Shown: positions 1-64,000 of the stretch, piece after piece
How positions within the stretch are numbered: the first letter of the stretch is position 1
Layout: each line of letters opens with the position of its first letter
Notes under the pieces: model-generated
Databases searched by the model: none
Told to the model about the DNA's origin: nothing
Seen by the model: the letters and a program-made list of their open reading frames with translations, nothing else
Program-made: the position numbers and the translations under genes
Assembly: GCF_003568665.1 (NCBI RefSeq)
Contig: NZ_QXMH01000002.1
Coordinates: forward strand, 372,001-436,000
Direction: 5' to 3'
DNA: 64,000 nt
Source: Chitinophaga alhagiae
GTDB lineage: Bacteria > Bacteroidota > Bacteroidia > Chitinophagales > Chitinophagaceae

Positions 1-238
1 CAAACGGGTCCAGAAACTCTCCACCTTTTATGACCGGATTGTATCAGTGGAAGTTTTTTTGAAGTTAGACCAGTTAGCCCATCAGATCAAGGATAAGATA
101 GCTGAAATAAAAGTGCACATACCCCGACACGATTTTTTTGTAAAACATGAGTCCAAATCTTTCGAGGAATCCTTCGACCTTGCCTTTGATTCGCTTGTAA
201 CCCAGATCAAGCGCCAGAAGGAGAAGAATTTACATTAA
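1..238 (+). CDS. hpf: Ribosome hibernation promoting factor (HPF/RaiA family), C-terminal part
   Basis: The open frame enters from the left edge (first full codon at base 2) and stops at 238, so the N-terminus lies outside the window. The readable part, KRVQKLSTFYDRIVSVEVFL onward, resembles the sigma-54 modulation/S30EA ribosome-binding domain: the strand-helix-strand core, then the pattern KVHIPRHDFFVKHESKSFEE and a final basic helix (QIKRQKEK). This family binds the 30S decoding region and stabilises inactive 70S/100S ribosomes in stationary phase. The protein ends right after this domain, so it appears to be the short form without the long-HPF dimerisation tail. It stands just before the tRNA/tuf cluster. 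Confidence 0.85.
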   Translation, partial: KRVQKLSTFYDRIVSVEVFLKLDQLAHQIKDKIAEIKVHIPRHDFFVKHESKSFEESFDLAFDSLVTQIKRQKEKNLH

Positions 239-251
239 TTTTCTAAAAATA

Positions 252-283
252 TTTTGGAATTAAATATCTCTTTACTACCTTTG
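252..283 (+). promoter_or_regulatory. Bacteroidota-type promoter upstream of the tRNA-tuf cluster
   Basis: TTTTG at 252-256 and TACCTTTG at 276-283 are separated by 19 bases, an exact match to the -33/-7 pattern (TTTG, TAnnTTTG) of the Bacteroidota primary sigma factor. Transcription should start near 290, about 240 bases before the first tRNA gene. Confidence 0.75.
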
Positions 284-289
284 CCATCC

Positions 290-527
290 CGATTCAAAAA
301 GGGGTCGGCGAAGGTAGTAAAGTTCTTTACTGTAGGGCGTTTAAGCCAACTTAAACCGGTGTTGTAAGCTCCTTTAAACGGATGGTTTTTTACAGCGGCG
401 GGGAAAGTTTTGTACAGAAAAATGTGCCTTGCGGAGGTGAAAAAAAAGATTTGGTTCTTAATAAGATTCACATTTATTTTGCGCTTCCTTTAAACAGGGT
501 GTTAAGTTTTTTCTTGACAAAAAATTT
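290..527 (+). promoter_or_regulatory. Untranslated leader with two hairpins before the tRNA-tuf operon
   Basis: This 240-base stretch has no convincing ORF on either strand. It holds two compact hairpins. One is AGTAAA/TTTACT (316-321 with 326-331, 4-base loop). The other is GTTTAAG/CTTAAAC (339-345 with 350-356, loop CCAA). It may be a processed 5' leader of the tRNA precursor or a short independent RNA. I do not recognise a known RNA family. Confidence 0.35.
450..481 (+). promoter_or_regulatory. Possible second promoter close to tRNA-Thr
   Basis: TTTG at 450-453 and TTATTTTG at 474-481 (one mismatch to TAnnTTTG) are 20 bases apart. This would start transcription about 40 bases before tRNA-Thr. 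It is weaker than the promoter at 252-283. Confidence 0.35.
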
Positions 528-601
528 GCCAGCATAGCTCAGTTGGCCAGAGCTACTGATTTGTAATCAGTGGGTCGGGGGTTCGAATCCCTCTGCTGGC
601 T
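528..601 (+). tRNA. tRNA-Thr (anticodon TGT)
   Basis: The acceptor stem is GCCAGCA/TGCTGGC (528-534 with 594-600). The anticodon arm is ACTGA-TTTGTAA-TCAGT with anticodon TGT. The T arm is GGGGG-TTCGAAT-CCCTC. Length is 74 bases including the discriminator; the CCA end is not encoded. It is the first gene of the tRNA-Thr-Tyr-Gly-Thr group. Confidence 0.95.
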
Positions 602-648
602 CGGAAGAGTTACGGGGCTGTAAAGTTCCGGGCAAAAAAAAATAAGTT

Positions 649-731
649 GGGCAGGTTCCAGAGCGGCCAAATGGGGCGGACTGTAAATCCGCTGTCTTTC
701 GACTTCACAGGTTCGAATCCTGTCCTGCCCA
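649..731 (+). tRNA. tRNA-Tyr (anticodon GTA)
   Basis: The acceptor stem is GGGCAGG/CCTGCCC (649-655 with 724-730). The anticodon loop CTGTAAA gives GTA. The gene is 83 bases because of the long variable arm of a class II tRNA, as expected for bacterial tRNA-Tyr. CCA is not encoded. Confidence 0.95.
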
Positions 732-836
732 CGAAATCAGTTACGAATTGGCGTTACGGATTACGAAGGAAAAAGTGTCGTAATTCGTAATTGTGCAGAT
801 AGGGGAGAGGTAGTTCGTGATGCGCAATTCATAATT

Positions 837-909
837 GCGGGAGTAGCTCAGTTGGTAGAGCGACAGCCTTCCAAGCTGTAGGTCGCGGGTTCGAACCTCG
901 TCTCCCGCT
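837..909 (+). tRNA. tRNA-Gly (anticodon TCC)
   Basis: The acceptor stem is GCGGGAG/CTCCCGC (837-843 with 902-908). The anticodon loop CTTCCAA gives TCC. The D arm and the T arm (GCGGG-TTCGAAC-CTCGT) are canonical. Length 73 bases. Confidence 0.95.
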
Positions 910-922
910 CTTTGTCACAACT

Positions 923-994
<72 letters not shown>

Positions 995-1060
995 CAAAAC
1001 GTTTCGGATACAGGAAACTGGAGAACGGTTGACGGTGTCCGAAATTTGAAGTTTAACTAA

Positions 1061-1136
1061 GCCGGTAAGCTCAATGGATGAGCGGCCCTGACCGTAATCG
1101 GGGGAGGTGCAGGTTCAATTCCTGCGATTGGCTCCA
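1061..1136 (+). pseudogene. Degenerate tRNA-like sequence with encoded CCA
   Basis: A tRNA outline is clear: acceptor GCCGGTA pairing imperfectly (two G-T pairs, one mismatch) with GATTGGC at 1126-1132, D arm GCTC/GAGC (1069-1072, 1080-1083), an intact T arm GCAGG-TTCAATT-CCTGC (1109-1125), a T discriminator and encoded CCA (1134-1136). The middle is abnormal. Only one base lies between acceptor and D stems, base 8 is A not T, three bases separate D and anticodon stems, and the best anticodon stem (CCTGA/TCGGG) leaves a six-base loop CCGTAA. It is probably a decayed tRNA or a tRNA-like processing element between tRNA-Thr and tuf; a working tRNA is less likely. Confidence 0.55.
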
Positions 1137-1200
1137 GTTTGTAAAACGTTTTTAAACAACTATAATACAATCTTTACAAACCATCTTAAAAAAAAATACA

Positions 1201-2388
1201 ATGGCAAAAGAAACCTTTAAGCGGGATAAACCCCACGTTAACATTGGTACCATCGGTCACGTGGACCACGGTAAAACTACCTTGACTGCTGCCATTACTA
1301 CAATTCTGGCAAACAAGGGCTTGGCTGAGAAAAGAGGATATGACGAGATCGATGCGGCTCCTGAAGAAAAAGAAAGAGGTATTACCATCAATACAGCACA
1401 CGTTGAGTATCAGACAGCCAACCGTCACTATGCTCACGTAGACTGTCCGGGCCACGCCGACTATGTGAAGAACATGATCACTGGTGCAGCTCAGATGGAC
1501 GGTGCTATCCTGGTGGTTGCCGCTACAGATGGTCCGATGCCGCAAACGAAGGAGCACATCCTCCTGGCCCGCCAGGTAGGTGTACCCCGTATTGTTGTAT
1601 TCATGAACAAAGTTGACCTGGTAGACGATCCGGAACTGCTGGAACTGGTAGAGATCGAGATCCGCGATCTGCTGTCTTCTTATGGCTTTGATGGCGACAA
1701 TGTGCCCATCATCCAGGGTTCTGCTACCGGCGCTCTCGCTGGCGACGAAAAATGGGTGGCTAAAATCGACGAGCTGATGGAAGCTGTGGATACTTACATC
1801 CCGCTGCCTCCCCGTCCGGTTGACCAACCGTTCCTGATGTCTGTGGAAGACGTATTCTCTATCACCGGTCGTGGTACTGTTGCTACCGGTCGTATCGAGC
1901 GCGGTCGCATCAAAGTTGGTGAGAACGTTGAGATCGTAGGTCTGCAAACGGAATCACTGAAATCCACCTGCACTGGCGTGGAAATGTTCAAAAAACTGCT
2001 GGACGAAGGTGAAGCTGGTGACAACGCCGGTCTGCTGCTGCGCGGTATTGAGAAAACCCAGATCCGCCGCGGTATGGTTATCTGCGCTCCCGGTTCTATC
2101 ACTCCGCACACTGACTTCAAATGCGAAGTATACGTACTGAGCAAAGAAGAAGGTGGCCGTCACACGCCGTTCTTCCAGAAATACCGTCCCCAGTTCTACT
2201 TCCGTACTACTGACGTTACCGGTGAAGTTGAACTGCCTGCAGGTGTGGAAATGGTAATGCCTGGTGATAACATCGGCCTGACCGTTAAACTGATCCAGCC
2301 CATCGCTATGGAAAAAGGTCTGAAATTCGCTATCCGCGAAGGTGGCCGTACCGTAGGTGCTGGTCAGGTAACTGAGATCCTGAAATAA
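1201..2388 (+). CDS. tuf: Translation elongation factor EF-Tu
   Basis: EF-Tu delivers aminoacyl-tRNA to the ribosomal A site as the GTP complex. The 395-residue length fits. The GTPase motifs are all present: GHVDHGKT (residues 19-26), the DCPGHADY switch II motif, NKVD, and the later GSA motif. Domains II and III follow and end with the typical [14 protein letters not shown]. Codon use is highly biased, as expected for one of the most abundant proteins. It follows the tRNA cluster, and the tRNAs and tuf are probably cotranscribed and processed. A large inverted repeat lies just downstream. Confidence 0.99.
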
Positions 2389-2409
2389 TCAGTAGCAATA
2401 CTGTAAATA

Positions 2410-2487
2410 AAAAGCCATTAGCCTTAGCGGTTTAATCAATAGGGATTATATTTGCTATAGGTCAAAACGCAACAGCTAATGGCTTTT
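2410..2487 (+). terminator. Long-armed inverted repeat between tuf and tRNA-Trp
   Basis: AAAAGCCATTAGC (2410-2422) and GCTAATGGCTTTT (2475-2487) are perfect 13-base inverted arms separated by 52 bases. The A-run/GC/T-run layout is that of an intrinsic terminator, but the loop is very long and contains a promoter-like -7 element. It may terminate tuf transcripts, pair across a new start site, or both. Confidence 0.5.
2424..2454 (+). promoter_or_regulatory. Promoter for tRNA-Trp-secE-nusG, inside the inverted repeat
   Basis: TATATTTG at 2447-2454 matches the -7 consensus exactly. The -33 position has only TTAG (2424-2427), 19 bases upstream. Transcription would start about 30 bases before tRNA-Trp. 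Confidence 0.5.
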
Positions 2488-2493
2488 ACACAC

Positions 2494-2564
2494 ACGGGTA
2501 TGGTGCAACGGTAGCATACGGGTCTCCAAAACCTTTGATCTGGGTTCGAATCCTAGTACCCGTG
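2494..2564 (+). tRNA. tRNA-Trp (anticodon CCA)
   Basis: The acceptor stem is ACGGGTA/TACCCGT (2494-2500 with 2557-2563), with G discriminator and encoded CCA at 2565-2567. The anticodon loop CTCCAAA gives CCA. The outer anticodon stem has a C-T mismatch and a G-T pair, but all arms fold. Its place between tuf and secE is the common bacterial arrangement. Confidence 0.93.
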
Positions 2565-2649
2565 CCAAGAATTAAATTGCCGGACAGTAAAATTCAAAGA
2601 TTTTACTCCACGGCAATTTTTATCGTTCATATCAGGATAACTTATTACC

Positions 2650-2844
2650 ATGAACAAAATCACCAATTACTTCAGAGAATCATATCACGAACTGGTTCAT
2701 AAAGTATCCTGGCCCACCTGGCGGGAACTGCAGTCCTCTACCATGATCGTTCTGATCGCCACCATCATCATCACGCTGCTGGTGTGGGGTATGGACTCTG
2801 CCTCTCACCTGGTTTTATCGCAATACTATAAACTGTTTCAATAA
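2650..2844 (+). CDS. secE: Protein translocase subunit SecE
   Basis: This is the small essential subunit of the SecYEG channel, which clamps SecY in the inner membrane. The 64-residue product is the short single-span form. It has an amphipathic N-terminal helix, the conserved KVSWPTWRE motif (residues 18-26), then one transmembrane helix (about 32-55). Its stop codon overlaps the nusG start by one base (TAATG), so translation is probably coupled. Identity is supported by motif, size and the secE-nusG-rplK order. Confidence 0.95.
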   Translation: MNKITNYFRESYHELVHKVSWPTWRELQSSTMIVLIATIIITLLVWGMDSASHLVLSQYYKLFQ

Positions 2845-3410
2845 TGGACGAAGCCCAAATCCCCACTCAGGAAACCAAATGGTACGTGCTGCGCGTGGTG
2901 AGTGGCAAAGAGAAGAAAGTAAAAGAATACCTGGACATTGAAGTTCGCCGCAGTGACTGGGGCAACGTGATCACCCAGGTGTTCCTGCCTGTGGAAAAAG
3001 TTTATAAAGTGCAGGCTGGTAAGAAAGTGATGCGCGAAAAGAACTTCTACCCCGGTTATGTGATGATCGAAGCCATCGACGGTAAAATGAACGACGAAGT
3101 GATCCAGGCCATCCGCAACGTTTCCGGCGTGATCCACTTCCTCGGTAAAGAAAAACCCATTGCGCTCCGCAAATCCGAAGTAAACAAAATGCTCGGTAAA
3201 GTAGACGAGATCTCCGACCAGGGCCTCACCATGAGCGAGCCTTACATTGTTGGAGAAACCATCAAGATCATTGACGGGCCGTTCAACGACTTTAACGGTG
3301 TGATAGAAGAAGTGCTGGAAGACAAAAAGAAGCTGAAAGTGACCGTAAAGATCTTTGGCCGCGCTACACCCGTGGAGCTGAACTTTATGCAGGTAGAAAA
3401 GATCAGCTAA
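2844..3410 (+). CDS. nusG: Transcription termination/antitermination factor NusG
   Basis: NusG binds the RNA polymerase clamp, suppresses pausing and links transcription to Rho or to the ribosome. The 188-residue protein has the NGN domain from about residue 10 ([15 protein letters not shown]; later YPGYVMIEA) to about 115, and a C-terminal KOW domain ([21 protein letters not shown]). It lacks the long insertion found in some Bacteroidota. It starts inside the secE stop codon. A strong intrinsic terminator follows 20 bases after the stop, so secE-nusG is separated from rplK, which has its own promoter 2.2 kb away. Confidence 0.97.
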
Positions 3411-3431
3411 GGCCGATCTGCGCAGATATTC

Positions 3432-3467
3432 AAAAAAGGTTGCCGTTGCAGACGGCAACCTTTTTTT
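3432..3467 (+). terminator. Intrinsic terminator after nusG
   Basis: A 15-bp stem (3432-3446 with 3452-3466) has core GGTTGCCGT/ACGGCAACC, a 5-base loop and flanking A and T runs. It can act in both directions and ends just before the stop codon of the convergent DUF1579 gene. Confidence 0.92.
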
Positions 3468-3473
3468 ATGTCC

Positions 3474-4037
3474 TTACTGGCGGGTCAGTGTGATCTCCAT
3501 ATTCTTAAATTCGGTGCCGTTCTGCATCATGTACATTTCCATGGTCTGCGTATTGTCATCTACCCATTTCACTACCTCCCGGATATTGAGGTCTTTTCCG
3601 GTAACGGGGTCCGTAGACTTGCCGGTGAAGGTGATGCTGCGCGTGGCATCGTCCCACTTGCCTTCCAGGTACATGACGCCGGTGCCCATGTTGTCTACCC
3701 AGGTAGAAAAGAACATCTTTTTGGCGTTGTCATAACCCATTACACCGATGCCTTCAAAGGGCTGGCCGCCCATGTCTCCGGTGTGGCGGCTTTCCTGGTA
3801 GCGGCCGCCCAGGATCATCTTGTTGGTACAGGCGCCTGCCTGCTTTGACGGCGGGGCGCCGGGAGCCATCCAGAAGGTAATGTCCGTTTTCCAGTTGCCG
3901 TCTGCCATGGCCATCATTTTGTGCATGGGGCCGGGAGTGGCATATTCCATCCAGGCTTTTTCCATAGCGGCATCTTGTGCGTGTGTGAGGAGCTGCGTTG
4001 CGCAGACGAGTGCGAGCGTTAAACAAATGCGTTTCAT
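3474..4037 (-). CDS. Secreted DUF1579 family protein
   Basis: The 187-residue product starts with a Sec signal peptide (MKRICLTLALVCATQLLTHA, cleavage near AQ). The mature part has the DUF1579 pattern: an early GNWKTDITFW block, repeated beta strands, GGRYQESRHTGDMGGQPFEG, MGYDNAKKMFFSTWVDNMGTG and an IREVVKW-like segment, as expected for a small lipocalin-like beta barrel. The biochemical role of this family is not known. It is convergent with nusG and shares that terminator. It interrupts the otherwise plus-strand core genes together with the lactonase-like gene to its right. Confidence 0.8.
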   Translation of the reverse strand: MKRICLTLALVCATQLLTHAQDAAMEKAWMEYATPGPMHKMMAMADGNWKTDITFWMAPGAPPSKQAGACTNKMILGGRYQESRHTGDMGGQPFEGIGVMGYDNAKKMFFSTWVDNMGTGVMYLEGKWDDATRSITFTGKSTDPVTGKDLNIREVVKWVDDNTQTMEMYMMQNGTEFKNMEITLTRQ

Positions 4038-4143
4038 ATTCGGGGTATTTTGTGCCTGTGAAGGTACATAATACTTGCATTAGCAACGTTTTATGCGGTG
4101 CCACATGCAATTGGGGGCGGCGCTGCGGCCGCTCTCCGGCCCC

Positions 4144-5274
4144 TTACTCGAGCGTGAGCATTTTCAGGCAAACGGGGTTGGGCACCTGTATTTCCTGGCC
4201 GGTGGGGCTGAGCAGGCCGGTAGCCGCATCCCGCTTGAATATCACAATGTTATTGCCGTTCTGGTTGGCCGCCAGCAGGTAGTTGCCGGAAGGGTCTATC
4301 ATAAAATTGCGCGGGTGTTTGCCGCCGGAGGCCTGGTGGCCCAGGAGCTGCAGCATACCCGTTTCAGGGTGAATGGAAAAAATGGAAATATTGTTCAGGT
4401 CTCCCCGGTTGGACATGTACAGGTGTTTCCCGTCTGGCGAAACGTGGATGTCCGCGCTGCTAAAGTTGCTGCCGGTATACTCCGCCGGCGCGCCTGAAAT
4501 GGTCTGCAGGGGGCGGAGGGCGCCGTTTTCATAGCGGAAGGCCGTTACCTTGCCCGAGATCTCATGCACCACGTAGGCGAACCGGCCGTTGGGGCTGAAG
4601 GTGAAATGCCTGGGCCCGCCGCCGGGCTCAACGCTGACAAACGGGGTGGCCGCTGCGCGGAGGGGCGCTATGGCGTGGGCGGCATTGAAGTCGTACACCA
4701 TGATCTTGTCAATGCCCAGGTCCGGCACAAACACCTGTTTGCCATCAGGGGAGAAGTTAATGGAATGCACATGGGGTGCCTTCTGGCGGGAGGCTACAAT
4801 GCTGGAACCGTTATGGATAAGGGTTTGGGCAGCCGTTCCCACTGTACCGTCTGGCTGTATGGGCATTACGGAAATGCTGCCCCCGGCGTAATTACCGGTA
4901 ATGGCGAATTTGCCGGCCTTGTCCATATTGATATGGCATGGGCCGTTGCCCACGCCATCCTGCTGGTTAAGGAGGGTAAGGCGGCCGGAGGCGGTGTTAA
5001 ATGAAAAGGCGTATACGCTGCCGGTGCGGTTTTTACCGGATTCGCTGACAGCGTATACGTGCCGCTGATCAGGCGCAATTACCAGGAAGGAGGGGTTGCT
5101 AAGGCCTTCTGCCGTGCTAACGTGGAGGAACTGGCCGGTGGCAGGGTCTTTTTTATACACATAAATGCCCTTGCTTTCGCCAGCCGTGTAGGTGCCTACG
5201 AATAGAAACTGTGTTTTTTGCATGGGTGGATGAATGTTTGCAAAAAGAGGTATCAGAAAAAGGAGGAATTTCAT
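4144..5274 (-). CDS. Lactonase family beta-propeller protein (6-phosphogluconolactonase-like)
   Basis: The 376-residue protein is a seven-bladed propeller of the YbhE/Lactonase Pfam type. It begins FLFVGTYTAGESKGIYVYKK, with later blades PCHINMDKAGKFAITGNYAGG, APHVHSINFSPDGKQVFVPDLG, GPRHFTFSPNGRFAYVVHEI and KHPRNFMIDPSGNYLLAANQ. E. coli Pgl hydrolyses 6-phosphogluconolactone; other members have other or unknown substrates. The upstream start adds MKFLLFLIPLFANIHPP, which looks like a short signal peptide, so this copy may be periplasmic. A start at Met18 (5223) would give a cytoplasmic protein. No sugar-phosphate genes are adjacent, so the substrate is unclear. Confidence 0.8.
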   Translation of the reverse strand: MKFLLFLIPLFANIHPPMQKTQFLFVGTYTAGESKGIYVYKKDPATGQFLHVSTAEGLSNPSFLVIAPDQRHVYAVSESGKNRTGSVYAFSFNTASGRLTLLNQQDGVGNGPCHINMDKAGKFAITGNYAGGSISVMPIQPDGTVGTAAQTLIHNGSSIVASRQKAPHVHSINFSPDGKQVFVPDLGIDKIMVYDFNAAHAIAPLRAAATPFVSVEPGGGPRHFTFSPNGRFAYVVHEISGKVTAFRYENGALRPLQTISGAPAEYTGSNFSSADIHVSPDGKHLYMSNRGDLNNISIFSIHPETGMLQLLGHQASGGKHPRNFMIDPSGNYLLAANQNGNNIVIFKRDAATGLLSPTGQEIQVPNPVCLKMLTLE

Positions 5275-5585
5275 ACAGTGGAAACGAGGTTTGGAGAATA
5301 ATAATACAAAAAATTCCGGGTGTTCCCCCCCTGTGAATGAATAAAATGACCGGAAGGGGGAGGAGAAGGTAGAGGCTTGGGGGAAAGAAACCGGCAGCAG
5401 CCAGCGAACTACGCACAGTGGATAAGTAACTTGTCCGGGGGTGTAAAATTGCGGGAAAAGTGCAGAAGATGACGTATCTTTGACTATTGATCAGGGCTAC
5501 TATTTTATTGATTTATAGCTCTTTAGCTATTAAAGCTAATCCCAATTCCCGGATAATAGCAAAAAAAATGCCGAACTCCAAACAA

Positions 5586-5619
5586 TTTTTGCTAATAATT
5601 TAATTAATACCTACCTTTG
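5586..5619 (+). promoter_or_regulatory. Promoter of the rplK-rplA-rplJ-rplL operon
   Basis: TTTTTG (5586-5591) and TACCTTTG (5612-5619) are separated by 20 bases, a textbook Bacteroidota promoter. The start would be near 5626, giving an 85-90 base leader. The -7 sequence is identical to that of the tRNA-tuf promoter at 276-283. Confidence 0.85.
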
Positions 5620-5672
5620 CATCCCCCTTAAAATGTCTTTTTCGGGACTTTTGAGTTTTGGGAGTTTTCTGC

Positions 5673-5697
5673 GGTTTACCGTGGGGGACGTTTAACC
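5673..5697 (+). promoter_or_regulatory. Possible L1-binding hairpin in the rplK leader
   Basis: GGTTTACCGT (5673-5682) pairs with ACGTTTAACC (5688-5697) with two internal mismatches around a GGGGG loop, 18 bases before the rplK start. In many bacteria L1 represses rplKA by binding such an interrupted stem. Here the role is inferred from position and shape only. Confidence 0.4.
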
Positions 5698-5714
5698 AAA
5701 TTAAAAACAACATA

Positions 5715-6158
5715 ATGGCAAAAGAAATCGCAACGTACGTGAAATTGCAGGTGAAGGGCGGCCAAGCCAACCCTGCGCCTCCGATTGGTCCCGCTTTGGG
5801 TTCCAAGGGTGTGAACATCATGGAGTTCTGCAAACAGTTCAATGCCCGTACCCAGGATAAAATGGGTAAGGTATTGCCGGTTCTGCTGACGGTGTACACA
5901 GACAAATCATTCGACTTTGTAATCAAGACACCTCCGGCCCCCGTGCAACTGATGGAGGCTGCCAAAATACAAGGTGGTTCTAAAGAACCTAACCGTAACA
6001 AGGTGGGTAAAGTATCCTGGACGCAGGTTGAGGCTATTGCAAAAGACAAAATGCCTGACCTGAACTGCTTCACCCTGGAAAGCGCCATGAAAATGGTAGC
6101 CGGTACAGCGCGCAGCATGGGTATTACCGTTGATGGTAAAGCTCCCTGGGAAAACTAA
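5715..6158 (+). CDS. rplK: 50S ribosomal protein L11
   Basis: L11 forms the GTPase-associated centre of the large subunit together with 23S rRNA and the L10-L7/L12 stalk. The 147-residue protein starts [20 protein letters not shown] with the family's [25 protein letters not shown] block, and ends with the RNA-binding domain ([13 protein letters not shown]). The frame is open 19 codons upstream to a TTG at 5658, but the ATG at 5715 matches L11 N-termini and follows the leader hairpin. It is the first gene of the operon. Confidence 0.98.
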
Positions 6159-6203
6159 ATTGTTCACCCTGTGCAAGCAGGTTAATTTAAATCATTTTAA
6201 GAA

Positions 6204-6893
6204 ATGGCAACCAAGAAAAGAAAAGTGGCTGACACTAAGGTGGACAAAAACAAGATATACAGCCTGAAAGAGGCCTCCACCCTTGTTAAAGACATTAACT
6301 GTACTAAATTCGACTCTTCTGTCGATTTACATATCCGCTTAGGCGTTGATCCTAAGAAGGCCGACCAGGCTATCCGTGGTTCCGTAACGCTTCCCCACGG
6401 TACTGGTAAGACCAAGAAAGTTCTTGTACTGTGCACTCCGGACAAAGAGGCTGCTGCCAAAGAAGCCGGGGCTGATTTTGTGGGCCTGGACGAGTTCATT
6501 ACCAAAATTGAAGGCGGCTGGACCGAGATCGACGTGATCATCGCTACTCCTGCTGTAATGCCTAAGATCGGTAAGCTCGGTAAGATCCTGGGTCCCCGTA
6601 ACCTGATGCCCAACCCGAAAACCGGTACTGTTACCAACGATGTAGCAGCCGCGGTGAACGAGGTGAAAGGCGGTAAAATTACCTTTAAAGTAGATAAAGC
6701 GGGTATCATACACGCTTCTATCGGCCGTGTGTCTTTCGCATCCGAGAAGATCGAGCAGAACTCACAGGAGCTGATCAACGCGATCATCAAGCTGAAACCG
6801 GTTACTGCAAAAGGTACTTACCTGAAAGGTTTGTCTATGGCCAGCACTATGAGCCCGGGTATTGTAATTGACACTAAATCTGTTCAAAACTAA
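6204..6893 (+). CDS. rplA: 50S ribosomal protein L1
   Basis: L1 builds the mobile stalk that moves deacylated tRNA from the E site, and it often represses its own operon. The 229-residue length fits. Typical blocks are [20 protein letters not shown] and the hinge motif [16 protein letters not shown]. It lies 45 bases after rplK. A 13-bp hairpin directly follows its stop codon. Confidence 0.98.
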
Positions 6894-6925
6894 TTGATAA
6901 CCAGGTAAAAAGTACCTGTTGTCAA
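6894..6925 (+). promoter_or_regulatory. Hairpin in the rplA-rplJ spacer, candidate L10 autoregulatory site
   Basis: TTGATAAC.AGGTA pairs with TACCTGTTGTCAA: 13 bp with one G-T pair and one bulged C, loop AAAAG. It starts right after the rplA stop and ends 16 bases before rplJ. There is no T run, so it is not a simple terminator. In other bacteria an L10-(L12)4 leader sits at this place; that role is inferred. Confidence 0.5.
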
Positions 6926-6941
6926 TGCCAAACACAAAGCA

Positions 6942-7472
6942 ATGAACAAAGATCAAAAAAACGAGGTTATTGAGCTGCTGAAAGGTAAGTTCTCTCAATA
7001 CAGCAATTTTTATATCACCAATACGGAGTCTCTGACGGTAGCGCAGGTGAACCACCTGAGAAAGGTTTGTTTCGACAAGAACGTGGAAATGAAGGTGGCC
7101 AAGAACACCCTGATCAAAAAGGCCCTCGAAAGCCTGAACAGCGAGAAGTACTCCGCTGTTTACGAGGCGCTGCACGGCGTAACCGCCCTGCTGTTCTCTG
7201 ACAGCCCGAAAGAACCGGCGCTGATCATCTCCGATTTCCGCAAGGAAAACGCCAAACTGGAAAAGCCCGTACTGAAAGCCGCTTTTGTAGGCGAGGAAGT
7301 ATACCTGGGCGATAACCAGCTGGCTACCCTGGTGAAGATCAAGACCAAAAACGAGCTTATCGGCGAAGTTATCGGTCTGCTGCAATCTCCTGCAAAACGC
7401 GTTATCGCTGCCCTGCTGGAAAAAGCAAACAAAGAAGGTGGCGAAGTGGCAGAAGCTCCTGCGGCCGAGTAA
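6942..7472 (+). CDS. rplJ: 50S ribosomal protein L10
   Basis: L10 is the base of the L7/L12 stalk: its N-terminal domain binds 23S rRNA and its C-terminal helix carries L12 dimers. The 176-residue protein has the expected MNKDQKNEVIELLKGKFSQY start, the KNTLIKKAL motif, and a C-terminal alpha-helical tail ending in an Ala/Glu-rich segment. The order rplJ-rplL and the hairpin upstream suggest autogenous control. Confidence 0.97.
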   Translation: MNKDQKNEVIELLKGKFSQYSNFYITNTESLTVAQVNHLRKVCFDKNVEMKVAKNTLIKKALESLNSEKYSAVYEALHGVTALLFSDSPKEPALIISDFRKENAKLEKPVLKAAFVGEEVYLGDNQLATLVKIKTKNELIGEVIGLLQSPAKRVIAALLEKANKEGGEVAEAPAAE

Positions 7473-7481
7473 CCTTTACCA

Positions 7482-7496
7482 CCGGGCCTGGCCCGG
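7482..7496 (+). promoter_or_regulatory. GC-rich hairpin in the rplJ-rplL spacer
   Basis: CCGGGC and GCCCGG form a perfect 6-bp stem with loop CTG ten bases after the rplJ stop. No T run follows. Possible roles are mRNA 3'-end protection or partial termination that helps set the higher L7/L12 output. Confidence 0.45.
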
Positions 7497-7577
7497 CAAC
7501 CATCATGGCTTCCAAGTCAAAATATAAACAAACATCTGTTTAACAACATTTTAAAAAACATTACAAAACATTATACA

Positions 7578-7952
7578 ATGGCAGACGTAAAAGCATTAGC
7601 TGAACAATTAGTAGGTCTTACTGTTAAGGAAGTACAAGAACTGGCAGACGTTCTGAAGAACGAATACGGTATCGAACCTGCTGCTGCTGCAGTTGTTGTA
7701 GCTGCTGACGGTGGTGGCGGAGCCGCTGCTGCTGAAGAGAAAACTGCATTTAACGTAATCCTGAAATCTGCTGGCGCCAGCAAACTGAACGTGGTGAAAG
7801 TGGTAAAAGACCTGACCGGTCTGGGCCTGAAAGAAGCCAAAGAACTGGTTGACGGTGCTCCTAAAGCAGTGAAAGAAAACGTAAGCAAGGCTGAAGCAGA
7901 AGACCTGAAGGCGAAGCTGACTGAAGCAGGCGCTGACGTTGAGATTCAGTAA
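7578..7952 (+). CDS. rplL: 50S ribosomal protein L7/L12
   Basis: L7/L12 is the multicopy stalk protein that recruits and stimulates translational GTPases. The 124-residue product has the N-terminal dimerisation helices ([20 protein letters not shown]), an Ala/Gly-rich hinge (about residues 35-53) and the C-terminal domain with [16 protein letters not shown] and a final [13 protein letters not shown] 105-base spacer separates it from rplJ and a strong hairpin follows. Confidence 0.98.
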
Positions 7953-7980
7953 TTCTTTGCATAATTATACATCTTTTTGA

Positions 7981-8010
7981 GGTCAAAAAGTGCTCCGGCA
8001 CTTTTTGGCC
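7981..8010 (+). terminator. Hairpin between rplL and rpoB (terminator or attenuator)
   Basis: GGTCAAAAAGTGC (7981-7993) and GCACTTTTTGGCC (7998-8010) form a 13-bp stem (one G-T pair) with a TCCG loop. The T-rich part lies inside the stem and no T tract follows, so termination may be partial. Such an attenuator would lower rpoBC relative to the ribosomal protein genes. Confidence 0.65.
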
Positions 8011-8174
8011 TTATTCCCTTTGGGAACGTGTGTTTCGGGATGGGCTGCAATTGGGGAAATCACTGCAAGGTGTGCAGGTCATCGGGGTTGAAACACAATT
8101 ATTTGGGTGTATTTGCCAAAGAATCATTAATTTCCCTTATTTAGTACAAGTCATATTAACTGCTAACTTCGAAT

Positions 8175-11100
8175 ATGTCTCTAAAAAAAGCCCAAACTAA
8201 CGAAAGAGTAAATTTTGGAAAGATCAAACAAGTTGCTGAGACACCGGATCTGTTGGCTATCCAAATCCAATCTTTCAAGGATTTCTTCCAATTAGAAACC
8301 ACACCAGACAAGCGAAACAACGAAGGCCTTTTTAAAGTATTCAAGGAGAACTTCCCTATTACGGACACCCGTAATATCTTCAACTTGGAGTTCCTGGACT
8401 ACTTCGTAGACCCTCCGCGTTATACCATCGAAGAATGTATTGAGCGTGGGCTGACGTACTCCGTGCCGCTCAAGGCAAAACTCCGGTTGAGCTGTAACGA
8501 CGAGGAACACGTAGATTTCCAGACTATTGTGCAGGACGTGTTCCTGGGCAATATTCCCTATATGACCCCCAGAGGCACTTTCGTGATCAACGGCGCTGAG
8601 CGTGTAGTTGTTTCCCAACTGCACCGGTCCCCGGGTGTTTTCTTTGGTCAATCCGTGCATCCTAACGGCACCAAGATCTACTCCGCAAGGGTGATCCCCT
8701 TCAAAGGAGCCTGGATGGAGTTTGCGACGGACATCAACAACGTGATGTACGCCTACATCGACCGTAAGAAGAAGTTCCCGGTTACCACCCTGTTACGTGC
8801 CATCGGCTACGAAACAGACAAGGACATCCTGGAGCTGTTTGGCATGGCTGACGAAGTAAAAGCAGACCGCAAGAACCTGGAAAAATACGCCGGCAAAAAG
8901 CTGGCTGCCCGCGTTTTGCGCAGCTGGGTAGAAGATTTCGTAGACGAAGATACCGGTGAGGTGGTGAGCATCGAAAGGAACGAGATCGTGCTGGAGCGCG
9001 ACAGTATCCTGGACGAGGCCAACATCGAAATGATCACCGATATGGGCGTGAAATCCGTATTTGTGCAGAAGGAAGAGGTGAGCGGCGACTTTGCCATCAT
9101 CTATAACACCCTCAACAAAGATACTTCCAACTCCGAGCTGGAAGCCGTTCAGCACATCTACCGCCAGTTGCGCGGTGCCGATGCGCCGGATGATGAAACA
9201 GCAAGGGGCATCATTGATAAATTATTCTTCTCCGACAAACGGTATGACCTCGGGGACGTAGGCCGCTACAAGATCAACCGTAAGCTGGGCCTCTCCACCC
9301 CGCTGGATATGAAGGTGCTGACCAAGGCAGACATCATCTCCATCATCAAATACCTGGTGCAGCTCACCAACGGTAAAGCGGAGATAGATGATATTGACCA
9401 CCTCAGCAACCGCCGTGTACGTACCGTGGGAGAACAACTGTACGCCCAGTTCGGCGTGGGCCTGGCCCGTATGGCCCGTACCATCCGCGAGCGTATGAAC
9501 GTAAGGGATAACGAGGTGTTTACGCCGGTAGACCTGATCAACGCAAGAACGCTGTCTTCCGTGATCAACTCCTTCTTCGGCACCTCCCAGCTTTCCCAGT
9601 TCCTGGACCAGACCAACCCGCTGTCCGAGATCACGCACAAACGCCGTATCTCCGCACTCGGTCCCGGTGGTCTGAGCCGCGAGCGCGCAGGCTTTGAGGT
9701 ACGTGACGTACACTATTCCCACTACGGCCGCCTCTGCACCATCGAAACGCCTGAAGGGCCGAACATCGGTCTGATCTCCACCCTGTGCGTACACGCCATG
9801 GTGAACGAAATGGGCTTCATTGAAACGCCTTACCGCAAAGTAAAAGACGGTAAAGTGGATATGAACAAGGTGGAATACCTGAGCGCCGAAGAAGAAGATT
9901 CTGTAAAAATTGCACAGGCAAACGCTCCGCTGGATGACAAGGGGCAGTTTGTGAACGATAAGGTGAAATCCCGCGAAACCGGCGATTTCCCGATCCTGGA
10001 ACCGGCAGAAGTGGAATACATGGACGTGGCCCCGAACCAGATCGTTGGTTTGAGCGCTTCCCTGATCCCCTTCCTGGAGCACGATGACGCCAACCGTGCG
10101 CTGATGGGATCAAACATGCAACGCCAGGCAGTGCCCCTGATCAACCCGCAGGTACCTATTGTAGGTACCGGGCTGGAAGGTAAGGCCGCACGTGACTCCC
10201 GCCTGCAGATCACCGCTAACGGCAAAGGCGTGGTGGAGTTTGTAGATGCAAACGAGATCCACGTACGTTACGAGCGCGATGAAATGCAGAAGCTGGTGAG
10301 CTTTGAAGATGACCTGATCATCTATCAGCTGACCAAATTCGTTAAGACCAACCAGAGCACCTGCATCAACCTTCGCCCCGCGGTGAAGAAAGGGCAGCGT
10401 GTGGTGGAGGGAGACTTCCTCACGGAAGGCTACGCTACCCGCGCCGGTGAGCTGGCCCTCGGCCGTAACCTGAAAGTGGCGTTCATGCCGTGGAAAGGGT
10501 ACAACTTCGAGGATGCCATCGTGATTTCCGAGCGTGTAGCCAAAGAAGACTGGTTCACCTCCATTCACATTGACGAATACGAGCTGGAAGTACGTGACAC
10601 CAAGCTGGGTGAAGAAGAGTTGACCCCGGATATCCCCAACGTGAGCGAAGAGGCTACTAAAGACCTCGACCAGAACGGTATCATCCGTGTGGGCGCCCAC
10701 ATCAAGGAAGGCGATATCCTGATCGGCAAGATCACGCCCCGTGGTGAATCTGATCCTTCTCCTGAAGAAAAACTGCTGAGAGCCATCTTCGGAGACAAGG
10801 CTTCAGACGCGAAAGACGCTTCCCTGAAAGCACCCCCGTCTACAGAAGGGGTGGTGATAGACAAGAAGCTGTTCTCCCGCGCCAAGAAAGATAAAAACTC
10901 CAAGACCCGCGAAAAAACAGCGCTGGAGAAACTGGAGAAAATACACCAGAAGAACGAGGAAGACCTGATGGAAGTGCTGATGAGCAAGCTGTTGACGCTG
11001 CTGAAAGACAAAACGTCTGCCGGCATCACCAACACCTACGGTGAAGTACTGATCTCCAAAGGTTCCAAGTTCTCCAATAAGAACCTGGCCAACGTTGATT

Positions 11101-11984
11101 TCCAGAACGTGAACCCGCTCGGCTGGACCACAGACCAGGATACCAACGACCAGATCAATACCCTGCTCCACAACTACAACATCAAGTACAATGAGGAGCT
11201 GGGCCGCTACAAACGCGAGAAGTTCAACATCTCCATTGGGGACGAGCTGCCCGCGGGCGTGCTGAAACTGGCCAAAGTATACCTGGCCAGCAAACGCAAG
11301 CTGAAAGTGGGTGATAAGATGGCGGGCCGCCACGGTAACAAGGGTATTGTGGCCAAGATAGTACGTGACGAAGACATGCCTTTCCTGGCAGACGGCACTC
11401 CGGTAGACATTGTGCTGAACCCGCTGGGCGTACCTTCCCGTATGAACCTCGGCCAGATCTACGAAACCGTACTGGGCTGGGCCGGGCAGAAACTGGGTGT
11501 AAGGTTTGCTACGCCGATCTTTGACGGTGCCAGCACCGAAGAGATCGCTCAATACATCACAGACGCCAACCTGCCGAGCTTCGGGCACACTTACCTGCAC
11601 GATGGCGAAACAGGCGAGCGCTTCCACCAGAAAGCAACCGTGGGGATCATCTACATGCTCAAACTGAGCCACATGGTAGACGACAAGATGCACGCCCGTT
11701 CCATTGGACCGTACTCTCTCATTACGCAACAGCCGTTGGGTGGTAAAGCCCAGTTCGGTGGCCAGCGTTTTGGTGAGATGGAGGTATGGGCACTGGAAGC
11801 GTATGGCGCCGCCAACATCCTGCAGGAGCTGCTCACCATCAAGTCTGATGACATTGTGGGCCGTGCCAAAGCATATGAATCCATCGTGAAGGGAGACAAC
11901 ATACCGAAAGCCGGTGTGCCGGAATCCTTCAACGTATTGATCCATGAGCTGCGCGGTCTGGGTCTGGACCTGAAGTTCGATTAA
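8175..11984 (+). CDS. rpoB: DNA-directed RNA polymerase subunit beta
   Basis: The 1269-residue beta subunit forms one pincer of RNA polymerase and carries part of the active site and the rifampicin pocket. It begins [14 protein letters not shown] and contains the rifampicin region around [20 protein letters not shown] and [20 protein letters not shown], the GYNFEDA motif, [16 protein letters not shown], and the C-terminal [20 protein letters not shown]. The rifampicin-region residues that I can read look like the sensitive wild type ([13 protein letters not shown]). The spacer before it is 222 bases and may hold a weak promoter; the nearest -7-like match is TGTATTTG (8108-8115). Confidence 0.99.
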
Positions 11985-11995
11985 GATAATTTATA

Positions 11996-12026
11996 ACGGC
12001 TCCCGGCAGCTCTGCCGGGATGCCGT
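11996..12026 (+). promoter_or_regulatory. Strong hairpin in the rpoB-rpoC spacer
   Basis: ACGGCTCCCGGCA (11996-12008) pairs with TGCCGGGA.GCCGT (12013-12026) with one bulged T and a GCTC loop: 13 bp, mostly GC. There is no T tract. It may be an RNase processing or mRNA stability element. Confidence 0.45.
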
Positions 12027-12101
12027 ATAATATCATGTGAAGACACAGGCCATGGCAAGACCATGCATCATTTCCAATGAATTTTCTTTAAATAACATAC
12101 A

Positions 12102-15100
12102 ATGGCCATCAAAAAAGAAAATCGTCCTAAATCAAATTTTAGCAGCATTACCATCAGTCTTGCTTCACCGGACACCATCCTGGAGCGTTCTTATGGCGAA
12201 GTGCTGAAACCCGAAACCATCAACTACCGTACTTACAAACCGGAACGTGATGGTTTGTTCTGCGAAAGGATATTCGGTCCTGTAAAGGATTACGAATGCT
12301 ATTGCGGAAAATACAAACGTATCCGTTATAAAGGCATTGTGTGCGACCGCTGTGGGGTAGAGGTTACAGAGAAGAAGGTGCGTCGTGAAAGAATGGGCCA
12401 CATCCGCCTGGTTGTGCCCGTTGTACATATTTGGTATTTCAAATCATTACCCAATAAAATCGGTTACCTCCTGGGCATGTCGTCCAAAAAACTGGAAACC
12501 ATCGTATACTACGAAAGGTATGTGGTGATCCAGAGCGGCATCAAACAGGAAAAGGGACTGAACTACGGCGATCTGCTGACGGAAGAAGAGTACCTGGACA
12601 TCCTTGACACGCTTCCGAAAGACAACCAGCTGCTGCCTGACGAAGACCCGAACAAGTTCATTGCCAAAATGGGCGCTGAAGCGGTAGAGATGATGCTGGC
12701 CCGCATAGACCTGGACGGCCTCTCTTACCAGCTCCGCAACCAGGCGGCCACTGAAACTTCCCAGCAACGTAAGGCGGAAGCGTTGAAGCGTTTGAGCGTG
12801 GTGGAAGCGTTCCGTGACGCCAATGGCCGTGTAGACAACCGCCCGGAATGGATGGTGATGCAATACATCCCCGTTGTTCCGCCGGAACTGCGCCCGCTGG
12901 TGCCCCTGGACGGCGGCCGTTTTGCGTCTTCCGACCTGAACGACCTGTACCGCCGGGTAATTATCCGTAACAACCGTCTGAAACGCCTGATAGAGATCAA
13001 GGCGCCCGAAGTGATCTTGCGTAACGAAAAACGTATGCTGCAGGAAGCGGTGGATTCCCTGTTCGACAACTCCAGGAAATCCAATGCCGTGAAAGCGGAA
13101 GGCGGCCGTGCGCTGAAATCGCTCTCCGACGTGCTGAAAGGTAAACAAGGCCGTTTCCGTCAGAACCTGCTCGGTAAACGTGTGGACTATTCCGGCCGTT
13201 CCGTAATTGTGGTAGGCCCCGAGCTGAAACTGCACGAATGCGGTCTGCCGAAAGACATGGCGGCGGAGCTGTTCAAACCGTTCATTATCCGTAAACTCAT
13301 AGAAAGAGGCATCGTTAAGACGGTGAAATCAGCCAAAAAGCTGGTAGACCGGAAAGAAGCCGTGGTATGGGACATCCTGGAAAACGTACTGAAAGGGCAC
13401 CCCGTGATGCTCAACCGTGCTCCTACGCTGCACCGTCTCTCCATCCAGGCGTTCCAGCCCAAACTGGTGGAAGGTAAGGCCATCCAGCTGCACCCGCTGG
13501 TGTGCTCCGCGTTCAACGCCGACTTTGACGGTGACCAGATGGCGGTACACGTACCGCTGAGCAACGCGGCCATACTGGAAGCACAGCTGCTGATGCTGTC
13601 TTCACACAACATCCTCAACCCGCAGAACGGTACGCCCATCACCCTGCCTTCACAAGACATGGTACTCGGCCTGTACTACATTTCCAAGGGTAAAAAATCT
13701 ACCGATACCGAAATCGTAAAAGGAGAGGGCAAAGCCTTCTACTCCGCGGAAGAGGTGATCATTGCGCATAACGAAGGCCGTGTAGACCTGCATGCCAACA
13801 TCCGTGTTAAAGCTGATGTACGCCTGGCTAACGGTACCCTGGAGCGCAAACTGATCGAAACCACGGTAGGCCGCGTGATCTTCAACCAGTTCGTACCGCG
13901 TGAAGCAGGCTTCGTAAATGCCCTGCTCACCAAGAAATCACTGCGTGAGATCATTGGAGACATCATTAAAGCAACAGACATTCCGAAAACTGCGAAGTTC
14001 CTGGACGATATCAAGCAACTTGGTTTCCGTACGGCCTTCCGCGGCGGTCTGTCTTTCAATATCAATGACCTGATCATCCCTGACGCCAAGCAGCTCATGA
14101 TTGACGGAGCTTCCGGCGAGGTGGATGAAGTGTGGGATAACTACAACATGGGTCTGATCACCAACAACGAGCGGTACAACCAGATCATCGACATCTGGAG
14201 CCGTGTGGACACGAAAGTGACCGAAACCCTGATCCGCGAGCTGGCAACAGACAAGCAAGGTTTCAACTCCGTGTACATGATGCTGGATTCCGGCGCCCGT
14301 GGTTCCAAACAGCAGATCAAGCAGCTGGCAGGGCTGAGAGGCCTGATGGCCAAACCGCGTAAGAGCGGTTCCACCGGCTCCGAGATCATTGAGAACCCGA
14401 TCCTTTCCAACTTCAAAGACGGCCTGAACGTACTGGAATACTTCATCTCCACGCACGGTGCCCGTAAAGGTCTGGCGGATACGGCCCTGAAAACGGCCGA
14501 TGCCGGTTACCTGACCCGCCGTCTGGTAGACGTGGCCCAGGACGTGGTGATCACCGAAGAAGATTGCGGTACCCTCCGCGGCATTGCTACCTCAGCGCTG
14601 AAAGACAATGAGGAGGTGGTAGAACCGCTGTACGACCGTATCCTCGGACGTACTTCCCTGCACGATGTGTTCGACCCCGTTTCTGAAGAAATGCTGGTGG
14701 CCGCGGGAGAGCAGATCACGGAAGAAATTGCCAAACGTATTGAAGACAGCACCATAGAAACCGTTGAGATCCGTTCCGTACTGACCTGCGAAAGCCGCAG
14801 AGGCGTGTGTGTAAGGTGCTACGGTAAAAACCTGGCAACCGGTTATACCGCACAGCGTGGGGATGCCGTGGGCATTATTGCCGCACAGTCTATTGGTGAG
14901 CCGGGTACCCAGCTTACACTGCGTACCTTCCACGTAGGTGGTGTGGCCGGTTCCGCTTCAGTAGAATCTACCCTCACCGCCAAGTTTGACGGTACCGTAC
15001 AGTTTGACGGCCTGCGTACCACCACCTTCGAAAACGCCGAAGGCGAGAAAGTACAGGTGGTAATTGGCCGTACCGGCGAGCTGAGGATCATGGACGTGAA

Positions 15101-16397
15101 GAACGACCGCCTGCTGATCACCAACAACGTGCCTTACGGTTCTACCCTGAGCGTAAAAGACGGCCAGAAAGTGACCAAAGGCGACGTGATCTGCACATGG
15201 GACCCCTTCAACGCCGTTATCGTGTCCGAAATTTCCGGTACTACCCGCTTTGACAGCATTGTGGAAGGCATTACCTACCGCGAAGAAGCGGACGAACAGA
15301 CCGGCCACCGCGAGAAAGTGGTGATCGAGACCAAAGACAAGAACAAGATCCCTTCTGTTATCGTAGATGGTAACAAGGAAGCCAAGTCATACAACCTGCC
15401 CGTTGGCTCTCACATCGTAATTGAAGAAGGAGACAGCGTAAGGGCCGGCCAGGTGATCGTGAAGATCCCCCGCGTGATCGGCAAGCTGAGAGACATTACC
15501 GGTGGTCTGCCGCGTGTAACGGAACTGTTTGAGGCCCGTAACCCGAGCAACCCCGCTATTGTGTCCGAAATTGACGGTGTAGTAGCCTTCGGTAATATCA
15601 AACGCGGTAACCGCGAGATCATCATCGAAAGCCGCGAAAGCCAGATCAAGAAATACCTGGTGCCGCTGACCCGCCACATCCTGGTACAGGACGGTGACTT
15701 TGTGAAAGCAGGTACCGCCTTGTCTGACGGTTCCATTACCCCGGCAGATATCCTCTCCATCAAAGGGCCGTTTGCCGTACAGGAATACCTGGTGAACGAG
15801 ATCCAGGAGGTATACCGCCTGCAGGGTGTGAAGATCAACGACAAGCACATTGAAGTGATCGTTCGCCAGATGATGCGGAAAGTAACCATCGAAGATCCGG
15901 GAGATACCCGCTTCCTGGAAGGTGATACTACGGACAAGTTCGAGTTCTTTGAAGAGAACGACCAGATCTTTGACAAGAAAGTGGTTACAGAAGCCGGCGA
16001 ATCTGCCAATATGAAAGCCGGTCAGATCGTGACCCTCCGCCAGGTGCGTGAAGAAAACTCCGTCCTGCGCCGTGCAGACAAAAAGCTCGTGGAATACCGC
16101 GATGCGGAGTCTGCTACGTCAAGCCCGCTGCTGCTGGGTATTACCAAAGCATCATTGGGTACGCACAGCTGGATCTCTGCCGCATCCTTCCAGGAAACCA
16201 CCAAAGTACTGTCTTCCGCTGCCATCAACGGCAAGTCTGATGACATGCTGGGCCTGAAAGAGAACGTGATCACCGGCCACCTGATACCGGCCGGTACCGG
16301 TCTGAGGGAGTTCGAGAACATGATCGTAGGTTCCAAGGAAGAATACGACATCCTGGCGTCTTCCAAAGAGGTGTTCCAGTTTGACGAAGAAGAATAG
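12102..16397 (+). CDS. rpoC: DNA-directed RNA polymerase subunit beta'
   Basis: The 1431-residue beta' subunit holds the catalytic Mg2+ in the [16 protein letters not shown] motif. It begins with the clamp and first zinc site ([19 protein letters not shown] ... CDRCGVEV). The second zinc site reads [19 protein letters not shown]. The trigger-loop region ([22 protein letters not shown]) is intact. The long C-terminal part with the SI3-like barrel repeats is typical of the bacterial long form. It ends in an acidic tail. It follows rpoB by 117 bases and is closed by an intrinsic terminator. Confidence 0.99.
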
Positions 16398-16421
16398 GCA
16401 TTATTTTGACCAATTGATAGG

Positions 16422-16449
16422 AAAAGGGGAGCGTAAAGCTCCCCTTTTT
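16422..16449 (+). terminator. Intrinsic terminator after rpoC
   Basis: AAAAGGGGAGC (16422-16432) and GCTCCCCTTTT (16438-16448) form an 11-bp stem with a GTAAA loop and a T run, 25 bases after the rpoC stop. Confidence 0.93.
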
Positions 16450-16634
16450 GTTTTGGGGAAGGGCCCCTCTTGCCGCTCCTCATTTTTTAATAAGAAATTA
16501 ATCCCCGTGCCCCTGCTTCGATTTTGATTTTCTGAAGGAAGGCCGTATTTTGTAAGATTATGTAACCGATATGAAAGTTTATGAAAATAAACCGTAACAT
16601 CTTCCCGTTAAAAAATATTAGAAAACATAATACC

Positions 16635-17672
16635 ATGCGTCTACGTTATCGACTTACGAAAAGTCTCTTTATGATGCCCGCCATGCTGGTTGCAGTAGCA
16701 GCACATGCCCAGGTTGTACAACTGAACAACCATACCGTTCCCGTAGGCAAAACGGGCGCCCTTGTAGGGCAGCTTTTTGAGGGCGGCAAGCCCTCCAGGT
16801 CTGCCAGGCTGGTGGAAGACACCTCCGGGCTGTTTACCATCAGCAAAAAGGGCGAAATACGGCTGAAGAAGAAGGCTTCCCTGGTAAAGGAAGACCCGGC
16901 TTTCAAATATGCCATCACGGTATCTACCCCGGCAGGGCAGGAAGGGTTCATCCTGGTGAAGGACAACTTCAGCCGTAACAAGGTGGTGGCCCACCGCGGC
17001 GCCTGGAAACATCATGACGGCAGCCAGAACTCCCTCACTTCCTTCCGCGATGCCGTGCGCCTGGGCTGCCAGGGCTCCGAGTTTGACGTATGGCTCTCCT
17101 CTGACGGCGTGCCGGTACTCTCTCATGACCCGCACATCGGCGGTAAGGTGGTAGAAGAGACTACGCTGGCCGAACTGAAAAAGGTGGAGCTGAAAAACGG
17201 GGAAGTGGTGCCTACTTTTGAAGAATACATCCAGGAAGGCATGAAGCAGAATATCACCAAACTGGTGCTGGAGCTGAAACCCTCAAGAATAAGCAAGGAG
17301 CGGGGCCAGCAGCTGGCGCAGACCTGCATGGACCTGATCCGCAAGTACAAATGCGAAGGCTGGATGCTGTACATCAGCTTTGACTATGACATCTGCAAGA
17401 AAGTGGTGGCCATAGATCCTTTTGCCCAGGTAGCCTACCTGAACGGCGAAAAATCGCCCGCGGAGCTGGCGGCAGACAAGATCTGGGGTTTTGATTATAA
17501 CTGGAAGATCATTGACAAAGACATGAATATCTTCAAGGAAGCCCGCAAACACAAGGTAACCGTGAATATCTGGACGGTGAACGATCCCAAGCAGATGGAG
17601 ACCTACCTGGCTGCCGGGGCAGACTTCCTGACTACAGACGAGCCTGAAATAGCACTTGAAAAAGTGAAATAA
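16635..17672 (+). CDS. Secreted glycerophosphodiester phosphodiesterase family protein
   Basis: GDPD enzymes hydrolyse glycerophosphodiesters to glycerol-3-phosphate and an alcohol. The 345-residue form starting at 16635 begins with a clear signal peptide (MRLRYRLTKSLFMMPAMLVA, cleavage after AHA). A start at 16581 would put 18 extra residues before it. After about 90 residues of beta-rich N-terminal region comes the GDPD barrel: VVAHRGAW (His120-Arg121), GSEFDVWLSSDGVPVLSHDP, LVLELKPS, and the late WTVNDP and GADFLTTDEPE motifs. The N-terminal domain (cadherin-like wording VQLNNHTVPVGKTGALVG) may be a binding module. It stands alone between two hairpins. Confidence 0.88.
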   Translation: MRLRYRLTKSLFMMPAMLVAVAAHAQVVQLNNHTVPVGKTGALVGQLFEGGKPSRSARLVEDTSGLFTISKKGEIRLKKKASLVKEDPAFKYAITVSTPAGQEGFILVKDNFSRNKVVAHRGAWKHHDGSQNSLTSFRDAVRLGCQGSEFDVWLSSDGVPVLSHDPHIGGKVVEETTLAELKKVELKNGEVVPTFEEYIQEGMKQNITKLVLELKPSRISKERGQQLAQTCMDLIRKYKCEGWMLYISFDYDICKKVVAIDPFAQVAYLNGEKSPAELAADKIWGFDYNWKIIDKDMNIFKEARKHKVTVNIWTVNDPKQMETYLAAGADFLTTDEPEIALEKVK

Positions 17673-17680
17673 TTACCTGG

Positions 17681-17711
17681 GAGCGGGTGATGGTCCTTCC
17701 AACACCCGCTC
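17681..17711 (+). terminator. Terminator-like hairpin after the GDPD gene
   Basis: GAGCGGGTG (17681-17689) pairs with CACCCGCTC (17703-17711), with an inner TGG/CCA pair. The T run after it is poor (CTTGTTTT further on), so strength is uncertain. Confidence 0.6.
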
Positions 17712-17848
17712 TCATCCTTGTTTTCCCCTCCCGCCAACATTTTACCCCCATTTCCATTTTAACGTTTTTTTATATCCCAAAAACCTTATTTTAGCCGCCA
17801 CAACTATTCATTTCTAATCATTCAGAGTTAAAAAATCTACCGATCAAC

Positions 17849-18451
17849 ATGTACACTCGTCAATTTTTTGTGAAAAACGGACTCATCCTGGCGGCGGTAG
17901 CCGGAATATTTGCTGCCTGCCAACAGGGTAATAAACCTGCCGCTGCAAATGGCGCTGACTCTTCAGCGCAGTCGGGCAACGGCATTGAACAACGGCTGGC
18001 ATACGTAGATATTGACTCACTTGAAGCGCACTACGATTATTTCAAGGAAAAGAAAGCGGAACTGGAGAAAAAGAAAGAGGCCGCCCAGAACGAGATCAGC
18101 GGTCGTGAGCGCCAGTTGCAGAACGAACTGTACGCATTGCAGCAGAAGGCCCCCACCATGACGCAGGCCGAAGGCCAGGCAGCGGAAGCCAGCCTGCAGA
18201 AAAAGGCCCAGCAGCATGAGCTGGACCGCCAGAATAAATATGCGCAGTTGCAGACGCAGGAAGCGCAGTTCAATGAAGACCTGCAGAAGCGCCTGGACGA
18301 GAGCATCAAGAAATACAATGCAGACAAGCGTTATTCTTTCATTTTCTCCTACCGCGCCGGCGCCAGCAACATTTTATATAAAGACGAGGCGTACGATATT
18401 ACCAAAGACGTGATCAAGGAACTGAACGCTGCCACTCCCGCTAAAAAATAG
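17849..18451 (+). CDS. OmpH/Skp-family periplasmic chaperone-like lipoprotein
   Basis: The 200-residue product has a lipoprotein signal (lipobox IFAAC, Cys24) followed by a linker rich in Ala, Gly and Ser. The rest is the OmpH pattern: LAYVDIDSLEAHYDYFKEKK, a long charged coiled coil of about 100 residues rich in Lys, Glu and Gln, and a final ADKRYSFIFSYRAGASNILY segment. Skp holds unfolded outer-membrane proteins in the periplasm. The lipid anchor is unusual compared with soluble Skp, but lipobox variants of this family seem common in Bacteroidota. It is a single-gene unit with a terminator. Confidence 0.85.
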   Translation: MYTRQFFVKNGLILAAVAGIFAACQQGNKPAAANGADSSAQSGNGIEQRLAYVDIDSLEAHYDYFKEKKAELEKKKEAAQNEISGRERQLQNELYALQQKAPTMTQAEGQAAEASLQKKAQQHELDRQNKYAQLQTQEAQFNEDLQKRLDESIKKYNADKRYSFIFSYRAGASNILYKDEAYDITKDVIKELNAATPAKK

Positions 18452-18480
18452 TGCAGGAATGCTGAAATATATTAAATTTA

Positions 18481-18509
18481 ATCCCGGCCTGAACAGCCGG
18501 GATTTTTTT
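18481..18509 (+). terminator. Intrinsic terminator after the OmpH-like gene
   Basis: ATCCCGGC/GCCGGGAT (18481-18488 with 18496-18503), seven-base loop and seven T residues. Confidence 0.92.
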
Positions 18510-18534
18510 ATCAACCACTATATCAACCGCTACC

Positions 18535-19956
18535 ATGTCAGCTAACCAAGAAAACGCCTTTAAACCAAGCCTCAGCCTGGTGGACGCCACCATGATCGTT
18601 GCCGGGTCCATGATCGGGTCCGGTATTTTTATTGTTTCTGCGGAAGTAGCCCGTTCCATGGGCTCCGCCGGGTGGATGATGGCCATGTGGGTGTTGGCCG
18701 GTGTGGTAACGCTGATAGCTGCGCTCAGCTACGGTGAGCTGTCTGGCATGTTTCCCAAGGCCGGGGGCCAGTACGTATACCTCCGCGAAGCCTATAACCC
18801 GTTTATTGCCTTTCTTTTCGGCTGGACGCAGTTTGGTGTGATACAGACCGGTACCATTGCGGCTGTGGCCATGGCCTTTGCCAAATACGTTGGTTACCTG
18901 GCGCCGGAGCTGGGAGAAAATAACGTATTGTTGTCAATCGGGGCGTTCAAACTGTCTGTTGCGCAACTGGTAGCCATTGCTTCCATCATTGTGCTCACCT
19001 ATATCAATACAAAAGGGGTGAAAAACGGGAAGATCATCCAGACCGTATTTACCTTTACCAAATTGTTTTCCCTCTTTGGCCTGATCATTTTCGGCCTGCT
19101 GGTGGGCGCAAAGGCGGAGATATGGAATGCCAACTGGGCCAGCGCCTGGGCTAGCTCCAGCCTTCACATGACAGACAACGGGGAAGTGATTTCCACCGCA
19201 TTGACCAGTCTTGCTTTTTTCGGCGCCATAGCCGTATCCATGAAAGGCACGCTCTTTTCCAGCGATGCCTGGAACAACGTGACCTTCATTGCCGGCGAGA
19301 TCAGGAACCCGCAAAAGAATATTGGCCGGGCGCTGTTCCTCGGTACTTTTATTGTAACCATTATTTACGTGGCCGCCAACCTCATGTACCTGGCGGTGCT
19401 GCCTTTCAATGAGATCGCTTTTGCCGCGCAGGACAGGGTGGGCGTAGCCGCCGCCGAACGCATATTTGGCGCGGGCATTGGCGCGGTGACCATTGCGGTG
19501 ATGATCATTATTTCCACCTTTGGCTGCAATAACGGCCTTATTCTTTCCGGCGCGCGCATTTACTACACAATGGCAAAAGACGGCCTTTTCTTCAAAAAAG
19601 CCGGAGACCTGAACCAGTTCAACGTACCCGGTTATGGCCTGTGGGTACAGTGCGTATGGGCCAGCCTGCTTTGCCTGAGCGGCCGTTATAACGATCTGCT
19701 GGCCATGGTGATATTCGGTGTGCTGGTATTTTACGTGATCACCATACTGGGCATTTTTGTATTGCGCAGAACACGGCCTGAAATGCCCCGCAGTTACAAG
19801 GCCTTCGGTTACCCGGTGCTGCCGGCGCTGTATATACTGGTAGCTTCCGCGCTGGCGCTGCTGCTGCTGAAATATGAATGGCAGTACGCTATACCGGGCC
19901 TCGGCATTATTTTGCTGGGCATCCCCTTGTATTTCATTGCATTAAGAAAAAAATAA
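18535..19956 (+). CDS. APC family amino acid permease
   Basis: The 473-residue integral membrane protein has about 12 hydrophobic segments and the APC signature of the first broken helix, GSMIGSGIF (residues 24-32). Other typical features are ELSGMFPKAGGQYVYLREAYN, the amphipathic NPQKNIGRAL loop, and the late LSGARIYYTMAKDGLFFKKAG block. The wording is close to the LAT/SteT-type exchangers of amino acids, so import or exchange of a neutral amino acid across the inner membrane is likely; the substrate cannot be read from sequence. It has its own terminator and no obvious operon partner. Confidence 0.9.
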   Translation: MSANQENAFKPSLSLVDATMIVAGSMIGSGIFIVSAEVARSMGSAGWMMAMWVLAGVVTLIAALSYGELSGMFPKAGGQYVYLREAYNPFIAFLFGWTQFGVIQTGTIAAVAMAFAKYVGYLAPELGENNVLLSIGAFKLSVAQLVAIASIIVLTYINTKGVKNGKIIQTVFTFTKLFSLFGLIIFGLLVGAKAEIWNANWASAWASSSLHMTDNGEVISTALTSLAFFGAIAVSMKGTLFSSDAWNNVTFIAGEIRNPQKNIGRALFLGTFIVTIIYVAANLMYLAVLPFNEIAFAAQDRVGVAAAERIFGAGIGAVTIAVMIIISTFGCNNGLILSGARIYYTMAKDGLFFKKAGDLNQFNVPGYGLWVQCVWASLLCLSGRYNDLLAMVIFGVLVFYVITILGIFVLRRTRPEMPRSYKAFGYPVLPALYILVASALALLLLKYEWQYAIPGLGIILLGIPLYFIALRKK

Positions 19957-19960
19957 CGGC

Positions 19961-19984
19961 AAAAGCCCCGGCAACGGGGCTTTT
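19961..19984 (+). terminator. Intrinsic terminator after the permease gene
   Basis: AAAAGCCCCG/CGGGGCTTTT (19961-19970 with 19975-19984) with a GCAA tetraloop. Confidence 0.93.
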
Positions 19985-20048
19985 CTTATTCGTATGGCCG
20001 GTGGCGTTAGGCTGCTGAACGTTTAAATACCGGGTTTACAGGTGTTTG

Positions 20049-20078
20049 CAAAACCGGTTTTGAAATTTTTTAAAAAAT
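20049..20078. promoter_or_regulatory. Two adjacent perfect palindromes
   Basis: CAAAACCGGTTTTG (20049-20062) and ATTTTTTAAAAAAT (20065-20078) are each perfect 14-base palindromes, two bases apart. They lie about 35-60 bases before a -7-like TAACTTTA (20112-20119). This arrangement resembles an operator plus an AT-rich upstream element for the unit that ends at 20476. Confidence 0.4.
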
Positions 20079-20283
20079 GCCTCACTGCAAAACTGTGGCA
20101 GCAGCGCGTACTAACTTTATACAAGCCTCCGGGAAGTAAGGAGCGCAATGCCAATTTAGTCTTGACTAATGCATAACAGTGAAACTGCGGCGTGTAACCC
20201 GAAAAACAATACCTGTAGAGAAGATATAACCAGATAAGACACGGAAAATCTGCACCACGGTTTTCCAGAAAATTATATTGATC

Positions 20284-20400
20284 ATGCTTTGTTATTGGCT
20301 TGTTGCTGTCGTCACCAACAAGCTGATAACAGGCATGTTCAAAAAATTAATTCAAGCTGCTAATGATTATGAAAAAGCCCACTTTTTAGAGGACCATTAA
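20284..20400 (+). CDS. Possible 38-residue protein (or 21 residues from Met18)
   Basis: The frame ATG 20284 to TAA 20400 encodes MLCYWLVAVVTNKLITGM then FKKLIQAANDYEKAHFLEDH. The first half is hydrophobic and the second half is an amphipathic charged helix. A second ATG at 20335 would give only the 21-residue helical part, which then starts five bases after the 15-bp hairpin. I recognise no family. Support is position before a strong terminator; coding remains unproven. Confidence 0.3.
   Translation: MLCYWLVAVVTNKLITGMFKKLIQAANDYEKAHFLEDH
20291..20330 (+). repeat. 15-bp hairpin in the spacer unit
   Basis: GTTATTGGCTTGTTG (20291-20305) pairs with CAACAAGCTGATAAC (20316-20330), all 15 positions with two G-T pairs, and a 10-base loop. 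It is the most stable structure in the spacer and lies directly before ATG 20335. Confidence 0.7.
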
Positions 20401-20446
20401 GAGCCTACACAATTGCATTCTCGAACATTCACATGATTTATGCCCG

Positions 20447-20476
20447 GCACATTGTATCTACGATGTGCTTTTTTTT
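20447..20476 (+). terminator. Strong intrinsic terminator without an annotated gene upstream
   Basis: GCACATTGT (20447-20455) pairs with ACGATGTGC (20460-20468; one G-T pair), followed by eight T residues. It closes the spacer unit and lies 42 bases before the DUF4254 start. Confidence 0.88.
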
Positions 20477-20506
20477 GCCTTTCATGGATCAAAATGCTAA
20501 GTTGAT

Positions 20507-20514
20507 TACATTTG
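20507..20514 (+). promoter_or_regulatory. -7 element directly before the DUF4254 gene
   Basis: TACATTTG matches the -7 consensus exactly. No TTTG is seen at the proper -33 distance (ATGG at 20483-20486 is the best). If used, the start site would fall at or within a few bases of the ATG at 20519, giving a leaderless or nearly leaderless mRNA. Confidence 0.45.
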
Positions 20515-20518
20515 CTGC

Positions 20519-21124
20519 ATGTTTACCGCACTTTGCATCCGCATTTTTGACCAGAGCATCGCTGATTATCACCGCTATGATGATATTCACCGGGCTATTG
20601 AAAACCCGTATGAAAAAAACGCCATAGAGCATTTGCTGTATGCCAAGAACTGGATAGATACGGTGCAGTGGCACCTTGAAGACGTGATCCGCAACCCGGA
20701 GATAGACCCGGTAGCAGCCCTGGGGCTCAAACGCTGGATAGACCGCTCCAACCAGGAGCGTACCGACATGGTGGAGTATATAGACAGTTATTTCCTTGAC
20801 AAATACAAAGATGTGACGCCCCAGCCTGGTGCCGCCATCAATACAGAAAGCCCGGCCTGGGCCATAGACCGCCTTTCTATCCTCAGCCTGAAAATTTACC
20901 ACATGCGTGAGGAGGCCACCCGCAAGGATGCCACCGAAGAACACCGCCGTGCCTGCCAGGGTAAGCTGAATATTCTGCTGGAGCAGCAGCGGGACCTTTC
21001 TGCCGCTATTGAAGCGCTGCTGGAAGACATCCTCCAGGGCCGCAAATACATGAAAGTGTACAAGCAGATGAAGATGTACAACGATCCTTCGCTCAACCCG
21101 GTGTTATATGGCCAAAAGCCGTAA
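20519..21124 (+). CDS. DUF4254 domain protein
   Basis: The 201-residue protein is almost all helical and soluble, with no signal peptide. It contains DYHRYDDIHRAIENPYEKNAI and LLYAKNWIDTVQWHLEDVIR, which I recognise as the DUF4254 pattern, then a long helical C-terminal half with SILSLKIYHMREEATRKDA. The family has no known activity. In Bacteroidota it is commonly next to a family 9 glycosyltransferase, as here: the stop overlaps the next gene by 17 bases. A role in lipopolysaccharide or surface glycan synthesis is inferred from that link. Confidence 0.85.
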   Translation: MFTALCIRIFDQSIADYHRYDDIHRAIENPYEKNAIEHLLYAKNWIDTVQWHLEDVIRNPEIDPVAALGLKRWIDRSNQERTDMVEYIDSYFLDKYKDVTPQPGAAINTESPAWAIDRLSILSLKIYHMREEATRKDATEEHRRACQGKLNILLEQQRDLSAAIEALLEDILQGRKYMKVYKQMKMYNDPSLNPVLYGQKP

Positions 21125-22118
21125 TTCGCACACCATCCTGGCCATCCGCTTTTCGGCTATGGGAGACGTGGCCATGACCATTCCTGTGATGAAGGAAGTG
21201 CTGGCCGCCGACCCGGAGCTGACCATCGTTTTTGTAACCAATAAGAACTGGGGCGCCCTGTGTGAAGGCATTCCCCGGCTGATATTTTACCCGGCAGACC
21301 TGAAAGGCGCGCACAAGGGCGTACCTGGCCTCTACAAGCTCTTTGCGGCCCTGCGCAGGGATCATCCCGCCATCAGCGCCGTGGCTGACCTTCATCATGT
21401 ATTGCGCTCCCGGATCGTACGTTCCTTTTACCGTTTTTTGGGCATTCCCGTGGCTGTTATAGACAAGGGGCGCAAAGGGAAGAAAGAACTGACCCGGAAG
21501 GAAAACAAGGTGCTGAAACCGCTGGAAACCACTATTTCCCGGTACCGCAGGGTATTTGCCGAGCTAGGCCTTCAAACGGCCGTTGCGGCACCTGTTCCCC
21601 GCCATTTGCCCGCCCGTAAACAGATAGGTATAGCACCCTTTGCAACATATAAAGAGAAAACATATCCATTGGCTAAAATGGAGGAGGTAATACGCCAGTT
21701 GCTGGAAAAAGAGGCGGCAGACATCCTCCTGTTCGGCGGCGGCCACCATGAGGTGGAGCAGCTGCAGCAGCTGGCTGAAAAATATCCCGCGCTCAGGGTT
21801 GTAGCCGGCCGCCATCACCTGCAGCAGGAGCTGGAGATCATCAGCCATCTTCATGTCATGGTGAGCATGGACTCCGCCAATATGCACCTGGCCTCGCTGT
21901 TCGGCGTGCCGGTGGTGTCCGTATGGGGCGCCACGCATCCCTTTGCAGGCTTCATGGGCTTTGGGCAGCCGGAAGAGAACGCGGTGCAGATAGACCTTTA
22001 TTGCCGGCCCTGTTCTGTGTTCGGGAACAAGCCCTGTTTCCGCGGGGACCATGCCTGCATGGAACAGCTGGCCCCGGAACGCGTGGTGGAGCGCGTGCGT
22101 GAAATACTGGCGGGGTAA
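21108..22118 (+). CDS. Glycosyltransferase family 9 (heptosyltransferase-like)
   Basis: GT9 enzymes transfer heptose from ADP-heptose to the lipopolysaccharide core at the cytoplasmic face of the inner membrane. The 336-residue protein has the N-terminal Rossmann motif ILAIRFSAMGDVAMTIPVM, and the C-terminal nucleotide-binding block VSMDSANMHLASLFGVPVVSVWGATHP, which carries the family's DS..MH...A pattern. It begins inside the DUF4254 gene, so the two are translationally coupled. Many Bacteroidota make heptose-free cores, so the donor sugar may differ. Confidence 0.88.
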   Translation: MAKSRNSHTILAIRFSAMGDVAMTIPVMKEVLAADPELTIVFVTNKNWGALCEGIPRLIFYPADLKGAHKGVPGLYKLFAALRRDHPAISAVADLHHVLRSRIVRSFYRFLGIPVAVIDKGRKGKKELTRKENKVLKPLETTISRYRRVFAELGLQTAVAAPVPRHLPARKQIGIAPFATYKEKTYPLAKMEEVIRQLLEKEAADILLFGGGHHEVEQLQQLAEKYPALRVVAGRHHLQQELEIISHLHVMVSMDSANMHLASLFGVPVVSVWGATHPFAGFMGFGQPEENAVQIDLYCRPCSVFGNKPCFRGDHACMEQLAPERVVERVREILAG

Positions 22119-22157
22119 GGGATTGAGCCGGTTTTGGTAAAAAAAGAGCAAGATTTT

Positions 22158-22187
22158 TTTGCAGAAATGAAAAAAAGTATACTTTTG
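22158..22187 (+). promoter_or_regulatory. Promoter of tRNA-Gln(TTG)
   Basis: A T run ending TTTG (22158-22161) and TACTTTTG (22180-22187) are 18 bases apart. The expected start is about 10 bases before the tRNA. Confidence 0.7.
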
Positions 22188-22204
22188 CAATCCCAACAAA
22201 CGAT

Positions 22205-22275
22205 TGCCCCATAGTATAATGGTAGTACGACAGATTTTGGTTCTGTTTGTCTTGGTTCGAATCCAGGTGGGGCAA
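22205..22275 (+). tRNA. tRNA-Gln (anticodon TTG)
   Basis: The acceptor stem is TGCCCCA/TGGGGCA (22205-22211 with 22268-22274), typical of tRNA-Gln with its U1-A72 pair. The anticodon loop TTTTGGT gives TTG. CCA is not encoded. It has its own promoter and terminator. A paralogue with anticodon CTG is at 48208. Confidence 0.95.
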
Positions 22276-22285
22276 CAACACTCAG

Positions 22286-22319
22286 GCCCGCTGCAAACGA
22301 AAGTTACAGCGGGCTTTTT
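22286..22319 (+). terminator. Intrinsic terminator after tRNA-Gln(TTG)
   Basis: GCCCGCTG (22286-22293) pairs with CAGCGGGC (22307-22314), followed by TTTTT. Confidence 0.9.
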
Positions 22320-22421
22320 GATGCGGCAAATAGACTGGGTTGTAATATCTTGGATCAATATCTTTTCCTTGCGTTCATACAAAATGAGTGAAGAAAAAAA
22401 CACCGTAATCACCATTAACAA

Positions 22422-23387
22422 TTATTGTTTCACCTTACTTGTACTCACCAGTTCCCATTTAACAGCAGCCTTTAACGCAAGTATGCGCTTGTATAACATA
22501 CGCAGGCCGTAGGTGCCTTCCATGCCGTAATCCGTGATGCTTTTGCTGCCGCCGTTGTTGAAATAAACCGTGGTGTGAGCTGTAGCCAGGTCATACACAT
22601 TCTTCAGGCTGTATTGATCAGCCAACGTATGAAATGCCGCGGCGCGTAGCACCTGTTGCAGCTCTTCCACTTGCGCAGTGGTAAGGTGGGCGGAAAAAGC
22701 GTCTTGCACCATCACTGCCTGGTCTTTTTCTTTTACAATGCGCAGCATGGTGTATTGAAAGCGGCCATCGGCGTAAATGCGGATAAATGGTGTTCTGTTG
22801 CCCGTCCAGGAGGAAGAGGAGTGGTAGGTAACAGCGTCGAATTTCAAAGCATGGTCAGCCATAGGCCTGTACTCCATGAAATCGCCCAATTGAAAGGCGA
22901 GTGTATCCTTCATGTAACTTTCACGCCAGGATCTGCCTGGGTTATTCTCTATCTGCCCGTATTCGAGCAACTGCCGGCCATCTTTTTCCACTATGGCAAT
23001 GCTATGAGGAAATATGCTGAACGCACCGCTAACGAGCGTGTGGGTCAGCGTGTCTCCGGTGCTGATGAATGCTACCACAGCATTTTGAAAGCGCATGAGG
23101 CGGCCGTTGAAAAGGAGGTCTTTTTTCCCGTCTCCGTTAAAATCATGCAGCAGCCATTTTGTGCGGGAAACGGTTTCGCCAAAAGCAAGATCTTCCGGGA
23201 GGTATCCCCTTTCCTTAAATACTGCAAGCTGGTCAAAGTCGATATTGTTCCAGTAAAGCCGCTGCCGGAGCGCTATGTCTTTCACATAAACAAGCACTTC
23301 TTCGTCCGTACTCAGTTTAGCCATGTCCGTTTGCGAAAAGGCGGGAAGCGTACTGCACAGGAAGCATAAAAGGAGTAAATGTCTCAT
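22422..23387 (-). CDS. Secreted DUF6438-type protein
   Basis: The 321-residue form from 23387 starts with a signal peptide (MRHLLLLCFLCSTLPAFS, cleavage at SQ); the frame continues 34 codons upstream without such a signal. The N-terminal half contains a single FG-GAP-like calcium motif (LLHDFNGDGKKDLLFNG), and the C-terminal half (PFIRIYADGRFQYT through LTTAQVEELQQVLRAAAF to VYFNNGGSKSITDYG) matches the DUF6438 pattern. The function is unknown. It is divergent from the LacI-type gene, with an inverted repeat between them. Confidence 0.7.
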   Translation of the reverse strand: MRHLLLLCFLCSTLPAFSQTDMAKLSTDEEVLVYVKDIALRQRLYWNNIDFDQLAVFKERGYLPEDLAFGETVSRTKWLLHDFNGDGKKDLLFNGRLMRFQNAVVAFISTGDTLTHTLVSGAFSIFPHSIAIVEKDGRQLLEYGQIENNPGRSWRESYMKDTLAFQLGDFMEYRPMADHALKFDAVTYHSSSSWTGNRTPFIRIYADGRFQYTMLRIVKEKDQAVMVQDAFSAHLTTAQVEELQQVLRAAAFHTLADQYSLKNVYDLATAHTTVYFNNGGSKSITDYGMEGTYGLRMLYKRILALKAAVKWELVSTSKVKQ

Positions 23388-23398
23388 AGGGAGTGCTG

Positions 23399-23425
23399 GT
23401 TTACATCGTTTGTTTAAATGTAAAC
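23399..23425. promoter_or_regulatory. Inverted repeat in the divergent spacer before the LacI-type gene
   Basis: GTTTACAT (23399-23406) and ATGTAAAC (23418-23425) are perfect inverted arms 11 bases apart. The site lies 12 bases upstream of the DUF6438 start. Its sequence differs from the palindrome at 24746, so it is probably bound by another regulator, or it is the hairpin of a leader. Confidence 0.4.
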
Positions 23426-23539
23426 AAAATTGACAACTTAGGCTGAAATGAGCATCCTTTATTGTGCTGCCCGCGCCTGCCAGGGCCACCCGTCATTTTT
23501 TCCGCAGATATGTTATATTATTGTAGCACAAATGCTGCT

Positions 23540-24604
23540 ATGAATAAGAAAGATGCCGGTGAACTTTCCGGTGTAAAGGAAATTGCAAGAAGGGCCGGGG
23601 TGTCTGCCGCTACGGTAGACCGGGTGATCCATAAACGGAAAGGCGTTTCAAACAAAACGCGTGACAGGATCAATGCCATTATTGCGGAGCTGAATTACCA
23701 ACCCAACCTGCATGCGCAACGGCTGGCCTCCCGCAAGGTGGTGCATATTGCCACGCTCGTTCCGGAAAGCTCTGATGAAACCAGCTTTTGGGTGGGGCCG
23801 CTGAAAGGCATTGAAGAAGCAGAATTGGAAGTGATGCAGTACAGCGTGAAGGTGCATAAGTATTTTTATAATCAGAATAACAAGAAGTCTTTTGTAAAAC
23901 AGGCTAAAGCCATCCTGAAAGCAAGGCCTGATGGGGTTTTGCTGGCGCCTTCCTTTATGGAGGAGTCTGTGCATTTTGTAGAGGACTGCGAGGCGCAGGG
24001 CATACCTTACGTGCTGATGGACTCGGACATTCCCGGCCGCAGCAACCTGAGCTACATTGGGCCTGACCTTTACCAGAGCGGCCTGCTGGCGGCCCATCTC
24101 AGCAGTTACCTGTTGCAGGAGGGAGACAAGGTGCTGATCGTCAATATTTCAAAAGAGATAGATAACGATCACCACCTGTTGCGCAAGGAAGAAGGGTTCA
24201 GGGCGTATTATAAAGAGCATGGCCGCGAAGGCATTATCATCAAGCGGGATATTCACCAGTTGGACCATGCTTCCATTGAGGCCGGTATTTCCAGGGAGCT
24301 GCAGCGGAACAGGAGCATCCGCGTTATTTTTGTGACCAATTCCCGCGTATCGGCCGTGGCGGCTTATGTACAACGGCTGCCGCAAAAGGTGATACTGATC
24401 GGCTATGATTTTCTGAAGGAGAACATTGACTACCTGCATGACCGTACCATAGATTTCCTGATCTGCCAGAAACCCCAGCAGCAGGCTTACAAAGGCGTGA
24501 TGGCGCTGTACCAGCACATTGCGTTCTCCGCCCCATTGGAAAAAGTCCACTATATGCCCATAGATATTATTACAAAAGAAAACTTCTCTTCCTACGAGAA
24601 GTAG
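23540..24604 (+). CDS. LacI family transcriptional regulator
   Basis: The 354-residue form begins MNKKDAGELSG; the frame is open 26 codons upstream, but those lack family similarity. The N-terminal helix-turn-helix plus hinge helix is clear (VKEIARRAGVSAATVDRVIH, then LNYQPNLHAQRLAS). The effector domain is a periplasmic-binding-protein fold of the sugar type (HIATLVPESSDETSFW, RPDGVLLAPSF, VLMDSDIPG, YIGPDLYQSG, ILIGYDFLKENIDYL). Such proteins usually repress nearby catabolic operons until a sugar binds. A perfect 28-bp palindrome lies 141 bases downstream of its stop, in the promoter of the next operon, and is the likely operator. Confidence 0.92.
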   Translation: MNKKDAGELSGVKEIARRAGVSAATVDRVIHKRKGVSNKTRDRINAIIAELNYQPNLHAQRLASRKVVHIATLVPESSDETSFWVGPLKGIEEAELEVMQYSVKVHKYFYNQNNKKSFVKQAKAILKARPDGVLLAPSFMEESVHFVEDCEAQGIPYVLMDSDIPGRSNLSYIGPDLYQSGLLAAHLSSYLLQEGDKVLIVNISKEIDNDHHLLRKEEGFRAYYKEHGREGIIIKRDIHQLDHASIEAGISRELQRNRSIRVIFVTNSRVSAVAAYVQRLPQKVILIGYDFLKENIDYLHDRTIDFLICQKPQQQAYKGVMALYQHIAFSAPLEKVHYMPIDIITKENFSSYEK

Positions 24605-24950
24605 GTGACCCTCCCTGGTACGAAATTTTTTTCCGGTGCCCTTGATGGCACTGAAACCGCCTGTGGTATTGTGTTTAAATCCAACGAAACAGGCTAAATA
24701 TTGCCCTGGGTTCAGTCAAAAACAGAGAAAATTGAAAATTCTTTAAAATTTACGGGCACGTGCCCGTAAATTTGCGTACATTAGATTCCGGAAAGAACGA
24801 TCAACCAGGATTGATATCCGCCGGCCCTGGCGGAGGTGACAATGGCATGTTCTATGCATCATTAGAGGTGGTGAAAAACTACAGTAAAAAGAAGGTGTTC
24901 GGCTAGGTGAATTTGCAACTCAATTCCTATCAATACTAAACCCGGTATAC
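24605..24950 (+). other. Leader region of the aminotransferase-to-SusD operon
   Basis: 346 bases separate the regulator from the next gene. Besides the operator-promoter at 24742-24774 it has small hairpins: GTGCC/GGCAC near 24635-24650, and TCCGCC/GGCGGA (24817-24822 with 24829-24834). An ATG-less frame runs to 24906 and is not called as a gene. Confidence 0.5.
24742..24774 (+). promoter_or_regulatory. LacI-type operator overlapping the operon promoter
   Basis: Bases 24746-24773 form a perfect 28-bp palindrome with core CGGGCACGTGCCCG and flanks AAATTTA/TAAATTT. The right flank makes an exact -7 box, TAAATTTG (24767-24774); TTTA at 24742-24745 can serve as -33 (21-base gap). The operator therefore fills the space between the two promoter boxes, the classic position for repression. 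The odd-free central CG step fits LacI-family sites. Confidence 0.8.
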
Positions 24951-26348
24951 ATGGAAAAAAATATTTCGCAAAACGGTGCTCCGAACCCGCGCCGCTCTTT
25001 CCTGAAATCTTCAGGCGCGCTCACGGCAGGCCTGCTGCTGGGCAGCACCCTCAAAGCCGCAGACACCTTCCACATCAACGGCAGCGCCGCCACGCCGGCC
25101 ATATTGGGCGGTGACCCGGTGCGCCGCGCCGCCTGGACAAAATGGCCTATCTGGAAACCGGAAACAGATGAGCAGCGCGTGGTAGACGTGATCAGGAGCG
25201 GCATCTGGTCAAGGGCCAGCGTAGTCACAGAATTTGAAAAGGAATGGGCCGCCGCACTGGGTGTAAAAAGGAGCCTTGCCGTTGTGAATGGCACCAATGC
25301 CCTGGTAGTAGCGCTCAACCAGTTGCATATCAAAACCGGCGATGAAATTCTGGTACCGCCTTATACCTTCATTGCCACCATCACCGCGGTACTCTCCAAC
25401 GGCGCTATGCCGGTCTTCGTGGATATAGACCCGGATACCTACCAGATAGATCCTGCCAAGCTGGAAGCAAAGATCACCCCGCGTACCAAAGCCATCATGC
25501 CCGTACACATCCTGGGCCTGCCGGCGGATATGGACCGTATTATGGCCATCGCAAAAAAGCATAACCTGGTAGTGGTAGAAGATGCTTGCCAGGCGCACCT
25601 TGCGGAATATGGCCATAAAAAAGTAGGCACCTTCGGCAACGCCGGCTGCTTCAGCTTCCAGAACTCAAAAAACCTGGCCATTGGAGAAGGCGGCGCCGTG
25701 GTGAGTGATGACGATGCCTTTATGGACCGTTGTTTTTCTTACCAGAACTATGGTTATCCATATGGTACCATGGCCGGTGTAGTAGGAGCGGGCAGCACCA
25801 TGCAAGGCACCAAGGTGCGCCTCACGGAATACCAGGCGGCTATTGGCCTTTCGTTGCTGAAAAGGCTGGATGCGGAAACTACTGCCCGCAACAACAACGC
25901 GGCGTATCTGAAGTCGCAGCTCGGCGGCATCCCCGGCGTGCGCCCGTATAAACTGTATGATAAAGTTACAAGGGGAGCGTTTCACCTGTTTCCCTTCCGG
26001 TATAGTGAAGCGGCGTTCAAAGGCCTGCCGCGCGAAGCGTTCCTGAAAGCCATGCGCGCGGAAGGCATACCCTGTTCCGGCGGGTATACGGTGCTCAATA
26101 ACCAGCTTTTCCTCAAAGATGCATTTGAGTCTAAAGCGTATCAGAACTCCTACCCGAAAGAACAGCTCAATTTCGAAAAATACGTGGCAGACAACCGCTG
26201 CCCGGAAAATGAAAAGTTGTGCAAAGAGGCCGTGTGGTTTACGCAAAACATGCTGCTGGGGCCTAAAACAGATATGGACGATATTGCCGCGGCCATTGCC
26301 CGCATTCAAAAGAACGCAGACAAAATAAAGCTGGCCGCAAAAACATAA
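24951..26348 (+). CDS. Tat-exported DegT/DnrJ/StrS family PLP aminotransferase
   Basis: This family transfers an amino group to keto-sugars or ketocyclitols (fold type I, PLP). The 465-residue protein begins with a twin-arginine signal (RRSFLKSSGALTAGLLLG, Arg14-Arg15). The enzyme part then follows: VVNGTNALVVALNQLHIKTG, VPPYTFIATITAVL, VVEDACQAHLAEYG with the PLP-ring aspartate, and FSFQNSKNLAIGEGG where Lys240 is the Schiff-base lysine. All key residues look intact, so it should be active. Most DegT enzymes are cytoplasmic; a Tat signal implies folding with PLP and work in the periplasm. It is the first gene of the operator-controlled run, 13 bases before the next gene. Confidence 0.9.
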   Translation: MEKNISQNGAPNPRRSFLKSSGALTAGLLLGSTLKAADTFHINGSAATPAILGGDPVRRAAWTKWPIWKPETDEQRVVDVIRSGIWSRASVVTEFEKEWAAALGVKRSLAVVNGTNALVVALNQLHIKTGDEILVPPYTFIATITAVLSNGAMPVFVDIDPDTYQIDPAKLEAKITPRTKAIMPVHILGLPADMDRIMAIAKKHNLVVVEDACQAHLAEYGHKKVGTFGNAGCFSFQNSKNLAIGEGGAVVSDDDAFMDRCFSYQNYGYPYGTMAGVVGAGSTMQGTKVRLTEYQAAIGLSLLKRLDAETTARNNNAAYLKSQLGGIPGVRPYKLYDKVTRGAFHLFPFRYSEAAFKGLPREAFLKAMRAEGIPCSGGYTVLNNQLFLKDAFESKAYQNSYPKEQLNFEKYVADNRCPENEKLCKEAVWFTQNMLLGPKTDMDDIAAAIARIQKNADKIKLAAKT

Positions 26349-26361
26349 ACATCAGCCCGAT

Positions 26362-27762
26362 ATGAGTACGCATCACACATTTCAATTGAAAAAATTGAGA
26401 ACAGGTCTCTTTTGCATGTTACTGCTTGTCTATCTCAACTGCCCCGCGCTGGCGCAAGGCGGGTGGAAGGCAGGCGCGGCCAGGGTAAATATCACGCCCA
26501 CCGAAAACATGTGGATGGCAGGTTTTGCCATGCGTACCAAACCTGCTGAAGGGAAAATGCACGAGTTATGGGCCAAGGCCCTGGCCATGGAAGACGCGCA
26601 GGGCAAAAGGGTATTGCTGATCACCTCGGACCTGCTGGGTTTTCCCAAATCCATTTCAGACCGCATCCGCAACGCCATTCAGGCAAAATATAAACTGCAG
26701 CGCAGCCAGGTGATGCTTAACAGCTCCCACACGCATTCCGGGCCGGTAATTGGCGATGCGCTGTCAGACATCTATCTCTACGGCCCCGATCAGGCAAAAC
26801 TTGTTGAGCAATATTCCGCCGAGCTGGAAACAAAAGTGACGGACCTGGCCGGTAAAGCGCTGGCAGACCTTGAGCCGGCTGAACTGTATGTACAGAACGG
26901 GGTCACGCGTTTCCAGGTGAACCGCCGCAACAATAATGCGGGCCTGCTGCCCTGGGTGTCAGACCTCAACGGCCCTAATGATTATGCTGTGCCGGTTATC
27001 AAAGTGCAAACACCGTCCGGAAAACTGAAAGCGGTGGCCTTCGGTTATGCCTGCCACCCAACGGTATTGAACGGGTATCAATATTCAGCAGACTACCCGG
27101 GTTTTGCTATGCTGGAACTGGAAAAAACGTATCCTGGTGCTACGGCGTTGTTTTTCCAGGGCGCCGGCGCTGACCAGAACCCGCTCCCCCGCGGCTCGGA
27201 AGCACTGGCCAAACAATACGGCAAAGAGCTGGCTGCGGCTGTAGAAAGGGTATTGGAGGAAGACATGAAGAAGCTGACGCCCGCTATCACCACGGCTTAC
27301 GCAGAGGTGCGCCTGCCCTTTACCAACCTGCCGGATGAGGTCAGGCTTACCCAGCTGGCTACCGCCGGGCCGGAGGGCTACCCCCGGCGCTGGGCGGCCC
27401 GCATGCTGGCCAAAGTAAAAAGCAACGAACCGAGAGACAAAGATTATCCCTACCCGGTAGAAGTATGGAAGCTGGGAGACCAGCCGGTGATAGGGCTGGG
27501 CGGGGAACTGGTGGTAGACTACAGCATCAGGCTGAAAGAGATCTTCGGGCTGGATGTTTTTGTGATGGGTTATTGTAACGATGTGATGTCTTACATCCCG
27601 TCTTCGCGGATATTGCGGGAAGGCGGGTACGAAGGCTCCATGGCCTGCATGGTGTACGGCCTGCCCACCGCCTGGAGCCCCGAAACGGAAACCATCATTC
27701 TGCAGGAAGTGATAAAGCTGGCCAAAGAAGCGCAAATACCGCTCCGGCCGGTTGTTCTTTAA
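26362..27762 (+). CDS. Secreted neutral/alkaline ceramidase-fold hydrolase
   Basis: The 466-residue protein has a signal peptide (to about residue 32, ALAQ) and the N-terminal domain of neutral ceramidases: KAGAARVNITPTENMWMAGF, then NSSHTHSGP and YACHPTVLNG, which hold the two zinc histidines. In true ceramidases a serine nucleophile lies in a GDVSPN-like motif; the matching place here reads GAGADQNPL, without that serine, and the C-terminal immunoglobulin-like domain is missing. It is therefore probably not a ceramidase but a zinc hydrolase acting on another amide or ester. Position two of the operon suggests work on the same substrate as the aminotransferase. Confidence 0.8.
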   Translation: MSTHHTFQLKKLRTGLFCMLLLVYLNCPALAQGGWKAGAARVNITPTENMWMAGFAMRTKPAEGKMHELWAKALAMEDAQGKRVLLITSDLLGFPKSISDRIRNAIQAKYKLQRSQVMLNSSHTHSGPVIGDALSDIYLYGPDQAKLVEQYSAELETKVTDLAGKALADLEPAELYVQNGVTRFQVNRRNNNAGLLPWVSDLNGPNDYAVPVIKVQTPSGKLKAVAFGYACHPTVLNGYQYSADYPGFAMLELEKTYPGATALFFQGAGADQNPLPRGSEALAKQYGKELAAAVERVLEEDMKKLTPAITTAYAEVRLPFTNLPDEVRLTQLATAGPEGYPRRWAARMLAKVKSNEPRDKDYPYPVEVWKLGDQPVIGLGGELVVDYSIRLKEIFGLDVFVMGYCNDVMSYIPSSRILREGGYEGSMACMVYGLPTAWSPETETIILQEVIKLAKEAQIPLRPVVL

Positions 27763-27781
27763 AAAAATACCGATCATCCAT

Positions 27782-28738
27782 ATGAGTACAATGCCATTAT
27801 CACGCAGGGAATTTATTGCAGGTGCAGGCATACTGCTGGCCGGCACGGCCCTGAAGCTGCGCGGCGCTGGGCTGCCGGAGCCGGAAGCGGAACAGTTGAT
27901 AGACATTCATCAGCACATCAGCTATATGGGCCGCACTGATGCGGACCTGATGCATCACCAGCGGGCGCTGGGCGTAACCCGCACCATTATGTTGCCTTCC
28001 GGCACACCGGTAAGCAGGCCTTCCACGCATGAGGGCAAGTCTAACGGGCTGCAAGCCAGGGCCGGTGGCAATGAGGCCTGCTACCAGTTGGTGCAGCAAT
28101 ACCCCAAAGAGCTGCTGTTTGGCGCTAACGAGGTACCTGACCTGCCTGGTGCTACCGCGGAAATTGAAAAGTACCTCAAGCTGGGCGCGGTGGTCATAGG
28201 CGAACTGAAATTCGGGGTGGACTGCGATTCAAAGGAAATGCAGCGCATCTATGAGCTGGCGCAGGCTTACAACGTACCGGTGCTGATGCACTGGCAGTTT
28301 AACATGTACAACTACGGCTTTGACCGCTTTCATAAAATGCTGGAAAAATACCCGAAGGTCAACTTCATTGGGCACGCACAAACATGGTGGGCCAATGTGG
28401 ATAAAAGCTATACAGATAAGCTGGGCCTCTATCCTAAAGGGAAGATCACGCCCGGCGGCCTTACGGACCGCCTGCTGAGCAATTATCCCAATATGTATGC
28501 AGACCTTTCCGCCGGCTCGGGCCTTAACGCTGTTGCGCGGGATGAAGAGCACGCAAAAGCATTCCTGAAAAAGCATCAGAACAAGCTGATGTACGGCAGC
28601 GATTGCCTGGATGTTACAGCGGAGCTGAAAGACTGCTCCGGTGCGGGTATGCTGGCCGAGGTCAGGAAGCTGGCGCCGGATAAAAAGGCGTTGAACAAAA
28701 TACTGTACAAGAATGCGAAACGAATATTCCGGTTATAG
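27782..28738 (+). CDS. Tat-exported amidohydrolase family protein
   Basis: From the ATG at 27782 the product has 318 residues and a Tat signal (LSRREFIAGAGILLAGTALK). An upstream start at 27752 would overlap the previous gene by 11 bases and put ten residues before the signal. The mature part is an Amidohydro_2 TIM barrel: LIDIHQHISYMG with the metal HxH, then VIGELKFGVDC, VLMHWQFNMY, VNFIGHAQTWW and the terminal MYGSDCLD motif with the catalytic aspartate. Members are zinc-dependent hydrolases or decarboxylases. It lies 12 bases before the next gene, in the same operon. Confidence 0.88.
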   Translation: MSTMPLSRREFIAGAGILLAGTALKLRGAGLPEPEAEQLIDIHQHISYMGRTDADLMHHQRALGVTRTIMLPSGTPVSRPSTHEGKSNGLQARAGGNEACYQLVQQYPKELLFGANEVPDLPGATAEIEKYLKLGAVVIGELKFGVDCDSKEMQRIYELAQAYNVPVLMHWQFNMYNYGFDRFHKMLEKYPKVNFIGHAQTWWANVDKSYTDKLGLYPKGKITPGGLTDRLLSNYPNMYADLSAGSGLNAVARDEEHAKAFLKKHQNKLMYGSDCLDVTAELKDCSGAGMLAEVRKLAPDKKALNKILYKNAKRIFRL

Positions 28739-28750
28739 AAAAATCAAGCA

Positions 28751-30061
28751 ATGATACCAGTAGAAACAGTTACAGACAAAGCACTGACAGCAAAGCCATA
28801 TTTTTCCGGGTTCGGACTGGCCCATGACACCTACAACGCCATTACAGCAGCCAGCAATGGAAAAATTTATTACGTGCTCTCATCGGAGTCTTATGACAAG
28901 GGAGGGCAGATATATGTATACGATCCGGCTACAGACCGCTCGGAATTTCTGGCGGACCTTACGGAGATATGCGGGGAAAAAGACGCCGCCACTATTCCGC
29001 AAGGCAAAAGCCACGTGCGTTTTCATGAAAGCGGGGGTAAGCTGTATTTCGCCTCGCATGTAGGGGTGTATGAAATGATAGACGGTATGGAACGGCTGCA
29101 CGTGCATGCGCCGGAAGGTTATAAACTGTACCCCGGCGGGCATTTTCTTTCATATGACCTGGATACAGGCCGGTTTGAAGACCTGGCTATTGCCCCCGAG
29201 GGCGAAGGCATTATTACCATGACCATGGACAAGGAAAGGAAACAATTGTACGCACTTACCTGGCCATTGGGTTATTTCATCCATTACAACATACAAACCG
29301 GGGAGTTGAAAAACCTCGGTCTGACCTGTGCCCGCAGTGAGGCCGGAACGGTGGGAGACGACTACCGCACTATCTGCCGTTCCATGTTCGTAGACCAGGA
29401 GAAGGGGAACGTGTATTTCTCCACCGCGGAAGGTTCCATCTTTACCTATCACCCTGCCGCCTCCGCACTGGAAAAGCTGGAGGGCATAGACCTGAAGATG
29501 GACTACTTCGGTACTTACGATGCCACACGCCCCGGCAGCATGGGCTATAACTGGCGTAAGATATTCTGGTACGCGCCTGAAAAGGTAGCATACGGCGTGC
29601 ATGGCAACTCCGGTTACCTGTTCCGTTTTGATCCTGCTGAAAGGAAAGTGGAGATCGTGGACCGCATTGCGTCTTCGCTTTCCCAGAAAAGCGGGATGTA
29701 TGACCAGTTTAGTTACGGTTACCTGGGGTTCATTCTCGGCCCTGACGGGGAAACCATCTATTACCTCACAGGCGGCCCGGTGTATGAGAACGGCAAAAGG
29801 GTAACAGGGGCCAGCCAGATAGCCAAGGGAGCCGCCAAAGGCATAGAGAACCTGCACGTGGTTACCTATCACCTGCCTACCGGCACGTATAAAGACCATG
29901 GCGCTGTGTTCTACCCGGACGGCGGCCGCCCCACATACGTCAATTCCATTGCTATTGGCGCGGACGGTAATATCTACACCCTGGCGCGGTTTAACTGGCG
30001 GGGCAACGAGATCCAAGACCTGGTGAAGATACCGAACCCTTTTCGCTTAAAAATTTCCTGA
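28751..30061 (+). CDS. Beta-propeller protein of unknown function
   Basis: The 436-residue protein has no signal peptide (MIPVETVTDKALTAKPYFSG) and a repeated pattern of short strands of the kind AASNGKIYYVLSSE, GNVYFSTAEGSIFTYHP, DGETIYYLTGGPVYENG and ADGNIYTLARFNW, spaced by 50-60 residues. This fits a six- to eight-bladed propeller similar to SMP-30/gluconolaconase or oligogalacturonide-sensing proteins, but I cannot assign a family. Without a signal it would be cytoplasmic, unlike its Tat and Sec neighbours. A missing signal could also mean the annotated start is internal, but no upstream start is available before 28739. Confidence 0.6.
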   Translation: MIPVETVTDKALTAKPYFSGFGLAHDTYNAITAASNGKIYYVLSSESYDKGGQIYVYDPATDRSEFLADLTEICGEKDAATIPQGKSHVRFHESGGKLYFASHVGVYEMIDGMERLHVHAPEGYKLYPGGHFLSYDLDTGRFEDLAIAPEGEGIITMTMDKERKQLYALTWPLGYFIHYNIQTGELKNLGLTCARSEAGTVGDDYRTICRSMFVDQEKGNVYFSTAEGSIFTYHPAASALEKLEGIDLKMDYFGTYDATRPGSMGYNWRKIFWYAPEKVAYGVHGNSGYLFRFDPAERKVEIVDRIASSLSQKSGMYDQFSYGYLGFILGPDGETIYYLTGGPVYENGKRVTGASQIAKGAAKGIENLHVVTYHLPTGTYKDHGAVFYPDGGRPTYVNSIAIGADGNIYTLARFNWRGNEIQDLVKIPNPFRLKIS

Positions 30062-30095
30062 ATCCACTATGAAAAAAATAATAACAGACTGCAAC

Positions 30096-32219
30096 ATGAA
30101 GAACAGGCGTATTTTTTTAGCTATTGGCGTGGCGCTGCTGGCCGCATGTAACGAGCCGCGGTACAAAGGCCCGCTGTCACCGGAAGAGTCCATTAAAACG
30201 TTTGATGTGGCGGAAGGTTTCAAGGTAGAGGTTTTTGCGGCGGAGCCTTACGTGAAAGATCCCGTTGAAATGGTGTTTGATGAAGAAGGGAACTGTTTTG
30301 TGATGGAAATGGGAGACTATCCGTACAAGCCGGAAAAGGGGCGCGGAACGGGCAAGATACGCCAACTGAAAGATATGGATGGGGATGGAAGGATAGATTC
30401 CGCCATCGTGTTTGCCGAAGGCCTGCCCAGCGGCACCAGTATGCTGCCCTGGCGGCAGGGCCTGCTGGTAACGGCGGCGCCTGACATATTGTTTATGAAA
30501 GATACGGATGGAGACGGGCGGGCAGACAGTACGGAAGTGCTGTTCACCGGTTTTTTTGAAGATAATTCCGAAGCCCAGATCACCAGCCTACGGTATGGGG
30601 TAGACAACTGGATCTACGCCAACAACAACGGGCAGAAAGGGCAGGTAAAATTCATGCGCAAGCCGGATGCGCCGCCGGTGTCTGTTGGCGGCGGAGACTT
30701 CCGTTTCCGGCTGGATAAAGGTTTGTTTGAAGTAGAGTCCGGCGTGGGCCAATTCGGCCTGGCTATGGACGACTACGGGCATCGCTTCTTCACCCAGAAC
30801 ACCTTGCATATACAAACGGCGCCTATTCCCTGGCGTTACCTGCACCGGCATAATTACCTGCCGGCCTACAGAGGCGTGGCCAATATTTATAAAGACACGC
30901 CGGTGGTATACCAGTTGAGCGAAACACCGTACTGGCGGCAGGAGCGTACGGACCGGCGGCAGCAGGCGTACGATGAGCAGGGCCTTGGCAGAAAAGAATA
31001 CGCGCGGGAGCATTTTACCGGCGCATCGGGCGGTACGGATTATAACGGCGCGGGTTTCCCGCAGGAGTATTACGGCTCCGTGTTTACCGCGGAAGTGGCC
31101 TGCAACCTGATACACCGGGACCAGATAGACACCTTGCACAATGGGCCTTTCTTTGCGGCAAGGCGGCCTGAAAAGGAGCTGAAAAGAGAGTTCCTGGCCG
31201 CGTCAGACCCCTGGTTCCGCCCTGTGAACCTGGCCAATGCACCGGATGGCTGGCTTTACCTGATAGACATGTACCGCCAGCATATAGAAACACCGGTGTC
31301 CATCCCGGAAGACCTGAAAACGGATATGGACTTTATGTTGGGCAACCAGTACGGCCGCATTTACCGCATTGTGCCCACCGGCGCCACCGTGCGGCACAAC
31401 GTAAAGCCGGGCCTCCGCGGCAAGTCAACGGAAGAGCTGGTGGCGCTGCTGGGTAACGGCAGCCGCTGGTGGCGTGTAAATGCGCAGCGCCTGCTGGTAG
31501 AACGGAAAGACCCCGCCGCCATTCCCATGCTCAACGCGCTCTATACTTCCGGCAACGCCGGCGAAAAAGCGCGGTTGCATGCATTGTACACCCTGGAAGG
31601 GCTGGATGCGCTTAACAGCGGGCTGGTAACGCAGGCCATGAATGACCAGGCGCCCGGCATCCGCGAACATGCCGCCATACTGGCGGAGCGCTACCCGGCG
31701 TGTTTGCCTGCGCTGGTGAAACTGAGTGAAGACACGGTGCCACTGGTAGCCTTTCAGGCCACACTAAGCCTGGGCCAGTTCCCTGAAAGCAAAACAGCGG
31801 AAGCGCTGGTGGCCGTATTGGAAAAACATGCAAAAGACAGATGGTTCCAGTCTGCCATACTCAGTTCCCCTGCCGGCATCTCCATGCAGTTCCTGACCCG
31901 CCTGCAGGCTTCCGGCGCGCTGAACAAAGAGGGCCGTTCAGATAAAGGCGGGTATCTCACCACTTTTGCGCATGCCGTTGCCGCGCGCAACACGGCAGGG
32001 GAGGTGAGCCGTTTGTTGGGAATAGCGCTGCAATTGAGTGAAAAATACCAGGTAGCCATTTTGGGCGGTGTAACTACCGGCTTGAAAGCCGGCAAAAGCA
32101 AAACCGCTCCCGATGCGGCGTTTGGCCCCGCGCTGGCGGCACTGGAGAAAAGTACGGACGGTAAGGTGAAGGCGGCCGCGGAGAAATTGTCCGCGTCATT
32201 GAAAGAAACAGGAAAATAA
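30096..32219 (+). CDS. PVC-type dehydrogenase-like lipoprotein with HEAT repeats
   Basis: The 707-residue form from 30096 has a lipoprotein signal (MKNRRIFLAIGVALLAAC, Cys18). Next comes the propeller domain of the so-called PVC-type membrane-bound dehydrogenases: FDVAEGFKVEVFAAEPYVKD, then two calcium-loop-like motifs DMDGDGRIDS and DTDGDGRADS, LRYGVDNWIYANNNGQ and PVNLANAPDGWLYLIDMYRQ. The last 250 residues are HEAT-like helical repeats (LVALLGNGSRWWRVNAQRLL and onward). Full members end in a cytochrome c domain with CxxCH; none is present here. A separate HiPIP-like protein is encoded next, which could be the electron acceptor. The substrate is unknown; soluble-sugar oxidation is the common suggestion for this fold. 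Confidence 0.75.
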   Translation: MKNRRIFLAIGVALLAACNEPRYKGPLSPEESIKTFDVAEGFKVEVFAAEPYVKDPVEMVFDEEGNCFVMEMGDYPYKPEKGRGTGKIRQLKDMDGDGRIDSAIVFAEGLPSGTSMLPWRQGLLVTAAPDILFMKDTDGDGRADSTEVLFTGFFEDNSEAQITSLRYGVDNWIYANNNGQKGQVKFMRKPDAPPVSVGGGDFRFRLDKGLFEVESGVGQFGLAMDDYGHRFFTQNTLHIQTAPIPWRYLHRHNYLPAYRGVANIYKDTPVVYQLSETPYWRQERTDRRQQAYDEQGLGRKEYAREHFTGASGGTDYNGAGFPQEYYGSVFTAEVACNLIHRDQIDTLHNGPFFAARRPEKELKREFLAASDPWFRPVNLANAPDGWLYLIDMYRQHIETPVSIPEDLKTDMDFMLGNQYGRIYRIVPTGATVRHNVKPGLRGKSTEELVALLGNGSRWWRVNAQRLLVERKDPAAIPMLNALYTSGNAGEKARLHALYTLEGLDALNSGLVTQAMNDQAPGIREHAAILAERYPACLPALVKLSEDTVPLVAFQATLSLGQFPESKTAEALVAVLEKHAKDRWFQSAILSSPAGISMQFLTRLQASGALNKEGRSDKGGYLTTFAHAVAARNTAGEVSRLLGIALQLSEKYQVAILGGVTTGLKAGKSKTAPDAAFGPALAALEKSTDGKVKAAAEKLSASLKETGK

Positions 32220-32284
32220 AACGCCGGCCGTAAAACTGCCGGGAAAAATATTCGCATAAAAAAGGGAAAGTGCAAAAACACTGC

Positions 32285-32638
32285 ATGATGGAAAAACAGC
32301 ATTATTCGCGCCGTTCGTTTCTGAGCAATACTTTTTCATCCGGTCTGCTACTGCTCACAGGCGGCCTGCTGGCCGCAGGCTGCGGTGGCGGCAAAAAAGA
32401 AAATAAAGCGGAAGAAGAGCTGACCTCCTGCCAGGACTATAGTCACCTGATGGAAGAAGACCTGGCGGCGAGGAAGAAACTGGGATATACAGATGCTTCT
32501 CCCGATCCCGAAAAATACTGCAGGCTGTGCAACCTCTACAAGCCCCCCAGGGAAGGGGCCAAATGCGGAGGGTGCCTGCTGTTCAAGGGGCCGGTAGAAG
32601 CAGAGGGCACCTGTACGTACTGGGCGCCCCAGACCTGA
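32285..32638 (+). CDS. Tat-exported HiPIP-like iron-sulfur protein
   Basis: The 117-residue product (start at 32285 or 32288) begins with a Tat signal (YSRRSFLSNTFSSGLLLLTG) and a possible lipobox LAAGC. Its C-terminal half has the high-potential iron-sulfur spacing: CRLC, then KCGGCLLF, then GTCTYW, i.e. C-x2-C, a cysteine about 16 residues on, and the last one about 15 residues later, with aromatic residues beside it. HiPIPs carry one [4Fe-4S] cluster and shuttle single electrons in the periplasm. Tat export fits a cluster inserted in the cytoplasm. It follows the dehydrogenase-like gene by 65 bases. Confidence 0.75.
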   Translation: MMEKQHYSRRSFLSNTFSSGLLLLTGGLLAAGCGGGKKENKAEEELTSCQDYSHLMEEDLAARKKLGYTDASPDPEKYCRLCNLYKPPREGAKCGGCLLFKGPVEAEGTCTYWAPQT

Positions 32639-32664
32639 CAAATGTACCAATAAATCATACCGTC

Positions 32665-33561
32665 ATGATGAAACGCTTGTCAACACTTGTGGTACTGGCT
32701 TTGCTGTGCCAATACCTTCTCTTTGCCGGTAACGGCCCGGGCAACGGGCCAGGGCAGCAGCCTGTACGGGGCACCTACAGCGGCTTGCCGCGCCTCGCTA
32801 ATGACCGGGCAGACCTGCCCCGCCTGCTGGCCGAGCTGAAAGACATTCACGCCAATACGTACAACTGGCTGATATGGACGCGGGCAACGGATTGGGAAGA
32901 CCTGCAGGCCTTTCTGCCCATGGCCCGCAAAGCCGGTATCACAGTATGGGTAACGTTGGTGCCGCACTCCGAATCTCCTCCTCATGCAAAATATTTTTCA
33001 GAACCCTTCCGGCTCGATTTTGAACGCTGGGCCAAAGAGCTGGCCGCGCTCAGCCTGAAAGAGCCTGCCCTCACCACCTGGAGCATAGATGATTTTGTAC
33101 ACAACCTGCAGGCGTTCACCCCTGAATATGTTGGCAGGTTCATCGCGGCGGCCAGGGCTATTAATCCCAAACTGGCCTTCATTCCCTGCTGTTATTACCG
33201 GCAGATCAATGCGGCCTTTTCATCTGCCTACGCGCCTTTCCTCAGCGGTGTGCTGTTCCCCTACCGCGCAGAATCCGTAAAGGCCAGTCTTGCAGACGCC
33301 ACACAGGTAAAAGCGGAAATAGATACCATCAAACAATTGTTCGGGGCCTCGTTCCCCGTAGTACTGGATATATACGCCACTGCGCACAGCCGCCTGGGCG
33401 CGTCTACGCCCGGGTACGTGAAAGAAGTGCTGAAGGCGGGCATGCGGCATGCAGACGGCGTGTTTATCTATTGCCATCAAGACCCCGCAACGCAACAGGA
33501 GAAGTACGCCGTGATCAGGGAAGGATTTGCGCGGGGAGAGAAAGGCAAACGCATTCCATAA
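32665..33561 (+). CDS. Secreted protein of unknown function, glycosidase-like barrel
   Basis: The 298-residue form from 32665 starts with a signal peptide (MMKRLSTLVVLALLCQYLLF); a longer frame from 32527 overlaps the HiPIP gene and lacks any signal. The mature part alternates strands and helices: NTYNWLIWTRATDWEDLQAF, AGITVWVTLVPHSESPPHAK, LTTWSIDDFVHNLQAFTPEY, PKLAFIPCCYYRQIN, GVLFPYRAES, VVLDIYATAHSRLG, and HADGVFIYCHQDP. Acidic residues at strand ends (SIDDF, DIYA) suggest a TIM barrel of the glycoside hydrolase superfamily, but I recognise no family. It is the last gene before the susC spacer. Confidence 0.55.
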   Translation: MMKRLSTLVVLALLCQYLLFAGNGPGNGPGQQPVRGTYSGLPRLANDRADLPRLLAELKDIHANTYNWLIWTRATDWEDLQAFLPMARKAGITVWVTLVPHSESPPHAKYFSEPFRLDFERWAKELAALSLKEPALTTWSIDDFVHNLQAFTPEYVGRFIAAARAINPKLAFIPCCYYRQINAAFSSAYAPFLSGVLFPYRAESVKASLADATQVKAEIDTIKQLFGASFPVVLDIYATAHSRLGASTPGYVKEVLKAGMRHADGVFIYCHQDPATQQEKYAVIREGFARGEKGKRIP

Positions 33562-33699
33562 AGCAACAACAGGAACATACGGCCGGTGAATGGCCTGCGT
33601 GCAACAGGAAAGACCAGGAAAATAAACAGACACTCACCTCAAACAAAAGACGCTCAGCCAGGGATTTACTATTCGAAAAACCGTTTAATTATTCGCTTA

Positions 33700-33715
33700 C
33701 ACGGGTACGCGCCCG
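33700..33715 (+). promoter_or_regulatory. Second, degenerate copy of the LacI-type operator before susC
   Basis: CGGGTACGCGCCCG (33702-33715) agrees with the palindrome core at 24753-24766 in 12 of 14 positions and keeps the two CGGG/CCCG ends. It lies 25 bases before the susC ATG. No -7 box overlaps it, unlike the first site, so it may be an auxiliary operator, a roadblock, or an evolutionary relic. Confidence 0.55.
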
Positions 33716-33739
33716 AAAACTCAACCAAAAGTATTACAT

Positions 33740-36700
33740 ATGATTACGCAAAAACCTTCGTGGTGCATCCCATTACGGATGGGAGGTGTCATGCTCATGC
33801 TGTTCCTTTTAACAGCGCCCGGGCAATTATGGGCGCAGCAACAAAAAACGGTAACCGGCACCGTGCGTGAGCAGCCGGGAGGCACGCCCATGCCGGGTGT
33901 GCGGGTAATGGTAAAAGGCACCGCCCGGGGCGCCAATACCAACGAGCAGGGAAAATATACCCTTTCCGTGCAGGAGGGGGCCGTGCTGGAATTTTCCTTT
34001 ATAGGCTACCGCAAAGAGGAACGCCCGGTGGCTGGTAAAACCATTGTAGACGTGAGCCTGGAGAAAGAAGATGTAACGCTGAGCAATGTAGTGGTAATAG
34101 GCTATGGCGCTGTAAAGAAACAAGACCTCACCGGTTCCGTGAGCCAGGTAAAAATGAAGGAACTGACCAAAGCCCCGGTTGCTTCCTTTACAGATGCGCT
34201 GGCCGGCCGCGTGGCCGGGGTACAGGTATCTTCTAACGACGGCCAGCCCGGCGGCGTGCCCAACATTGTGATACGCGGCGCCAACTCCCTTACGCAAAGC
34301 AATGCGCCGCTGTATGTGATAGACGGATTCCCGGTAGAGAACCCTGAAAATGCGGCCATCAACCCGGAGGAGATAGAGTCTATGAATATTCTGAAAGACG
34401 CTTCCGCTACCGCCATCTATGGCTCCAGGGCGGCCAACGGCGTAGTGGTGATCGAAACCAAAAGAGGTAAGACCGGTAAACCCGCTATTACATTCAACAC
34501 ATCCTACGGTTTCCAGGAAGTGCCCAAAACCATGGAGATGATGAGCCCGTACGAGTTTATCAAATACCAGTACGAGCGGCGCCCGGATATTACGGCGGAA
34601 AAATATTTCACAGATGGTAAAACGCTGGAATCTTACCGCAACACACCGGCCATCAACTGGCAGAACGAAGTGCTGCGCAAAGGCCCCATGAGCATCAGCA
34701 ACATTGCTATCCGGGGGGGCAGCGATGTTACCCGGTATGCTATCAGCGGATCGTTGTACGATCAGAAAGGGGTAGTGATCAATACTGATTTCAAACGCTA
34801 CCAGGCACGTTTTACGCTAGACCAGGACATTGGCAAAAAGCTGAAAGTAGGCCTTACCGCCAACTACAGCCGCCTCAAAACGTTCGGGCAGCCCGTGGCG
34901 TCCAACCCCGGCTCCAGTTCTATTTCCACGTACCTCTGGTTCAGGGTATGGGCTTACCGCCCGCTTTCGGGAGATGAGGTGAGCCTTACTGATGAAATAG
35001 CCGATCCGGAAAACATCACCCCGTCAGACATCCGCATGAACCCCCTGATCACCGTGCAGAACGACTTCACAAGAGACCTGTCTACCGTCTTTTCCGGCAA
35101 CGCATACCTCAGCTACAGCATTACAGATAACCTGGTACTGCGCCTGAGCGGTATTGCCAACGGGGAGTTCAGGAAGTCAGAACGGTATTACAACAGCAAG
35201 ACCCCGCAAGGCAGCCCCCTGAACCCCAACAACCTGCGGGGCGTTAACGGCAGCGTGGGCAATTCGGAGATCAATATCTGGAGCAGCGAAAATACGCTCA
35301 CCTATAACAAGACCTTTAACGAACATCACAGCCTCACGGCCGTAGGTGGTTTTTCCGCACAGGAAACAAGGGTGGCCACCAACGGCTACGCCGCGCAAAA
35401 CCTGCCTAATGAAAACCTGGGCATCAGCGGCATGGACGAAGGGGTGCCTTACACCGGCACGGCCACGTCCGAAGGCAACACGCTCATGTCTTTTTTTGGC
35501 CGTATTAACTATAACTACCGCTCCAGGTACCTGCTTACCGCCACCTTCCGGGGAGACGGCTCATCCAAGTTTGCGCCGGAGCGCCGCTGGGGGTATTTCC
35601 CTTCCGCCGCTATTGCCTGGAACATGCAGGAAGAAAGTTTCCTGCAGCCGCTGAAAGCGGTGTCAAACGCCAAGCTCCGCCTCAGCTATGGTATTACGGG
35701 CAACAACCGGGTGGGCAACTTTGAATGGTTTGACCGCCTTACGCAAAGCATACAAGGGTATTCTTTCAACAACGGCACGCCTTCTTCCACCATTAACCCG
35801 GCCAACATTGCCAATAAAGACCTGCGCTGGGAACGTACGGCGCAGTTGAACCTGGGGTATGACCTGGGCCTGTTCCGCAACCGGATAGAATTTACGGTAG
35901 ACCTCTACCGCAAAATCACCAACGACCTCCTGCTGCGGGCAGACCTGCCGCCCAGCACCGGTTTTGGTACGGCTTTCAAGAACATTGGCCGCCTGAAGAA
36001 CGAGGGCATTGAGCTGAGCCTGAACACCGTCAACATTTCGAAAGGTGATTTTACATGGCAAAGCAATTTCAACATCAGCTTCAATAAAAACACCATTCTT
36101 GAATTGACGGAAGGGCAGCAGTTCCTGCAAAACGCCGTGTCATTTGAATCACAATTTTCTTCCCCGCTATACCTGTCTGCCATAGGCCAGCCTGCCGGCA
36201 TGTTTTTCGGGTACCTGTTTGATGGCGTGTACCAGTACGCGGATTTTGACAGCCCGGCGCCGGGTGTATATGTATTGAAAAAAGAACTGCCGGCCAACGG
36301 CACAGGCAGAACGGCCATTCAGCCGGGAGATGTCAAGTATAAAGACATCAACGGGGACGGGCTGGTGAACAGTCTTGACATGGTAGTGATGGGCCGCGGG
36401 CAGCCTATTCATGCCGGCGGTTTTATGAACAACTTTTCGTACAAGGGCATAACGCTGAGCGCATTTTTGCAATGGTCTTACGGCAACCAGATCTATAACG
36501 CCAACCGCCTTACGTTTGAAGGCAACAGCAACGGCCGGCATGAAATGAACCAGTTTGCCAGTTATGTGAACCGCTGGTCGCCGGAAAACCAGACCAATGC
36601 AAATTACCGTACCAACGGTCACGGGCCCATAGGGTACCACTCTTCCCGCGTGCTGGAAGATGGGTCTTACCTGCGGTTGAAAACGGTGTCTCTTTCATAC

Positions 36701-36904
36701 AGCCTGCCGGCACGGTACATCCGGAGGCTGAGCATGAGCAACCTGACCTTCAGCATATCCGCGCAGAATTTATTGACCTGGACGAAGTATTCCGGCATGG
36801 ACCCCGAGGTATCTGCCCGCAACTCCGTGCTCACACCGGGTTTTGACTTCTCCGCCTATCCGCGGGCCCGTACCCTGATGTTTGGACTGAACGCCAATTT
36901 CTAA
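33740..36904 (+). CDS. SusC/RagA family TonB-linked outer membrane transporter
   Basis: SusC proteins are outer-membrane barrels that import oligomeric substrates using TonB energy, with a SusD lid. The 1054-residue protein has a signal peptide (to about residue 33, LWAQ), a carboxypeptidase-like regulatory domain (GTVREQPGGTPMPGVRVMVK), the TonB-box region VVVIGYGAVKKQDLTGSV, the plug signature ITFNTS preceded by DASATAIYGSRAANGVVVIE, and a barrel ending in aromatic F (RTLMFGLNANF). It is preceded by a 178-base spacer with the degenerate operator and followed 19 bases later by susD. There is no STN domain, so an anti-sigma signalling role is unlikely. Confidence 0.96.
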   Translation: MITQKPSWCIPLRMGGVMLMLFLLTAPGQLWAQQQKTVTGTVREQPGGTPMPGVRVMVKGTARGANTNEQGKYTLSVQEGAVLEFSFIGYRKEERPVAGKTIVDVSLEKEDVTLSNVVVIGYGAVKKQDLTGSVSQVKMKELTKAPVASFTDALAGRVAGVQVSSNDGQPGGVPNIVIRGANSLTQSNAPLYVIDGFPVENPENAAINPEEIESMNILKDASATAIYGSRAANGVVVIETKRGKTGKPAITFNTSYGFQEVPKTMEMMSPYEFIKYQYERRPDITAEKYFTDGKTLESYRNTPAINWQNEVLRKGPMSISNIAIRGGSDVTRYAISGSLYDQKGVVINTDFKRYQARFTLDQDIGKKLKVGLTANYSRLKTFGQPVASNPGSSSISTYLWFRVWAYRPLSGDEVSLTDEIADPENITPSDIRMNPLITVQNDFTRDLSTVFSGNAYLSYSITDNLVLRLSGIANGEFRKSERYYNSKTPQGSPLNPNNLRGVNGSVGNSEINIWSSENTLTYNKTFNEHHSLTAVGGFSAQETRVATNGYAAQNLPNENLGISGMDEGVPYTGTATSEGNTLMSFFGRINYNYRSRYLLTATFRGDGSSKFAPERRWGYFPSAAIAWNMQEESFLQPLKAVSNAKLRLSYGITGNNRVGNFEWFDRLTQSIQGYSFNNGTPSSTINPANIANKDLRWERTAQLNLGYDLGLFRNRIEFTVDLYRKITNDLLLRADLPPSTGFGTAFKNIGRLKNEGIELSLNTVNISKGDFTWQSNFNISFNKNTILELTEGQQFLQNAVSFESQFSSPLYLSAIGQPAGMFFGYLFDGVYQYADFDSPAPGVYVLKKELPANGTGRTAIQPGDVKYKDINGDGLVNSLDMVVMGRGQPIHAGGFMNNFSYKGITLSAFLQWSYGNQIYNANRLTFEGNSNGRHEMNQFASYVNRWSPENQTNANYRTNGHGPIGYHSSRVLEDGSYLRLKTVSLSYSLPARYIRRLSMSNLTFSISAQNLLTWTKYSGMDPEVSARNSVLTPGFDFSAYPRARTLMFGLNANF

Positions 36905-36923
36905 ACCATTAAACTGAACCGGC

Positions 36924-38732
36924 ATGAAAAAGTTATGTAGTTTGCTGGCCATAATAGCCGTAACGGCCGGCGCCTGTAAAGATTTCCTGGACGTAAAGCC
37001 GTCTGACTTTCTTTCTTCTTCCAATTATTACACTACTCCCGCCGAGCTGGAAACGGCTCTTACCGGGGTGTACAACATACTCTCGCACTCCGCGCTCTAC
37101 CGGGGCGGCGTGGTTTATCTCAACGGTTTTGAGGGAGATGAGGCTTACATCAACCGTTCCACCCTCATCAACTATCCCTTCACGTTCGATTACACGGCCA
37201 CCAATCCCACCATCGAAAATTTCTGGTTTGCCTGCTACACCGGCATTAACCGGGCCAATACGCTGTTGCAGAACGTAGATAAAAATACGGCGCTGGACCA
37301 GGCCCTCCGGGACAAGGTGCGTGGGCAGGCCCTTTTCCTGAGAGGCTATTACCTGTTTTTGCTGGCGCAGAACTTTGGCGGGGTGCCCATTTTCGTAGCG
37401 CCAACCGCCTCTGTGGAAAGTACGGACGCCAAACGGGCCACGCTCAAGGAAACCTATGACCAGGTGCTGGCAGACATGGAAAAGGCCGAGCCGCTGGTAG
37501 AAGAGGTTACCATTGCCAAAAGCAGCAGGGTCAACAAATCTGCCGTAAGAGGCCTGCTGGCGCGGGTGTGCCTGAATATGGCAGGGCAGCCGCTGAATGA
37601 TCAAAGCAAATATGAAGCCGCCAGGAAGTGGGCAAAGATGGTGATAGACGATGGTTCCCACTCGCTGAACCCTTCCTATGCGGACATATTCATCAAAATA
37701 GCACGGGACGAGTATGATATTAGGGAATGCATCTGGGAGGCCGAGTTTTGGGGCAACGGGATGGACGCGTACTCCATGGCGGGCAATAACGCACGCATCA
37801 ACGGGCCGGCTTCCTCCAATCCCAATACCGGTACCTGCCCGGCGTACATCAACATTACCGGCAAATTCTATAATGCTTTTGAAGCGGGAGACCTGCGCAA
37901 GCCGTGGAGCATTCCCAACTTCAAATACCTGGCCACCGGCCCCCGCGGTGCCAAAACCTACGAAGCGCCGCCTACGCCTACCAACGTTTACCTGGTAAAC
38001 ACCGGCAAGTACCGGCGGGAATATGAAACGCTGACGCCGCAGAACATCAACAGCAGCCCGCAGAACTGGCCGCTGCTTCGTTTTGCCGACGTGCTGCTGA
38101 TGTATGCCGAAGCGGTGAACGCCATCAGCGGCCCTACTGCGGAGGCGGTAGGCGCCGTTAACCTGGTGCGGCGCAGGGCCTGGTCCAAGGGGATCAAGGC
38201 AGTGACCATTACCAGTGGCGGCGCGGGTTACACCAGCGCGCCCACGGTGAGCTTCAGCGCGGGCAGTGATGCGCAGGCTACCGCCGTGATCGCGGCCGGG
38301 AAAGTGACCGGTATCACCTTTGCGCCGGATGCGGTGGTAGGGGCTTTGACGGGCAGCTATACATCGGCGCCCGCCATTACCTTCAGCGGCGGGGGAGGCA
38401 GCGGCGCCGCGGCTACCGCTGCTATTTACACCGAGGCAGATGCGGATGTGCCCGCCGCGGCCACAGCTACCAAAGAAAGTTTTTTGCAGTTCATTCAACA
38501 GGAGCGGCTGAGAGAGCTGAATACGGAAGGGCTGCGGAAGCACGACCTTATCCGCTGGGGCATATTTGTGCCCGCCATGCATGAAGTGGCTAACATGATA
38601 CAGCAAGACGTAGGCGCCCCGTCTTACCTGCAGCGCTTCCTGAGCGTAGCGGAACGGCACAACCTCTGGCCCATTCCAGCAAAGGAAATGACGTTGAACA
38701 GGCAAATGGTGCAAAACCCGGGATGGGAATAA
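36924..38732 (+). CDS. SusD/RagB family lipoprotein with an inserted Gly/Ala-rich repeat module
   Basis: SusD lids sit on the SusC barrel and bind the substrate at the cell surface. The 602-residue protein has a lipobox (AVTAGAC, Cys18), the N-terminal SusD block (DFLDVKPSDFLSSSNYYTTP), TPR helices (RGQALFLRGYYLFLLAQNFG) and the C-terminal ending PIPAKEMTLNRQMVQNPGW. Between the helix AVNLVRRRAW and the helix ESFLQFIQQERLRELNTEG there is an insertion of about 80 residues (roughly 424-508) made of two repeats of the kind GYTSAPTVSFSAG...GKVTGITF. The usual SusD has a short loop there. The insert may enlarge the substrate-contacting face or act as a spacer. Confidence 0.93.
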   Translation: MKKLCSLLAIIAVTAGACKDFLDVKPSDFLSSSNYYTTPAELETALTGVYNILSHSALYRGGVVYLNGFEGDEAYINRSTLINYPFTFDYTATNPTIENFWFACYTGINRANTLLQNVDKNTALDQALRDKVRGQALFLRGYYLFLLAQNFGGVPIFVAPTASVESTDAKRATLKETYDQVLADMEKAEPLVEEVTIAKSSRVNKSAVRGLLARVCLNMAGQPLNDQSKYEAARKWAKMVIDDGSHSLNPSYADIFIKIARDEYDIRECIWEAEFWGNGMDAYSMAGNNARINGPASSNPNTGTCPAYINITGKFYNAFEAGDLRKPWSIPNFKYLATGPRGAKTYEAPPTPTNVYLVNTGKYRREYETLTPQNINSSPQNWPLLRFADVLLMYAEAVNAISGPTAEAVGAVNLVRRRAWSKGIKAVTITSGGAGYTSAPTVSFSAGSDAQATAVIAAGKVTGITFAPDAVVGALTGSYTSAPAITFSGGGGSGAAATAAIYTEADADVPAAATATKESFLQFIQQERLRELNTEGLRKHDLIRWGIFVPAMHEVANMIQQDVGAPSYLQRFLSVAERHNLWPIPAKEMTLNRQMVQNPGWE

Positions 38733-38762
38733 ACCAGTTGCTCACGCTTAAAAAAATTATGT

Positions 38763-39686
38763 ATGAAACTCAGTCATCTTGTTATTCTCGGCGGCTTACT
38801 GCTGCATATGGCCTGCAAAAAAGACCTTGACCTCAATGGCGGCACGCCTGACTTTGAGGTAGTATCAACTACCGGCACTTTTAAACGCGGTGAGCCGGTA
38901 GTGTTCAAATTTGCGGGGAATGCGGATAATATTTCCTTTTACTCCGGTGAGCCGCAGAAAGATTATGCTTTCCGCAGCGGCAGAACAGAAGCGGCTACCG
39001 GCGGCCTGCTGGCCTTCACGTCTGCCGTAACAGGCGGCGCGCAGGCAGGCCAGTTCTCCGTACTGGCCTCTTCAGACTTCAGTGGTAACTATACAGACCT
39101 TACCGCGGTAAAAGCCGCTACGTGGACGGATATTACCGCCCGTTTCAAGCTCGGCTCCACCGCCACCTTTGCCGCTTCAGGCAACAAAGACGTAACAGAC
39201 CTGCTGGCAGCCGGAAAGCCCCTGTACGTGGCCTTCCGGTACATCACCCAACCGCAGCAGCAAAACGGCGCGGCCCGTACCTGGATGGTGCAGGGATATG
39301 CTTTCCAGGGCATTACCGCGCTGGGCAATTTAACAGGCGCCGATATGTTTACAGGCGCTTTCCGGCTGGTCACCTCCAACCCGGCCACCGCACCCGCCCG
39401 CTCTGCCGTAAGCACCAGCCGCCTCACCCTGCTGGCTAACGAGTTCACGGCAGATAACGACCCGCTTACAGAAAACTGGGCCATCAGCGCGCCGGTAACC
39501 TGGGAGCAGCTAAACCTGGGGCCTGACAGGCCCGTGGGCATCAAAGGCGGTACGGCCGCGCGGCTGGAGAGTTATGCGCACACCTACGCAAACCCTGGTA
39601 CCTACAAGGCTACCTTTGTAGCATCTAACGTGAATATAGACCAGCGCAGCGAAGTAGTGAGGGAAGTAACAGTTACGGTCCAGTAG
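38763..39686 (+). CDS. DUF5017-type surface lipoprotein
   Basis: The 307-residue protein has a lipobox (GLLLHMAC, Cys18) followed by a charged spacer. The rest is beta-rich: TFKRGEPVVFKFAGNADNIS with FYSGEPQKDYAFRSGR, a middle jelly-roll-like region with LYVAFRYITQPQQQNGAART, and a final PKD-like domain (YAHTYANPGTYKATFVASN). This is the DUF5017 architecture, seen as the extra surface lipoprotein of SusCD loci in place of SusE/F, so binding of the same ligand is likely. It closes the operon and is followed by a strong bidirectional terminator. Confidence 0.8.
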   Translation: MKLSHLVILGGLLLHMACKKDLDLNGGTPDFEVVSTTGTFKRGEPVVFKFAGNADNISFYSGEPQKDYAFRSGRTEAATGGLLAFTSAVTGGAQAGQFSVLASSDFSGNYTDLTAVKAATWTDITARFKLGSTATFAASGNKDVTDLLAAGKPLYVAFRYITQPQQQNGAARTWMVQGYAFQGITALGNLTGADMFTGAFRLVTSNPATAPARSAVSTSRLTLLANEFTADNDPLTENWAISAPVTWEQLNLGPDRPVGIKGGTAARLESYAHTYANPGTYKATFVASNVNIDQRSEVVREVTVTVQ

Positions 39687-39737
39687 CAATAATAGCAGGT
39701 GCATGCCTGCCCGTTTAACCTGGCTGTATACCAGCTG

Positions 39738-39770
39738 AAAAGGGCTGGCCATAGTTTGGCCAGCCCTTTT
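39738..39770 (+). terminator. Bidirectional terminator between the SusCD operon and the heme cluster
   Basis: AAAAGGGCTGGCC (39738-39750) and GGCCAGCCCTTTT (39758-39770) form a perfect 13-bp stem with a seven-base loop, T-rich on both strands. It serves the convergent operons. Confidence 0.95.
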
Positions 39771-39789
39771 TACAGCAACAGGTGATGTG

Positions 39790-40494
39790 TTAGAATGTTT
39801 GGTAAATGAAGTTGTAATAAGGGAATGTTCCCCCGGTAATGCCGTTCTGGTAAATGGAAGTGATCTGGAACTTTACGATGGTAGTGCCGCTTTTCAGCAA
39901 CAGTGTTCTGCCGCTTACGGGTTCTACCGTATGGCCTATCCAGTGGTAGATATACCAGCCCTTGCCGTTGGCATAGGCCGCCACGGGGCCGGGTGCGGGG
40001 CCGGTTACCTGGTCCATGCCAATGATATTGGGTACGCCGCTGGGGTGCGTACCGGGGTTGGTGGCCGTAGCCCAGTCTGCCGCAGTTACCGAAGCAAAGC
40101 TCTTGTTGATGAATTTCAGGGAATCGGCGGAAGTGATGTCGCCGGTGGCAACGCCGGTCATTTTTATTTCGTACGTGGCGGGCGTACCGGCGTTGTTTTC
40201 GGAAAAGCGCCAGTAAAAGTTGCCGTCTGCCGGTTGCCCGCTGCCGGGGCTATAGGCCTGTTTGAAATTTTTTACGGTATATACGTTGCCGTTCCGGTAT
40301 ACTTTGCCGCCGGCCACTACGCCGGGGCCGGTAATGTCCGAACTGTCCCCGTCGGCAATAATAACGGACAGGCGGGCGCTGTTGTCTCTCAACAGGGGGC
40401 TTTCAGGGGATGCAACGTCGTGTTGCTTGGAGCAGGCTGCCAGCAGCAGGGTGGCCAGCGCAAATGCGGATAGTGTTTTTGTGATATGTTTCAT
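39790..40494 (-). CDS. HmuY-like lipoprotein, divergent member
   Basis: The 234-residue protein has a lipobox (ATLLLAAC, Cys21). The mature part is beta-rich with GKVYRNGNVYTVKNFKQAYS, NFYWRFSENNAGTPATYEIK and, near the end, GWYIYHWIGHTVEPVSGRTLLLKS followed by TTIVKFQITSIYQNG. The last block follows the order of the HmuY strands in the two genes at 42355 and 43146, although overall similarity is low. HmuY is a secreted heme-binding lipoprotein (Porphyromonas). It is the last gene of the minus-strand operon, 57 bases after the DUF5018 gene. I rate the family call as moderate. Confidence 0.55.
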   Translation of the reverse strand: MKHITKTLSAFALATLLLAACSKQHDVASPESPLLRDNSARLSVIIADGDSSDITGPGVVAGGKVYRNGNVYTVKNFKQAYSPGSGQPADGNFYWRFSENNAGTPATYEIKMTGVATGDITSADSLKFINKSFASVTAADWATATNPGTHPSGVPNIIGMDQVTGPAPGPVAAYANGKGWYIYHWIGHTVEPVSGRTLLLKSGTTIVKFQITSIYQNGITGGTFPYYNFIYQTF

Positions 40495-40551
40495 AAAAAA
40501 CGGGTTAAATAAATGAAGGGTTATATACCTGTTGCGGTAATATTTTCAGGA

Positions 40552-41571
40552 TCATTCTGTAATAGTGATTTTTGCCGATCCGCTCACCGGCACATATACT
40601 TTTTGTGGTTTGCTCCATGACCAGAACCCCATAAAATCAGTGGTGCGCAGGTTAATGAACATGCCGTCTGCCTCATAACCGTCCAGCTGGTACACGCCGG
40701 CGGGAAAGCTGGCAGGTACGCGGTAGGTGGCCGTGGTGGCGGTAAAGCTCACCAGCTCAAGAGTGCCTATTTCCCGCTCCGCCCATTCCGGCGTATAGCC
40801 GTACACCCGCGCTTCTTTCATTTCAAGAAAGCCGGTACCGGTAAACGTAATGGTATTGCCGCGCTTTACGGTAAGGGGCGTGTTCAGCGGGTCTGCCTCC
40901 GGCCTTTTATCGCTGGGGTACAGTATCGCAAAGCGGTATTCTTCGGAAATAAAACTTTGTGTGCCGCTGGTTATTTTGATGCGGTAGGCGCCCTGTTTTA
41001 CATCGTCCGTATCCGGCACCTTGATCTCCATGATATTTCCTTTGTACGGGTTGGTACTGAAGCTGAGAGAAAGGTCTTTTTCCCTGCCGCTGCTGTCAAT
41101 AATGTAAAATTTGGTAAGGGCCGCGTCCCGCGCCAGGTAGAGAATGCCATTGTCAGTAGACACCTCTATGGTACCGCCTTTCGTTGTTGACAGGTTGATA
41201 TTCCGCACTATGATGGGAGGCTGGTTGACCGCTACTTTCAGGAAGTAGGTTTTGGCAGAGCCGTTTTGCGCTTTTACGGTAAAGCTGGTACCGGTTTTGA
41301 AATCTACCGCGGTGCCCGGCGCAGGGGTTACTTCCGCGTTTTCCGAAATGGTAATGGCCGGTGTAACGGTGGCAGGCATAGGGATGTAGGACGGCCAGTA
41401 CACAATGATACTGTCTCCGCTGATGGCGCCGTTAATTGTTTCCGCCGCAGTTGTTTCAATGCTGAAACTTTGGATGCTGTTGTAAGGGAAAGGGGCCGTT
41501 TCCGTTTCTTTTTTACAGGCAACGGTCATCGCCAGCAGGCATAGTACTACGAATGTTTTATGGTTGAGCAT
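40552..41571 (-). CDS. DUF5018-type surface lipoprotein, copy 1
   Basis: The 339-residue protein has a lipobox (AMTVAC, Cys19). It contains a DUF5018-like domain (SIQSFSIETTAAETINGAIS ... ITISENAEVTPAPGTAVDFK ... YFLKVAVNQPP), the cadherin-like fold that occurs beside SusCD and heme-uptake genes, and a C-terminal IPT/TIG-like part (LTVKRGNTITFTGTGFLEMK ... VYQLDGYEADG). It shares layout with the next gene (41583-42338), so the two are likely duplicates. It is in an operon with HmuY-like genes. Confidence 0.65.
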   Translation of the reverse strand: MLNHKTFVVLCLLAMTVACKKETETAPFPYNSIQSFSIETTAAETINGAISGDSIIVYWPSYIPMPATVTPAITISENAEVTPAPGTAVDFKTGTSFTVKAQNGSAKTYFLKVAVNQPPIIVRNINLSTTKGGTIEVSTDNGILYLARDAALTKFYIIDSSGREKDLSLSFSTNPYKGNIMEIKVPDTDDVKQGAYRIKITSGTQSFISEEYRFAILYPSDKRPEADPLNTPLTVKRGNTITFTGTGFLEMKEARVYGYTPEWAEREIGTLELVSFTATTATYRVPASFPAGVYQLDGYEADGMFINLRTTDFMGFWSWSKPQKVYVPVSGSAKITITE

Positions 41572-41582
41572 ATTATCTTGAA

Positions 41583-42338
41583 TTACTGAAGTTTGGTAAT
41601 ACGGATGGGATACTGCATGGTAGCAGATTTCCCGTAAACATATACCCGCACTTTATACAGGCCCGCAGCGGGCAGTGCGGTAACTATCGGGGGGTAAGGC
41701 TCGTTGAATTTTGCGATGGAAATATTCAGCTTGGTAAGGTCATTGTTGGTAGAAAGACCAACGGCCAGCGGGGGATATTCCTTGCCCGCTTCATCTACCA
41801 GCACCACCTCCATCAGGTCATGGTTTTCATGAAATCCCGTGCCTCTGACGGTAAAGCTGATGCTGGAAAAACCCGGCTTCATGTCAAGCGTGTACTCACT
41901 GATGTCTGTTGCGCTGGCGCTCAGCTCTTCCAGTGTAACAGGGGGCTGCTGTACTTCTAATTTCAGTGTGTAGGTACGGGTTTTCCCGTTGGCTGCCGTA
42001 ACGATATATTTTATAGGCTCCTTTTTCCGGAATACGCTCAGGAGGTCTTCAATGAGTGTGCCGCTGGCAGGCTGTATGGTAGCGCCCGCGGTTACTTTTA
42101 TTTCAGGCTCCAGCGTTACCAGCTGCCGGTAAACGGGCAGGTATACGGTGATGGTGCTGTCTTTTTCATTGATCGCCCCCTGAATGGGATCTCCCTGCAC
42201 GTTCACGATCTTGTATTCCAGTATCTGCGCCGGGTATTCTTCCGGCGGTGCTACAATTTCTGTTTTGGTACAGGCTGAAAAAGCGAGGGCCGATGCACAA
42301 CAGGCTATGGCGGCTGCAAGTCGTAGATATTGTTTCAT
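41583..42338 (-). CDS. DUF5018-type surface lipoprotein, copy 2
   Basis: The 251-residue form from 42338 begins MKQYLRLAAAIACCASALAF with lipobox AFSAC; the frame is open 30 codons upstream but overlaps the previous gene and has no signal. It has the same plan as copy 1: QILEYKIVNVQGDPIQGAIN, EPEIKVTAGATIQPASGT, YTLKLEVQQPP, then a TIG-like part SISFTVRGTGFHENHDLMEV and a final GLYKVRVYVYGKSATMQYPI. The role is probably surface binding for the heme receptor system; this is inferred from neighbours only. Confidence 0.65.
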   Translation of the reverse strand: MKQYLRLAAAIACCASALAFSACTKTEIVAPPEEYPAQILEYKIVNVQGDPIQGAINEKDSTITVYLPVYRQLVTLEPEIKVTAGATIQPASGTLIEDLLSVFRKKEPIKYIVTAANGKTRTYTLKLEVQQPPVTLEELSASATDISEYTLDMKPGFSSISFTVRGTGFHENHDLMEVVLVDEAGKEYPPLAVGLSTNNDLTKLNISIAKFNEPYPPIVTALPAAGLYKVRVYVYGKSATMQYPIRITKLQ

Positions 42339-42354
42339 TGTTTTATTGGCTGAC

Positions 42355-43143
42355 TTATTTGATATCAAGGTTTTTACTGCCATCCATCTGTATGGCGTAG
42401 GAGAAGGTGACAAAGCCGGGCTTGTCATCGCGGGTGGGATTGGCCGGCCCGTTTTTGTACAGGCTTTCTATGATCACTTTGGCGTAGTGCCCTTTGTGTG
42501 TTTTGACAATCATCACCCTTGGCATGGAATACACAATGTGCGCTTTCTTGGGATTGCCGGGAAAGAGGCTGCCATAAAAATCATAGTGCCCCCAGCCGTC
42601 AAATTCGCTCTGGAAATGGTCTAGCGCAATATCCCTGGTGAGGAAACGGTTGTCTTCCACGGGTACTGTTTTTACCGCGTCAAACGCGGATTGCCAGAGA
42701 GGTTGGGGAATGGGCAGGGTGTGCGGTTTGAAGTTGAGCGTATCATAATACTGCGCGTCAAACTTCCTGTCTACCACCAGGTAGAGCAGGGCCTTACCCG
42801 GGCCGCCAAAGGCGGGGGAGCCGGCGGCGGCGCCGTTGTTGGGATATACGCTGCTGTTGTAAATACCATAGAACACAATGTCCCAGTTGCCGGTTTGCCG
42901 CTGTGAGGCGGGTACTACGCGGTTTTCTTCAAGGCTGTAGTAAAGGGATACGGCATCACCTGCAGAAGTGGCGTTGGTATCCGCCACCAGGTTTACAATA
43001 CGGTACACGCCCGTTTTAACGCTGTTGCCGTTGCCCGGCTCCGGTTCCGGGGCGGGATCATTGTCTTTTGAACAGGCGGCCAGCAGCACTGCTCCGCAAA
43101 CCAGCAGCCAGGCCCTGCGCCATTCTTTTTGCATATACATCAT
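42355..43143 (-). CDS. HmuY family heme-binding lipoprotein, copy 2
   Basis: The 262-residue protein has a lipobox (GAVLLAAC, Cys24). It carries the HmuY features: TGNWDIVFYGIYNSSVYPNN, GSPAFGGPGKALLYLVVDRK, and C-terminal GWGHYDFYGSLFP with MPRVMIVKTHKGHYAKVIIE and FVTFSYAIQ, the paired strands of the two-sheet fold. HmuY scavenges heme from host hemoproteins and passes it to the TonB receptor HmuR. It follows the paralogue at 43146 by two bases; the two share the N.G..AG.P..GGPG block. Confidence 0.8.
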   Translation of the reverse strand: MMYMQKEWRRAWLLVCGAVLLAACSKDNDPAPEPEPGNGNSVKTGVYRIVNLVADTNATSAGDAVSLYYSLEENRVVPASQRQTGNWDIVFYGIYNSSVYPNNGAAAGSPAFGGPGKALLYLVVDRKFDAQYYDTLNFKPHTLPIPQPLWQSAFDAVKTVPVEDNRFLTRDIALDHFQSEFDGWGHYDFYGSLFPGNPKKAHIVYSMPRVMIVKTHKGHYAKVIIESLYKNGPANPTRDDKPGFVTFSYAIQMDGSKNLDIK

Positions 43144-43145
43144 TG

Positions 43146-43832
43146 TTAATTGGTTTTTAGATCGCGGCTGCCGTTCTCCTGCACAAAGTATTTGAACGTG
43201 AGGTAAGGGGCGGGCCAGAAAAGATCGGTCACTACCGGCGGGTTGCCTTTATAAATGTTCAGCAACGCCAGTTTGGCAAAGCGGCCGTTGGCTGTTTTTA
43301 CAATAAATGTTCTGTTTTTGACGGGCACGGCAATGTGGTTGTTCAGGGAGTAGAAATACCAGCCATAACCGCTGCCGCTGTCCCAGCCCACACCGGCCAC
43401 GCCTTTTTGCTCAAATTCTTCGTCTGATGGAGCGGTATGCACCTGGTCATACGGTGCTTCCACTATCAATATTCTGCCCACGCCGGGCCCGCCATAACCG
43501 GGCGTACCGGCTACGCTGCCGTTGTTGGTCACTACGTAGGAATTGTATTCTTTGGTGAAGGCTAGGTCCCAGTCTGTATTCTTCAGGTACTGTGCGGAGT
43601 CTGCCGCCGTTTTGATAATGCGGGTTTGCCGGGTGCTGAAGCTGAAGGTAACGCCATAAAAAGGCCGCTTTTCTTTACCGTCAACACCGGTGCCCATGGA
43701 GGCCAGCGTATCTCCCGGCATATCTGAAATAGTGGTACTTTTAGTATCCTGCGGGGCGGGCGGCGCATCGTCTTTACTGCAGGCCGCAAAAGTAGCGGCA
43801 CTTAAAAGATATATGAATGCACGTTTTATCAT
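43146..43832 (-). CDS. HmuY family heme-binding lipoprotein, copy 1
   Basis: The 228-residue protein has a lipobox (SAATFAAC, Cys18) and the family blocks STRQTRIIKTAADSAQYLKN, DWDLAFTKEYNSYVVTNNGS, GTPGYGGPGVGRILIVEAPY, and a late GYGWYFYSLNNHIAVPVKNR, TFIVKTANGRFAKLALLNIY, YLTFKYFVQENG. It is the first gene of the minus-strand operon and is divergent from the heme monooxygenase gene, with a 165-base control region between them. Confidence 0.82.
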   Translation of the reverse strand: MIKRAFIYLLSAATFAACSKDDAPPAPQDTKSTTISDMPGDTLASMGTGVDGKEKRPFYGVTFSFSTRQTRIIKTAADSAQYLKNTDWDLAFTKEYNSYVVTNNGSVAGTPGYGGPGVGRILIVEAPYDQVHTAPSDEEFEQKGVAGVGWDSGSGYGWYFYSLNNHIAVPVKNRTFIVKTANGRFAKLALLNIYKGNPPVVTDLFWPAPYLTFKYFVQENGSRDLKTN

Positions 43833-43896
43833 GGTGCAAAGTTGCGCACATGAGTCAACCAGTTAGGGAAAAGAAGCTACCTGTGAGGGAATTTTC

Positions 43897-43933
43897 AAAC
43901 AGGAATTTTCCGTTTGGGTAAACAGAATTTCCG
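43897..43933. promoter_or_regulatory. Direct repeats in the divergent hmuY-monooxygenase control region
   Basis: AAACAGGAATTTTCCG (43897-43912) and AAACAGAATTTCCG (43920-43933) are imperfect direct repeats, starts 23 bases apart. They lie between the divergent starts and could bind a dimeric regulator, such as the adjacent AraC-type protein. Two ATGACA copies (43944-43949, 43955-43960) follow. Confidence 0.5.
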
Positions 43934-43964
43934 GAATAGGCAAATGACATTTGTATGACAGTAG

Positions 43965-43972
43965 TAATTTTG
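43965..43972 (+). promoter_or_regulatory. -7 element of the heme monooxygenase gene
   Basis: TAATTTTG matches TAnnTTTG and lies 25 bases before the ATG. No clear -33 box is seen at the expected distance, which suits an activator-dependent promoter. Confidence 0.5.
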
Positions 43973-43997
43973 AGCTGCAAATTAAAACAGATCACTT

Positions 43998-44327
43998 ATG
44001 AACAAACATTTTGTAGCCATTAACTACATTCAATGCAATGCGGATTACCAGGAAAGGTTTGAGCAATTGTTTGCGAGCCGCGCCGGGGCCATAGATAAAA
44101 TGCCGGGTTTTGTGAACATGCATGTGCTGCGCCCGGCAAAGCAGGGAGATGCCTACCTGATTGTCAGCTATTGGGAAAACGAACAGTCCTTTAAAGACTG
44201 GACCCGCTCGGAGGCTTTTATGGCCGGGCACAAGCGCGGGTTTGAAGATATAGCGAAAGCCAAGGCGGAGGGAAAACCTGCACCCATGAGCAGTGATTTC
44301 AAAATATACCAGATAATCAGCGAATGA
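43998..44327 (+). CDS. IsdG-type heme-degrading monooxygenase (ABM fold)
   Basis: The 109-residue protein is a ferredoxin-like antibiotic-biosynthesis-monooxygenase domain. The IsdG family's Asn/Trp/His triad is present with proper spacing: Asn9 (FVAINYIQC), Trp68 and His78 (KDWTRSEAFMAGHKRG; ten residues apart as in IsdG). Such enzymes open heme to release iron in the cytoplasm. It is divergent from the HmuY-like operon and near a TonB receptor, which supports the heme role. Its stop overlaps the start of the next small gene. Confidence 0.85.
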   Translation: MNKHFVAINYIQCNADYQERFEQLFASRAGAIDKMPGFVNMHVLRPAKQGDAYLIVSYWENEQSFKDWTRSEAFMAGHKRGFEDIAKAKAEGKPAPMSSDFKIYQIISE

Positions 44328-44449
44328 TGGAAACAACTACCAGGCAAAAAGTAGTCAAATGGCTCAAAAAACTGGGCTTTTGGGGATTCATATTCTTCCT
44401 GGTGAAAGGGCTGTTGTGGCTGGCCGCCATTTACTGGCTGGCAAAATAA
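44324..44449 (+). CDS. Small single-span membrane protein coupled to the heme monooxygenase
   Basis: ATG at 44324 overlaps the monooxygenase stop (ATGA) and the frame ends at 44449, giving 41 residues. After a basic amphipathic start (RQKVVKWLKKLGFW) comes one hydrophobic span (GFIFFLVKGLLWLAAIYWLA) and a final Lys. The overlap implies translational coupling. Small proteins of this look occur in Bacteroidota, but I know of no function. It might bring the monooxygenase or an inner-membrane heme carrier to the membrane. Confidence 0.65.
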   Translation: MMETTTRQKVVKWLKKLGFWGFIFFLVKGLLWLAAIYWLAK

Positions 44450-44456
44450 TATCCGG

Positions 44457-44485
44457 AACGGTAAGGCGATATTCGCTTTACCGTT
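44457..44485 (+). terminator. Bidirectional terminator hairpin overlapping the AraC stop codon
   Basis: AACGGTAAGGCGA (44457-44469) pairs with TCGCTTTACCGTT (44473-44485), 13 bp with one G-T pair and a 3-base loop. It separates the convergent small membrane protein and AraC genes. Confidence 0.75.
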
Positions 44486-45464
44486 TCATAATGCCCGGCG
44501 CAAAGCCGAAATGTTTTTTGAACGCCCTGGTGAAATGGGCGGTGTGTTTGTAACCCGAGAGGTAAGCTACTTCTGATACGTTTTTTCCCTGTGCCAGCAA
44601 TTCCCGCGCGTGCGTCATTTTTATTCCCTGCAGGTACCCGTATACGGTAGTGCCGAACACCAGCTTGAAATGGCTTTTCAGGTACGCGTCGTTAGTGCCT
44701 ACCTGGTGGGCCAGGTCTATGAGCGTACAGGGGCTGTTCATGTTGCTGATAATAATATCGCGTGCCAGGTACATGCGTTCCACATCTCCTTTTTTTAAAG
44801 TACGCGCGTTGGCATCCTGCCGTATGCCCAGTATCTGCTCATATTGTTTTAGCTGGATGGCCAGCAGCTCCATGGTTTTAGCCTTGAGGTAGAGCTGCTT
44901 GTAACGGCCGTCTAGCGGGCAGTTCAGCATGTCGTATAAAATAGTGCTGATGCCGGCCTGCAAAGGAAGGTGATCTTTGCTGAGAGAGGCCGGCGCATTG
45001 TGGGCCATGCTCTGGTGGAACATGGCATACAAGGGGTGCTCCTCCGGCAGAAAGTTGAGCGTCAGCTCCGGGCTGATGCCCAGCTCAAAGGTTTCCAGCG
45101 GCTCATTGGCATGCCAGTTCAGGTGTATTTCCTGCTGCGGGAAAAACAGGTAATTGTATTGCTGCTTTTCGAATGATACCAGCATTTTATGCCCTGCGTC
45201 TATATGGTAGCTCTTGTTGCCGCTGATGGTATAGCTTAATTGCAGGAAAGGCTGCTGGTTGGCGATCACCACCTTGCCGTCCTGGCTGGAACGTACATTG
45301 TAGTAACCCATGTGTATGCCTTCCGGGCTGGATACTTCATATAAATACCCCTGGTGCCCCTGTGAGGCGAGCGTCTTTTTCTTTTCTCTAAGACTGCTCC
45401 ATCCGTGAATATCAAATGCACAGGATTCGTATAGCCGGGCTTGATCTGGTGGGAGTGCAGACAA
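44478..45464 (-). CDS. AraC family regulator, PchR-like
   Basis: The 328-residue protein ends in two AraC helix-turn-helix motifs (IDLAHQVGTNDAYLKSHFKL and VSEVAYLSGYKHTAHFTRAF, then KKHFGFAPG). Its N-terminal half (GIHMGYYNVRSSQDGKVVIA, FLQLSYTISGNKSYHIDAGH, QQYNYLFFP) resembles PchR, the regulator that senses ferric pyochelin and activates its receptor. It is divergent from the TonB receptor gene and convergent with the heme monooxygenase. It probably senses the imported iron complex or heme and switches this island. Confidence 0.85.
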   Translation of the reverse strand: MSALPPDQARLYESCAFDIHGWSSLREKKKTLASQGHQGYLYEVSSPEGIHMGYYNVRSSQDGKVVIANQQPFLQLSYTISGNKSYHIDAGHKMLVSFEKQQYNYLFFPQQEIHLNWHANEPLETFELGISPELTLNFLPEEHPLYAMFHQSMAHNAPASLSKDHLPLQAGISTILYDMLNCPLDGRYKQLYLKAKTMELLAIQLKQYEQILGIRQDANARTLKKGDVERMYLARDIIISNMNSPCTLIDLAHQVGTNDAYLKSHFKLVFGTTVYGYLQGIKMTHARELLAQGKNVSEVAYLSGYKHTAHFTRAFKKHFGFAPGIMKR

Positions 45465-45549
45465 GGGTAATGAAGTTTTAGCGATTAATGCAACAATATT
45501 AAATGATTTAACCTGTTAACGATACTGCCGGGCGTATTGTAAAAATAGT

Positions 45550-45579
45550 GTCACGCTGCAAACCCTTTGTCATGCTGCA
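45550..45579. promoter_or_regulatory. Direct repeats upstream of the TonB receptor, candidate AraC site
   Basis: GTCACGCTGCA (45550-45560) and GTCATGCTGCA (45569-45579) differ at one base and start 19 bases apart, close to two helical turns. AraC-type regulators bind such direct repeats. They lie between the AraC-type gene and the receptor gene. Confidence 0.5.
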
Positions 45580-45723
45580 TTTGACAGTACTTTTTTTCCG
45601 TATATGGTAAATAATTTTCCCTCATCGATCATTGGAAGGGCATGTGGCGGCGGTATTTTTTCTCCATTTCTGGTAACTGATTTTCCCGGGCAGCACTGTT
45701 TATTGCCGCAATTTTGTAGCCGC

Positions 45724-48090
45724 ATGAAAATAGTGACACGTATCTCTCTATACCTGCTTGGCCTTTTTGCCGTGCATGCCGCACAGGCGCAACATGTGCT
45801 GAGGGGTGTGGTGCAAAGCAGGGGGGCGGGCGTGGCGGCTGCTACCGTAACGGCGTACAATGGGCAGTACCGCCATACGGTGCAAACCAGTTTGTCTGGA
45901 CATTTTGTGATGCGCCTGCCTGCCGGCAGTTTCACCGTAACAGTCAGCTGCATCGGTTTTGCTGCCGCAGACAGCAGCGTACATATCGGCCAGTCCCCGC
46001 CGCCCCTGCTTTCTATAGAGCTGCGGGCAGTAGAACAGGGCCTTGCCGGAATAACGGTAACGGGCACACGTTACGCTAAGGAAGATGACCTGGTAGACAT
46101 TAAGAAAATAGCCAGCCCGGTAGCCGTCATAGATAAAAAGCAGATCAGCGCCATGGGCAGCAGGCGGCTGGATGAGGTGCTGCGCGAACAAACCGGCATG
46201 GCCGTGGTCAATGACCTTGGAGCGGGCAACCGGAGCATTGGCCTGCAGATGCAGGGCTTTGGCTCGGAGCATATACTGATACTGCTCAACGGCCAGCCTA
46301 TGACCGGGCGCTTCAACGGCAACTTTGACCTTTCCCGCATCAGCGTGTCGGATATTGAAAGGATAGAGATCATCAAAGGCGCCAGCAGCAGCCTGTATGG
46401 CAGTGAGGCATTGGGCGGGGTGGTGAATATCATTACCCGGCAGCGTTTTACCGCTACCCGTGGCGCCGCCAGCCTGTTGTACGGCACTTACAATACGCTG
46501 GATGCGGGTGTTGAAGGAGAAACAGGTTTCCGGCGGGAGCGGGGAGGCGCCTATGTGGCGGCCAACATGTACCGTACAGATGGTTTTAATGCCAACACCG
46601 CCTACCTGAAGAACGGCCAAACATCACCACCCTATCACAGTTACAATTTGCAAGGCCGGTTAGTGCATAGTGTGGGCAGGGCCAGCACACTTCATACCAG
46701 CCTGCGTTTTGGCAACCGCAATTCCGTGATGACCAGGTCTTACGGCGCGCAGCCATTCCGTGACAAGCTGCGGGAAACAGACCTGAACGGTTCCCTGGTG
46801 TTGAACAGCCGCTTCAGCAGCGGCTGGCAGCTGCTATTGCGCTACTATTTCACGCAGTATGCCACAGATCAGGCCGTACGGGTGGTAGAGACCGGGCATA
46901 CCTTGCAGCATAACGAGTTTTCCCAGTTCATTCACCGCCTGGAGGCGCAAACGGAAAAGAAATATTTCAGTGACCGCCTTACGCTTACCGGCGGCGCGGG
47001 CGGTGAATACCAGCAGATGAGCAATACGCTGGCCGAAGGCCGCAACAGCATGACCAATTATTTTATCTACGCGCAGGCCAACTACACGCCCGTACAACCG
47101 CTGACAATCATTGCCGGCGGGCGGTACGATGGGAATACCGTATATGGCGGGCGCCTCAACCCCAGTTTGGGGCTGCGGTACAGGGCGCTGCCATGGCTGG
47201 CCCTCAATGCCTCGCTGGGGCAGGGGTACAAGGCGCCCACCTATGCGCAGCTGTACCAGGTATTCACTAATATCACGCAAGGGTATACGGTCATCGGCGC
47301 CAACAATTTTGCGGAAAAGGCCGCGGCCATGCAGCATGCGGGGCTGATCCAGCAAATATGGCCCAACGCCGGGCAGCTGGGAAACCTGCGGCCGGAGGTC
47401 TCCACATCTTATAATGCAGGCATTCAGGTTACCGCTGCCGGCCGTATAACAATAGGCGTTAATGGCTTTTACAACAGTATTTCCGATCTCATCAATACGG
47501 AACAGGTAGGCATTATGAAGAACGGCCAGCAGCTTTTTTCCTATTTCAATATTGCCCGTACTTACACCCGTGGTGTGGAAACCAGTCTGAAGTACCATAT
47601 TTTCAAGGGCCTTCAGCTTACCGCCGGTTACCAGTACCTGCAAGCTAAAAGCCGGGATGTGGAAGATGCCATTAAAACCGGCAGCGGCGCCTACGGGCTG
47701 GTACGTACGGAAAGCGGCATCCGCCCCGCCCGCCCGTCAGACTACTTCGGGTTGCCCAACCGCAGCCGCCATATGGCCAACCTGCAGCTGTTGTATGAAC
47801 ATGCGCCCTGGGGGCTTACCGTGTCTGCCCGCGGCAGCTACCGCGGCAAATATGGCTTTCTGGACATGGATAATAACGGGTATATTGATACCTACGATGT
47901 ATTTGTCAAAGCCTATACGCTGGTGAACATTGCGGTACAGAAGGAACTGCTGGCGCGGAAACTGCTGCTGCGGCTTTCTGTAGACAACATCGGGAACTAC
48001 ACGGATTATCTCATGCCCTCCCAGCCGGGCCGCGTATTGATGGCCGGCTTTACCTGGCGGTTTGCCAAAAAGGAAAAATTGCCACAGTAA
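45724..48090 (+). CDS. TonB-dependent outer membrane receptor, likely heme/iron (HmuR-like)
   Basis: The 788-residue form from 45724 starts with a signal peptide (MKIVTRISLYLLGLFAVHAA); the frame is open 40 codons upstream with no signal. A carboxypeptidase-like regulatory domain follows (HVLRGVVQSRGAGVAAATVT), then the plug (VTGTRYAKEDDLVDIKKIAS, QMQGFGSEHILILLNGQPMT, YGSEALGGVVNIIT) and the barrel with GYKAPTYAQLYQVF and GNLRPEVSTSYNAG, which correspond to the YRAP and NPNL boxes of heme receptors. The last strand ends RVLMAGFTWRF. Unlike SusC it lacks the SusD partner. Neighbouring HmuY-like and IsdG-like genes support heme uptake; the substrate is inferred. Confidence 0.85.
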   Translation: MKIVTRISLYLLGLFAVHAAQAQHVLRGVVQSRGAGVAAATVTAYNGQYRHTVQTSLSGHFVMRLPAGSFTVTVSCIGFAAADSSVHIGQSPPPLLSIELRAVEQGLAGITVTGTRYAKEDDLVDIKKIASPVAVIDKKQISAMGSRRLDEVLREQTGMAVVNDLGAGNRSIGLQMQGFGSEHILILLNGQPMTGRFNGNFDLSRISVSDIERIEIIKGASSSLYGSEALGGVVNIITRQRFTATRGAASLLYGTYNTLDAGVEGETGFRRERGGAYVAANMYRTDGFNANTAYLKNGQTSPPYHSYNLQGRLVHSVGRASTLHTSLRFGNRNSVMTRSYGAQPFRDKLRETDLNGSLVLNSRFSSGWQLLLRYYFTQYATDQAVRVVETGHTLQHNEFSQFIHRLEAQTEKKYFSDRLTLTGGAGGEYQQMSNTLAEGRNSMTNYFIYAQANYTPVQPLTIIAGGRYDGNTVYGGRLNPSLGLRYRALPWLALNASLGQGYKAPTYAQLYQVFTNITQGYTVIGANNFAEKAAAMQHAGLIQQIWPNAGQLGNLRPEVSTSYNAGIQVTAAGRITIGVNGFYNSISDLINTEQVGIMKNGQQLFSYFNIARTYTRGVETSLKYHIFKGLQLTAGYQYLQAKSRDVEDAIKTGSGAYGLVRTESGIRPARPSDYFGLPNRSRHMANLQLLYEHAPWGLTVSARGSYRGKYGFLDMDNNGYIDTYDVFVKAYTLVNIAVQKELLARKLLLRLSVDNIGNYTDYLMPSQPGRVLMAGFTWRFAKKEKLPQ

Positions 48091-48091
48091 C

Positions 48092-48121
48092 TTGTTTTTC
48101 ACGGTATTTAACATAACTTTG
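48092..48121 (+). promoter_or_regulatory. Promoter of tRNA-Gln(CTG)
   Basis: TTG (48092-48094) and TAACTTTG (48114-48121) are 19 bases apart, a full match to the Bacteroidota pattern. The leader to the tRNA is about 80 bases. Confidence 0.75.
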
Positions 48122-48184
48122 CGCTCTCAAATGATTTGGAAAATTCAGGAAAACACTGGATTTTTACCATGAAAATTGAGTGTA

Positions 48185-48201
48185 ACTGATTTATAATCAG
48201 T
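48185..48201 (+). repeat. Anticodon-arm-like hairpin in the leader of tRNA-Gln(CTG)
   Basis: ACTGATT and AATCAGT are perfect arms around TAT. This sequence equals the anticodon arm of tRNA-Thr(TGT) at 528 in 17 of 18 bases (G to A in the anticodon). No other tRNA-Thr parts are found next to it. Confidence 0.5.
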
Positions 48202-48207
48202 GAATAT

Positions 48208-48278
48208 TGCCTGATAGTATAACGGTAGTACGACAGACTCTGACTCTGTTTGTCTTGGTTCGAATCCAGGTCAGGCAA
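48208..48278 (+). tRNA. tRNA-Gln (anticodon CTG)
   Basis: The acceptor stem is TGCCTGA/TCAGGCA (48208-48214 with 48271-48277). The anticodon loop CTCTGAC gives CTG. D and T arms are identical or nearly identical to the TTG gene at 22205, so the two are a duplicated pair with diverged anticodon and acceptor. CCA is not encoded. It has its own promoter and terminator. Confidence 0.93.
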
Positions 48279-48285
48279 CCCCGGT

Positions 48286-48319
48286 AAAACGCTGCAATGC
48301 TGAATTGCAGCGTTTTTTT
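48286..48319 (+). terminator. Intrinsic terminator after tRNA-Gln(CTG)
   Basis: AAAACGCTGCAAT (48286-48298) pairs with ATTGCAGCGTTTT (48304-48316), 13 bp with a 5-base loop, then a T run to 48319. Confidence 0.94.
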
Positions 48320-48415
48320 ATTCGATAGGGCCAGCGGTAAGTTGGTAACTTAACGTGTTGATAATCATAGTTATAATAATGGTTTTAATTTGGCATGGAA
48401 CTGGCCGGCCGCCTG

Positions 48416-48492
48416 CTTGTCGCCTTGTTATCGGCTTGGTACCTGGGGCTTATCGGCTTCTTATCGCCTTGTTATCGGCTTGAAACCGGCTT
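48416..48492. repeat. Degenerate 11-bp tandem repeat (seven units)
   Basis: Seven consecutive 11-base units fill 48416-48492. Units 2 and 6 are GTTATCGGCTT, unit 4 is CTTATCGGCTT, unit 5 CTTATCGCCTT, unit 1 CTTGTCGCCTT, unit 7 GAAACCGGCTT; unit 3 is diverged. A 19-base stretch ending in TCGGCTTG occurs twice. The period is one DNA turn. The frame is open but does not look like a gene. Confidence 0.8.
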
Positions 48493-48494
48493 CT

Positions 48495-48513
48495 CCGGTG
48501 TCTTGAACACCGG
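48495..48513. repeat. Hairpin directly after the tandem repeat
   Basis: CCGGTGT (48495-48501) and ACACCGG (48507-48513) are perfect inverted arms with a CTTGA loop. It lies 68 bases before the tricorn-type protease gene and could be the end of an upstream transcript or a protein site. Confidence 0.5.
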
Positions 48514-48581
48514 TTCATTTTACAACCCACCCCAACCACCCCGCAAACCTCATTTCCCAAATCTTTTGTACTTTTCTTGGC

Positions 48582-51500
48582 ATGGTCCCTGTAAAAAGAG
48601 CACTCCTGGCACTCTGTTTTGTCCTTTCCTGCCCGCTGGCAAAAGCAGCGGATGGCCCGCTGTGGCTGCGTTATCCCTCCATTTCGCCAGACGGCAGGAG
48701 CATCGCCTTCACCTACCGGGGAAACCTCTACAAGGTATCTTCCTCCGGCGGCACGGCCGTACCCCTTACCATGAATGGCGCCAATAACAGCATGCCCGTG
48801 TGGAGTGACAACGGGCGGTCTATCGCCTTTGCGGGCAACCAGGCCGGTAATTTCGATGTATACATCATACCCGCCGAGGGAGGGGAGGCCAAACGGCTCA
48901 CCTGGCATTCTGCAGATGAATTTCCGTATGATTTTTCGCCCGGCGGCGGCAACGTGATATTTGGCGCCGTCCGGCTGGATGACCCCGCCAACCGCCAGTT
49001 CCCTTCGGATGCCTTACAGGAATTGTACGAAGTGCCGGCAGCAGGCGGCCGGGTGCGCCAACTGCTTACCACGCCCGCGGAAGATGCTAAAGTGAGTGCT
49101 GATGGGCGTTTTATTGTTTATCACGACCGCAAGGGACGGGAGAACATCTGGCGCAAGCACCAGGTATCTGCCATTGCCCGGGATATATGGATCTATGACA
49201 GTCATAACAAGACCCACCGCAAGGTCAGCGCTTTTGGCGGTGAAGACAGAAGTCCCGTTTGGGCCGGTCCCGGTCACATCTTTTATCTCAGCGAACAGGC
49301 CGGCAGCTTTAACGTTTTCCGTACGTCCACCCGGGAAAACAGCATCCCGGAGCAGGTTACTTTCATGAAGGAGCACCCGGTCCGTTTTCTGAGCATGGCG
49401 GGTAACGGCATGCTCTGTTTCGGCTACAACGGGGAAATTTATGTGAAACCGCAGCACGGGGAGGCCGTTAAGGTAACCGTAAACATTGCCGCGGCGGCAA
49501 AACAGGAGGAGGAAAAACGTTTCCCTTTCCCGGACGTTACTGAACTGGCGCTTTCTCCTTCCGGGAAAGAAATAGCCTTTATTATGCGCGGAGAAGTATT
49601 TGCCGGCAGTGTGGAGGGGAATATGATCAAACGTATTACCCAAACACCGGGTGCGGAAGCGGGGTTGAGTTTTTCGCCAGACGGGCAGGCGCTGCTGTAC
49701 GCCGGTGAACGCAATGGCCGCTGGAACATCTACCGCTCCGCGCTGGTAAACCGTGCAGAACGCTTTTTCTTCAATGCCACCGCCCTGGAAGAAACACCGG
49801 TGATGGCCAATGAGCATGAAAATTACCAGCCCCGGTTTTCTCCTGACGGCAAAGAGATCGCTTTTGTGGAAAACAGGGCCACGCTGAAAATATTCAACAT
49901 GGCCAGCCGGCAAACCCGCACCGTTATAGGCCCGGACCAGTTGTACAGCCGTAACGACCACGATCAGTATTTTGAATGGAGCCCTGACGGGCGCTGGCTG
50001 CTGGTGAAATACAATGAACAGGGCAGCGGTAACGATGAAGTAGGCATCATTGCCGCATCGGGAAAAGAGAAACTGGTAAACCTCACGCGCAGTGGTTACA
50101 GCGATGTTAATCCGCGCTGGATGATGAACGGCAGGATGATGATCTGGCAAACCGACCGCAACGGGCTGCACAGCTATGCCAACAGCAGCACCCGGCAGAA
50201 TGATGTTTACGCGCTGTTCTTTGACCGCGGGCTCTGGCAATATTTTAACCTGGACAAGCAGGAGGCGGCCCTGCAAAAAGAGCTGCGGAAAAATGATCAC
50301 GAAGAAGAAAGTGGTATAGACTGGGATGGCCTGGAGCTGCGCAAGGCAAGGCTTACCACGCACCCGGCGCTCCTGGGCAGCGCGCTCATCAGCAAAGACG
50401 GGGAAACGCTCTATTACCTGGCCCGTTTTGAAAAAAAATACGATCTCTGGGCCTGCCACCTGCGTACCAGGGAAACGAAGCTCCTGCTGGCGCTCAATAT
50501 AGATGATGCTTTTATGCAGTGGGACAAGGAGAAAAAATACATGTATGCGCTGGCAGACGGCAAGGTGCTCCGCATAGACCCCGCCGCTGGAAAAAAAGAA
50601 TACCTGGCCTTTAGCGGAAACATCACCATCAACACCGCCCTGGAAAGAAAGGAAATGTTTGAGCATGTATGGCGCAGAACAAAGGAAACCTTCTATACCG
50701 CCGGTATGCACGGCGCCAGGTGGGACGCGCTGAAAACGAACTATGAGCAATTTCTGCCGGATATAAACAACAACTATGATTTTGCCGAAATGCTGAACGA
50801 GCTGCTGGGCGAGCTGAACGTAAGCCATACGGGAGCCAGCTTTAACGGTAATGATAAGGATGGGGATGTTACCGCGTCACTGGGAGCCTTCTACGATCTT
50901 TCCTTTAAAGGCCCGGGCATGGCGGTGAAAGAAGTAATGCAGGGCGGCCCGCTGGATGACCCTGCTTTCGGCATCCGCCCCAGTACCATCATTGAAGCGG
51001 TAGACGGGGAGCCCGTAACCCCTGATAAAGATTTTGCCTTTTACCTGAACAGGAAGGCCGGCAAAAAGATCTCCCTCCTGCTCCGCACCGGTAAAGAGGC
51101 CCGGCAGGTGCAGGTGAAGCCCGTAACGCCTGAGAAAGAATTTGACCTGCTGTATGAACGCTGGGTGAAACGGAACGAAGCGGAAACAGAGAAATTGAGC
51201 AACGGGGAATTGGGCTATGTTCACCTGTACCGTATGAATGACGGCGCCTACCGCCATACTTACGAAGAAGCGCTGGGCAAGTTCCCCGGCCGCAAGGGGT
51301 TGGTAGTAGACACGCGGTTCAACAGGGGAGGAGACCTGGCTTCGGAGCTGATCATGTTCCTGAGCGGTACCAGGGTCCGCAATAATACAACAGACCGGTT
51401 CCTGGTGTCTAGCGAACCGGCCTTCCGCTGGACGAAGCCTTCCATTGTGCTGGCCTGTGAGGCGAATTACAGCGATGGCCACTGTTTTGTGCATGATTAC

Positions 51501-51761
51501 CAGGTACTCAAAATGGGCAAGCTGGTCGGCATGCCGGTGCCGGGCAGCTGCACGTGGATGACAGGCCACTCCCTGCAAGACAACACCCTGCGCTTCAGCG
51601 TGCCTACGCTGGGCGTAAAAGACCTGGCAGGCCGTTACCTCGAAAATTCCGAAACGCAGCCGGATGTGCAGGTAATGAACAGCTACGATAAAGTGGCCAC
51701 CGGCCGCGACCAGCAGCTGGAAACCGCCATACAGACATTGATGAAAGATCTGCAACATTGA
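48582..51761 (+). CDS. Secreted tricorn-type protease (S41 family)
   Basis: Tricorn proteases degrade peptides released by other proteases. The 1059-residue protein has a signal peptide (to about residue 23), two propellers (WD40-like SPDGRSIAFTYRGNLYKVSS and about a dozen similar repeats), a core domain from about 680 and a PDZ domain (about 770-850). The catalytic residues fit tricorn of Thermoplasma almost by number: Ser748-His749 (GELNVSHTG), nucleophile Ser964 (EANYSDGHC) and Glu1024 (NSETQPDV). Its last bases overlap the sigma factor gene. It is predicted to act in the periplasm or outside the cell. Confidence 0.92.
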   Translation: MVPVKRALLALCFVLSCPLAKAADGPLWLRYPSISPDGRSIAFTYRGNLYKVSSSGGTAVPLTMNGANNSMPVWSDNGRSIAFAGNQAGNFDVYIIPAEGGEAKRLTWHSADEFPYDFSPGGGNVIFGAVRLDDPANRQFPSDALQELYEVPAAGGRVRQLLTTPAEDAKVSADGRFIVYHDRKGRENIWRKHQVSAIARDIWIYDSHNKTHRKVSAFGGEDRSPVWAGPGHIFYLSEQAGSFNVFRTSTRENSIPEQVTFMKEHPVRFLSMAGNGMLCFGYNGEIYVKPQHGEAVKVTVNIAAAAKQEEEKRFPFPDVTELALSPSGKEIAFIMRGEVFAGSVEGNMIKRITQTPGAEAGLSFSPDGQALLYAGERNGRWNIYRSALVNRAERFFFNATALEETPVMANEHENYQPRFSPDGKEIAFVENRATLKIFNMASRQTRTVIGPDQLYSRNDHDQYFEWSPDGRWLLVKYNEQGSGNDEVGIIAASGKEKLVNLTRSGYSDVNPRWMMNGRMMIWQTDRNGLHSYANSSTRQNDVYALFFDRGLWQYFNLDKQEAALQKELRKNDHEEESGIDWDGLELRKARLTTHPALLGSALISKDGETLYYLARFEKKYDLWACHLRTRETKLLLALNIDDAFMQWDKEKKYMYALADGKVLRIDPAAGKKEYLAFSGNITINTALERKEMFEHVWRRTKETFYTAGMHGARWDALKTNYEQFLPDINNNYDFAEMLNELLGELNVSHTGASFNGNDKDGDVTASLGAFYDLSFKGPGMAVKEVMQGGPLDDPAFGIRPSTIIEAVDGEPVTPDKDFAFYLNRKAGKKISLLLRTGKEARQVQVKPVTPEKEFDLLYERWVKRNEAETEKLSNGELGYVHLYRMNDGAYRHTYEEALGKFPGRKGLVVDTRFNRGGDLASELIMFLSGTRVRNNTTDRFLVSSEPAFRWTKPSIVLACEANYSDGHCFVHDYQVLKMGKLVGMPVPGSCTWMTGHSLQDNTLRFSVPTLGVKDLAGRYLENSETQPDVQVMNSYDKVATGRDQQLETAIQTLMKDLQH

Positions 51762-52309
51762 CAGGGGACGAAAACAATATCACCTATTGGGAAGGGATGC
51801 GGAAAGGGAACAAACAGGCCCTTTTTGATCTCTATAACAGCACCTATTTCCACCTGGTGCGCTTTGGCCTGAAGCTCACCGCGAATGATGAACTGGTGAA
51901 AGACTCCGTTACCCAGTTGTTTCTCCAGTTGTGGGAAAAACGCCATCGTCTCCAGCCTGTTACCCAGGTAAGGGCTTACCTTTTTACGTCCCTCCGCAGA
52001 ATGCTGGCAGACCAGCTGGAATATCACGCCAAAATAGAGAACGCCATAGAGCGCATGGGCCGGCAGGAAACGGCCAGCGAGCTGCCTTATGAAGAGATCA
52101 TTGTGCGGGTGCAGCAGGACGAGGAGTTGAAGCGCAGGCTGTACCATGCCATGCAGCAGCTTACCCCGCGGCAAAAAGAACTGATAGACCTCATGTTCTT
52201 TGAAGGGTATACCTACCAGCAAATTGCGGCCCACACCTCCCAGAGCGTGAAAACCGTGTACAATACCATGTACAATGCCATCAAGCTGCTGCGGGAGCTG
52301 CTGAAATGA
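51758..52309 (+). CDS. Sigma-70 family (ECF-type) RNA polymerase sigma factor
   Basis: The 183-residue protein has region 2 (ALFDLYNSTYFHLVRFGLKL with DSVTQLFLQLWEKRHRL) and region 4 (QQLTPRQKELIDLMFFEGYT, YQQIAAHTSQSVKTVYNTMY), with no long region 3, as in ECF factors. The frame begins with TTG at 51758, overlapping the protease stop (TTGA), or else at ATG 51797, which would cut into region 2; the TTG start fits better. No anti-sigma gene follows; the next gene is on the other strand. Coupling to a protease gene is notable. Confidence 0.8.
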   Translation: MTGDENNITYWEGMRKGNKQALFDLYNSTYFHLVRFGLKLTANDELVKDSVTQLFLQLWEKRHRLQPVTQVRAYLFTSLRRMLADQLEYHAKIENAIERMGRQETASELPYEEIIVRVQQDEELKRRLYHAMQQLTPRQKELIDLMFFEGYTYQQIAAHTSQSVKTVYNTMYNAIKLLRELLK

Positions 52310-52315
52310 ACAGGT

Positions 52316-54187
52316 TTACAGCTTTGCTATCTTAATATTAGTGATATATATTCCCAGGTGCTTACTGCTATGGTTTGTGATGTTTTCAAAGTAGAACGAT
52401 GTAAGCACGGCGCCATCGGGCAGTTCATTAAATCCTGGAATTGCTTTGCCGTACTTGTCCAGCGCCTCGATCTCTTTACCATCTATAAATGCTCTTACTT
52501 TCTTCCCTTCTTTGGTGATGGTGAAATGTACCTTGCTTTTTTTGTTGCTGAAGTCGTTGTTGTACTGAAGCATGTCGGCATTCCGCACAGCGCTGTTCAT
52601 GCCTGTATAGGTAGTTTTAAGGCGGGTGTAGCCTGTGGGGTTCTGGCTGAATTTCGTATTCCCGGCTTTAACATCCAGGTCTATAAATATTTGTTTTTGT
52701 GCATCTTTATAGTCGCCGCCGGGCGTCAGGATTTTATTATGGATCCGTAACAAAAGGGCGCCTCCGGTATTTTCCGTAAAATCTTTGTTAGTAGCCGCAT
52801 CAAATTCCATGCTGAAATTTTGGGGCAGAGGTTTGTTCTTGTAATCCGGCATTGCCCTGAACTGCTCCAGCTTTAGCCATTTGCCGGATTCTCCCGGTGG
52901 TACGGCAACAACAGAGGGCGCTCCCACACTGGATACATACCATTCTTGTGGTTTTTCGCCTATGCTATTACCGGAGAAATCCTCAAAAAAATAGATATTG
53001 GCAGCAAGCTGTTTAGTAACTGCCGGTTTGCTTTCTTTCTTCTTTTTGTAAGCAGCCAGATGCGTTTTTTGCAGGTCTTCATGTAGAATAGCGTAAGGCT
53101 GGTTCTTGATACTTTCAGGCCTGAAAAAATAATCGAACACATAATCAAAGTTGAAATGGGTGGTCATGCTGCGGTGTATTTCCCTTTCGTAAGGCATGTA
53201 ATTCAAGTCAGTCGGCTTCCAGCTGATGCAGACCCACAATGGCTGGTCCTGTTTGCTTTTTTGCAGTATGCCATCTTCATAGGTATATATGCCGTAGATG
53301 TTTCTGTGAAGCCGTTTTGCATCTTCCGTATCAAAAATATCATTGTACGTTTTGAAGGTACTCACCCAAATGCCATTCGGGTCCCTTAATTCAGCGGGTA
53401 TGTTTAATGCTCCACGGTATTTGTTTCTCAATTTCTGGATATTTGCTATACAGTGCAGCAAGGTCTCGCTATCAACACGGTTCCCCATTTTTTGCTGATG
53501 CTCTGCCGTCATGGCCTGCTCACACATATCCAGCACCTCGCCCCGGGTGAGTTGGCGGATAGGCAGTTTGTTATTGGGCGCCAGGTAAACCGCTACCCGT
53601 GGCTGGCAACCATCACCGTCACAGCCATAATATTGAATGATGTATTTCCCGATCTGCGGATGGTTTTCCAGTTTGAGCTGCCTTACCAGTTGGTTCCTGC
53701 GTTCGCTGCTGCCCGCAAATGCCTTTTCAATATCAGGAGAACGCCTTGTGAACACGGCCCTGCCGGGGATGGTAAGCATGGGAACAGGCTCGGCATCTAT
53801 GATGTAATTGGTAAGCAGATAGATAGGGTTTTCAGAGTGAGGCTGCTTTATTGCTTTAGTGCCTGCGTTGTCCCACATAGCACGCCACATGGCTGCATTA
53901 ATGCCCGTACCGTAAGGCTGTGTTTCATCTTTTTTGTTAGGTTCGGCCACGGCATACGAAAAATCCAGGGCCCCCACGGGGATATAGCTTTTTTGCAGCC
54001 ACTGGGCAAACAGCTCGGGATGCTTTAGCTGTGCCGGCGTGAAAGCCCTTGTGTAGCTGGAAACTTTCAATGCAGGAACAGCCTTCCAGGAAAAGATACT
54101 GTCCTCTAACTGGGCATCTTTGCTGCGTTGGGCAACGGTGCTCGTTGCCGCAAGCAGCAGGCAGAATATGGTTGTTGTTTTTTTCAT
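52316..54187 (-). CDS. Secreted protein with C-terminal LamG-like domain, unknown function
   Basis: The 623-residue protein has a signal peptide (MKKTTTIFCLLLAATSTVA). The N-terminal 400 residues contain WLQKSYIPVGALDFSYAVAE, the cysteine-bearing YYGCDGDGCQPRVAVYLAP, and a helical segment; I do not recognise a family. The C-terminal 200 residues (IYFFEDFSGNSIGEKPQEWY, MEFDAATNKDF, KQIFIDLDVKAGNTKFSQNP, KVHFTITKEGKKVRAFIDGK) look like a concanavalin/LamG beta sandwich, often found in carbohydrate-binding proteins. It heads a group of minus-strand exported proteins and is 32 bases downstream of the lipoprotein gene at 54220. Confidence 0.6.
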   Translation of the reverse strand: MKKTTTIFCLLLAATSTVAQRSKDAQLEDSIFSWKAVPALKVSSYTRAFTPAQLKHPELFAQWLQKSYIPVGALDFSYAVAEPNKKDETQPYGTGINAAMWRAMWDNAGTKAIKQPHSENPIYLLTNYIIDAEPVPMLTIPGRAVFTRRSPDIEKAFAGSSERRNQLVRQLKLENHPQIGKYIIQYYGCDGDGCQPRVAVYLAPNNKLPIRQLTRGEVLDMCEQAMTAEHQQKMGNRVDSETLLHCIANIQKLRNKYRGALNIPAELRDPNGIWVSTFKTYNDIFDTEDAKRLHRNIYGIYTYEDGILQKSKQDQPLWVCISWKPTDLNYMPYEREIHRSMTTHFNFDYVFDYFFRPESIKNQPYAILHEDLQKTHLAAYKKKKESKPAVTKQLAANIYFFEDFSGNSIGEKPQEWYVSSVGAPSVVAVPPGESGKWLKLEQFRAMPDYKNKPLPQNFSMEFDAATNKDFTENTGGALLLRIHNKILTPGGDYKDAQKQIFIDLDVKAGNTKFSQNPTGYTRLKTTYTGMNSAVRNADMLQYNNDFSNKKSKVHFTITKEGKKVRAFIDGKEIEALDKYGKAIPGFNELPDGAVLTSFYFENITNHSSKHLGIYITNIKIAKL

Positions 54188-54219
54188 TGCATAAGGATTT
54201 TATGAATATCAACCGGTTG

Positions 54220-55557
54220 TTAATACACAAATATGCCCCAGGCATAAGTGCCGCTGTTGTTGGTATGGCTTACCCCGTTTTTCCAGTACCTGGCCTGAAT
54301 GCCGGAATTGACATTTCCGCTGTACCCTGCCACATACACATCCTCCTGGTCAGTTACAAAAAGGGAGGAGGTCTGCTCATCAATGCTGCCGTTCGAAAGA
54401 GTGGTCAGTATTGTATTGTTTTTCCATATCCTGGCTACATTAATGCCTTGCACGTTTTCGTATGCAGCCACATAAACATGGCCGTTTTTAACCGCTACCC
54501 CGGTAGCGTAACTATTGTTGGTTGATGGGCCCAATAGTGTTGCGGCCCCGTTTTTCCATACGGTAGCTATATACTTGCCACCACTTGCCGCATCGAACTG
54601 CTGGTAGCCCGCTACATATACATCGTTGCCTGATACAGAAATTGAATTGGCCACAGACCGTATTGTACCGCCCGTCTGTGATAATATTACCTCGCTGCCG
54701 TTTTTCCAATACCTGGCCCTTTCCATTGGCTCGTTCATATTGCCGGAAACATACACATCATTGCCGGAAACAAAAATGGCGCTGGCGGTTGCGTACCTGG
54801 CGCCATCTGTAAGGTGATGCGCGGCGCCGTTTACCCAGTACTTTGCCTGCCGCTGCCCGGTTGTTTCCTGAGAACCGGAAACGTACACATTATTGCCGGC
54901 AATCACTATACCGCTGGCAAAGGCATGTTTTGTTCCGTCTGACAGGTTAACGGCTTGCCCGTCTTTCCAGTACTTTGCCACATACACACCACTTGCATTG
55001 TGTTCTTCTCCGGCTATATATACTCCGGTCTCATTTACAAAAACACTTTTGGCAAACGCATGCCGGCCGCTGGCCGACAAGTACGCAATGTCCGAGTTTT
55101 TCCAGTACAAAGCCCTATTTGGATTGCCCTGCAACTGCACGGCCACATATACATCGGGCGTCAAAGGAGTAGTAGCGGTTGTGAAGGTTCTTTCATCGCC
55201 ATATGCTGTTCCTGCACTGTTGGTGGCATACGCCCGAACGTAGTAGCGCTTGCCGGGAGTTAAGCCTGTTATTGTGCTGCTGAACTGCCCGGTGCCGGCG
55301 CCGTCATTGGTTTTGGTGGTTAAGTTTGTTGCGGGGCTTGCGGCGGTGCTCCATACAATTCCTCTGGCAGTAATGGCGGTTCCTCCATCAGTGGTGATAC
55401 TGCCGCCCGAAACAGCGTTATTTTCAGTGACCCGGGAAATGGCTGCTGTAGAAACGCCCTGTGGAATTTTTGGAGGGGTTGGCGCTACGTCACCATCCGG
55501 ACGGCAACATGTCAGCCATACAAGGAAAGGTATAAGAGATAAAAGCAGTTTTTTCAT
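54220..55557 (-). CDS. Lipoprotein with fibronectin-like domain and repeated YWKNG propeller blades
   Basis: The 445-residue form from 55557 begins MKKLLLSLIPFLVWLTCC with a lipobox; the longer frame lacks a signal. Residues about 30-120 are a fibronectin type III-like domain (SSTITGLTPGKRYYVRAYAT). The rest is about eight repeats of 40-45 residues containing VYVAGY/YVSG.....AKYWKNG, each with SATG-like turns. This looks like a propeller, similar to the SBBP-type repeats of Bacteroidota surface proteins. It is exposed on the outer membrane or in the periplasm; the ligand is unknown. It is probably cotranscribed with its neighbours. Confidence 0.65.
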   Translation of the reverse strand: MKKLLLSLIPFLVWLTCCRPDGDVAPTPPKIPQGVSTAAISRVTENNAVSGGSITTDGGTAITARGIVWSTAASPATNLTTKTNDGAGTGQFSSTITGLTPGKRYYVRAYATNSAGTAYGDERTFTTATTPLTPDVYVAVQLQGNPNRALYWKNSDIAYLSASGRHAFAKSVFVNETGVYIAGEEHNASGVYVAKYWKDGQAVNLSDGTKHAFASGIVIAGNNVYVSGSQETTGQRQAKYWVNGAAHHLTDGARYATASAIFVSGNDVYVSGNMNEPMERARYWKNGSEVILSQTGGTIRSVANSISVSGNDVYVAGYQQFDAASGGKYIATVWKNGAATLLGPSTNNSYATGVAVKNGHVYVAAYENVQGINVARIWKNNTILTTLSNGSIDEQTSSLFVTDQEDVYVAGYSGNVNSGIQARYWKNGVSHTNNSGTYAWGIFVY

Positions 55558-55585
55558 TTCATAAGATTTAAAGAAGCATGTTGAT

Positions 55586-56308
55586 TCAATGATTATAGAA
55601 CGGATTGCCGCCAATGAAAACCAGTTCGCTGGTGGCGGTAACCTTCTCGTCAAACACGCCGGTAAAGGCTTTGGTAACTTTTCTGCCGCCGGAATAGTTG
55701 AGTGTCAGCGTAAAGTCTTTTATTTCATAGGTACCACTGCCGGGTGCTCTTTGAGGGTCCTGGTAGGGCATGGAAAAATTGGTAACAAATATGCCCATAT
55801 CATTAAACGTACCGGTAGCGGTAAATTCGATCATGGGTTGAGGATCGTTGGGGCCGTAAGGATAGTTGGCAATGGTGGACCAGTTGAGTATGGTATTGTA
55901 TTTTCCCGAGAGTTTTACGCCATCTACCGGGGAGCACTTATACAGATGGTTCGTATAACCAACTTTTTCCAGTTTCGTTTCACTTACTTTTTTTACCTGG
56001 ATAGTTTCATACTGATTGGTAAACGTTCCTGCGTTGCCGTTCATAGTGAATGTTCCCCAGGTACCTCCGGTTTGGTCCCTGGAAAAATTCAGGAACCTTT
56101 CGCTTGGAAGCTGATTGAAATAGTCTTTGCTGGGCAATACGATCTTCCAATCCAGATTTGCCCAGTTGCCGGTAGCGCCGGTCTTTAACCCCATCCATAT
56201 TTCAAAAGGTGGCTTATGGCTGTCAGTATTGTCTGGTGCAGGATCGGTTTTGTAACATGAAACAAGCGAGATGAACAAAATGGCGGCTAACATTAAATAA
56301 TTTTTCAT
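55586..56308 (-). CDS. Lipoprotein of unknown function
   Basis: The 240-residue protein has a lipobox (ILFISLVSC, Cys18). The mature part is beta-rich with PPFEIWMGLKTGATGNWANL, LNFSRDQTGGTWGTFTMNGN and DFTLTLNYSGGRKVTKAFTG. I do not recognise the family. It lies 28 bases upstream of the propeller lipoprotein gene in the same direction, and after a truncated gene. Confidence 0.6.
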   Translation of the reverse strand: MKNYLMLAAILFISLVSCYKTDPAPDNTDSHKPPFEIWMGLKTGATGNWANLDWKIVLPSKDYFNQLPSERFLNFSRDQTGGTWGTFTMNGNAGTFTNQYETIQVKKVSETKLEKVGYTNHLYKCSPVDGVKLSGKYNTILNWSTIANYPYGPNDPQPMIEFTATGTFNDMGIFVTNFSMPYQDPQRAPGSGTYEIKDFTLTLNYSGGRKVTKAFTGVFDEKVTATSELVFIGGNPFYNH

Positions 56309-56348
56309 TTTTTAGTTTTAAAGATTAAGAACAGAGTGGCAGTTGTTT

Positions 56349-56525
56349 TTAACTGTTTTGCAGTATAATGCTGAAGTATAGCTCCTTACTTGCTGAAGCA
56401 GGGCTTTTGTCCCATCGCTTCGGCATTTCATAGGTTGCAATGTCAAATGATCGCTTTTGCTGTGCCTCAACAGTACGGCTTACAAGCATTGTCCCGAATA
56501 AAAGTTGCATCGGAATGGTTTTCAT
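56349..56525 (-). pseudogene. Truncated gene remnant, N-terminal 58 residues
   Basis: ATG at 56525 to TAA at 56349 encodes 58 residues. A weak signal-peptide-like start (MKTIPMQLLFGTMLVS, ending VEAQ) is followed by KRSFDIATYEMPKRWDK, which resembles the beginning of a secreted Bacteroidota family of about 250-300 residues (pattern FDI.TY..P.GW.K). The expected rest is missing; after KELYFSIILQNS a stop follows. It therefore looks like a 5' stub left by a deletion. It sits between the TPR gene and the lipoprotein gene. Confidence 0.55.
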
Positions 56526-56536
56526 ATCTTCCAGTT

Positions 56537-58678
56537 TTAAAATGATGTGATCTCTACGCCACTCAGTATCCCTGTTCCGGAAACGCTGCCCTGTCCGCTG
56601 ATAATACTGATGCGCCCTTCCACGCCAATGGACACGCTTTTTTCAATATTGCCTTTTCCGGGTGCGCCTTTATCGACTACATCCGTGCCCACACTCACGT
56701 TTGCTCCTCCTGTAAGCGTTACTTCTTTGGTCCCCTTCCGGTCTATCTCTACTTCAACACTTACGCCGGCCGAAGCGCCTACTTTCACCGGGCCTACCGT
56801 TCTGCTTGTTCCCACCTTTCCGGTTACTTTCACTGTACTGGAGATATAAGTATCGCCCTCGGCCCGTTCAAAATCATCCTTGCGGGCATACTTGAAAAAA
56901 TCCACGTCAATTTCGGTGGTCATGCGGCTGCAATCATTCGAAATTTTGAAAACTTTCCAGTTCAGCTCACTATGGTATTCGCAATGCACATCATCGAAAT
57001 TTTGCAGTTTGGTGAGCGCCGGCTCTTCTTTGGGATCACTGTTGCATGAATATTCGTTGAGCGTGATAGAAACAAAAGGAAAGCCCGAGCCGTAGGCCGG
57101 TGCGCCAAAACCTTTTTTCAGGAAATTGAGCCATTCTATCTGGTAATCCAGTTTAGCTACCTGAAATTCATCGGGCCACATCATGTACATGGTATAGTGG
57201 GCCGATTCATTGATCATTTCTTTTTTAAGTGTTAGTGCATCCAGGTACAGCGCCTGCAATTTTCCATTGATGTCTTTCAGGTATTTATCCGTGGCAGTCC
57301 TGTATTTAGGGCAATAGGCTTCATTGGCTCTTTGAGACCCGGTTTGGGCTTCGTCTTCTCTGCGCAGTTTTTTCATTTCCTCGTCGTAAGCCTTCTTCAG
57401 CTGCAGAGATTCCTGCGCATAAAGGGTCATGCGGGAATTGTAGGCTTCCATTTTCCGTTGCATCAGGCTCATGGTTGCGTTCAATTTTTTTGCGGCCCTG
57501 GTGGCGTACGTGGGCACTGCAAGCATTTGCCCGTTCTTGCCCGGGTTTGCCTGGGCTGATCTTATGTATGCCACATTTTCATTCATCCGCCGTTGCGATC
57601 CTTTCATGGCGGCATCCTCCGCATCTCTTCTCAGCTTTGACAGGCTATTTATTTTTTCATCTATTTGTTGATAAAATGCCTTCCATTCTATTTCCGCGTT
57701 TATACAGCCCAGGGAACTCATGGGAAAATAGGGAGAGCGGAATCCATCCAGGTTCAGGACATCGGTTTTACGGCGTGGCGGCAGCAGGTATTGGGTATGC
57801 GACAACTTTTCACCCAGCCTGGCCAGTTTTTCCTCCTTTTCCGGCGTATAAGCATGTTGTATAGATTTTTTGACCGCTTCTTTTGCTTTTTCGTTGTTTC
57901 CCTTGCTTTCCGCAATGGCGGCTTTTGCCATATTGGCTTGCGGATGGAAAGAATACAGCACAAGGGCCCTGTCTATATATTTTTCTGCTTTCAGCAGTTC
58001 GCCCAGCCCCAGCCATGCCTGCCCCAGGTTATTGAGTATGGTGCCGTTGTCCGGGAACTTTGCATTTAGATTGTCAAGGATCGGAATAGCCAGGTGCTGC
58101 GCTCCCTGCATGGAAAGCATAGCGGCATAGTTACTGAGGTTATCGGTATTGGATGGGTCATTGTTATTGACTTTTCCCAGTACATATACCGCCATTTGAG
58201 GCTTGCCGGCCACCCAGAGAGCAGTGGCCATATTGCCTGCTTCATCACTGTTTTTACTGTTGGATTGGATGTAGGTGTAGAGCTTGTCTCCCATTTTTAT
58301 CAGATCAGCATCCAGCGTTGCAATTATTTTCTTTTGAATGGCGGCAAGGTAGGTTTCCATGCGGGCATCACTGACCGCTTTGGGGATGGCGGCAATTCTT
58401 GCGGCATCCCGCTTTGGCACTACCCGGTTTTCGTCTTCCCAGGCCTGGGCCAGTTGCTTGCCGGAAACGTTGGGTACGTTTGTAAAGTCCGGCATTTTGA
58501 TCCCGAGGCTGTCCATCATTCTTTTGTCTTCCGCACTCAGCTCACCCGCCATTTTCTGCGCTTCTTTCATCATCTCCTGCATTTCTTTTTGAGTAGGGGG
58601 CTTTTCTTTGGGCCTGGTTTGCGCCATAGAAAAAAAAGGGGAAAAGCAAACTATGATCACAGGTAACAACTGTTTCAT
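56537..58678 (-). CDS. Secreted TPR protein of unknown function
   Basis: The 713-residue form from 58678 starts with a signal peptide (MKQLLPVIIVCFSPFFSMA); an upstream frame of 17 codons lacks one. The N-terminal segment is Met/Glu-rich (TQKEMQEMMKEAQKMAGELS). Residues about 150-290 are TPR-like helical repeats (NNLGQAWLGLGELLKAEKYI). A long coiled coil with Lys/Glu-rich helices follows, and the last 130 residues are a Gly/Val/Thr-rich beta region (GPVKVGASAGVSVEVEIDRK) reminiscent of a surface barrel or adhesin. I do not recognise a family. It is divergent from the histidine kinase gene. Confidence 0.6.
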   Translation of the reverse strand: MKQLLPVIIVCFSPFFSMAQTRPKEKPPTQKEMQEMMKEAQKMAGELSAEDKRMMDSLGIKMPDFTNVPNVSGKQLAQAWEDENRVVPKRDAARIAAIPKAVSDARMETYLAAIQKKIIATLDADLIKMGDKLYTYIQSNSKNSDEAGNMATALWVAGKPQMAVYVLGKVNNNDPSNTDNLSNYAAMLSMQGAQHLAIPILDNLNAKFPDNGTILNNLGQAWLGLGELLKAEKYIDRALVLYSFHPQANMAKAAIAESKGNNEKAKEAVKKSIQHAYTPEKEEKLARLGEKLSHTQYLLPPRRKTDVLNLDGFRSPYFPMSSLGCINAEIEWKAFYQQIDEKINSLSKLRRDAEDAAMKGSQRRMNENVAYIRSAQANPGKNGQMLAVPTYATRAAKKLNATMSLMQRKMEAYNSRMTLYAQESLQLKKAYDEEMKKLRREDEAQTGSQRANEAYCPKYRTATDKYLKDINGKLQALYLDALTLKKEMINESAHYTMYMMWPDEFQVAKLDYQIEWLNFLKKGFGAPAYGSGFPFVSITLNEYSCNSDPKEEPALTKLQNFDDVHCEYHSELNWKVFKISNDCSRMTTEIDVDFFKYARKDDFERAEGDTYISSTVKVTGKVGTSRTVGPVKVGASAGVSVEVEIDRKGTKEVTLTGGANVSVGTDVVDKGAPGKGNIEKSVSIGVEGRISIISGQGSVSGTGILSGVEITSF

Positions 58679-58834
58679 TTTTGTTATTTTTGATATGCAA
58701 ATTTCAATGCCCGGCGGCAATCTTTCCATCGTTAAAAAAGATGATTTTTAGGCAATGGAAATCATTAAAAAGAATGAGTTGATTAATAAGGGATTATCTG
58801 TTTTTTTGTACAATGAATAGAACGAGCATAGTTT

Positions 58835-60853
58835 ATGAGAAAATGGTTTGCTATAATGGTTTTATGCTGCCTGTGGTTTCTTGCAGGAGCGCAGTCACCG
58901 AAAACGAACGGCGGCTTGCTGTCTGGCCTACCGGAGTTGGACCGGAAAATTAAGCAAATCAGAAAGAGCCCCCTTGATACCGCTCATGTAAGCCAACTGA
59001 AAGACCTGGGTTATGATCTCCTGGAGACTGACAGTGCAGTATCTCGTCAACTGCTCGAGGAGGCGCTGGCAAAAAGCCTGCAAGTAAAAGAAAATAATAC
59101 CATTGCCAGCTGTTACCGGTTGCTGGGTCTATGGCATCACTTTTTTAGTGAGCCAGACAAAACGTTGCACAATTATTACTTGTCCATGAAATATGCAGCG
59201 GCCAGTAAAAACCTTTACCTGTATGGCGGGATTTGTTACAACATCGGCAACGTAAAATATTATTTGGGCGAATATGATAGCTGCATTTATTACTATACAA
59301 AGGCCAGGGACGCTTTTGATGACCCGCGCGTACTGGCTGCGCCAGCTGTTACTGAAAAGTTGCTGGACAGGAGAAAGTCGGACCTCTATTCTAATTTCAG
59401 CGCAGTATTTAATTCTCTCGGAAACTTGCCCAAAGCGGAAGAATATATAGACAAGGCCATTGCGATAAACAAAAAATACGATAGCCCGGCGGCGGCTGAT
59501 GCCCTGGCGTATTACATGCAGCAAAAAGCCGACAATTTTCATGAACAGGGATTTATAGAAAAAGCCCTTCGGGTAAGATTGGCTTTTTTGCCTCAGATGG
59601 AAAAAGGAAAAGGGACCAGGGAATCTGTACAGAATAGTTATCAGAACATTTCGAAAGAATATTTTCTGCTGCAAAAAATAGACTCCGCAAAAGTTTTTGC
59701 TCATAAAAGCTTGCAACTGGCTGCGGGAATAAATTCTGTTTCAGGTACCGCGCATGCCAACAAGCAACTGGGAGTTATAAGCATGCATCAACAGCACTAT
59801 GACGAAGCGGAAAAGTATATGAAGATAGCCAAGCCTTATTATGAGAACAGTAAGGATATTTTGGAGAAAAGGAGCTTTTATGAAGTGATGTATCAGCTTA
59901 ATGATAAATTGGGATCATATAAAGACGCATTGGCTTATGCGGAAAAATTGATTGCAGTGAACGATTCCGTATTGGTTGGAGAAAAGGCCAAACAATTTGC
60001 TGAACTGGAAGCGAGGTATGAAAGCCAAAAAAAGCAGTCCCAAATAGAATTGCAGCAAGAGCAGATCAAACAGAAAAATGCGGTTAACTATATACTTATT
60101 GGCGGAACCGCTGCTTTAGCCATTATTTTCTTATTGGGTTTCCGCAACTACCGCCAGCAACAAAAACTGCAACAAAAGATAATAGAAGAGCTGGAAACCG
60201 AAAAACAACTCGCCACCGCTCAATCCATCCTCAAAGGTGAAGAGCAGGAGCGTACCCGTTTGGCCAAAGACCTGCACGATGGATTGGGCGGCATGTTAAG
60301 CGGTATTAAATACTCATTTCAGAATATGAAAGAAAATCTTATTCTCACACCGGAAAATGCACAGGCATTTGAACGCAGTATAGATATGCTTGACAGTTCT
60401 ATCAAGGAAATGCGCCGTGTGGCACATAATATGATGCCCGAAATGTTGGTGAGGTATGGACTTGACGTGGCATTGAAGGAGTTTTGTAATGAAATAGACC
60501 GTAGCGGGGCGGTGAAAGCTACTTACCAATCCATGGGCGTGGGAAATATGGCCGTTGAACAAACTGTTGCTGTAACCGTATATCGCATTATACAAGAGCT
60601 TGTACACAATGCCGTTAAACATGCCAATGCGCAAAACTTGCTTGTGCAGGTACATGCGTCTGAGCAGGGGAAAATGCTGTCTGTAACTGTTGAGGACGAT
60701 GGCAAAGGTTTTGATACCGCCCTGCTGCAAAACGTTCAGGGAATGGGCTGGAGCAATATCCAAAACCGTGTAGACTTCCTGAAGGGAAAAATTGACGTGC
60801 ATTCAGCACCGCTTAAAGGCACTTCTGTTCTAATGGAAATACCCCTGTCATGA
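58835..60853 (+). CDS. TPR-containing sensor histidine kinase (NarX/LiaS type)
   Basis: The 672-residue protein has a signal anchor at the start, about eight TPR-like repeats to residue 385, a coiled coil, a transmembrane helix (ILIGGTAALAIIFLLGF, about residues 415-431), another coiled coil, and the HisKA_3 motif LAKDLHDGLGGMLSGIKYS with the phospho-accepting His481. The ATPase part has ELVHNAVKHANA (N box) and VEDDGKGFD (G box), ending NIQNRVDFLKGKIDVHSAP. The periplasmic TPRs probably sense a peptide or protein. Its stop overlaps the response regulator start by four bases. Confidence 0.95.
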   Translation: MRKWFAIMVLCCLWFLAGAQSPKTNGGLLSGLPELDRKIKQIRKSPLDTAHVSQLKDLGYDLLETDSAVSRQLLEEALAKSLQVKENNTIASCYRLLGLWHHFFSEPDKTLHNYYLSMKYAAASKNLYLYGGICYNIGNVKYYLGEYDSCIYYYTKARDAFDDPRVLAAPAVTEKLLDRRKSDLYSNFSAVFNSLGNLPKAEEYIDKAIAINKKYDSPAAADALAYYMQQKADNFHEQGFIEKALRVRLAFLPQMEKGKGTRESVQNSYQNISKEYFLLQKIDSAKVFAHKSLQLAAGINSVSGTAHANKQLGVISMHQQHYDEAEKYMKIAKPYYENSKDILEKRSFYEVMYQLNDKLGSYKDALAYAEKLIAVNDSVLVGEKAKQFAELEARYESQKKQSQIELQQEQIKQKNAVNYILIGGTAALAIIFLLGFRNYRQQQKLQQKIIEELETEKQLATAQSILKGEEQERTRLAKDLHDGLGGMLSGIKYSFQNMKENLILTPENAQAFERSIDMLDSSIKEMRRVAHNMMPEMLVRYGLDVALKEFCNEIDRSGAVKATYQSMGVGNMAVEQTVAVTVYRIIQELVHNAVKHANAQNLLVQVHASEQGKMLSVTVEDDGKGFDTALLQNVQGMGWSNIQNRVDFLKGKIDVHSAPLKGTSVLMEIPLS

Positions 60854-61464
60854 AAACAAAACTCTTCATTGTTGATGATCACTACATGGTGATAGAAGGC
60901 ATCCGTTCATTGTTGCAGAACGAAAAAGATATAGAATGGGCAGGGCATGCCATGAACGCTTCTTCCTGTCTCGCTTTTCTGAAACAACACCAGCCTGATG
61001 TGATACTGATGGACATCAACCTCCCCGATATGAGCGGCGTGGACCTGTGCAAGGAAGTAACACAGCATTACCCGTTGATCAACATATTGGGGCTGAGCAC
61101 TTTTAACCAGCAACCGGTTATCCGCAGCATGATGGACAATGGGGCATCGGGCTATGTATTGAAAAGCGCTACCAAGCAGGAACTCCTTATGGCCATTACC
61201 AGGGTGAGGCAGGGTAAAACCTTCCTGAGTTTTGAAGCGGTGCAGTCGCTCCGCGAAACGTCAGCAGGGGCTCCCGTCATTACCCGCCGCGAGAAGGAAG
61301 TGCTGCAACTGATTGCCGAAGGCTTCACTAACGCTGAAATAGCCGCCAGGCTTTTTATCAGCATCCCAACGGTAAATACGCATCGGAAAAGCCTGATCGA
61401 AAAATTTGACGCGGCTAATACAGCTGTGCTGATAGGCAAAGCCATAAAAAATGGGATAATATAG
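60850..61464 (+). CDS. NarL/FixJ family response regulator
   Basis: The 204-residue protein has a receiver domain with FIVDDHYMVIEGI (acid pocket Asp9-Asp10), phospho-acceptor Asp55 in ILMDINLPDMSG, and the Thr/Lys switch residues (LGLSTF, YVLKSA). The C-terminal LuxR-type HTH is typical: ITRREKEVLQLIAEGFTNAE, RLFISIPTVNTHRKSLIEKF. It is translated coupled to the sensor gene (ATGA overlap), so the two form a two-component system. The targets are unknown; the divergent minus-strand gene set upstream is a candidate. Confidence 0.96.
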   Translation: MKTKLFIVDDHYMVIEGIRSLLQNEKDIEWAGHAMNASSCLAFLKQHQPDVILMDINLPDMSGVDLCKEVTQHYPLINILGLSTFNQQPVIRSMMDNGASGYVLKSATKQELLMAITRVRQGKTFLSFEAVQSLRETSAGAPVITRREKEVLQLIAEGFTNAEIAARLFISIPTVNTHRKSLIEKFDAANTAVLIGKAIKNGII

Positions 61465-61481
61465 CACCAGAATGACCTCAA

Positions 61482-62492
61482 TCAATTCGCAAATCGTTCC
61501 AGCTTCCTGTCAATCTTATCAATTTCGTTTTTATACTTGATTTCCTTCTGAAAAAGTTCGAGTTGTGAACGCGCATTCAGAAGGGTCATTTTCGCCGCCT
61601 GCCTGTTTCCCATGCGCTGGAAAATATCTGCCTTCAAAGACATCATCCGAGACTTTACAATATCGTCTATACATAGAAAAACCGCGCGTTCAATCAAAGA
61701 AATGGCCAAGTCAAAATCAGGTTGTTTTAAAGCTGCTGACTGGCTAATGATTTCCCTTGTCATATAGTAAAGGATAGGCTCGCTATCTTTCAATGGCCCT
61801 ACAGACATCTGTTTTGCAAACAAGTAGGCTTCCTGTTCATTTTCTCGAAGCAACATTTTGAATTTTTTCAGAGGCGAAATTGTATCCGAAGAGGCCTGCA
61901 CTGCATGACCGGATGCTGCCGCTAACCTTGTAAAAACCGGATCTATGGATAGCAGTTGTTTCTCTATATGATCCGGATGCCCGATCCAATTTATCCTGCC
62001 GGTGCGGTCTACGATAAATGCCACCGGGATCCCATAGCGCCCGGCCGCTAATACCCAATCCCGGAAAATGGACTGTTTAGGGTTATCAACGGCTACCTCG
62101 TAGCGGATCTTATCCCCCATGTTGTGGATAAATCGTTCTACGCGCTGCACGTAAGAAGTGTTGTTCGTATCCTTAGGAGGATACGCCCCGTTTTCGAGCA
62201 CATAGATACTTGCCACTTTGAGGATGGAGCGGTATGTTTGTGCCATTTCTGAAAGGTGGGGTATGCTTGCCCGGCAAGGAGCGCAGGCAACACCGCTAAA
62301 CTCCACGATGTAATAGTACTCCGGGTTAAACCCGTTAACAGCTTCTCCCTTTATCCACTTTCCAACTTCTAATGGCGGGGCCATGCTACCTACCTTCAAT
62401 GAGTCTTTCTGAGGGGTGTCAGATATTGCAAGCAGGTTATGACCTGTCAGCTGTATCAATATGGCAAATAAAACGATTGCGAAATGCTTCAT
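61482..62492 (-). CDS. TlpA-like thioredoxin-fold protein
   Basis: The 336-residue form from 62492 starts with a signal peptide (MKHFAIVLFAILIQLTGHNL). The thioredoxin domain has EFSGVACAPCRASIPHLSEM with the redox pair Cys70 and Cys73, KVASIYVLENGAYPPKD, a cis-proline segment GIPVAFIVDRTGRINW and WIGHPDHIEKQ. The last 120 residues are helical and may be a TPR-like partner-binding tail. TlpA-type proteins reduce disulfides in the periplasm. It is 141 bases downstream of the SusD-like gene on the same strand, a common pairing in Chitinophagaceae. Confidence 0.85.
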   Translation of the reverse strand: MKHFAIVLFAILIQLTGHNLLAISDTPQKDSLKVGSMAPPLEVGKWIKGEAVNGFNPEYYYIVEFSGVACAPCRASIPHLSEMAQTYRSILKVASIYVLENGAYPPKDTNNTSYVQRVERFIHNMGDKIRYEVAVDNPKQSIFRDWVLAAGRYGIPVAFIVDRTGRINWIGHPDHIEKQLLSIDPVFTRLAAASGHAVQASSDTISPLKKFKMLLRENEQEAYLFAKQMSVGPLKDSEPILYYMTREIISQSAALKQPDFDLAISLIERAVFLCIDDIVKSRMMSLKADIFQRMGNRQAAKMTLLNARSQLELFQKEIKYKNEIDKIDRKLERFAN

Positions 62493-62561
62493 GAGATTAA
62501 GATTTTTCTGATTCAAACTGCTGGTAAGTAAACCCGGGCATCTCAGCCCAGGATGCTGTTA

Positions 62562-62601
62562 GGACCGTACGTAACAGTCTCCTGTTACACGGCTCCGGTC
62601 C
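62562..62601. repeat. Compound hairpin between the SusD-like and TlpA-like genes
   Basis: An inner stem GTAACAG/CTGTTAC (62571-62577 with 62582-62588, loop TCTC) lies inside an outer pair GGACCG/CGGTCC (62562-62567 with 62596-62601). No T run follows on either strand, so it is not a plain terminator. Confidence 0.55.
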
Positions 62602-62632
62602 GTATTTTCGTCTCGCCCCGGTTCCAGCACAC

Positions 62633-64000
62633 TTAGTAACCCTCATTTTGGCTTAGGTGAGGGTTCTTGTCCATTTCATTTAATGGGATAGGATAAAGGT
62701 GTTTAATTGCCGGCCGGTCCGGGCTTTTGGGAAGTACCTCCCCGGTCCGTTTGACATCTAGCCATCTGTGCCCCCATTCAGCCAAAAATTCTGCTTTCCT
62801 TTCGATAGCAATCCATTCCAGCACCTGGTTTGCATCTTCGGATGCAAGCGGTGTTAAACCCGCCCTCAACCTGATCATATTCAGGTCGGATAAAGCAGCA
62901 TGTGTCTGCCGCAAACGGGCTTTGGCTTCCGAGCAGATCAGGTAGGCTTCGGCCAGTCTTATGACCATTGAGTATTCGATCAGGGGAGTACCTCCGGTTT
63001 TAATCGTGTACTTAGAGGGATAGTATTGTCCCTGCGCGCTTTTGATCCAGTATCTTTTCCTTTGATCGATATCGGCTAACTCATCCACCAGGCGGCCGTC
63101 TAGTTGGGATACCGTACCGGTCCCTGAATTAATAAAAACATTGCCTTCCCAGGTATTGACCGTTGTAGCGACCGGTGCCAGTTGCCAGATGGCTTCGGGG
63201 CTATTTTTAAGGAAAATACTGTCCGCTCTTCCGGCAAGCCGGTAAATGGCAAATTGCCCCAGGACCTGCTCAGAATACTGAACAGCCGGTTGCCAGTTTT
63301 CCAGGTAGAGGTGTACTCTTGCCAGCATCAGGGCCGCTGCCCATTTACCGGGGCGACTCCGTTCTCCACTATAGCTCAGGTAGTCGGGCGGCAACACACT
63401 GTAAGCTGCCTGTAGATCTTTCAAAATGAATCGGTATACTTCGTCTTTAGGAGCTCTTGGCAGCAGTGCATTCTTTCGGTAGTCAGTTGTTACCGCCAGC
63501 GGTACATCACCAAAAAGGTTCACCAGGTAGAAATAGCAAAAGGCTCTTAAGAAAAATGCCTGCGCTGTTATTTGTTCTTCAGCCTGCTTTGAGAGGGCAT
63601 CGGAAGCGGATACACCTTCTAGCAAGGCATTTGTCTGGTAGATGATCTTATAGGCCGATTGCCAAATACCAGAGGTGCCGCTTGAGCTGGCAGATAAGCC
63701 ATGTGTGTAAAACTCCAGAAGGCTGGCGTTGGTACCGGAAGTCGGGATAAGTTCCCCGGCTGAAAGCCCGGCAAGCAAGCTCATGCCCGATGTTCCTCCG
63801 CTTGCAAACGAGGCCCCCGGCCCCTCGATCATCTGGCTGTAGACACCAGACAATGCAGCATAGGCGGTTTGATCGTTTTCAAACACAGTTGATCTGATCA
63901 AGATGGTTGAAGGTGAGGGAACGCTTAAGAAGTCGCTACAGCCTGCTATCCCCACCAGGAGCACTAACCCAACCGTAATGCTATAGACCCTGATCCCAAA
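62633..64000 (-). CDS. SusD/RagB-like lipoprotein, 5' end cut by the window
   Basis: The frame is open to the right edge; its readable part ends with a signal sequence (VYSITVGLVLLVGIAGC, lipobox GIAGC) so only a few N-terminal residues are missing. The mature protein begins SDFLSVPSPSTILIRSTVFEN and contains TPR helices (AQAFFLRAFCYFYLVNLFGD) with the usual C-terminal ALSDLNMIRLRAGLTPL, IAIERKAEFLAEWGHRWLDV and HLYPIPLNEMDKNPHLSQN. The SusC partner should lie to the right, outside the window. An in-frame GTG at 63964 is not the real start because the signal peptide continues upstream. Confidence 0.92.
   Translation of the reverse strand, partial: FGIRVYSITVGLVLLVGIAGCSDFLSVPSPSTILIRSTVFENDQTAYAALSGVYSQMIEGPGASFASGGTSGMSLLAGLSAGELIPTSGTNASLLEFYTHGLSASSSGTSGIWQSAYKIIYQTNALLEGVSASDALSKQAEEQITAQAFFLRAFCYFYLVNLFGDVPLAVTTDYRKNALLPRAPKDEVYRFILKDLQAAYSVLPPDYLSYSGERSRPGKWAAALMLARVHLYLENWQPAVQYSEQVLGQFAIYRLAGRADSIFLKNSPEAIWQLAPVATTVNTWEGNVFINSGTGTVSQLDGRLVDELADIDQRKRYWIKSAQGQYYPSKYTIKTGGTPLIEYSMVIRLAEAYLICSEAKARLRQTHAALSDLNMIRLRAGLTPLASEDANQVLEWIAIERKAEFLAEWGHRWLDVKRTGEVLPKSPDRPAIKHLYPIPLNEMDKNPHLSQNEGY

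Follow-up and report, generated by a model that had tools for sequence, protein, structure and literature searches.

Transamination of sugars is generally seen as part of biosynthesis in the cytoplasm, where it acts mostly on nucleotide sugars. The GnnA/GnnB and WlbA(WbpB)/WlbC(WbpE) enzymes exemplify it by carrying out the 3-oxidation and 3-amination of UDP-GlcNAc-type sugars. We know of no periplasmic amino acceptor. The pyoverdine maturation enzymes PtaA and PvdN are Tat-exported PLP enzymes, and PtaA transaminates in the periplasm, as described in the sections cited here (PMC6206403). An earlier note on the DNA analysed here had called periplasmic transamination unusual; unusual it is, yet PtaA is a precedent. 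Comparing titles and the starts of abstracts among the best open-licence literature matches, we found no description of an exported DegT sugar system, which is weak evidence of absence, and no case of periplasmic transamination in sugar catabolism.

An operon of predicted exported enzymes adjoins a surface importer in Chitinophaga alhagiae. We analysed a window of 64,000 nucleotides, the whole stretch of DNA under study, and list its relevant features below. The host is a soil bacterium.

23540..24604, + strand: LacI-family regulator (PF00356 and Peripla_BP_4)
24750..24769, no strand: predicted LacI operator before DegT, from sequence, a 20-bp perfect palindrome TTACGGGCACGTGCCCGTAA
24951..26348, + strand: DegT/DnrJ/EryC1/StrS aminotransferase, Tat-type start, core (PF01041)
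26362..27762, + strand: neutral-ceramidase-like zinc hydrolase, signal-like start, core (PF04734)
27752..28738 (start possibly 27782), + strand: Amh, Amidohydro_2 hydrolase, Tat-like start, accessory (Pfam)
28751..30061, + strand: propeller-like protein, core (weak propeller-repeat profile matches)
30069..32219, + strand: PVC-type DUF7133 lipoprotein with HEAT repeats, accessory (TIGR02604)
32270..32638, + strand: HiPIP-like Tat lipoprotein, accessory (HIPIP profile, weak)
32665..33561, + strand: ORF8, about 300 aa, signal-like N-terminus, without family match, accessory
33702..33715, no strand: second predicted LacI operator, from sequence, 24 bp upstream of SusC
33740..36904, + strand: SusC-type TonB-dependent outer-membrane importer (annotation; 71% identical copy in locus L019)
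36924..38732, + strand: SusD-type surface binding lipoprotein (annotation; 73% identical in L019)
38763..39686, + strand: DUF5017 lipoprotein-like protein (PF16409, 174 bits)

SusC and SusD are adjacent, the pairing by which a utilisation locus is recognised. The SusC copy in L019 adjoins the same core, and similar SusCD pairs lie near the core in L019, L044 and L096. Every gene named in the earlier note lies where it had been placed, and SusC, SusD and DUF5017 do run downstream of the HiPIP-like gene, with ORF8 in between; that reading had missed the propeller-like core gene, ORF8, the LacI regulator and both operators. Its remark that the operon holds no recognisable glycosidase stands by Pfam, leaving ORF8, itself without a Pfam match, as a possible candidate for a glycan-cleaving enzyme. 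ORF8 has 931 relatives, and among 120 listed no label is more specific than 'hypothetical protein' save one, DUF4434; GH20 neighbours were seen solely in other species.

The first enzyme is apparently an exported aminotransferase of the DegT/DnrJ/EryC1/StrS family, as predicted from its family match and start. PF01041 scores 328.3 bits against a curated cut-off of 19.8, and TAT_signal (PF10518) 21.8 bits, slightly below its 22.7 cut-off. In an alignment of 80 proteins, from which relatives under 45% identity or shorter than 431 aa were left out, the PLP lysine (Lys240) and the cofactor aspartate (Asp211) are invariant (80/80) and the twin arginine Arg14-Arg15 is kept in 79/80. Both the intact Lys240 and the Tat-type start proposed before are thus borne out, and conservation of the motif supports predicted export. 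DegT relatives that have a zinc hydrolase or propeller gene as a neighbour come from Bacteroidota and also from records titled Verrucomicrobia, Kiritimatiellae, Lentisphaerae, and Planctomycetota or Sedimentisphaerales.

The second core protein shares its N-terminal fold and zinc site with neutral ceramidase. PF04734 matches residues 37-259 only, at 49.7 bits, and the full-length neutral ceramidase equivalog NF041649 gives 24.4 bits against 1200. His123/His125, His232, Glu382 and Tyr423 are invariant in 30 aligned proteins and align with the zinc site of neutral ceramidase (PDB 2zws), whose ligands we take to be two His, Glu and Tyr. In the profile alignment, Asn273 occupies the position of Ser in the ceramidase motif GNLSPN, presumably the catalytic serine, in agreement with the earlier description of a ceramidase-fold hydrolase lacking that residue.

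The third core protein is harder to place: sequence profiles yield weak propeller-repeat matches only and no convincing solved relative, since designed propellers are matched just in part (best E 4.7e-6) and no single stretch passes alone. It has no signal in this lineage, and one step of the core may therefore take place in the cytoplasm; several Bacteroidales relatives have a lipobox-like start.

Co-occurrence separates a conserved core from accessory genes. In searches of 296 Bacteroidota genomes, scoring 5 to 9 first-look candidates in each, DegT, the zinc hydrolase and the propeller-like protein have identical presence profiles, occurring in the same 5 genomes (chance 5.5e-11 per pair, if independent). 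We set the E-value limits ourselves: 1e-80 for DegT and propeller, 1e-30 for hydrolase and ORF8, 1e-60 for Gfo337 and 1e-8 for HiPIP. In G258, G267 and G286 the propeller and DegT genes lie on different contigs, at contig ends in G286. Nine of the 296 genomes, all five core genomes among them, encode Gfo/Idh proteins of a family with Tat-type N-termini. DegT, the hydrolase and the propeller-like protein make up the conserved core, and Gfo/Idh is its partner; PVC/HiPIP, Amh and ORF8 are accessory. Conservation together, set beforehand as a refutation test, holds for the core. The proposal of one system therefore stands for the core trio and fails for the whole block, since HiPIP is found in 28/296 genomes, ORF8 in 3/296 and Amh in 4 of the 80 related loci described below.

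The accessory proteins largely match what had been proposed for them, apart from the redox role given to HiPIP. Amh is an Amidohydro_2 protein with a Tat-like start, as claimed. The PVC-type protein scores 249.6 bits with TIGR02604 (cut-off 122.2), also matches DUF7133 and HEAT models, and has a lipobox-like start; a scan of all 716 aa found no CxxCH haem motif, agreeing with a lipoprotein without its cytochrome domain. It is a candidate sugar dehydrogenase. The Tat HiPIP-like protein is present, with a weak profile score (19.3 bits, under the Pfam gathering cut-off of 22) and invariant Cys84, Cys87, Cys99, Cys102 and Cys115; Cys84, Cys87, Cys102 and Cys115, which we take to be the four cluster ligands, are kept in 13/13 aligned proteins. 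HiPIP had been proposed to take the electrons, yet the redox partner that recurs across all five core genomes is Gfo/Idh. As an essential partner HiPIP was rejected: G286 holds the core and lacks a HiPIP match.

A common operator apparently ties the operon to a second cluster, making co-regulation a sequence-based prediction. The LacI-type operator CGGGYRCGTRCCCG precedes DegT (24753) and SusC (33702), and its exact form occurs at only six places in the 6.13-Mb genome: two in the DegT operon, three in a cluster designated C12 and one before a RidA-like gene. Shuffles of the window gave 0.01 expected exact sites against 3 observed, both strands counted; one-mismatch sites are only moderately above control (16+23 vs 12+13). 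Orthologous sites to that before DegT exist in L096 and L097, and LacI is present in 13 of the 80 related loci, 10 of which carry the exact operator. The LacI regulator is the probable repressor of this regulon, and a 58% identical paralogue lies beside C12.

Besides Gfo/Idh proteins and a SusCD pair, C12 holds a NagA gene together with NagP-like and NagB-like genes. Its Gfo337 has a Tat-type start. NagA passes its equivalog (TIGR00221, 276.1 vs 225.65), whereas NagP-like (375.9 vs 625, NF046060) and NagB-like (126.4 vs 236.9, TIGR00502) fall far below theirs, which leaves room for a sugar other than GlcNAc. Because the operator links the operon with these three genes, the amino-sugar reading raised earlier gains support. 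Ordinary GlcNAc uptake was rejected as a full explanation, as it gives neither DegT nor the zinc hydrolase nor Gfo/Idh anything to do.

The regulon also contains a protein that could suit another chemistry for DegT. The RidA-like protein has three domains and a signal-like start, and in L044 a relative with 43% identity lies between the HiPIP and DegT genes. DegT might be a dehydratase, epimerase or lyase that uses PLP to act on a keto or amino sugar, RidA then handling imine or enamine products; no amino acceptor would be needed, and the superfamily does include dehydratases such as ColD, which appears in DegT's structure match list. ColD-type dehydratases, however, have histidine in place of the PLP lysine that DegT keeps throughout, and the usual catalytic arginine of RidA proteins, at the position we presume for it, is not obvious by eye. 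We consider this unlikely.

The nearest solved relatives of DegT pose a different challenge: they are scyllo-inosose and deoxy-scyllo-inosose aminotransferases rather than GnnB/WbpE types, a point against an amino-sugar pathway. The larger Gfo/Idh protein has inositol 2-dehydrogenase as its second-best model (65-74 bits vs a cut-off of 355). DegT might accordingly convert imported inosamine-type cyclitols to inososes that are processed further. Against this, the common operator and the neighbours indicate hexosamine enzymes, and among neighbour families run against Pfam/NCBIfam there is no inositol-pathway gene bar that weak match, making aminocyclitol catabolism very unlikely.

Related loci repeat the association of DegT with Gfo/Idh and Nag-type genes. 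We compared 80 loci, the best 80 of 567 confirmed DegT relatives, with Dyadobacter and Runella over-represented, annotating them by longest-ORF calling and BLAST rather than a gene caller. This recovered DegT in 78/80; in L096 longer opposite-strand ORFs masked DegT and the hydrolase, and DegT was found by separate search. Neighbour labels denote cluster membership, with models run on single members (NagA 4, NagB-like 4, NagP-like 4, MurQ 2, GH20 1). By this measure the hydrolase occurs in 59 loci, the propeller in 49, two Gfo/Idh families in 35 and 28, NagP-like in 25, and NagA-like and NagB-like in 24 each, mostly on DegT's strand. Of the 80 loci, 33 hold one or more of the three Nag types and 21 hold two or more; the other 47 have none, and in L064, L067, L066 and L070 the Nag-type gene lies more than 7 kb from DegT. 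Amino-sugar markers reach 39/80 loci if a 'GH109-like' label is included and 35/80 without it; we omitted this label, given from the general look of the sequence, because the one member tested matched no GH109 model. In L098, from the same genus, NagP and NagA lie directly downstream of DUF5017. Tat-type starts, called by our own simple N-terminal rule rather than a signal-peptide program, are found in 25/28 Gfo337 and 34/40 Gfo455 proteins. Gfo455's best family is the BT_2158 glycoside 3-dehydrogenase, at 152-158 bits against an equivalog cut-off of 750.

MurQ neighbours hint at an amide-linked substrate. The genome's second DegT copy adjoins MurQ, a NagP-like carrier and a weakly BadF-like kinase, and MurQ lies near DegT in L015 and L076. 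The hydrolase could then cut a sugar-peptide amide, as in muropeptides or glycosyl-asparagine, with DegT acting on the freed amino acid or glycosylamine. Yet those are the only MurQ loci of the 80, DegT families use sugars rather than amino acids, and the Gfo/Idh partner would go unexplained; we give this account very little probability.

The same genes could also run towards amination, the direction that the earlier note had put forward. An exported Gfo/Idh or the PVC/HiPIP pair would make a ketone, DegT would aminate it with amine freed by the hydrolase, a conceivable amino donor, and Nag-type genes would use the product. Gfo/Idh with DegT is the customary pairing in amino-sugar synthesis, and the PVC/HiPIP pair lies near DegT in 10/80 loci. 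But HiPIP is confined to those 10 and the PVC protein to 16/80, spending an amine to build a catabolic amino sugar is wasteful, and NagA requires an N-acetylated sugar; no exported acetyltransferase appears among the neighbours as annotated. Oxidation followed by amine addition seems less likely than amine removal, and we regard it as quite unlikely.

We tentatively favour, with somewhat less than even confidence, reading the operon as one of two loci in a regulon for amino-sugar utilisation that LacI controls and that includes an extracytoplasmic transamination step. SusCD would import an amino-sugar glycoside into the periplasm, where the zinc hydrolase would take the N-acyl group off an amine that is not the C2 acetamide. 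DegT, carried out of the cytoplasm in folded form with its PLP, would move the freed amine onto its cofactor and leave a ketone, to be reduced by an exported Gfo/Idh enzyme that binds NAD(H) tightly. The resulting N-acetylhexosamine would enter through the NagP-like carrier to meet NagA and the NagB-like deaminase. In sum, 3-amination of the GnnA/GnnB or WlbA/WlbC type would be reversed on a free sugar outside the cytoplasm; the 3-position is suggested by the distant similarity of the larger Gfo/Idh protein to its best-scoring family. PVC/HiPIP may add an optional oxidation in some lineages. That the operon itself contains no Gfo/Idh or Nag gene counts against the pathway. That (di)amino sugars are deaminated outside the cytoplasm by a route so far undescribed, in which Tat-exported DegT and exported Gfo/Idh enzymes reverse amino-sugar biosynthesis in the periplasm, use tightly bound PLP and NAD(H) in ping-pong fashion and feed NagP/NagA/NagB-like proteins, is a doubtful possibility.

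If correct, sugar transamination would be a conserved, exported step of a catabolic regulon, contrary to its cytoplasmic biosynthetic image. Functions would follow for the propeller-like protein, serine-less ceramidase-like hydrolases and exported DegT proteins, bacterial reuse of unusual amino sugars would be shown, and the question would arise of which molecules accept amino groups, and how cofactors are recycled, outside the cytoplasm. The common operator makes the regulon testable by growth and expression.

Each known system resembles part of this one. GnnA/GnnB and WlbA/WlbC likewise pair a Gfo/Idh oxidoreductase with a DegT aminotransferase on an N-acetylhexosamine, but their work is biosynthesis on nucleotide sugars inside the cytoplasm. 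Here, by contrast, Tat-type starts mark DegT and most of the Gfo/Idh relatives, and their genes sit beside uptake and Nag-type catabolic genes. Neutral ceramidase (PDB 2zws, 4wgk) has the N-terminal fold and zinc-site positions of our hydrolase, which differs in its Asn for the catalytic serine, its shorter length and a C-terminal region matched in part only. BT_2158-family dehydrogenases are remotely like Gfo455. In the sections cited here, PtaA and PvdN are also PLP enzymes exported folded by Tat, with periplasmic transamination by PtaA, yet they tailor a siderophore, act on another substrate and lie outside any sugar uptake locus (PMC6206403). The NagP/NagA/NagB(/NagX) pathway for glucosamine and GlcNAc shares the genes that carry the common operator here, and the cited part of its account describes no exported aminotransferase, zinc hydrolase or Gfo/Idh enzymes (PMC9007349). 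Periplasmic 3-keto-glycoside pathways (LacABC/DUF1080), as outlined in that same part, also place keto-sugar chemistry outside the cytoplasm; DegT, unlike them, would start from an amine, not a hydroxyl, to arrive at the keto level (PMC9007349).

The real core of the operon is a set of three proteins: the DegT aminotransferase, the ceramidase-like hydrolase and the propeller-like protein. The block at window positions 24951–39686 lies behind a LacI-type regulator gene in a genome of 6.13 Mb and 15 contigs, and comprises:

24951–26348, plus strand: DegT aminotransferase
26362–27762, plus strand: ceramidase-like hydrolase
27752–28738, plus strand: Amidohydro_2 protein
28751–30061, plus strand: propeller-like protein
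30069–32219, plus strand: PVC-type lipoprotein, without CxxCH
32270–32638, plus strand: HiPIP-like lipoprotein
32665–33561, plus strand: ORF8, about 300 aa, signal-like start
33740–39686, plus strand: SusC, SusD and DUF5017 proteins

Five lipoprotein-like ORFs adjoin the operon (39790–43832, minus strand); an AraC-like regulator, recognised by eye, lies at 44478–45464 and a TonB-dependent receptor-like ORF at 45604–48090 (plus strand).

Among 296 evenly drawn Bacteroidota genomes, exactly the same five hold each of the three core proteins (E at most 1e-80 for DegT, 1e-30 for the hydrolase and 1e-80 for the propeller-like protein; DegT orthologues at least 57% identical). The chance of an identical five-genome set is 5.5e-11 per pair if genomes are independent, a figure that relatedness weakens. 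The earlier note had made joint conservation of its genes a condition of its reading; such conservation is seen for DegT and the hydrolase and not for the HiPIP, whose relatives occur in 28 of the 296 genomes, including four of the five core genomes. ORF8 occurs in three, of which only the window's own is a core genome. Linkage within genomes varies: the propeller gene lies inside a different contig from DegT and the hydrolase in G267, its split from DegT falls at contig ends in G286, and in G258 hydrolase and propeller are together with DegT on a different contig. We also compared 80 related loci, the best of 567 confirmed DegT relatives from a scan of species genomes. The hydrolase is present in 59 of these, the propeller-like protein in 49 and both together in 45; the PVC protein follows in 16, LacI in 13, the HiPIP in 10 (all with the PVC protein), and the Amidohydro_2 protein and ORF8 in four each.

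Conservation of the putative Tat motif in DegT nearly equals that of its active site. When the window protein is aligned with the 79 relatives that share at least 45% identity and exceed 430 aa (more distant or shorter ones excluded), the PLP lysine Lys240, Asp211 and Gln214 are invariant (80/80) and Arg14-Arg15 is present in 79, consistent with the Tat-type start and intact Lys240 that the earlier note had described. The best solved relatives are inosose aminotransferases, and passages of PMC6206403 on PvdN and PtaA offer a precedent for Tat export of a folded PLP enzyme. Two further DegT copies with Tat-type starts occur in the genome. One (47%; C9:553000–572999, L095) forms a row with genes for SusCD, MurQ, a NagP-like carrier, a ceramidase-like protein and a kinase that weakly resembles BadF, possibly a muramic-acid version of the module. 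The other (42%; C9:494000–513999, L094) has as neighbours an SDR and an amidohydrolase-like protein pair, beside genes that by eye resemble contractile-tail genes; the same pair is also near DegT in L015, L030, L151 and L153.

The second core protein resembles the N-terminal part of neutral ceramidases. Its putative zinc-ligand positions, a role we presume, are invariant in 30 aligned proteins and align with 2zws, and Asn273 occupies the position of the catalytic serine, whose absence from a ceramidase-fold hydrolase had already been noted. By these features it is probably a zinc hydrolase with an altered mechanism and, as far as the sequence tests go, not a ceramidase. The third, propeller-like protein has no signal in the window lineage; six Bacteroidales relatives (L051, L055, L058, L073, L074 and L075) have lipobox-like starts by eye, and our own rule gave three lipoboxes and nine hydrophobic starts among 49 proteins. 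Its step may therefore take place either inside or outside the membrane.

The partners missing from the window operon include Gfo/Idh proteins, which are found with the core elsewhere. The window operon is without Gfo/Idh and Nag-type partners, which the same genome holds in a second cluster on contig C12:

C12:29.7–47.6 kb: LacI paralogue (58%), Gfo469, NagB-like, NagA, NagP-like, Gfo455, 760-aa Tat-type protein, BNR-repeat protein, DUF5017, SusD, SusC, Gfo337 (Gfo/Idh proteins named by length in aa)

Here Gfo337 has a Tat-type start, NagA exceeds its equivalog cut-off, and the scores of the NagP-like and NagB-like proteins fall below theirs. Across the 80 related loci, a Gfo/Idh protein of about 337 aa is present in 28, encoded each time on the same strand as DegT, and a longer one of about 455 aa is present in 35. 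Our own rule assigns Tat-type starts to 25 of 28 members of the shorter family and to 34 of 40 of the longer. The 337-aa family occurs in nine of the 296 genomes, including all five core genomes. Labelled by cluster membership, NagP-like carriers occur in 25 of the 80 loci, NagA-like and NagB-like proteins in 24 each, and GH20, MurQ and weakly BadF-like kinases in two each; 33 loci have one or more of the three Nag types, 21 have two or more and 47 have none. Partner-bearing loci belong mostly to Dyadobacter, Runella and relatives. In G345, one of the evenly sampled genomes, NagB-like, NagP-like, HiPIP, PVC, propeller, hydrolase, DegT, Gfo337 and GH20 genes share one strand within 20 kb, and in the same-genus locus L098 DUF5017 is followed directly by NagP and NagA. 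A second conserved block adjoins the DegT module in Runella, Spirosoma and related loci (L017, L018, L024, L025, L028, L029, L031, L034, L035, L038 and L047), containing varying combinations of enolase-superfamily, DHDPS-like, EamA-like, creatininase-like, 3-hydroxyacyl-CoA-dehydrogenase-like and RidA-like proteins (some labelled by eye), with a GntR-type regulator in seven loci.

A common operator-like sequence suggests that the window operon and the C12 cluster form a two-locus regulon. Upstream of DegT lies a perfect 20-bp palindrome, TTACGGGCACGTGCCCGTAA, whose core CGGGYRCGTRCCCG has exact copies at six genomic positions:

window 24753: before DegT
window 33702: before SusC
C12 cluster, three sites: one before Gfo455, two before Gfo337
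C10, one site: before the gene of a RidA-like protein whose start is signal-like

The window holds three exact matches, both strands counted, against 0.01 expected. The C10 protein (C10:618126–619295, L179) has three RidA (Ribonuc_L-PSP) stretches, and a 43% identical relative lies between HiPIP and DegT in L044. One-mismatch sites stand once before the LacI paralogue and twice before a third SusC-SusD-DUF5017 set (C11:131778–137501, L180); the few kb that follow this set contain no recognisable enzyme. Genome-wide, one-mismatch sites number 16 + 23 on the two strands versus 12 + 13 for a reversed-pattern control, only moderately more, so single ones are weak. Among the 80 loci, the exact site is found in 10 of 13 with LacI versus 3 of 67 without (p = 4.4e-8, relatedness of loci ignored), and is absent from the seven with a GntR regulator instead. 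LacI is predicted to bind these sites. In related loci, the distance from an exact site to the called gene start that follows it is at most 235 bp, the gene being Gfo337, SusC, DegT or, once, another neighbour (L015); in L033, L039 and L042 the site lies up to 15 bp behind the called Gfo337 start. A looser pattern occurs twice inside a gene in L086 and once in L092.

All recognised parts are members of known families or similar to them, and precedents exist for periplasmic transamination and periplasmic keto-sugar chemistry; among the matches listed from open-licence literature, we found no description of an exported DegT sugar system. What the analysis shows is which genes are present and conserved, the Tat motif, the intact residues of the active site and the common operator-like sequence; each reaction is inferred, as are the order of the steps, the position on the carbon chain and the identity of the substrate. 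The zinc hydrolase would first deacylate the sugar, DegT would then remove the amine and a Gfo/Idh protein would reduce the product, which the NagP-like carrier would import for NagA and then the NagB-like deaminase to act on. Because the NagB-like protein is divergent, the sugar may be an isomer or derivative of GlcNAc. In some lineages the PVC and HiPIP proteins may contribute an oxidation step. In GnnA/GnnB and WlbA/WlbC, a Gfo/Idh enzyme oxidises C3 of UDP-GlcNAc-type sugars and a DegT enzyme aminates it. Whereas those pairs are cytoplasmic, the best single reading of the present system would have the same type of chemistry run backwards outside the cytoplasm, with a free sugar as substrate.
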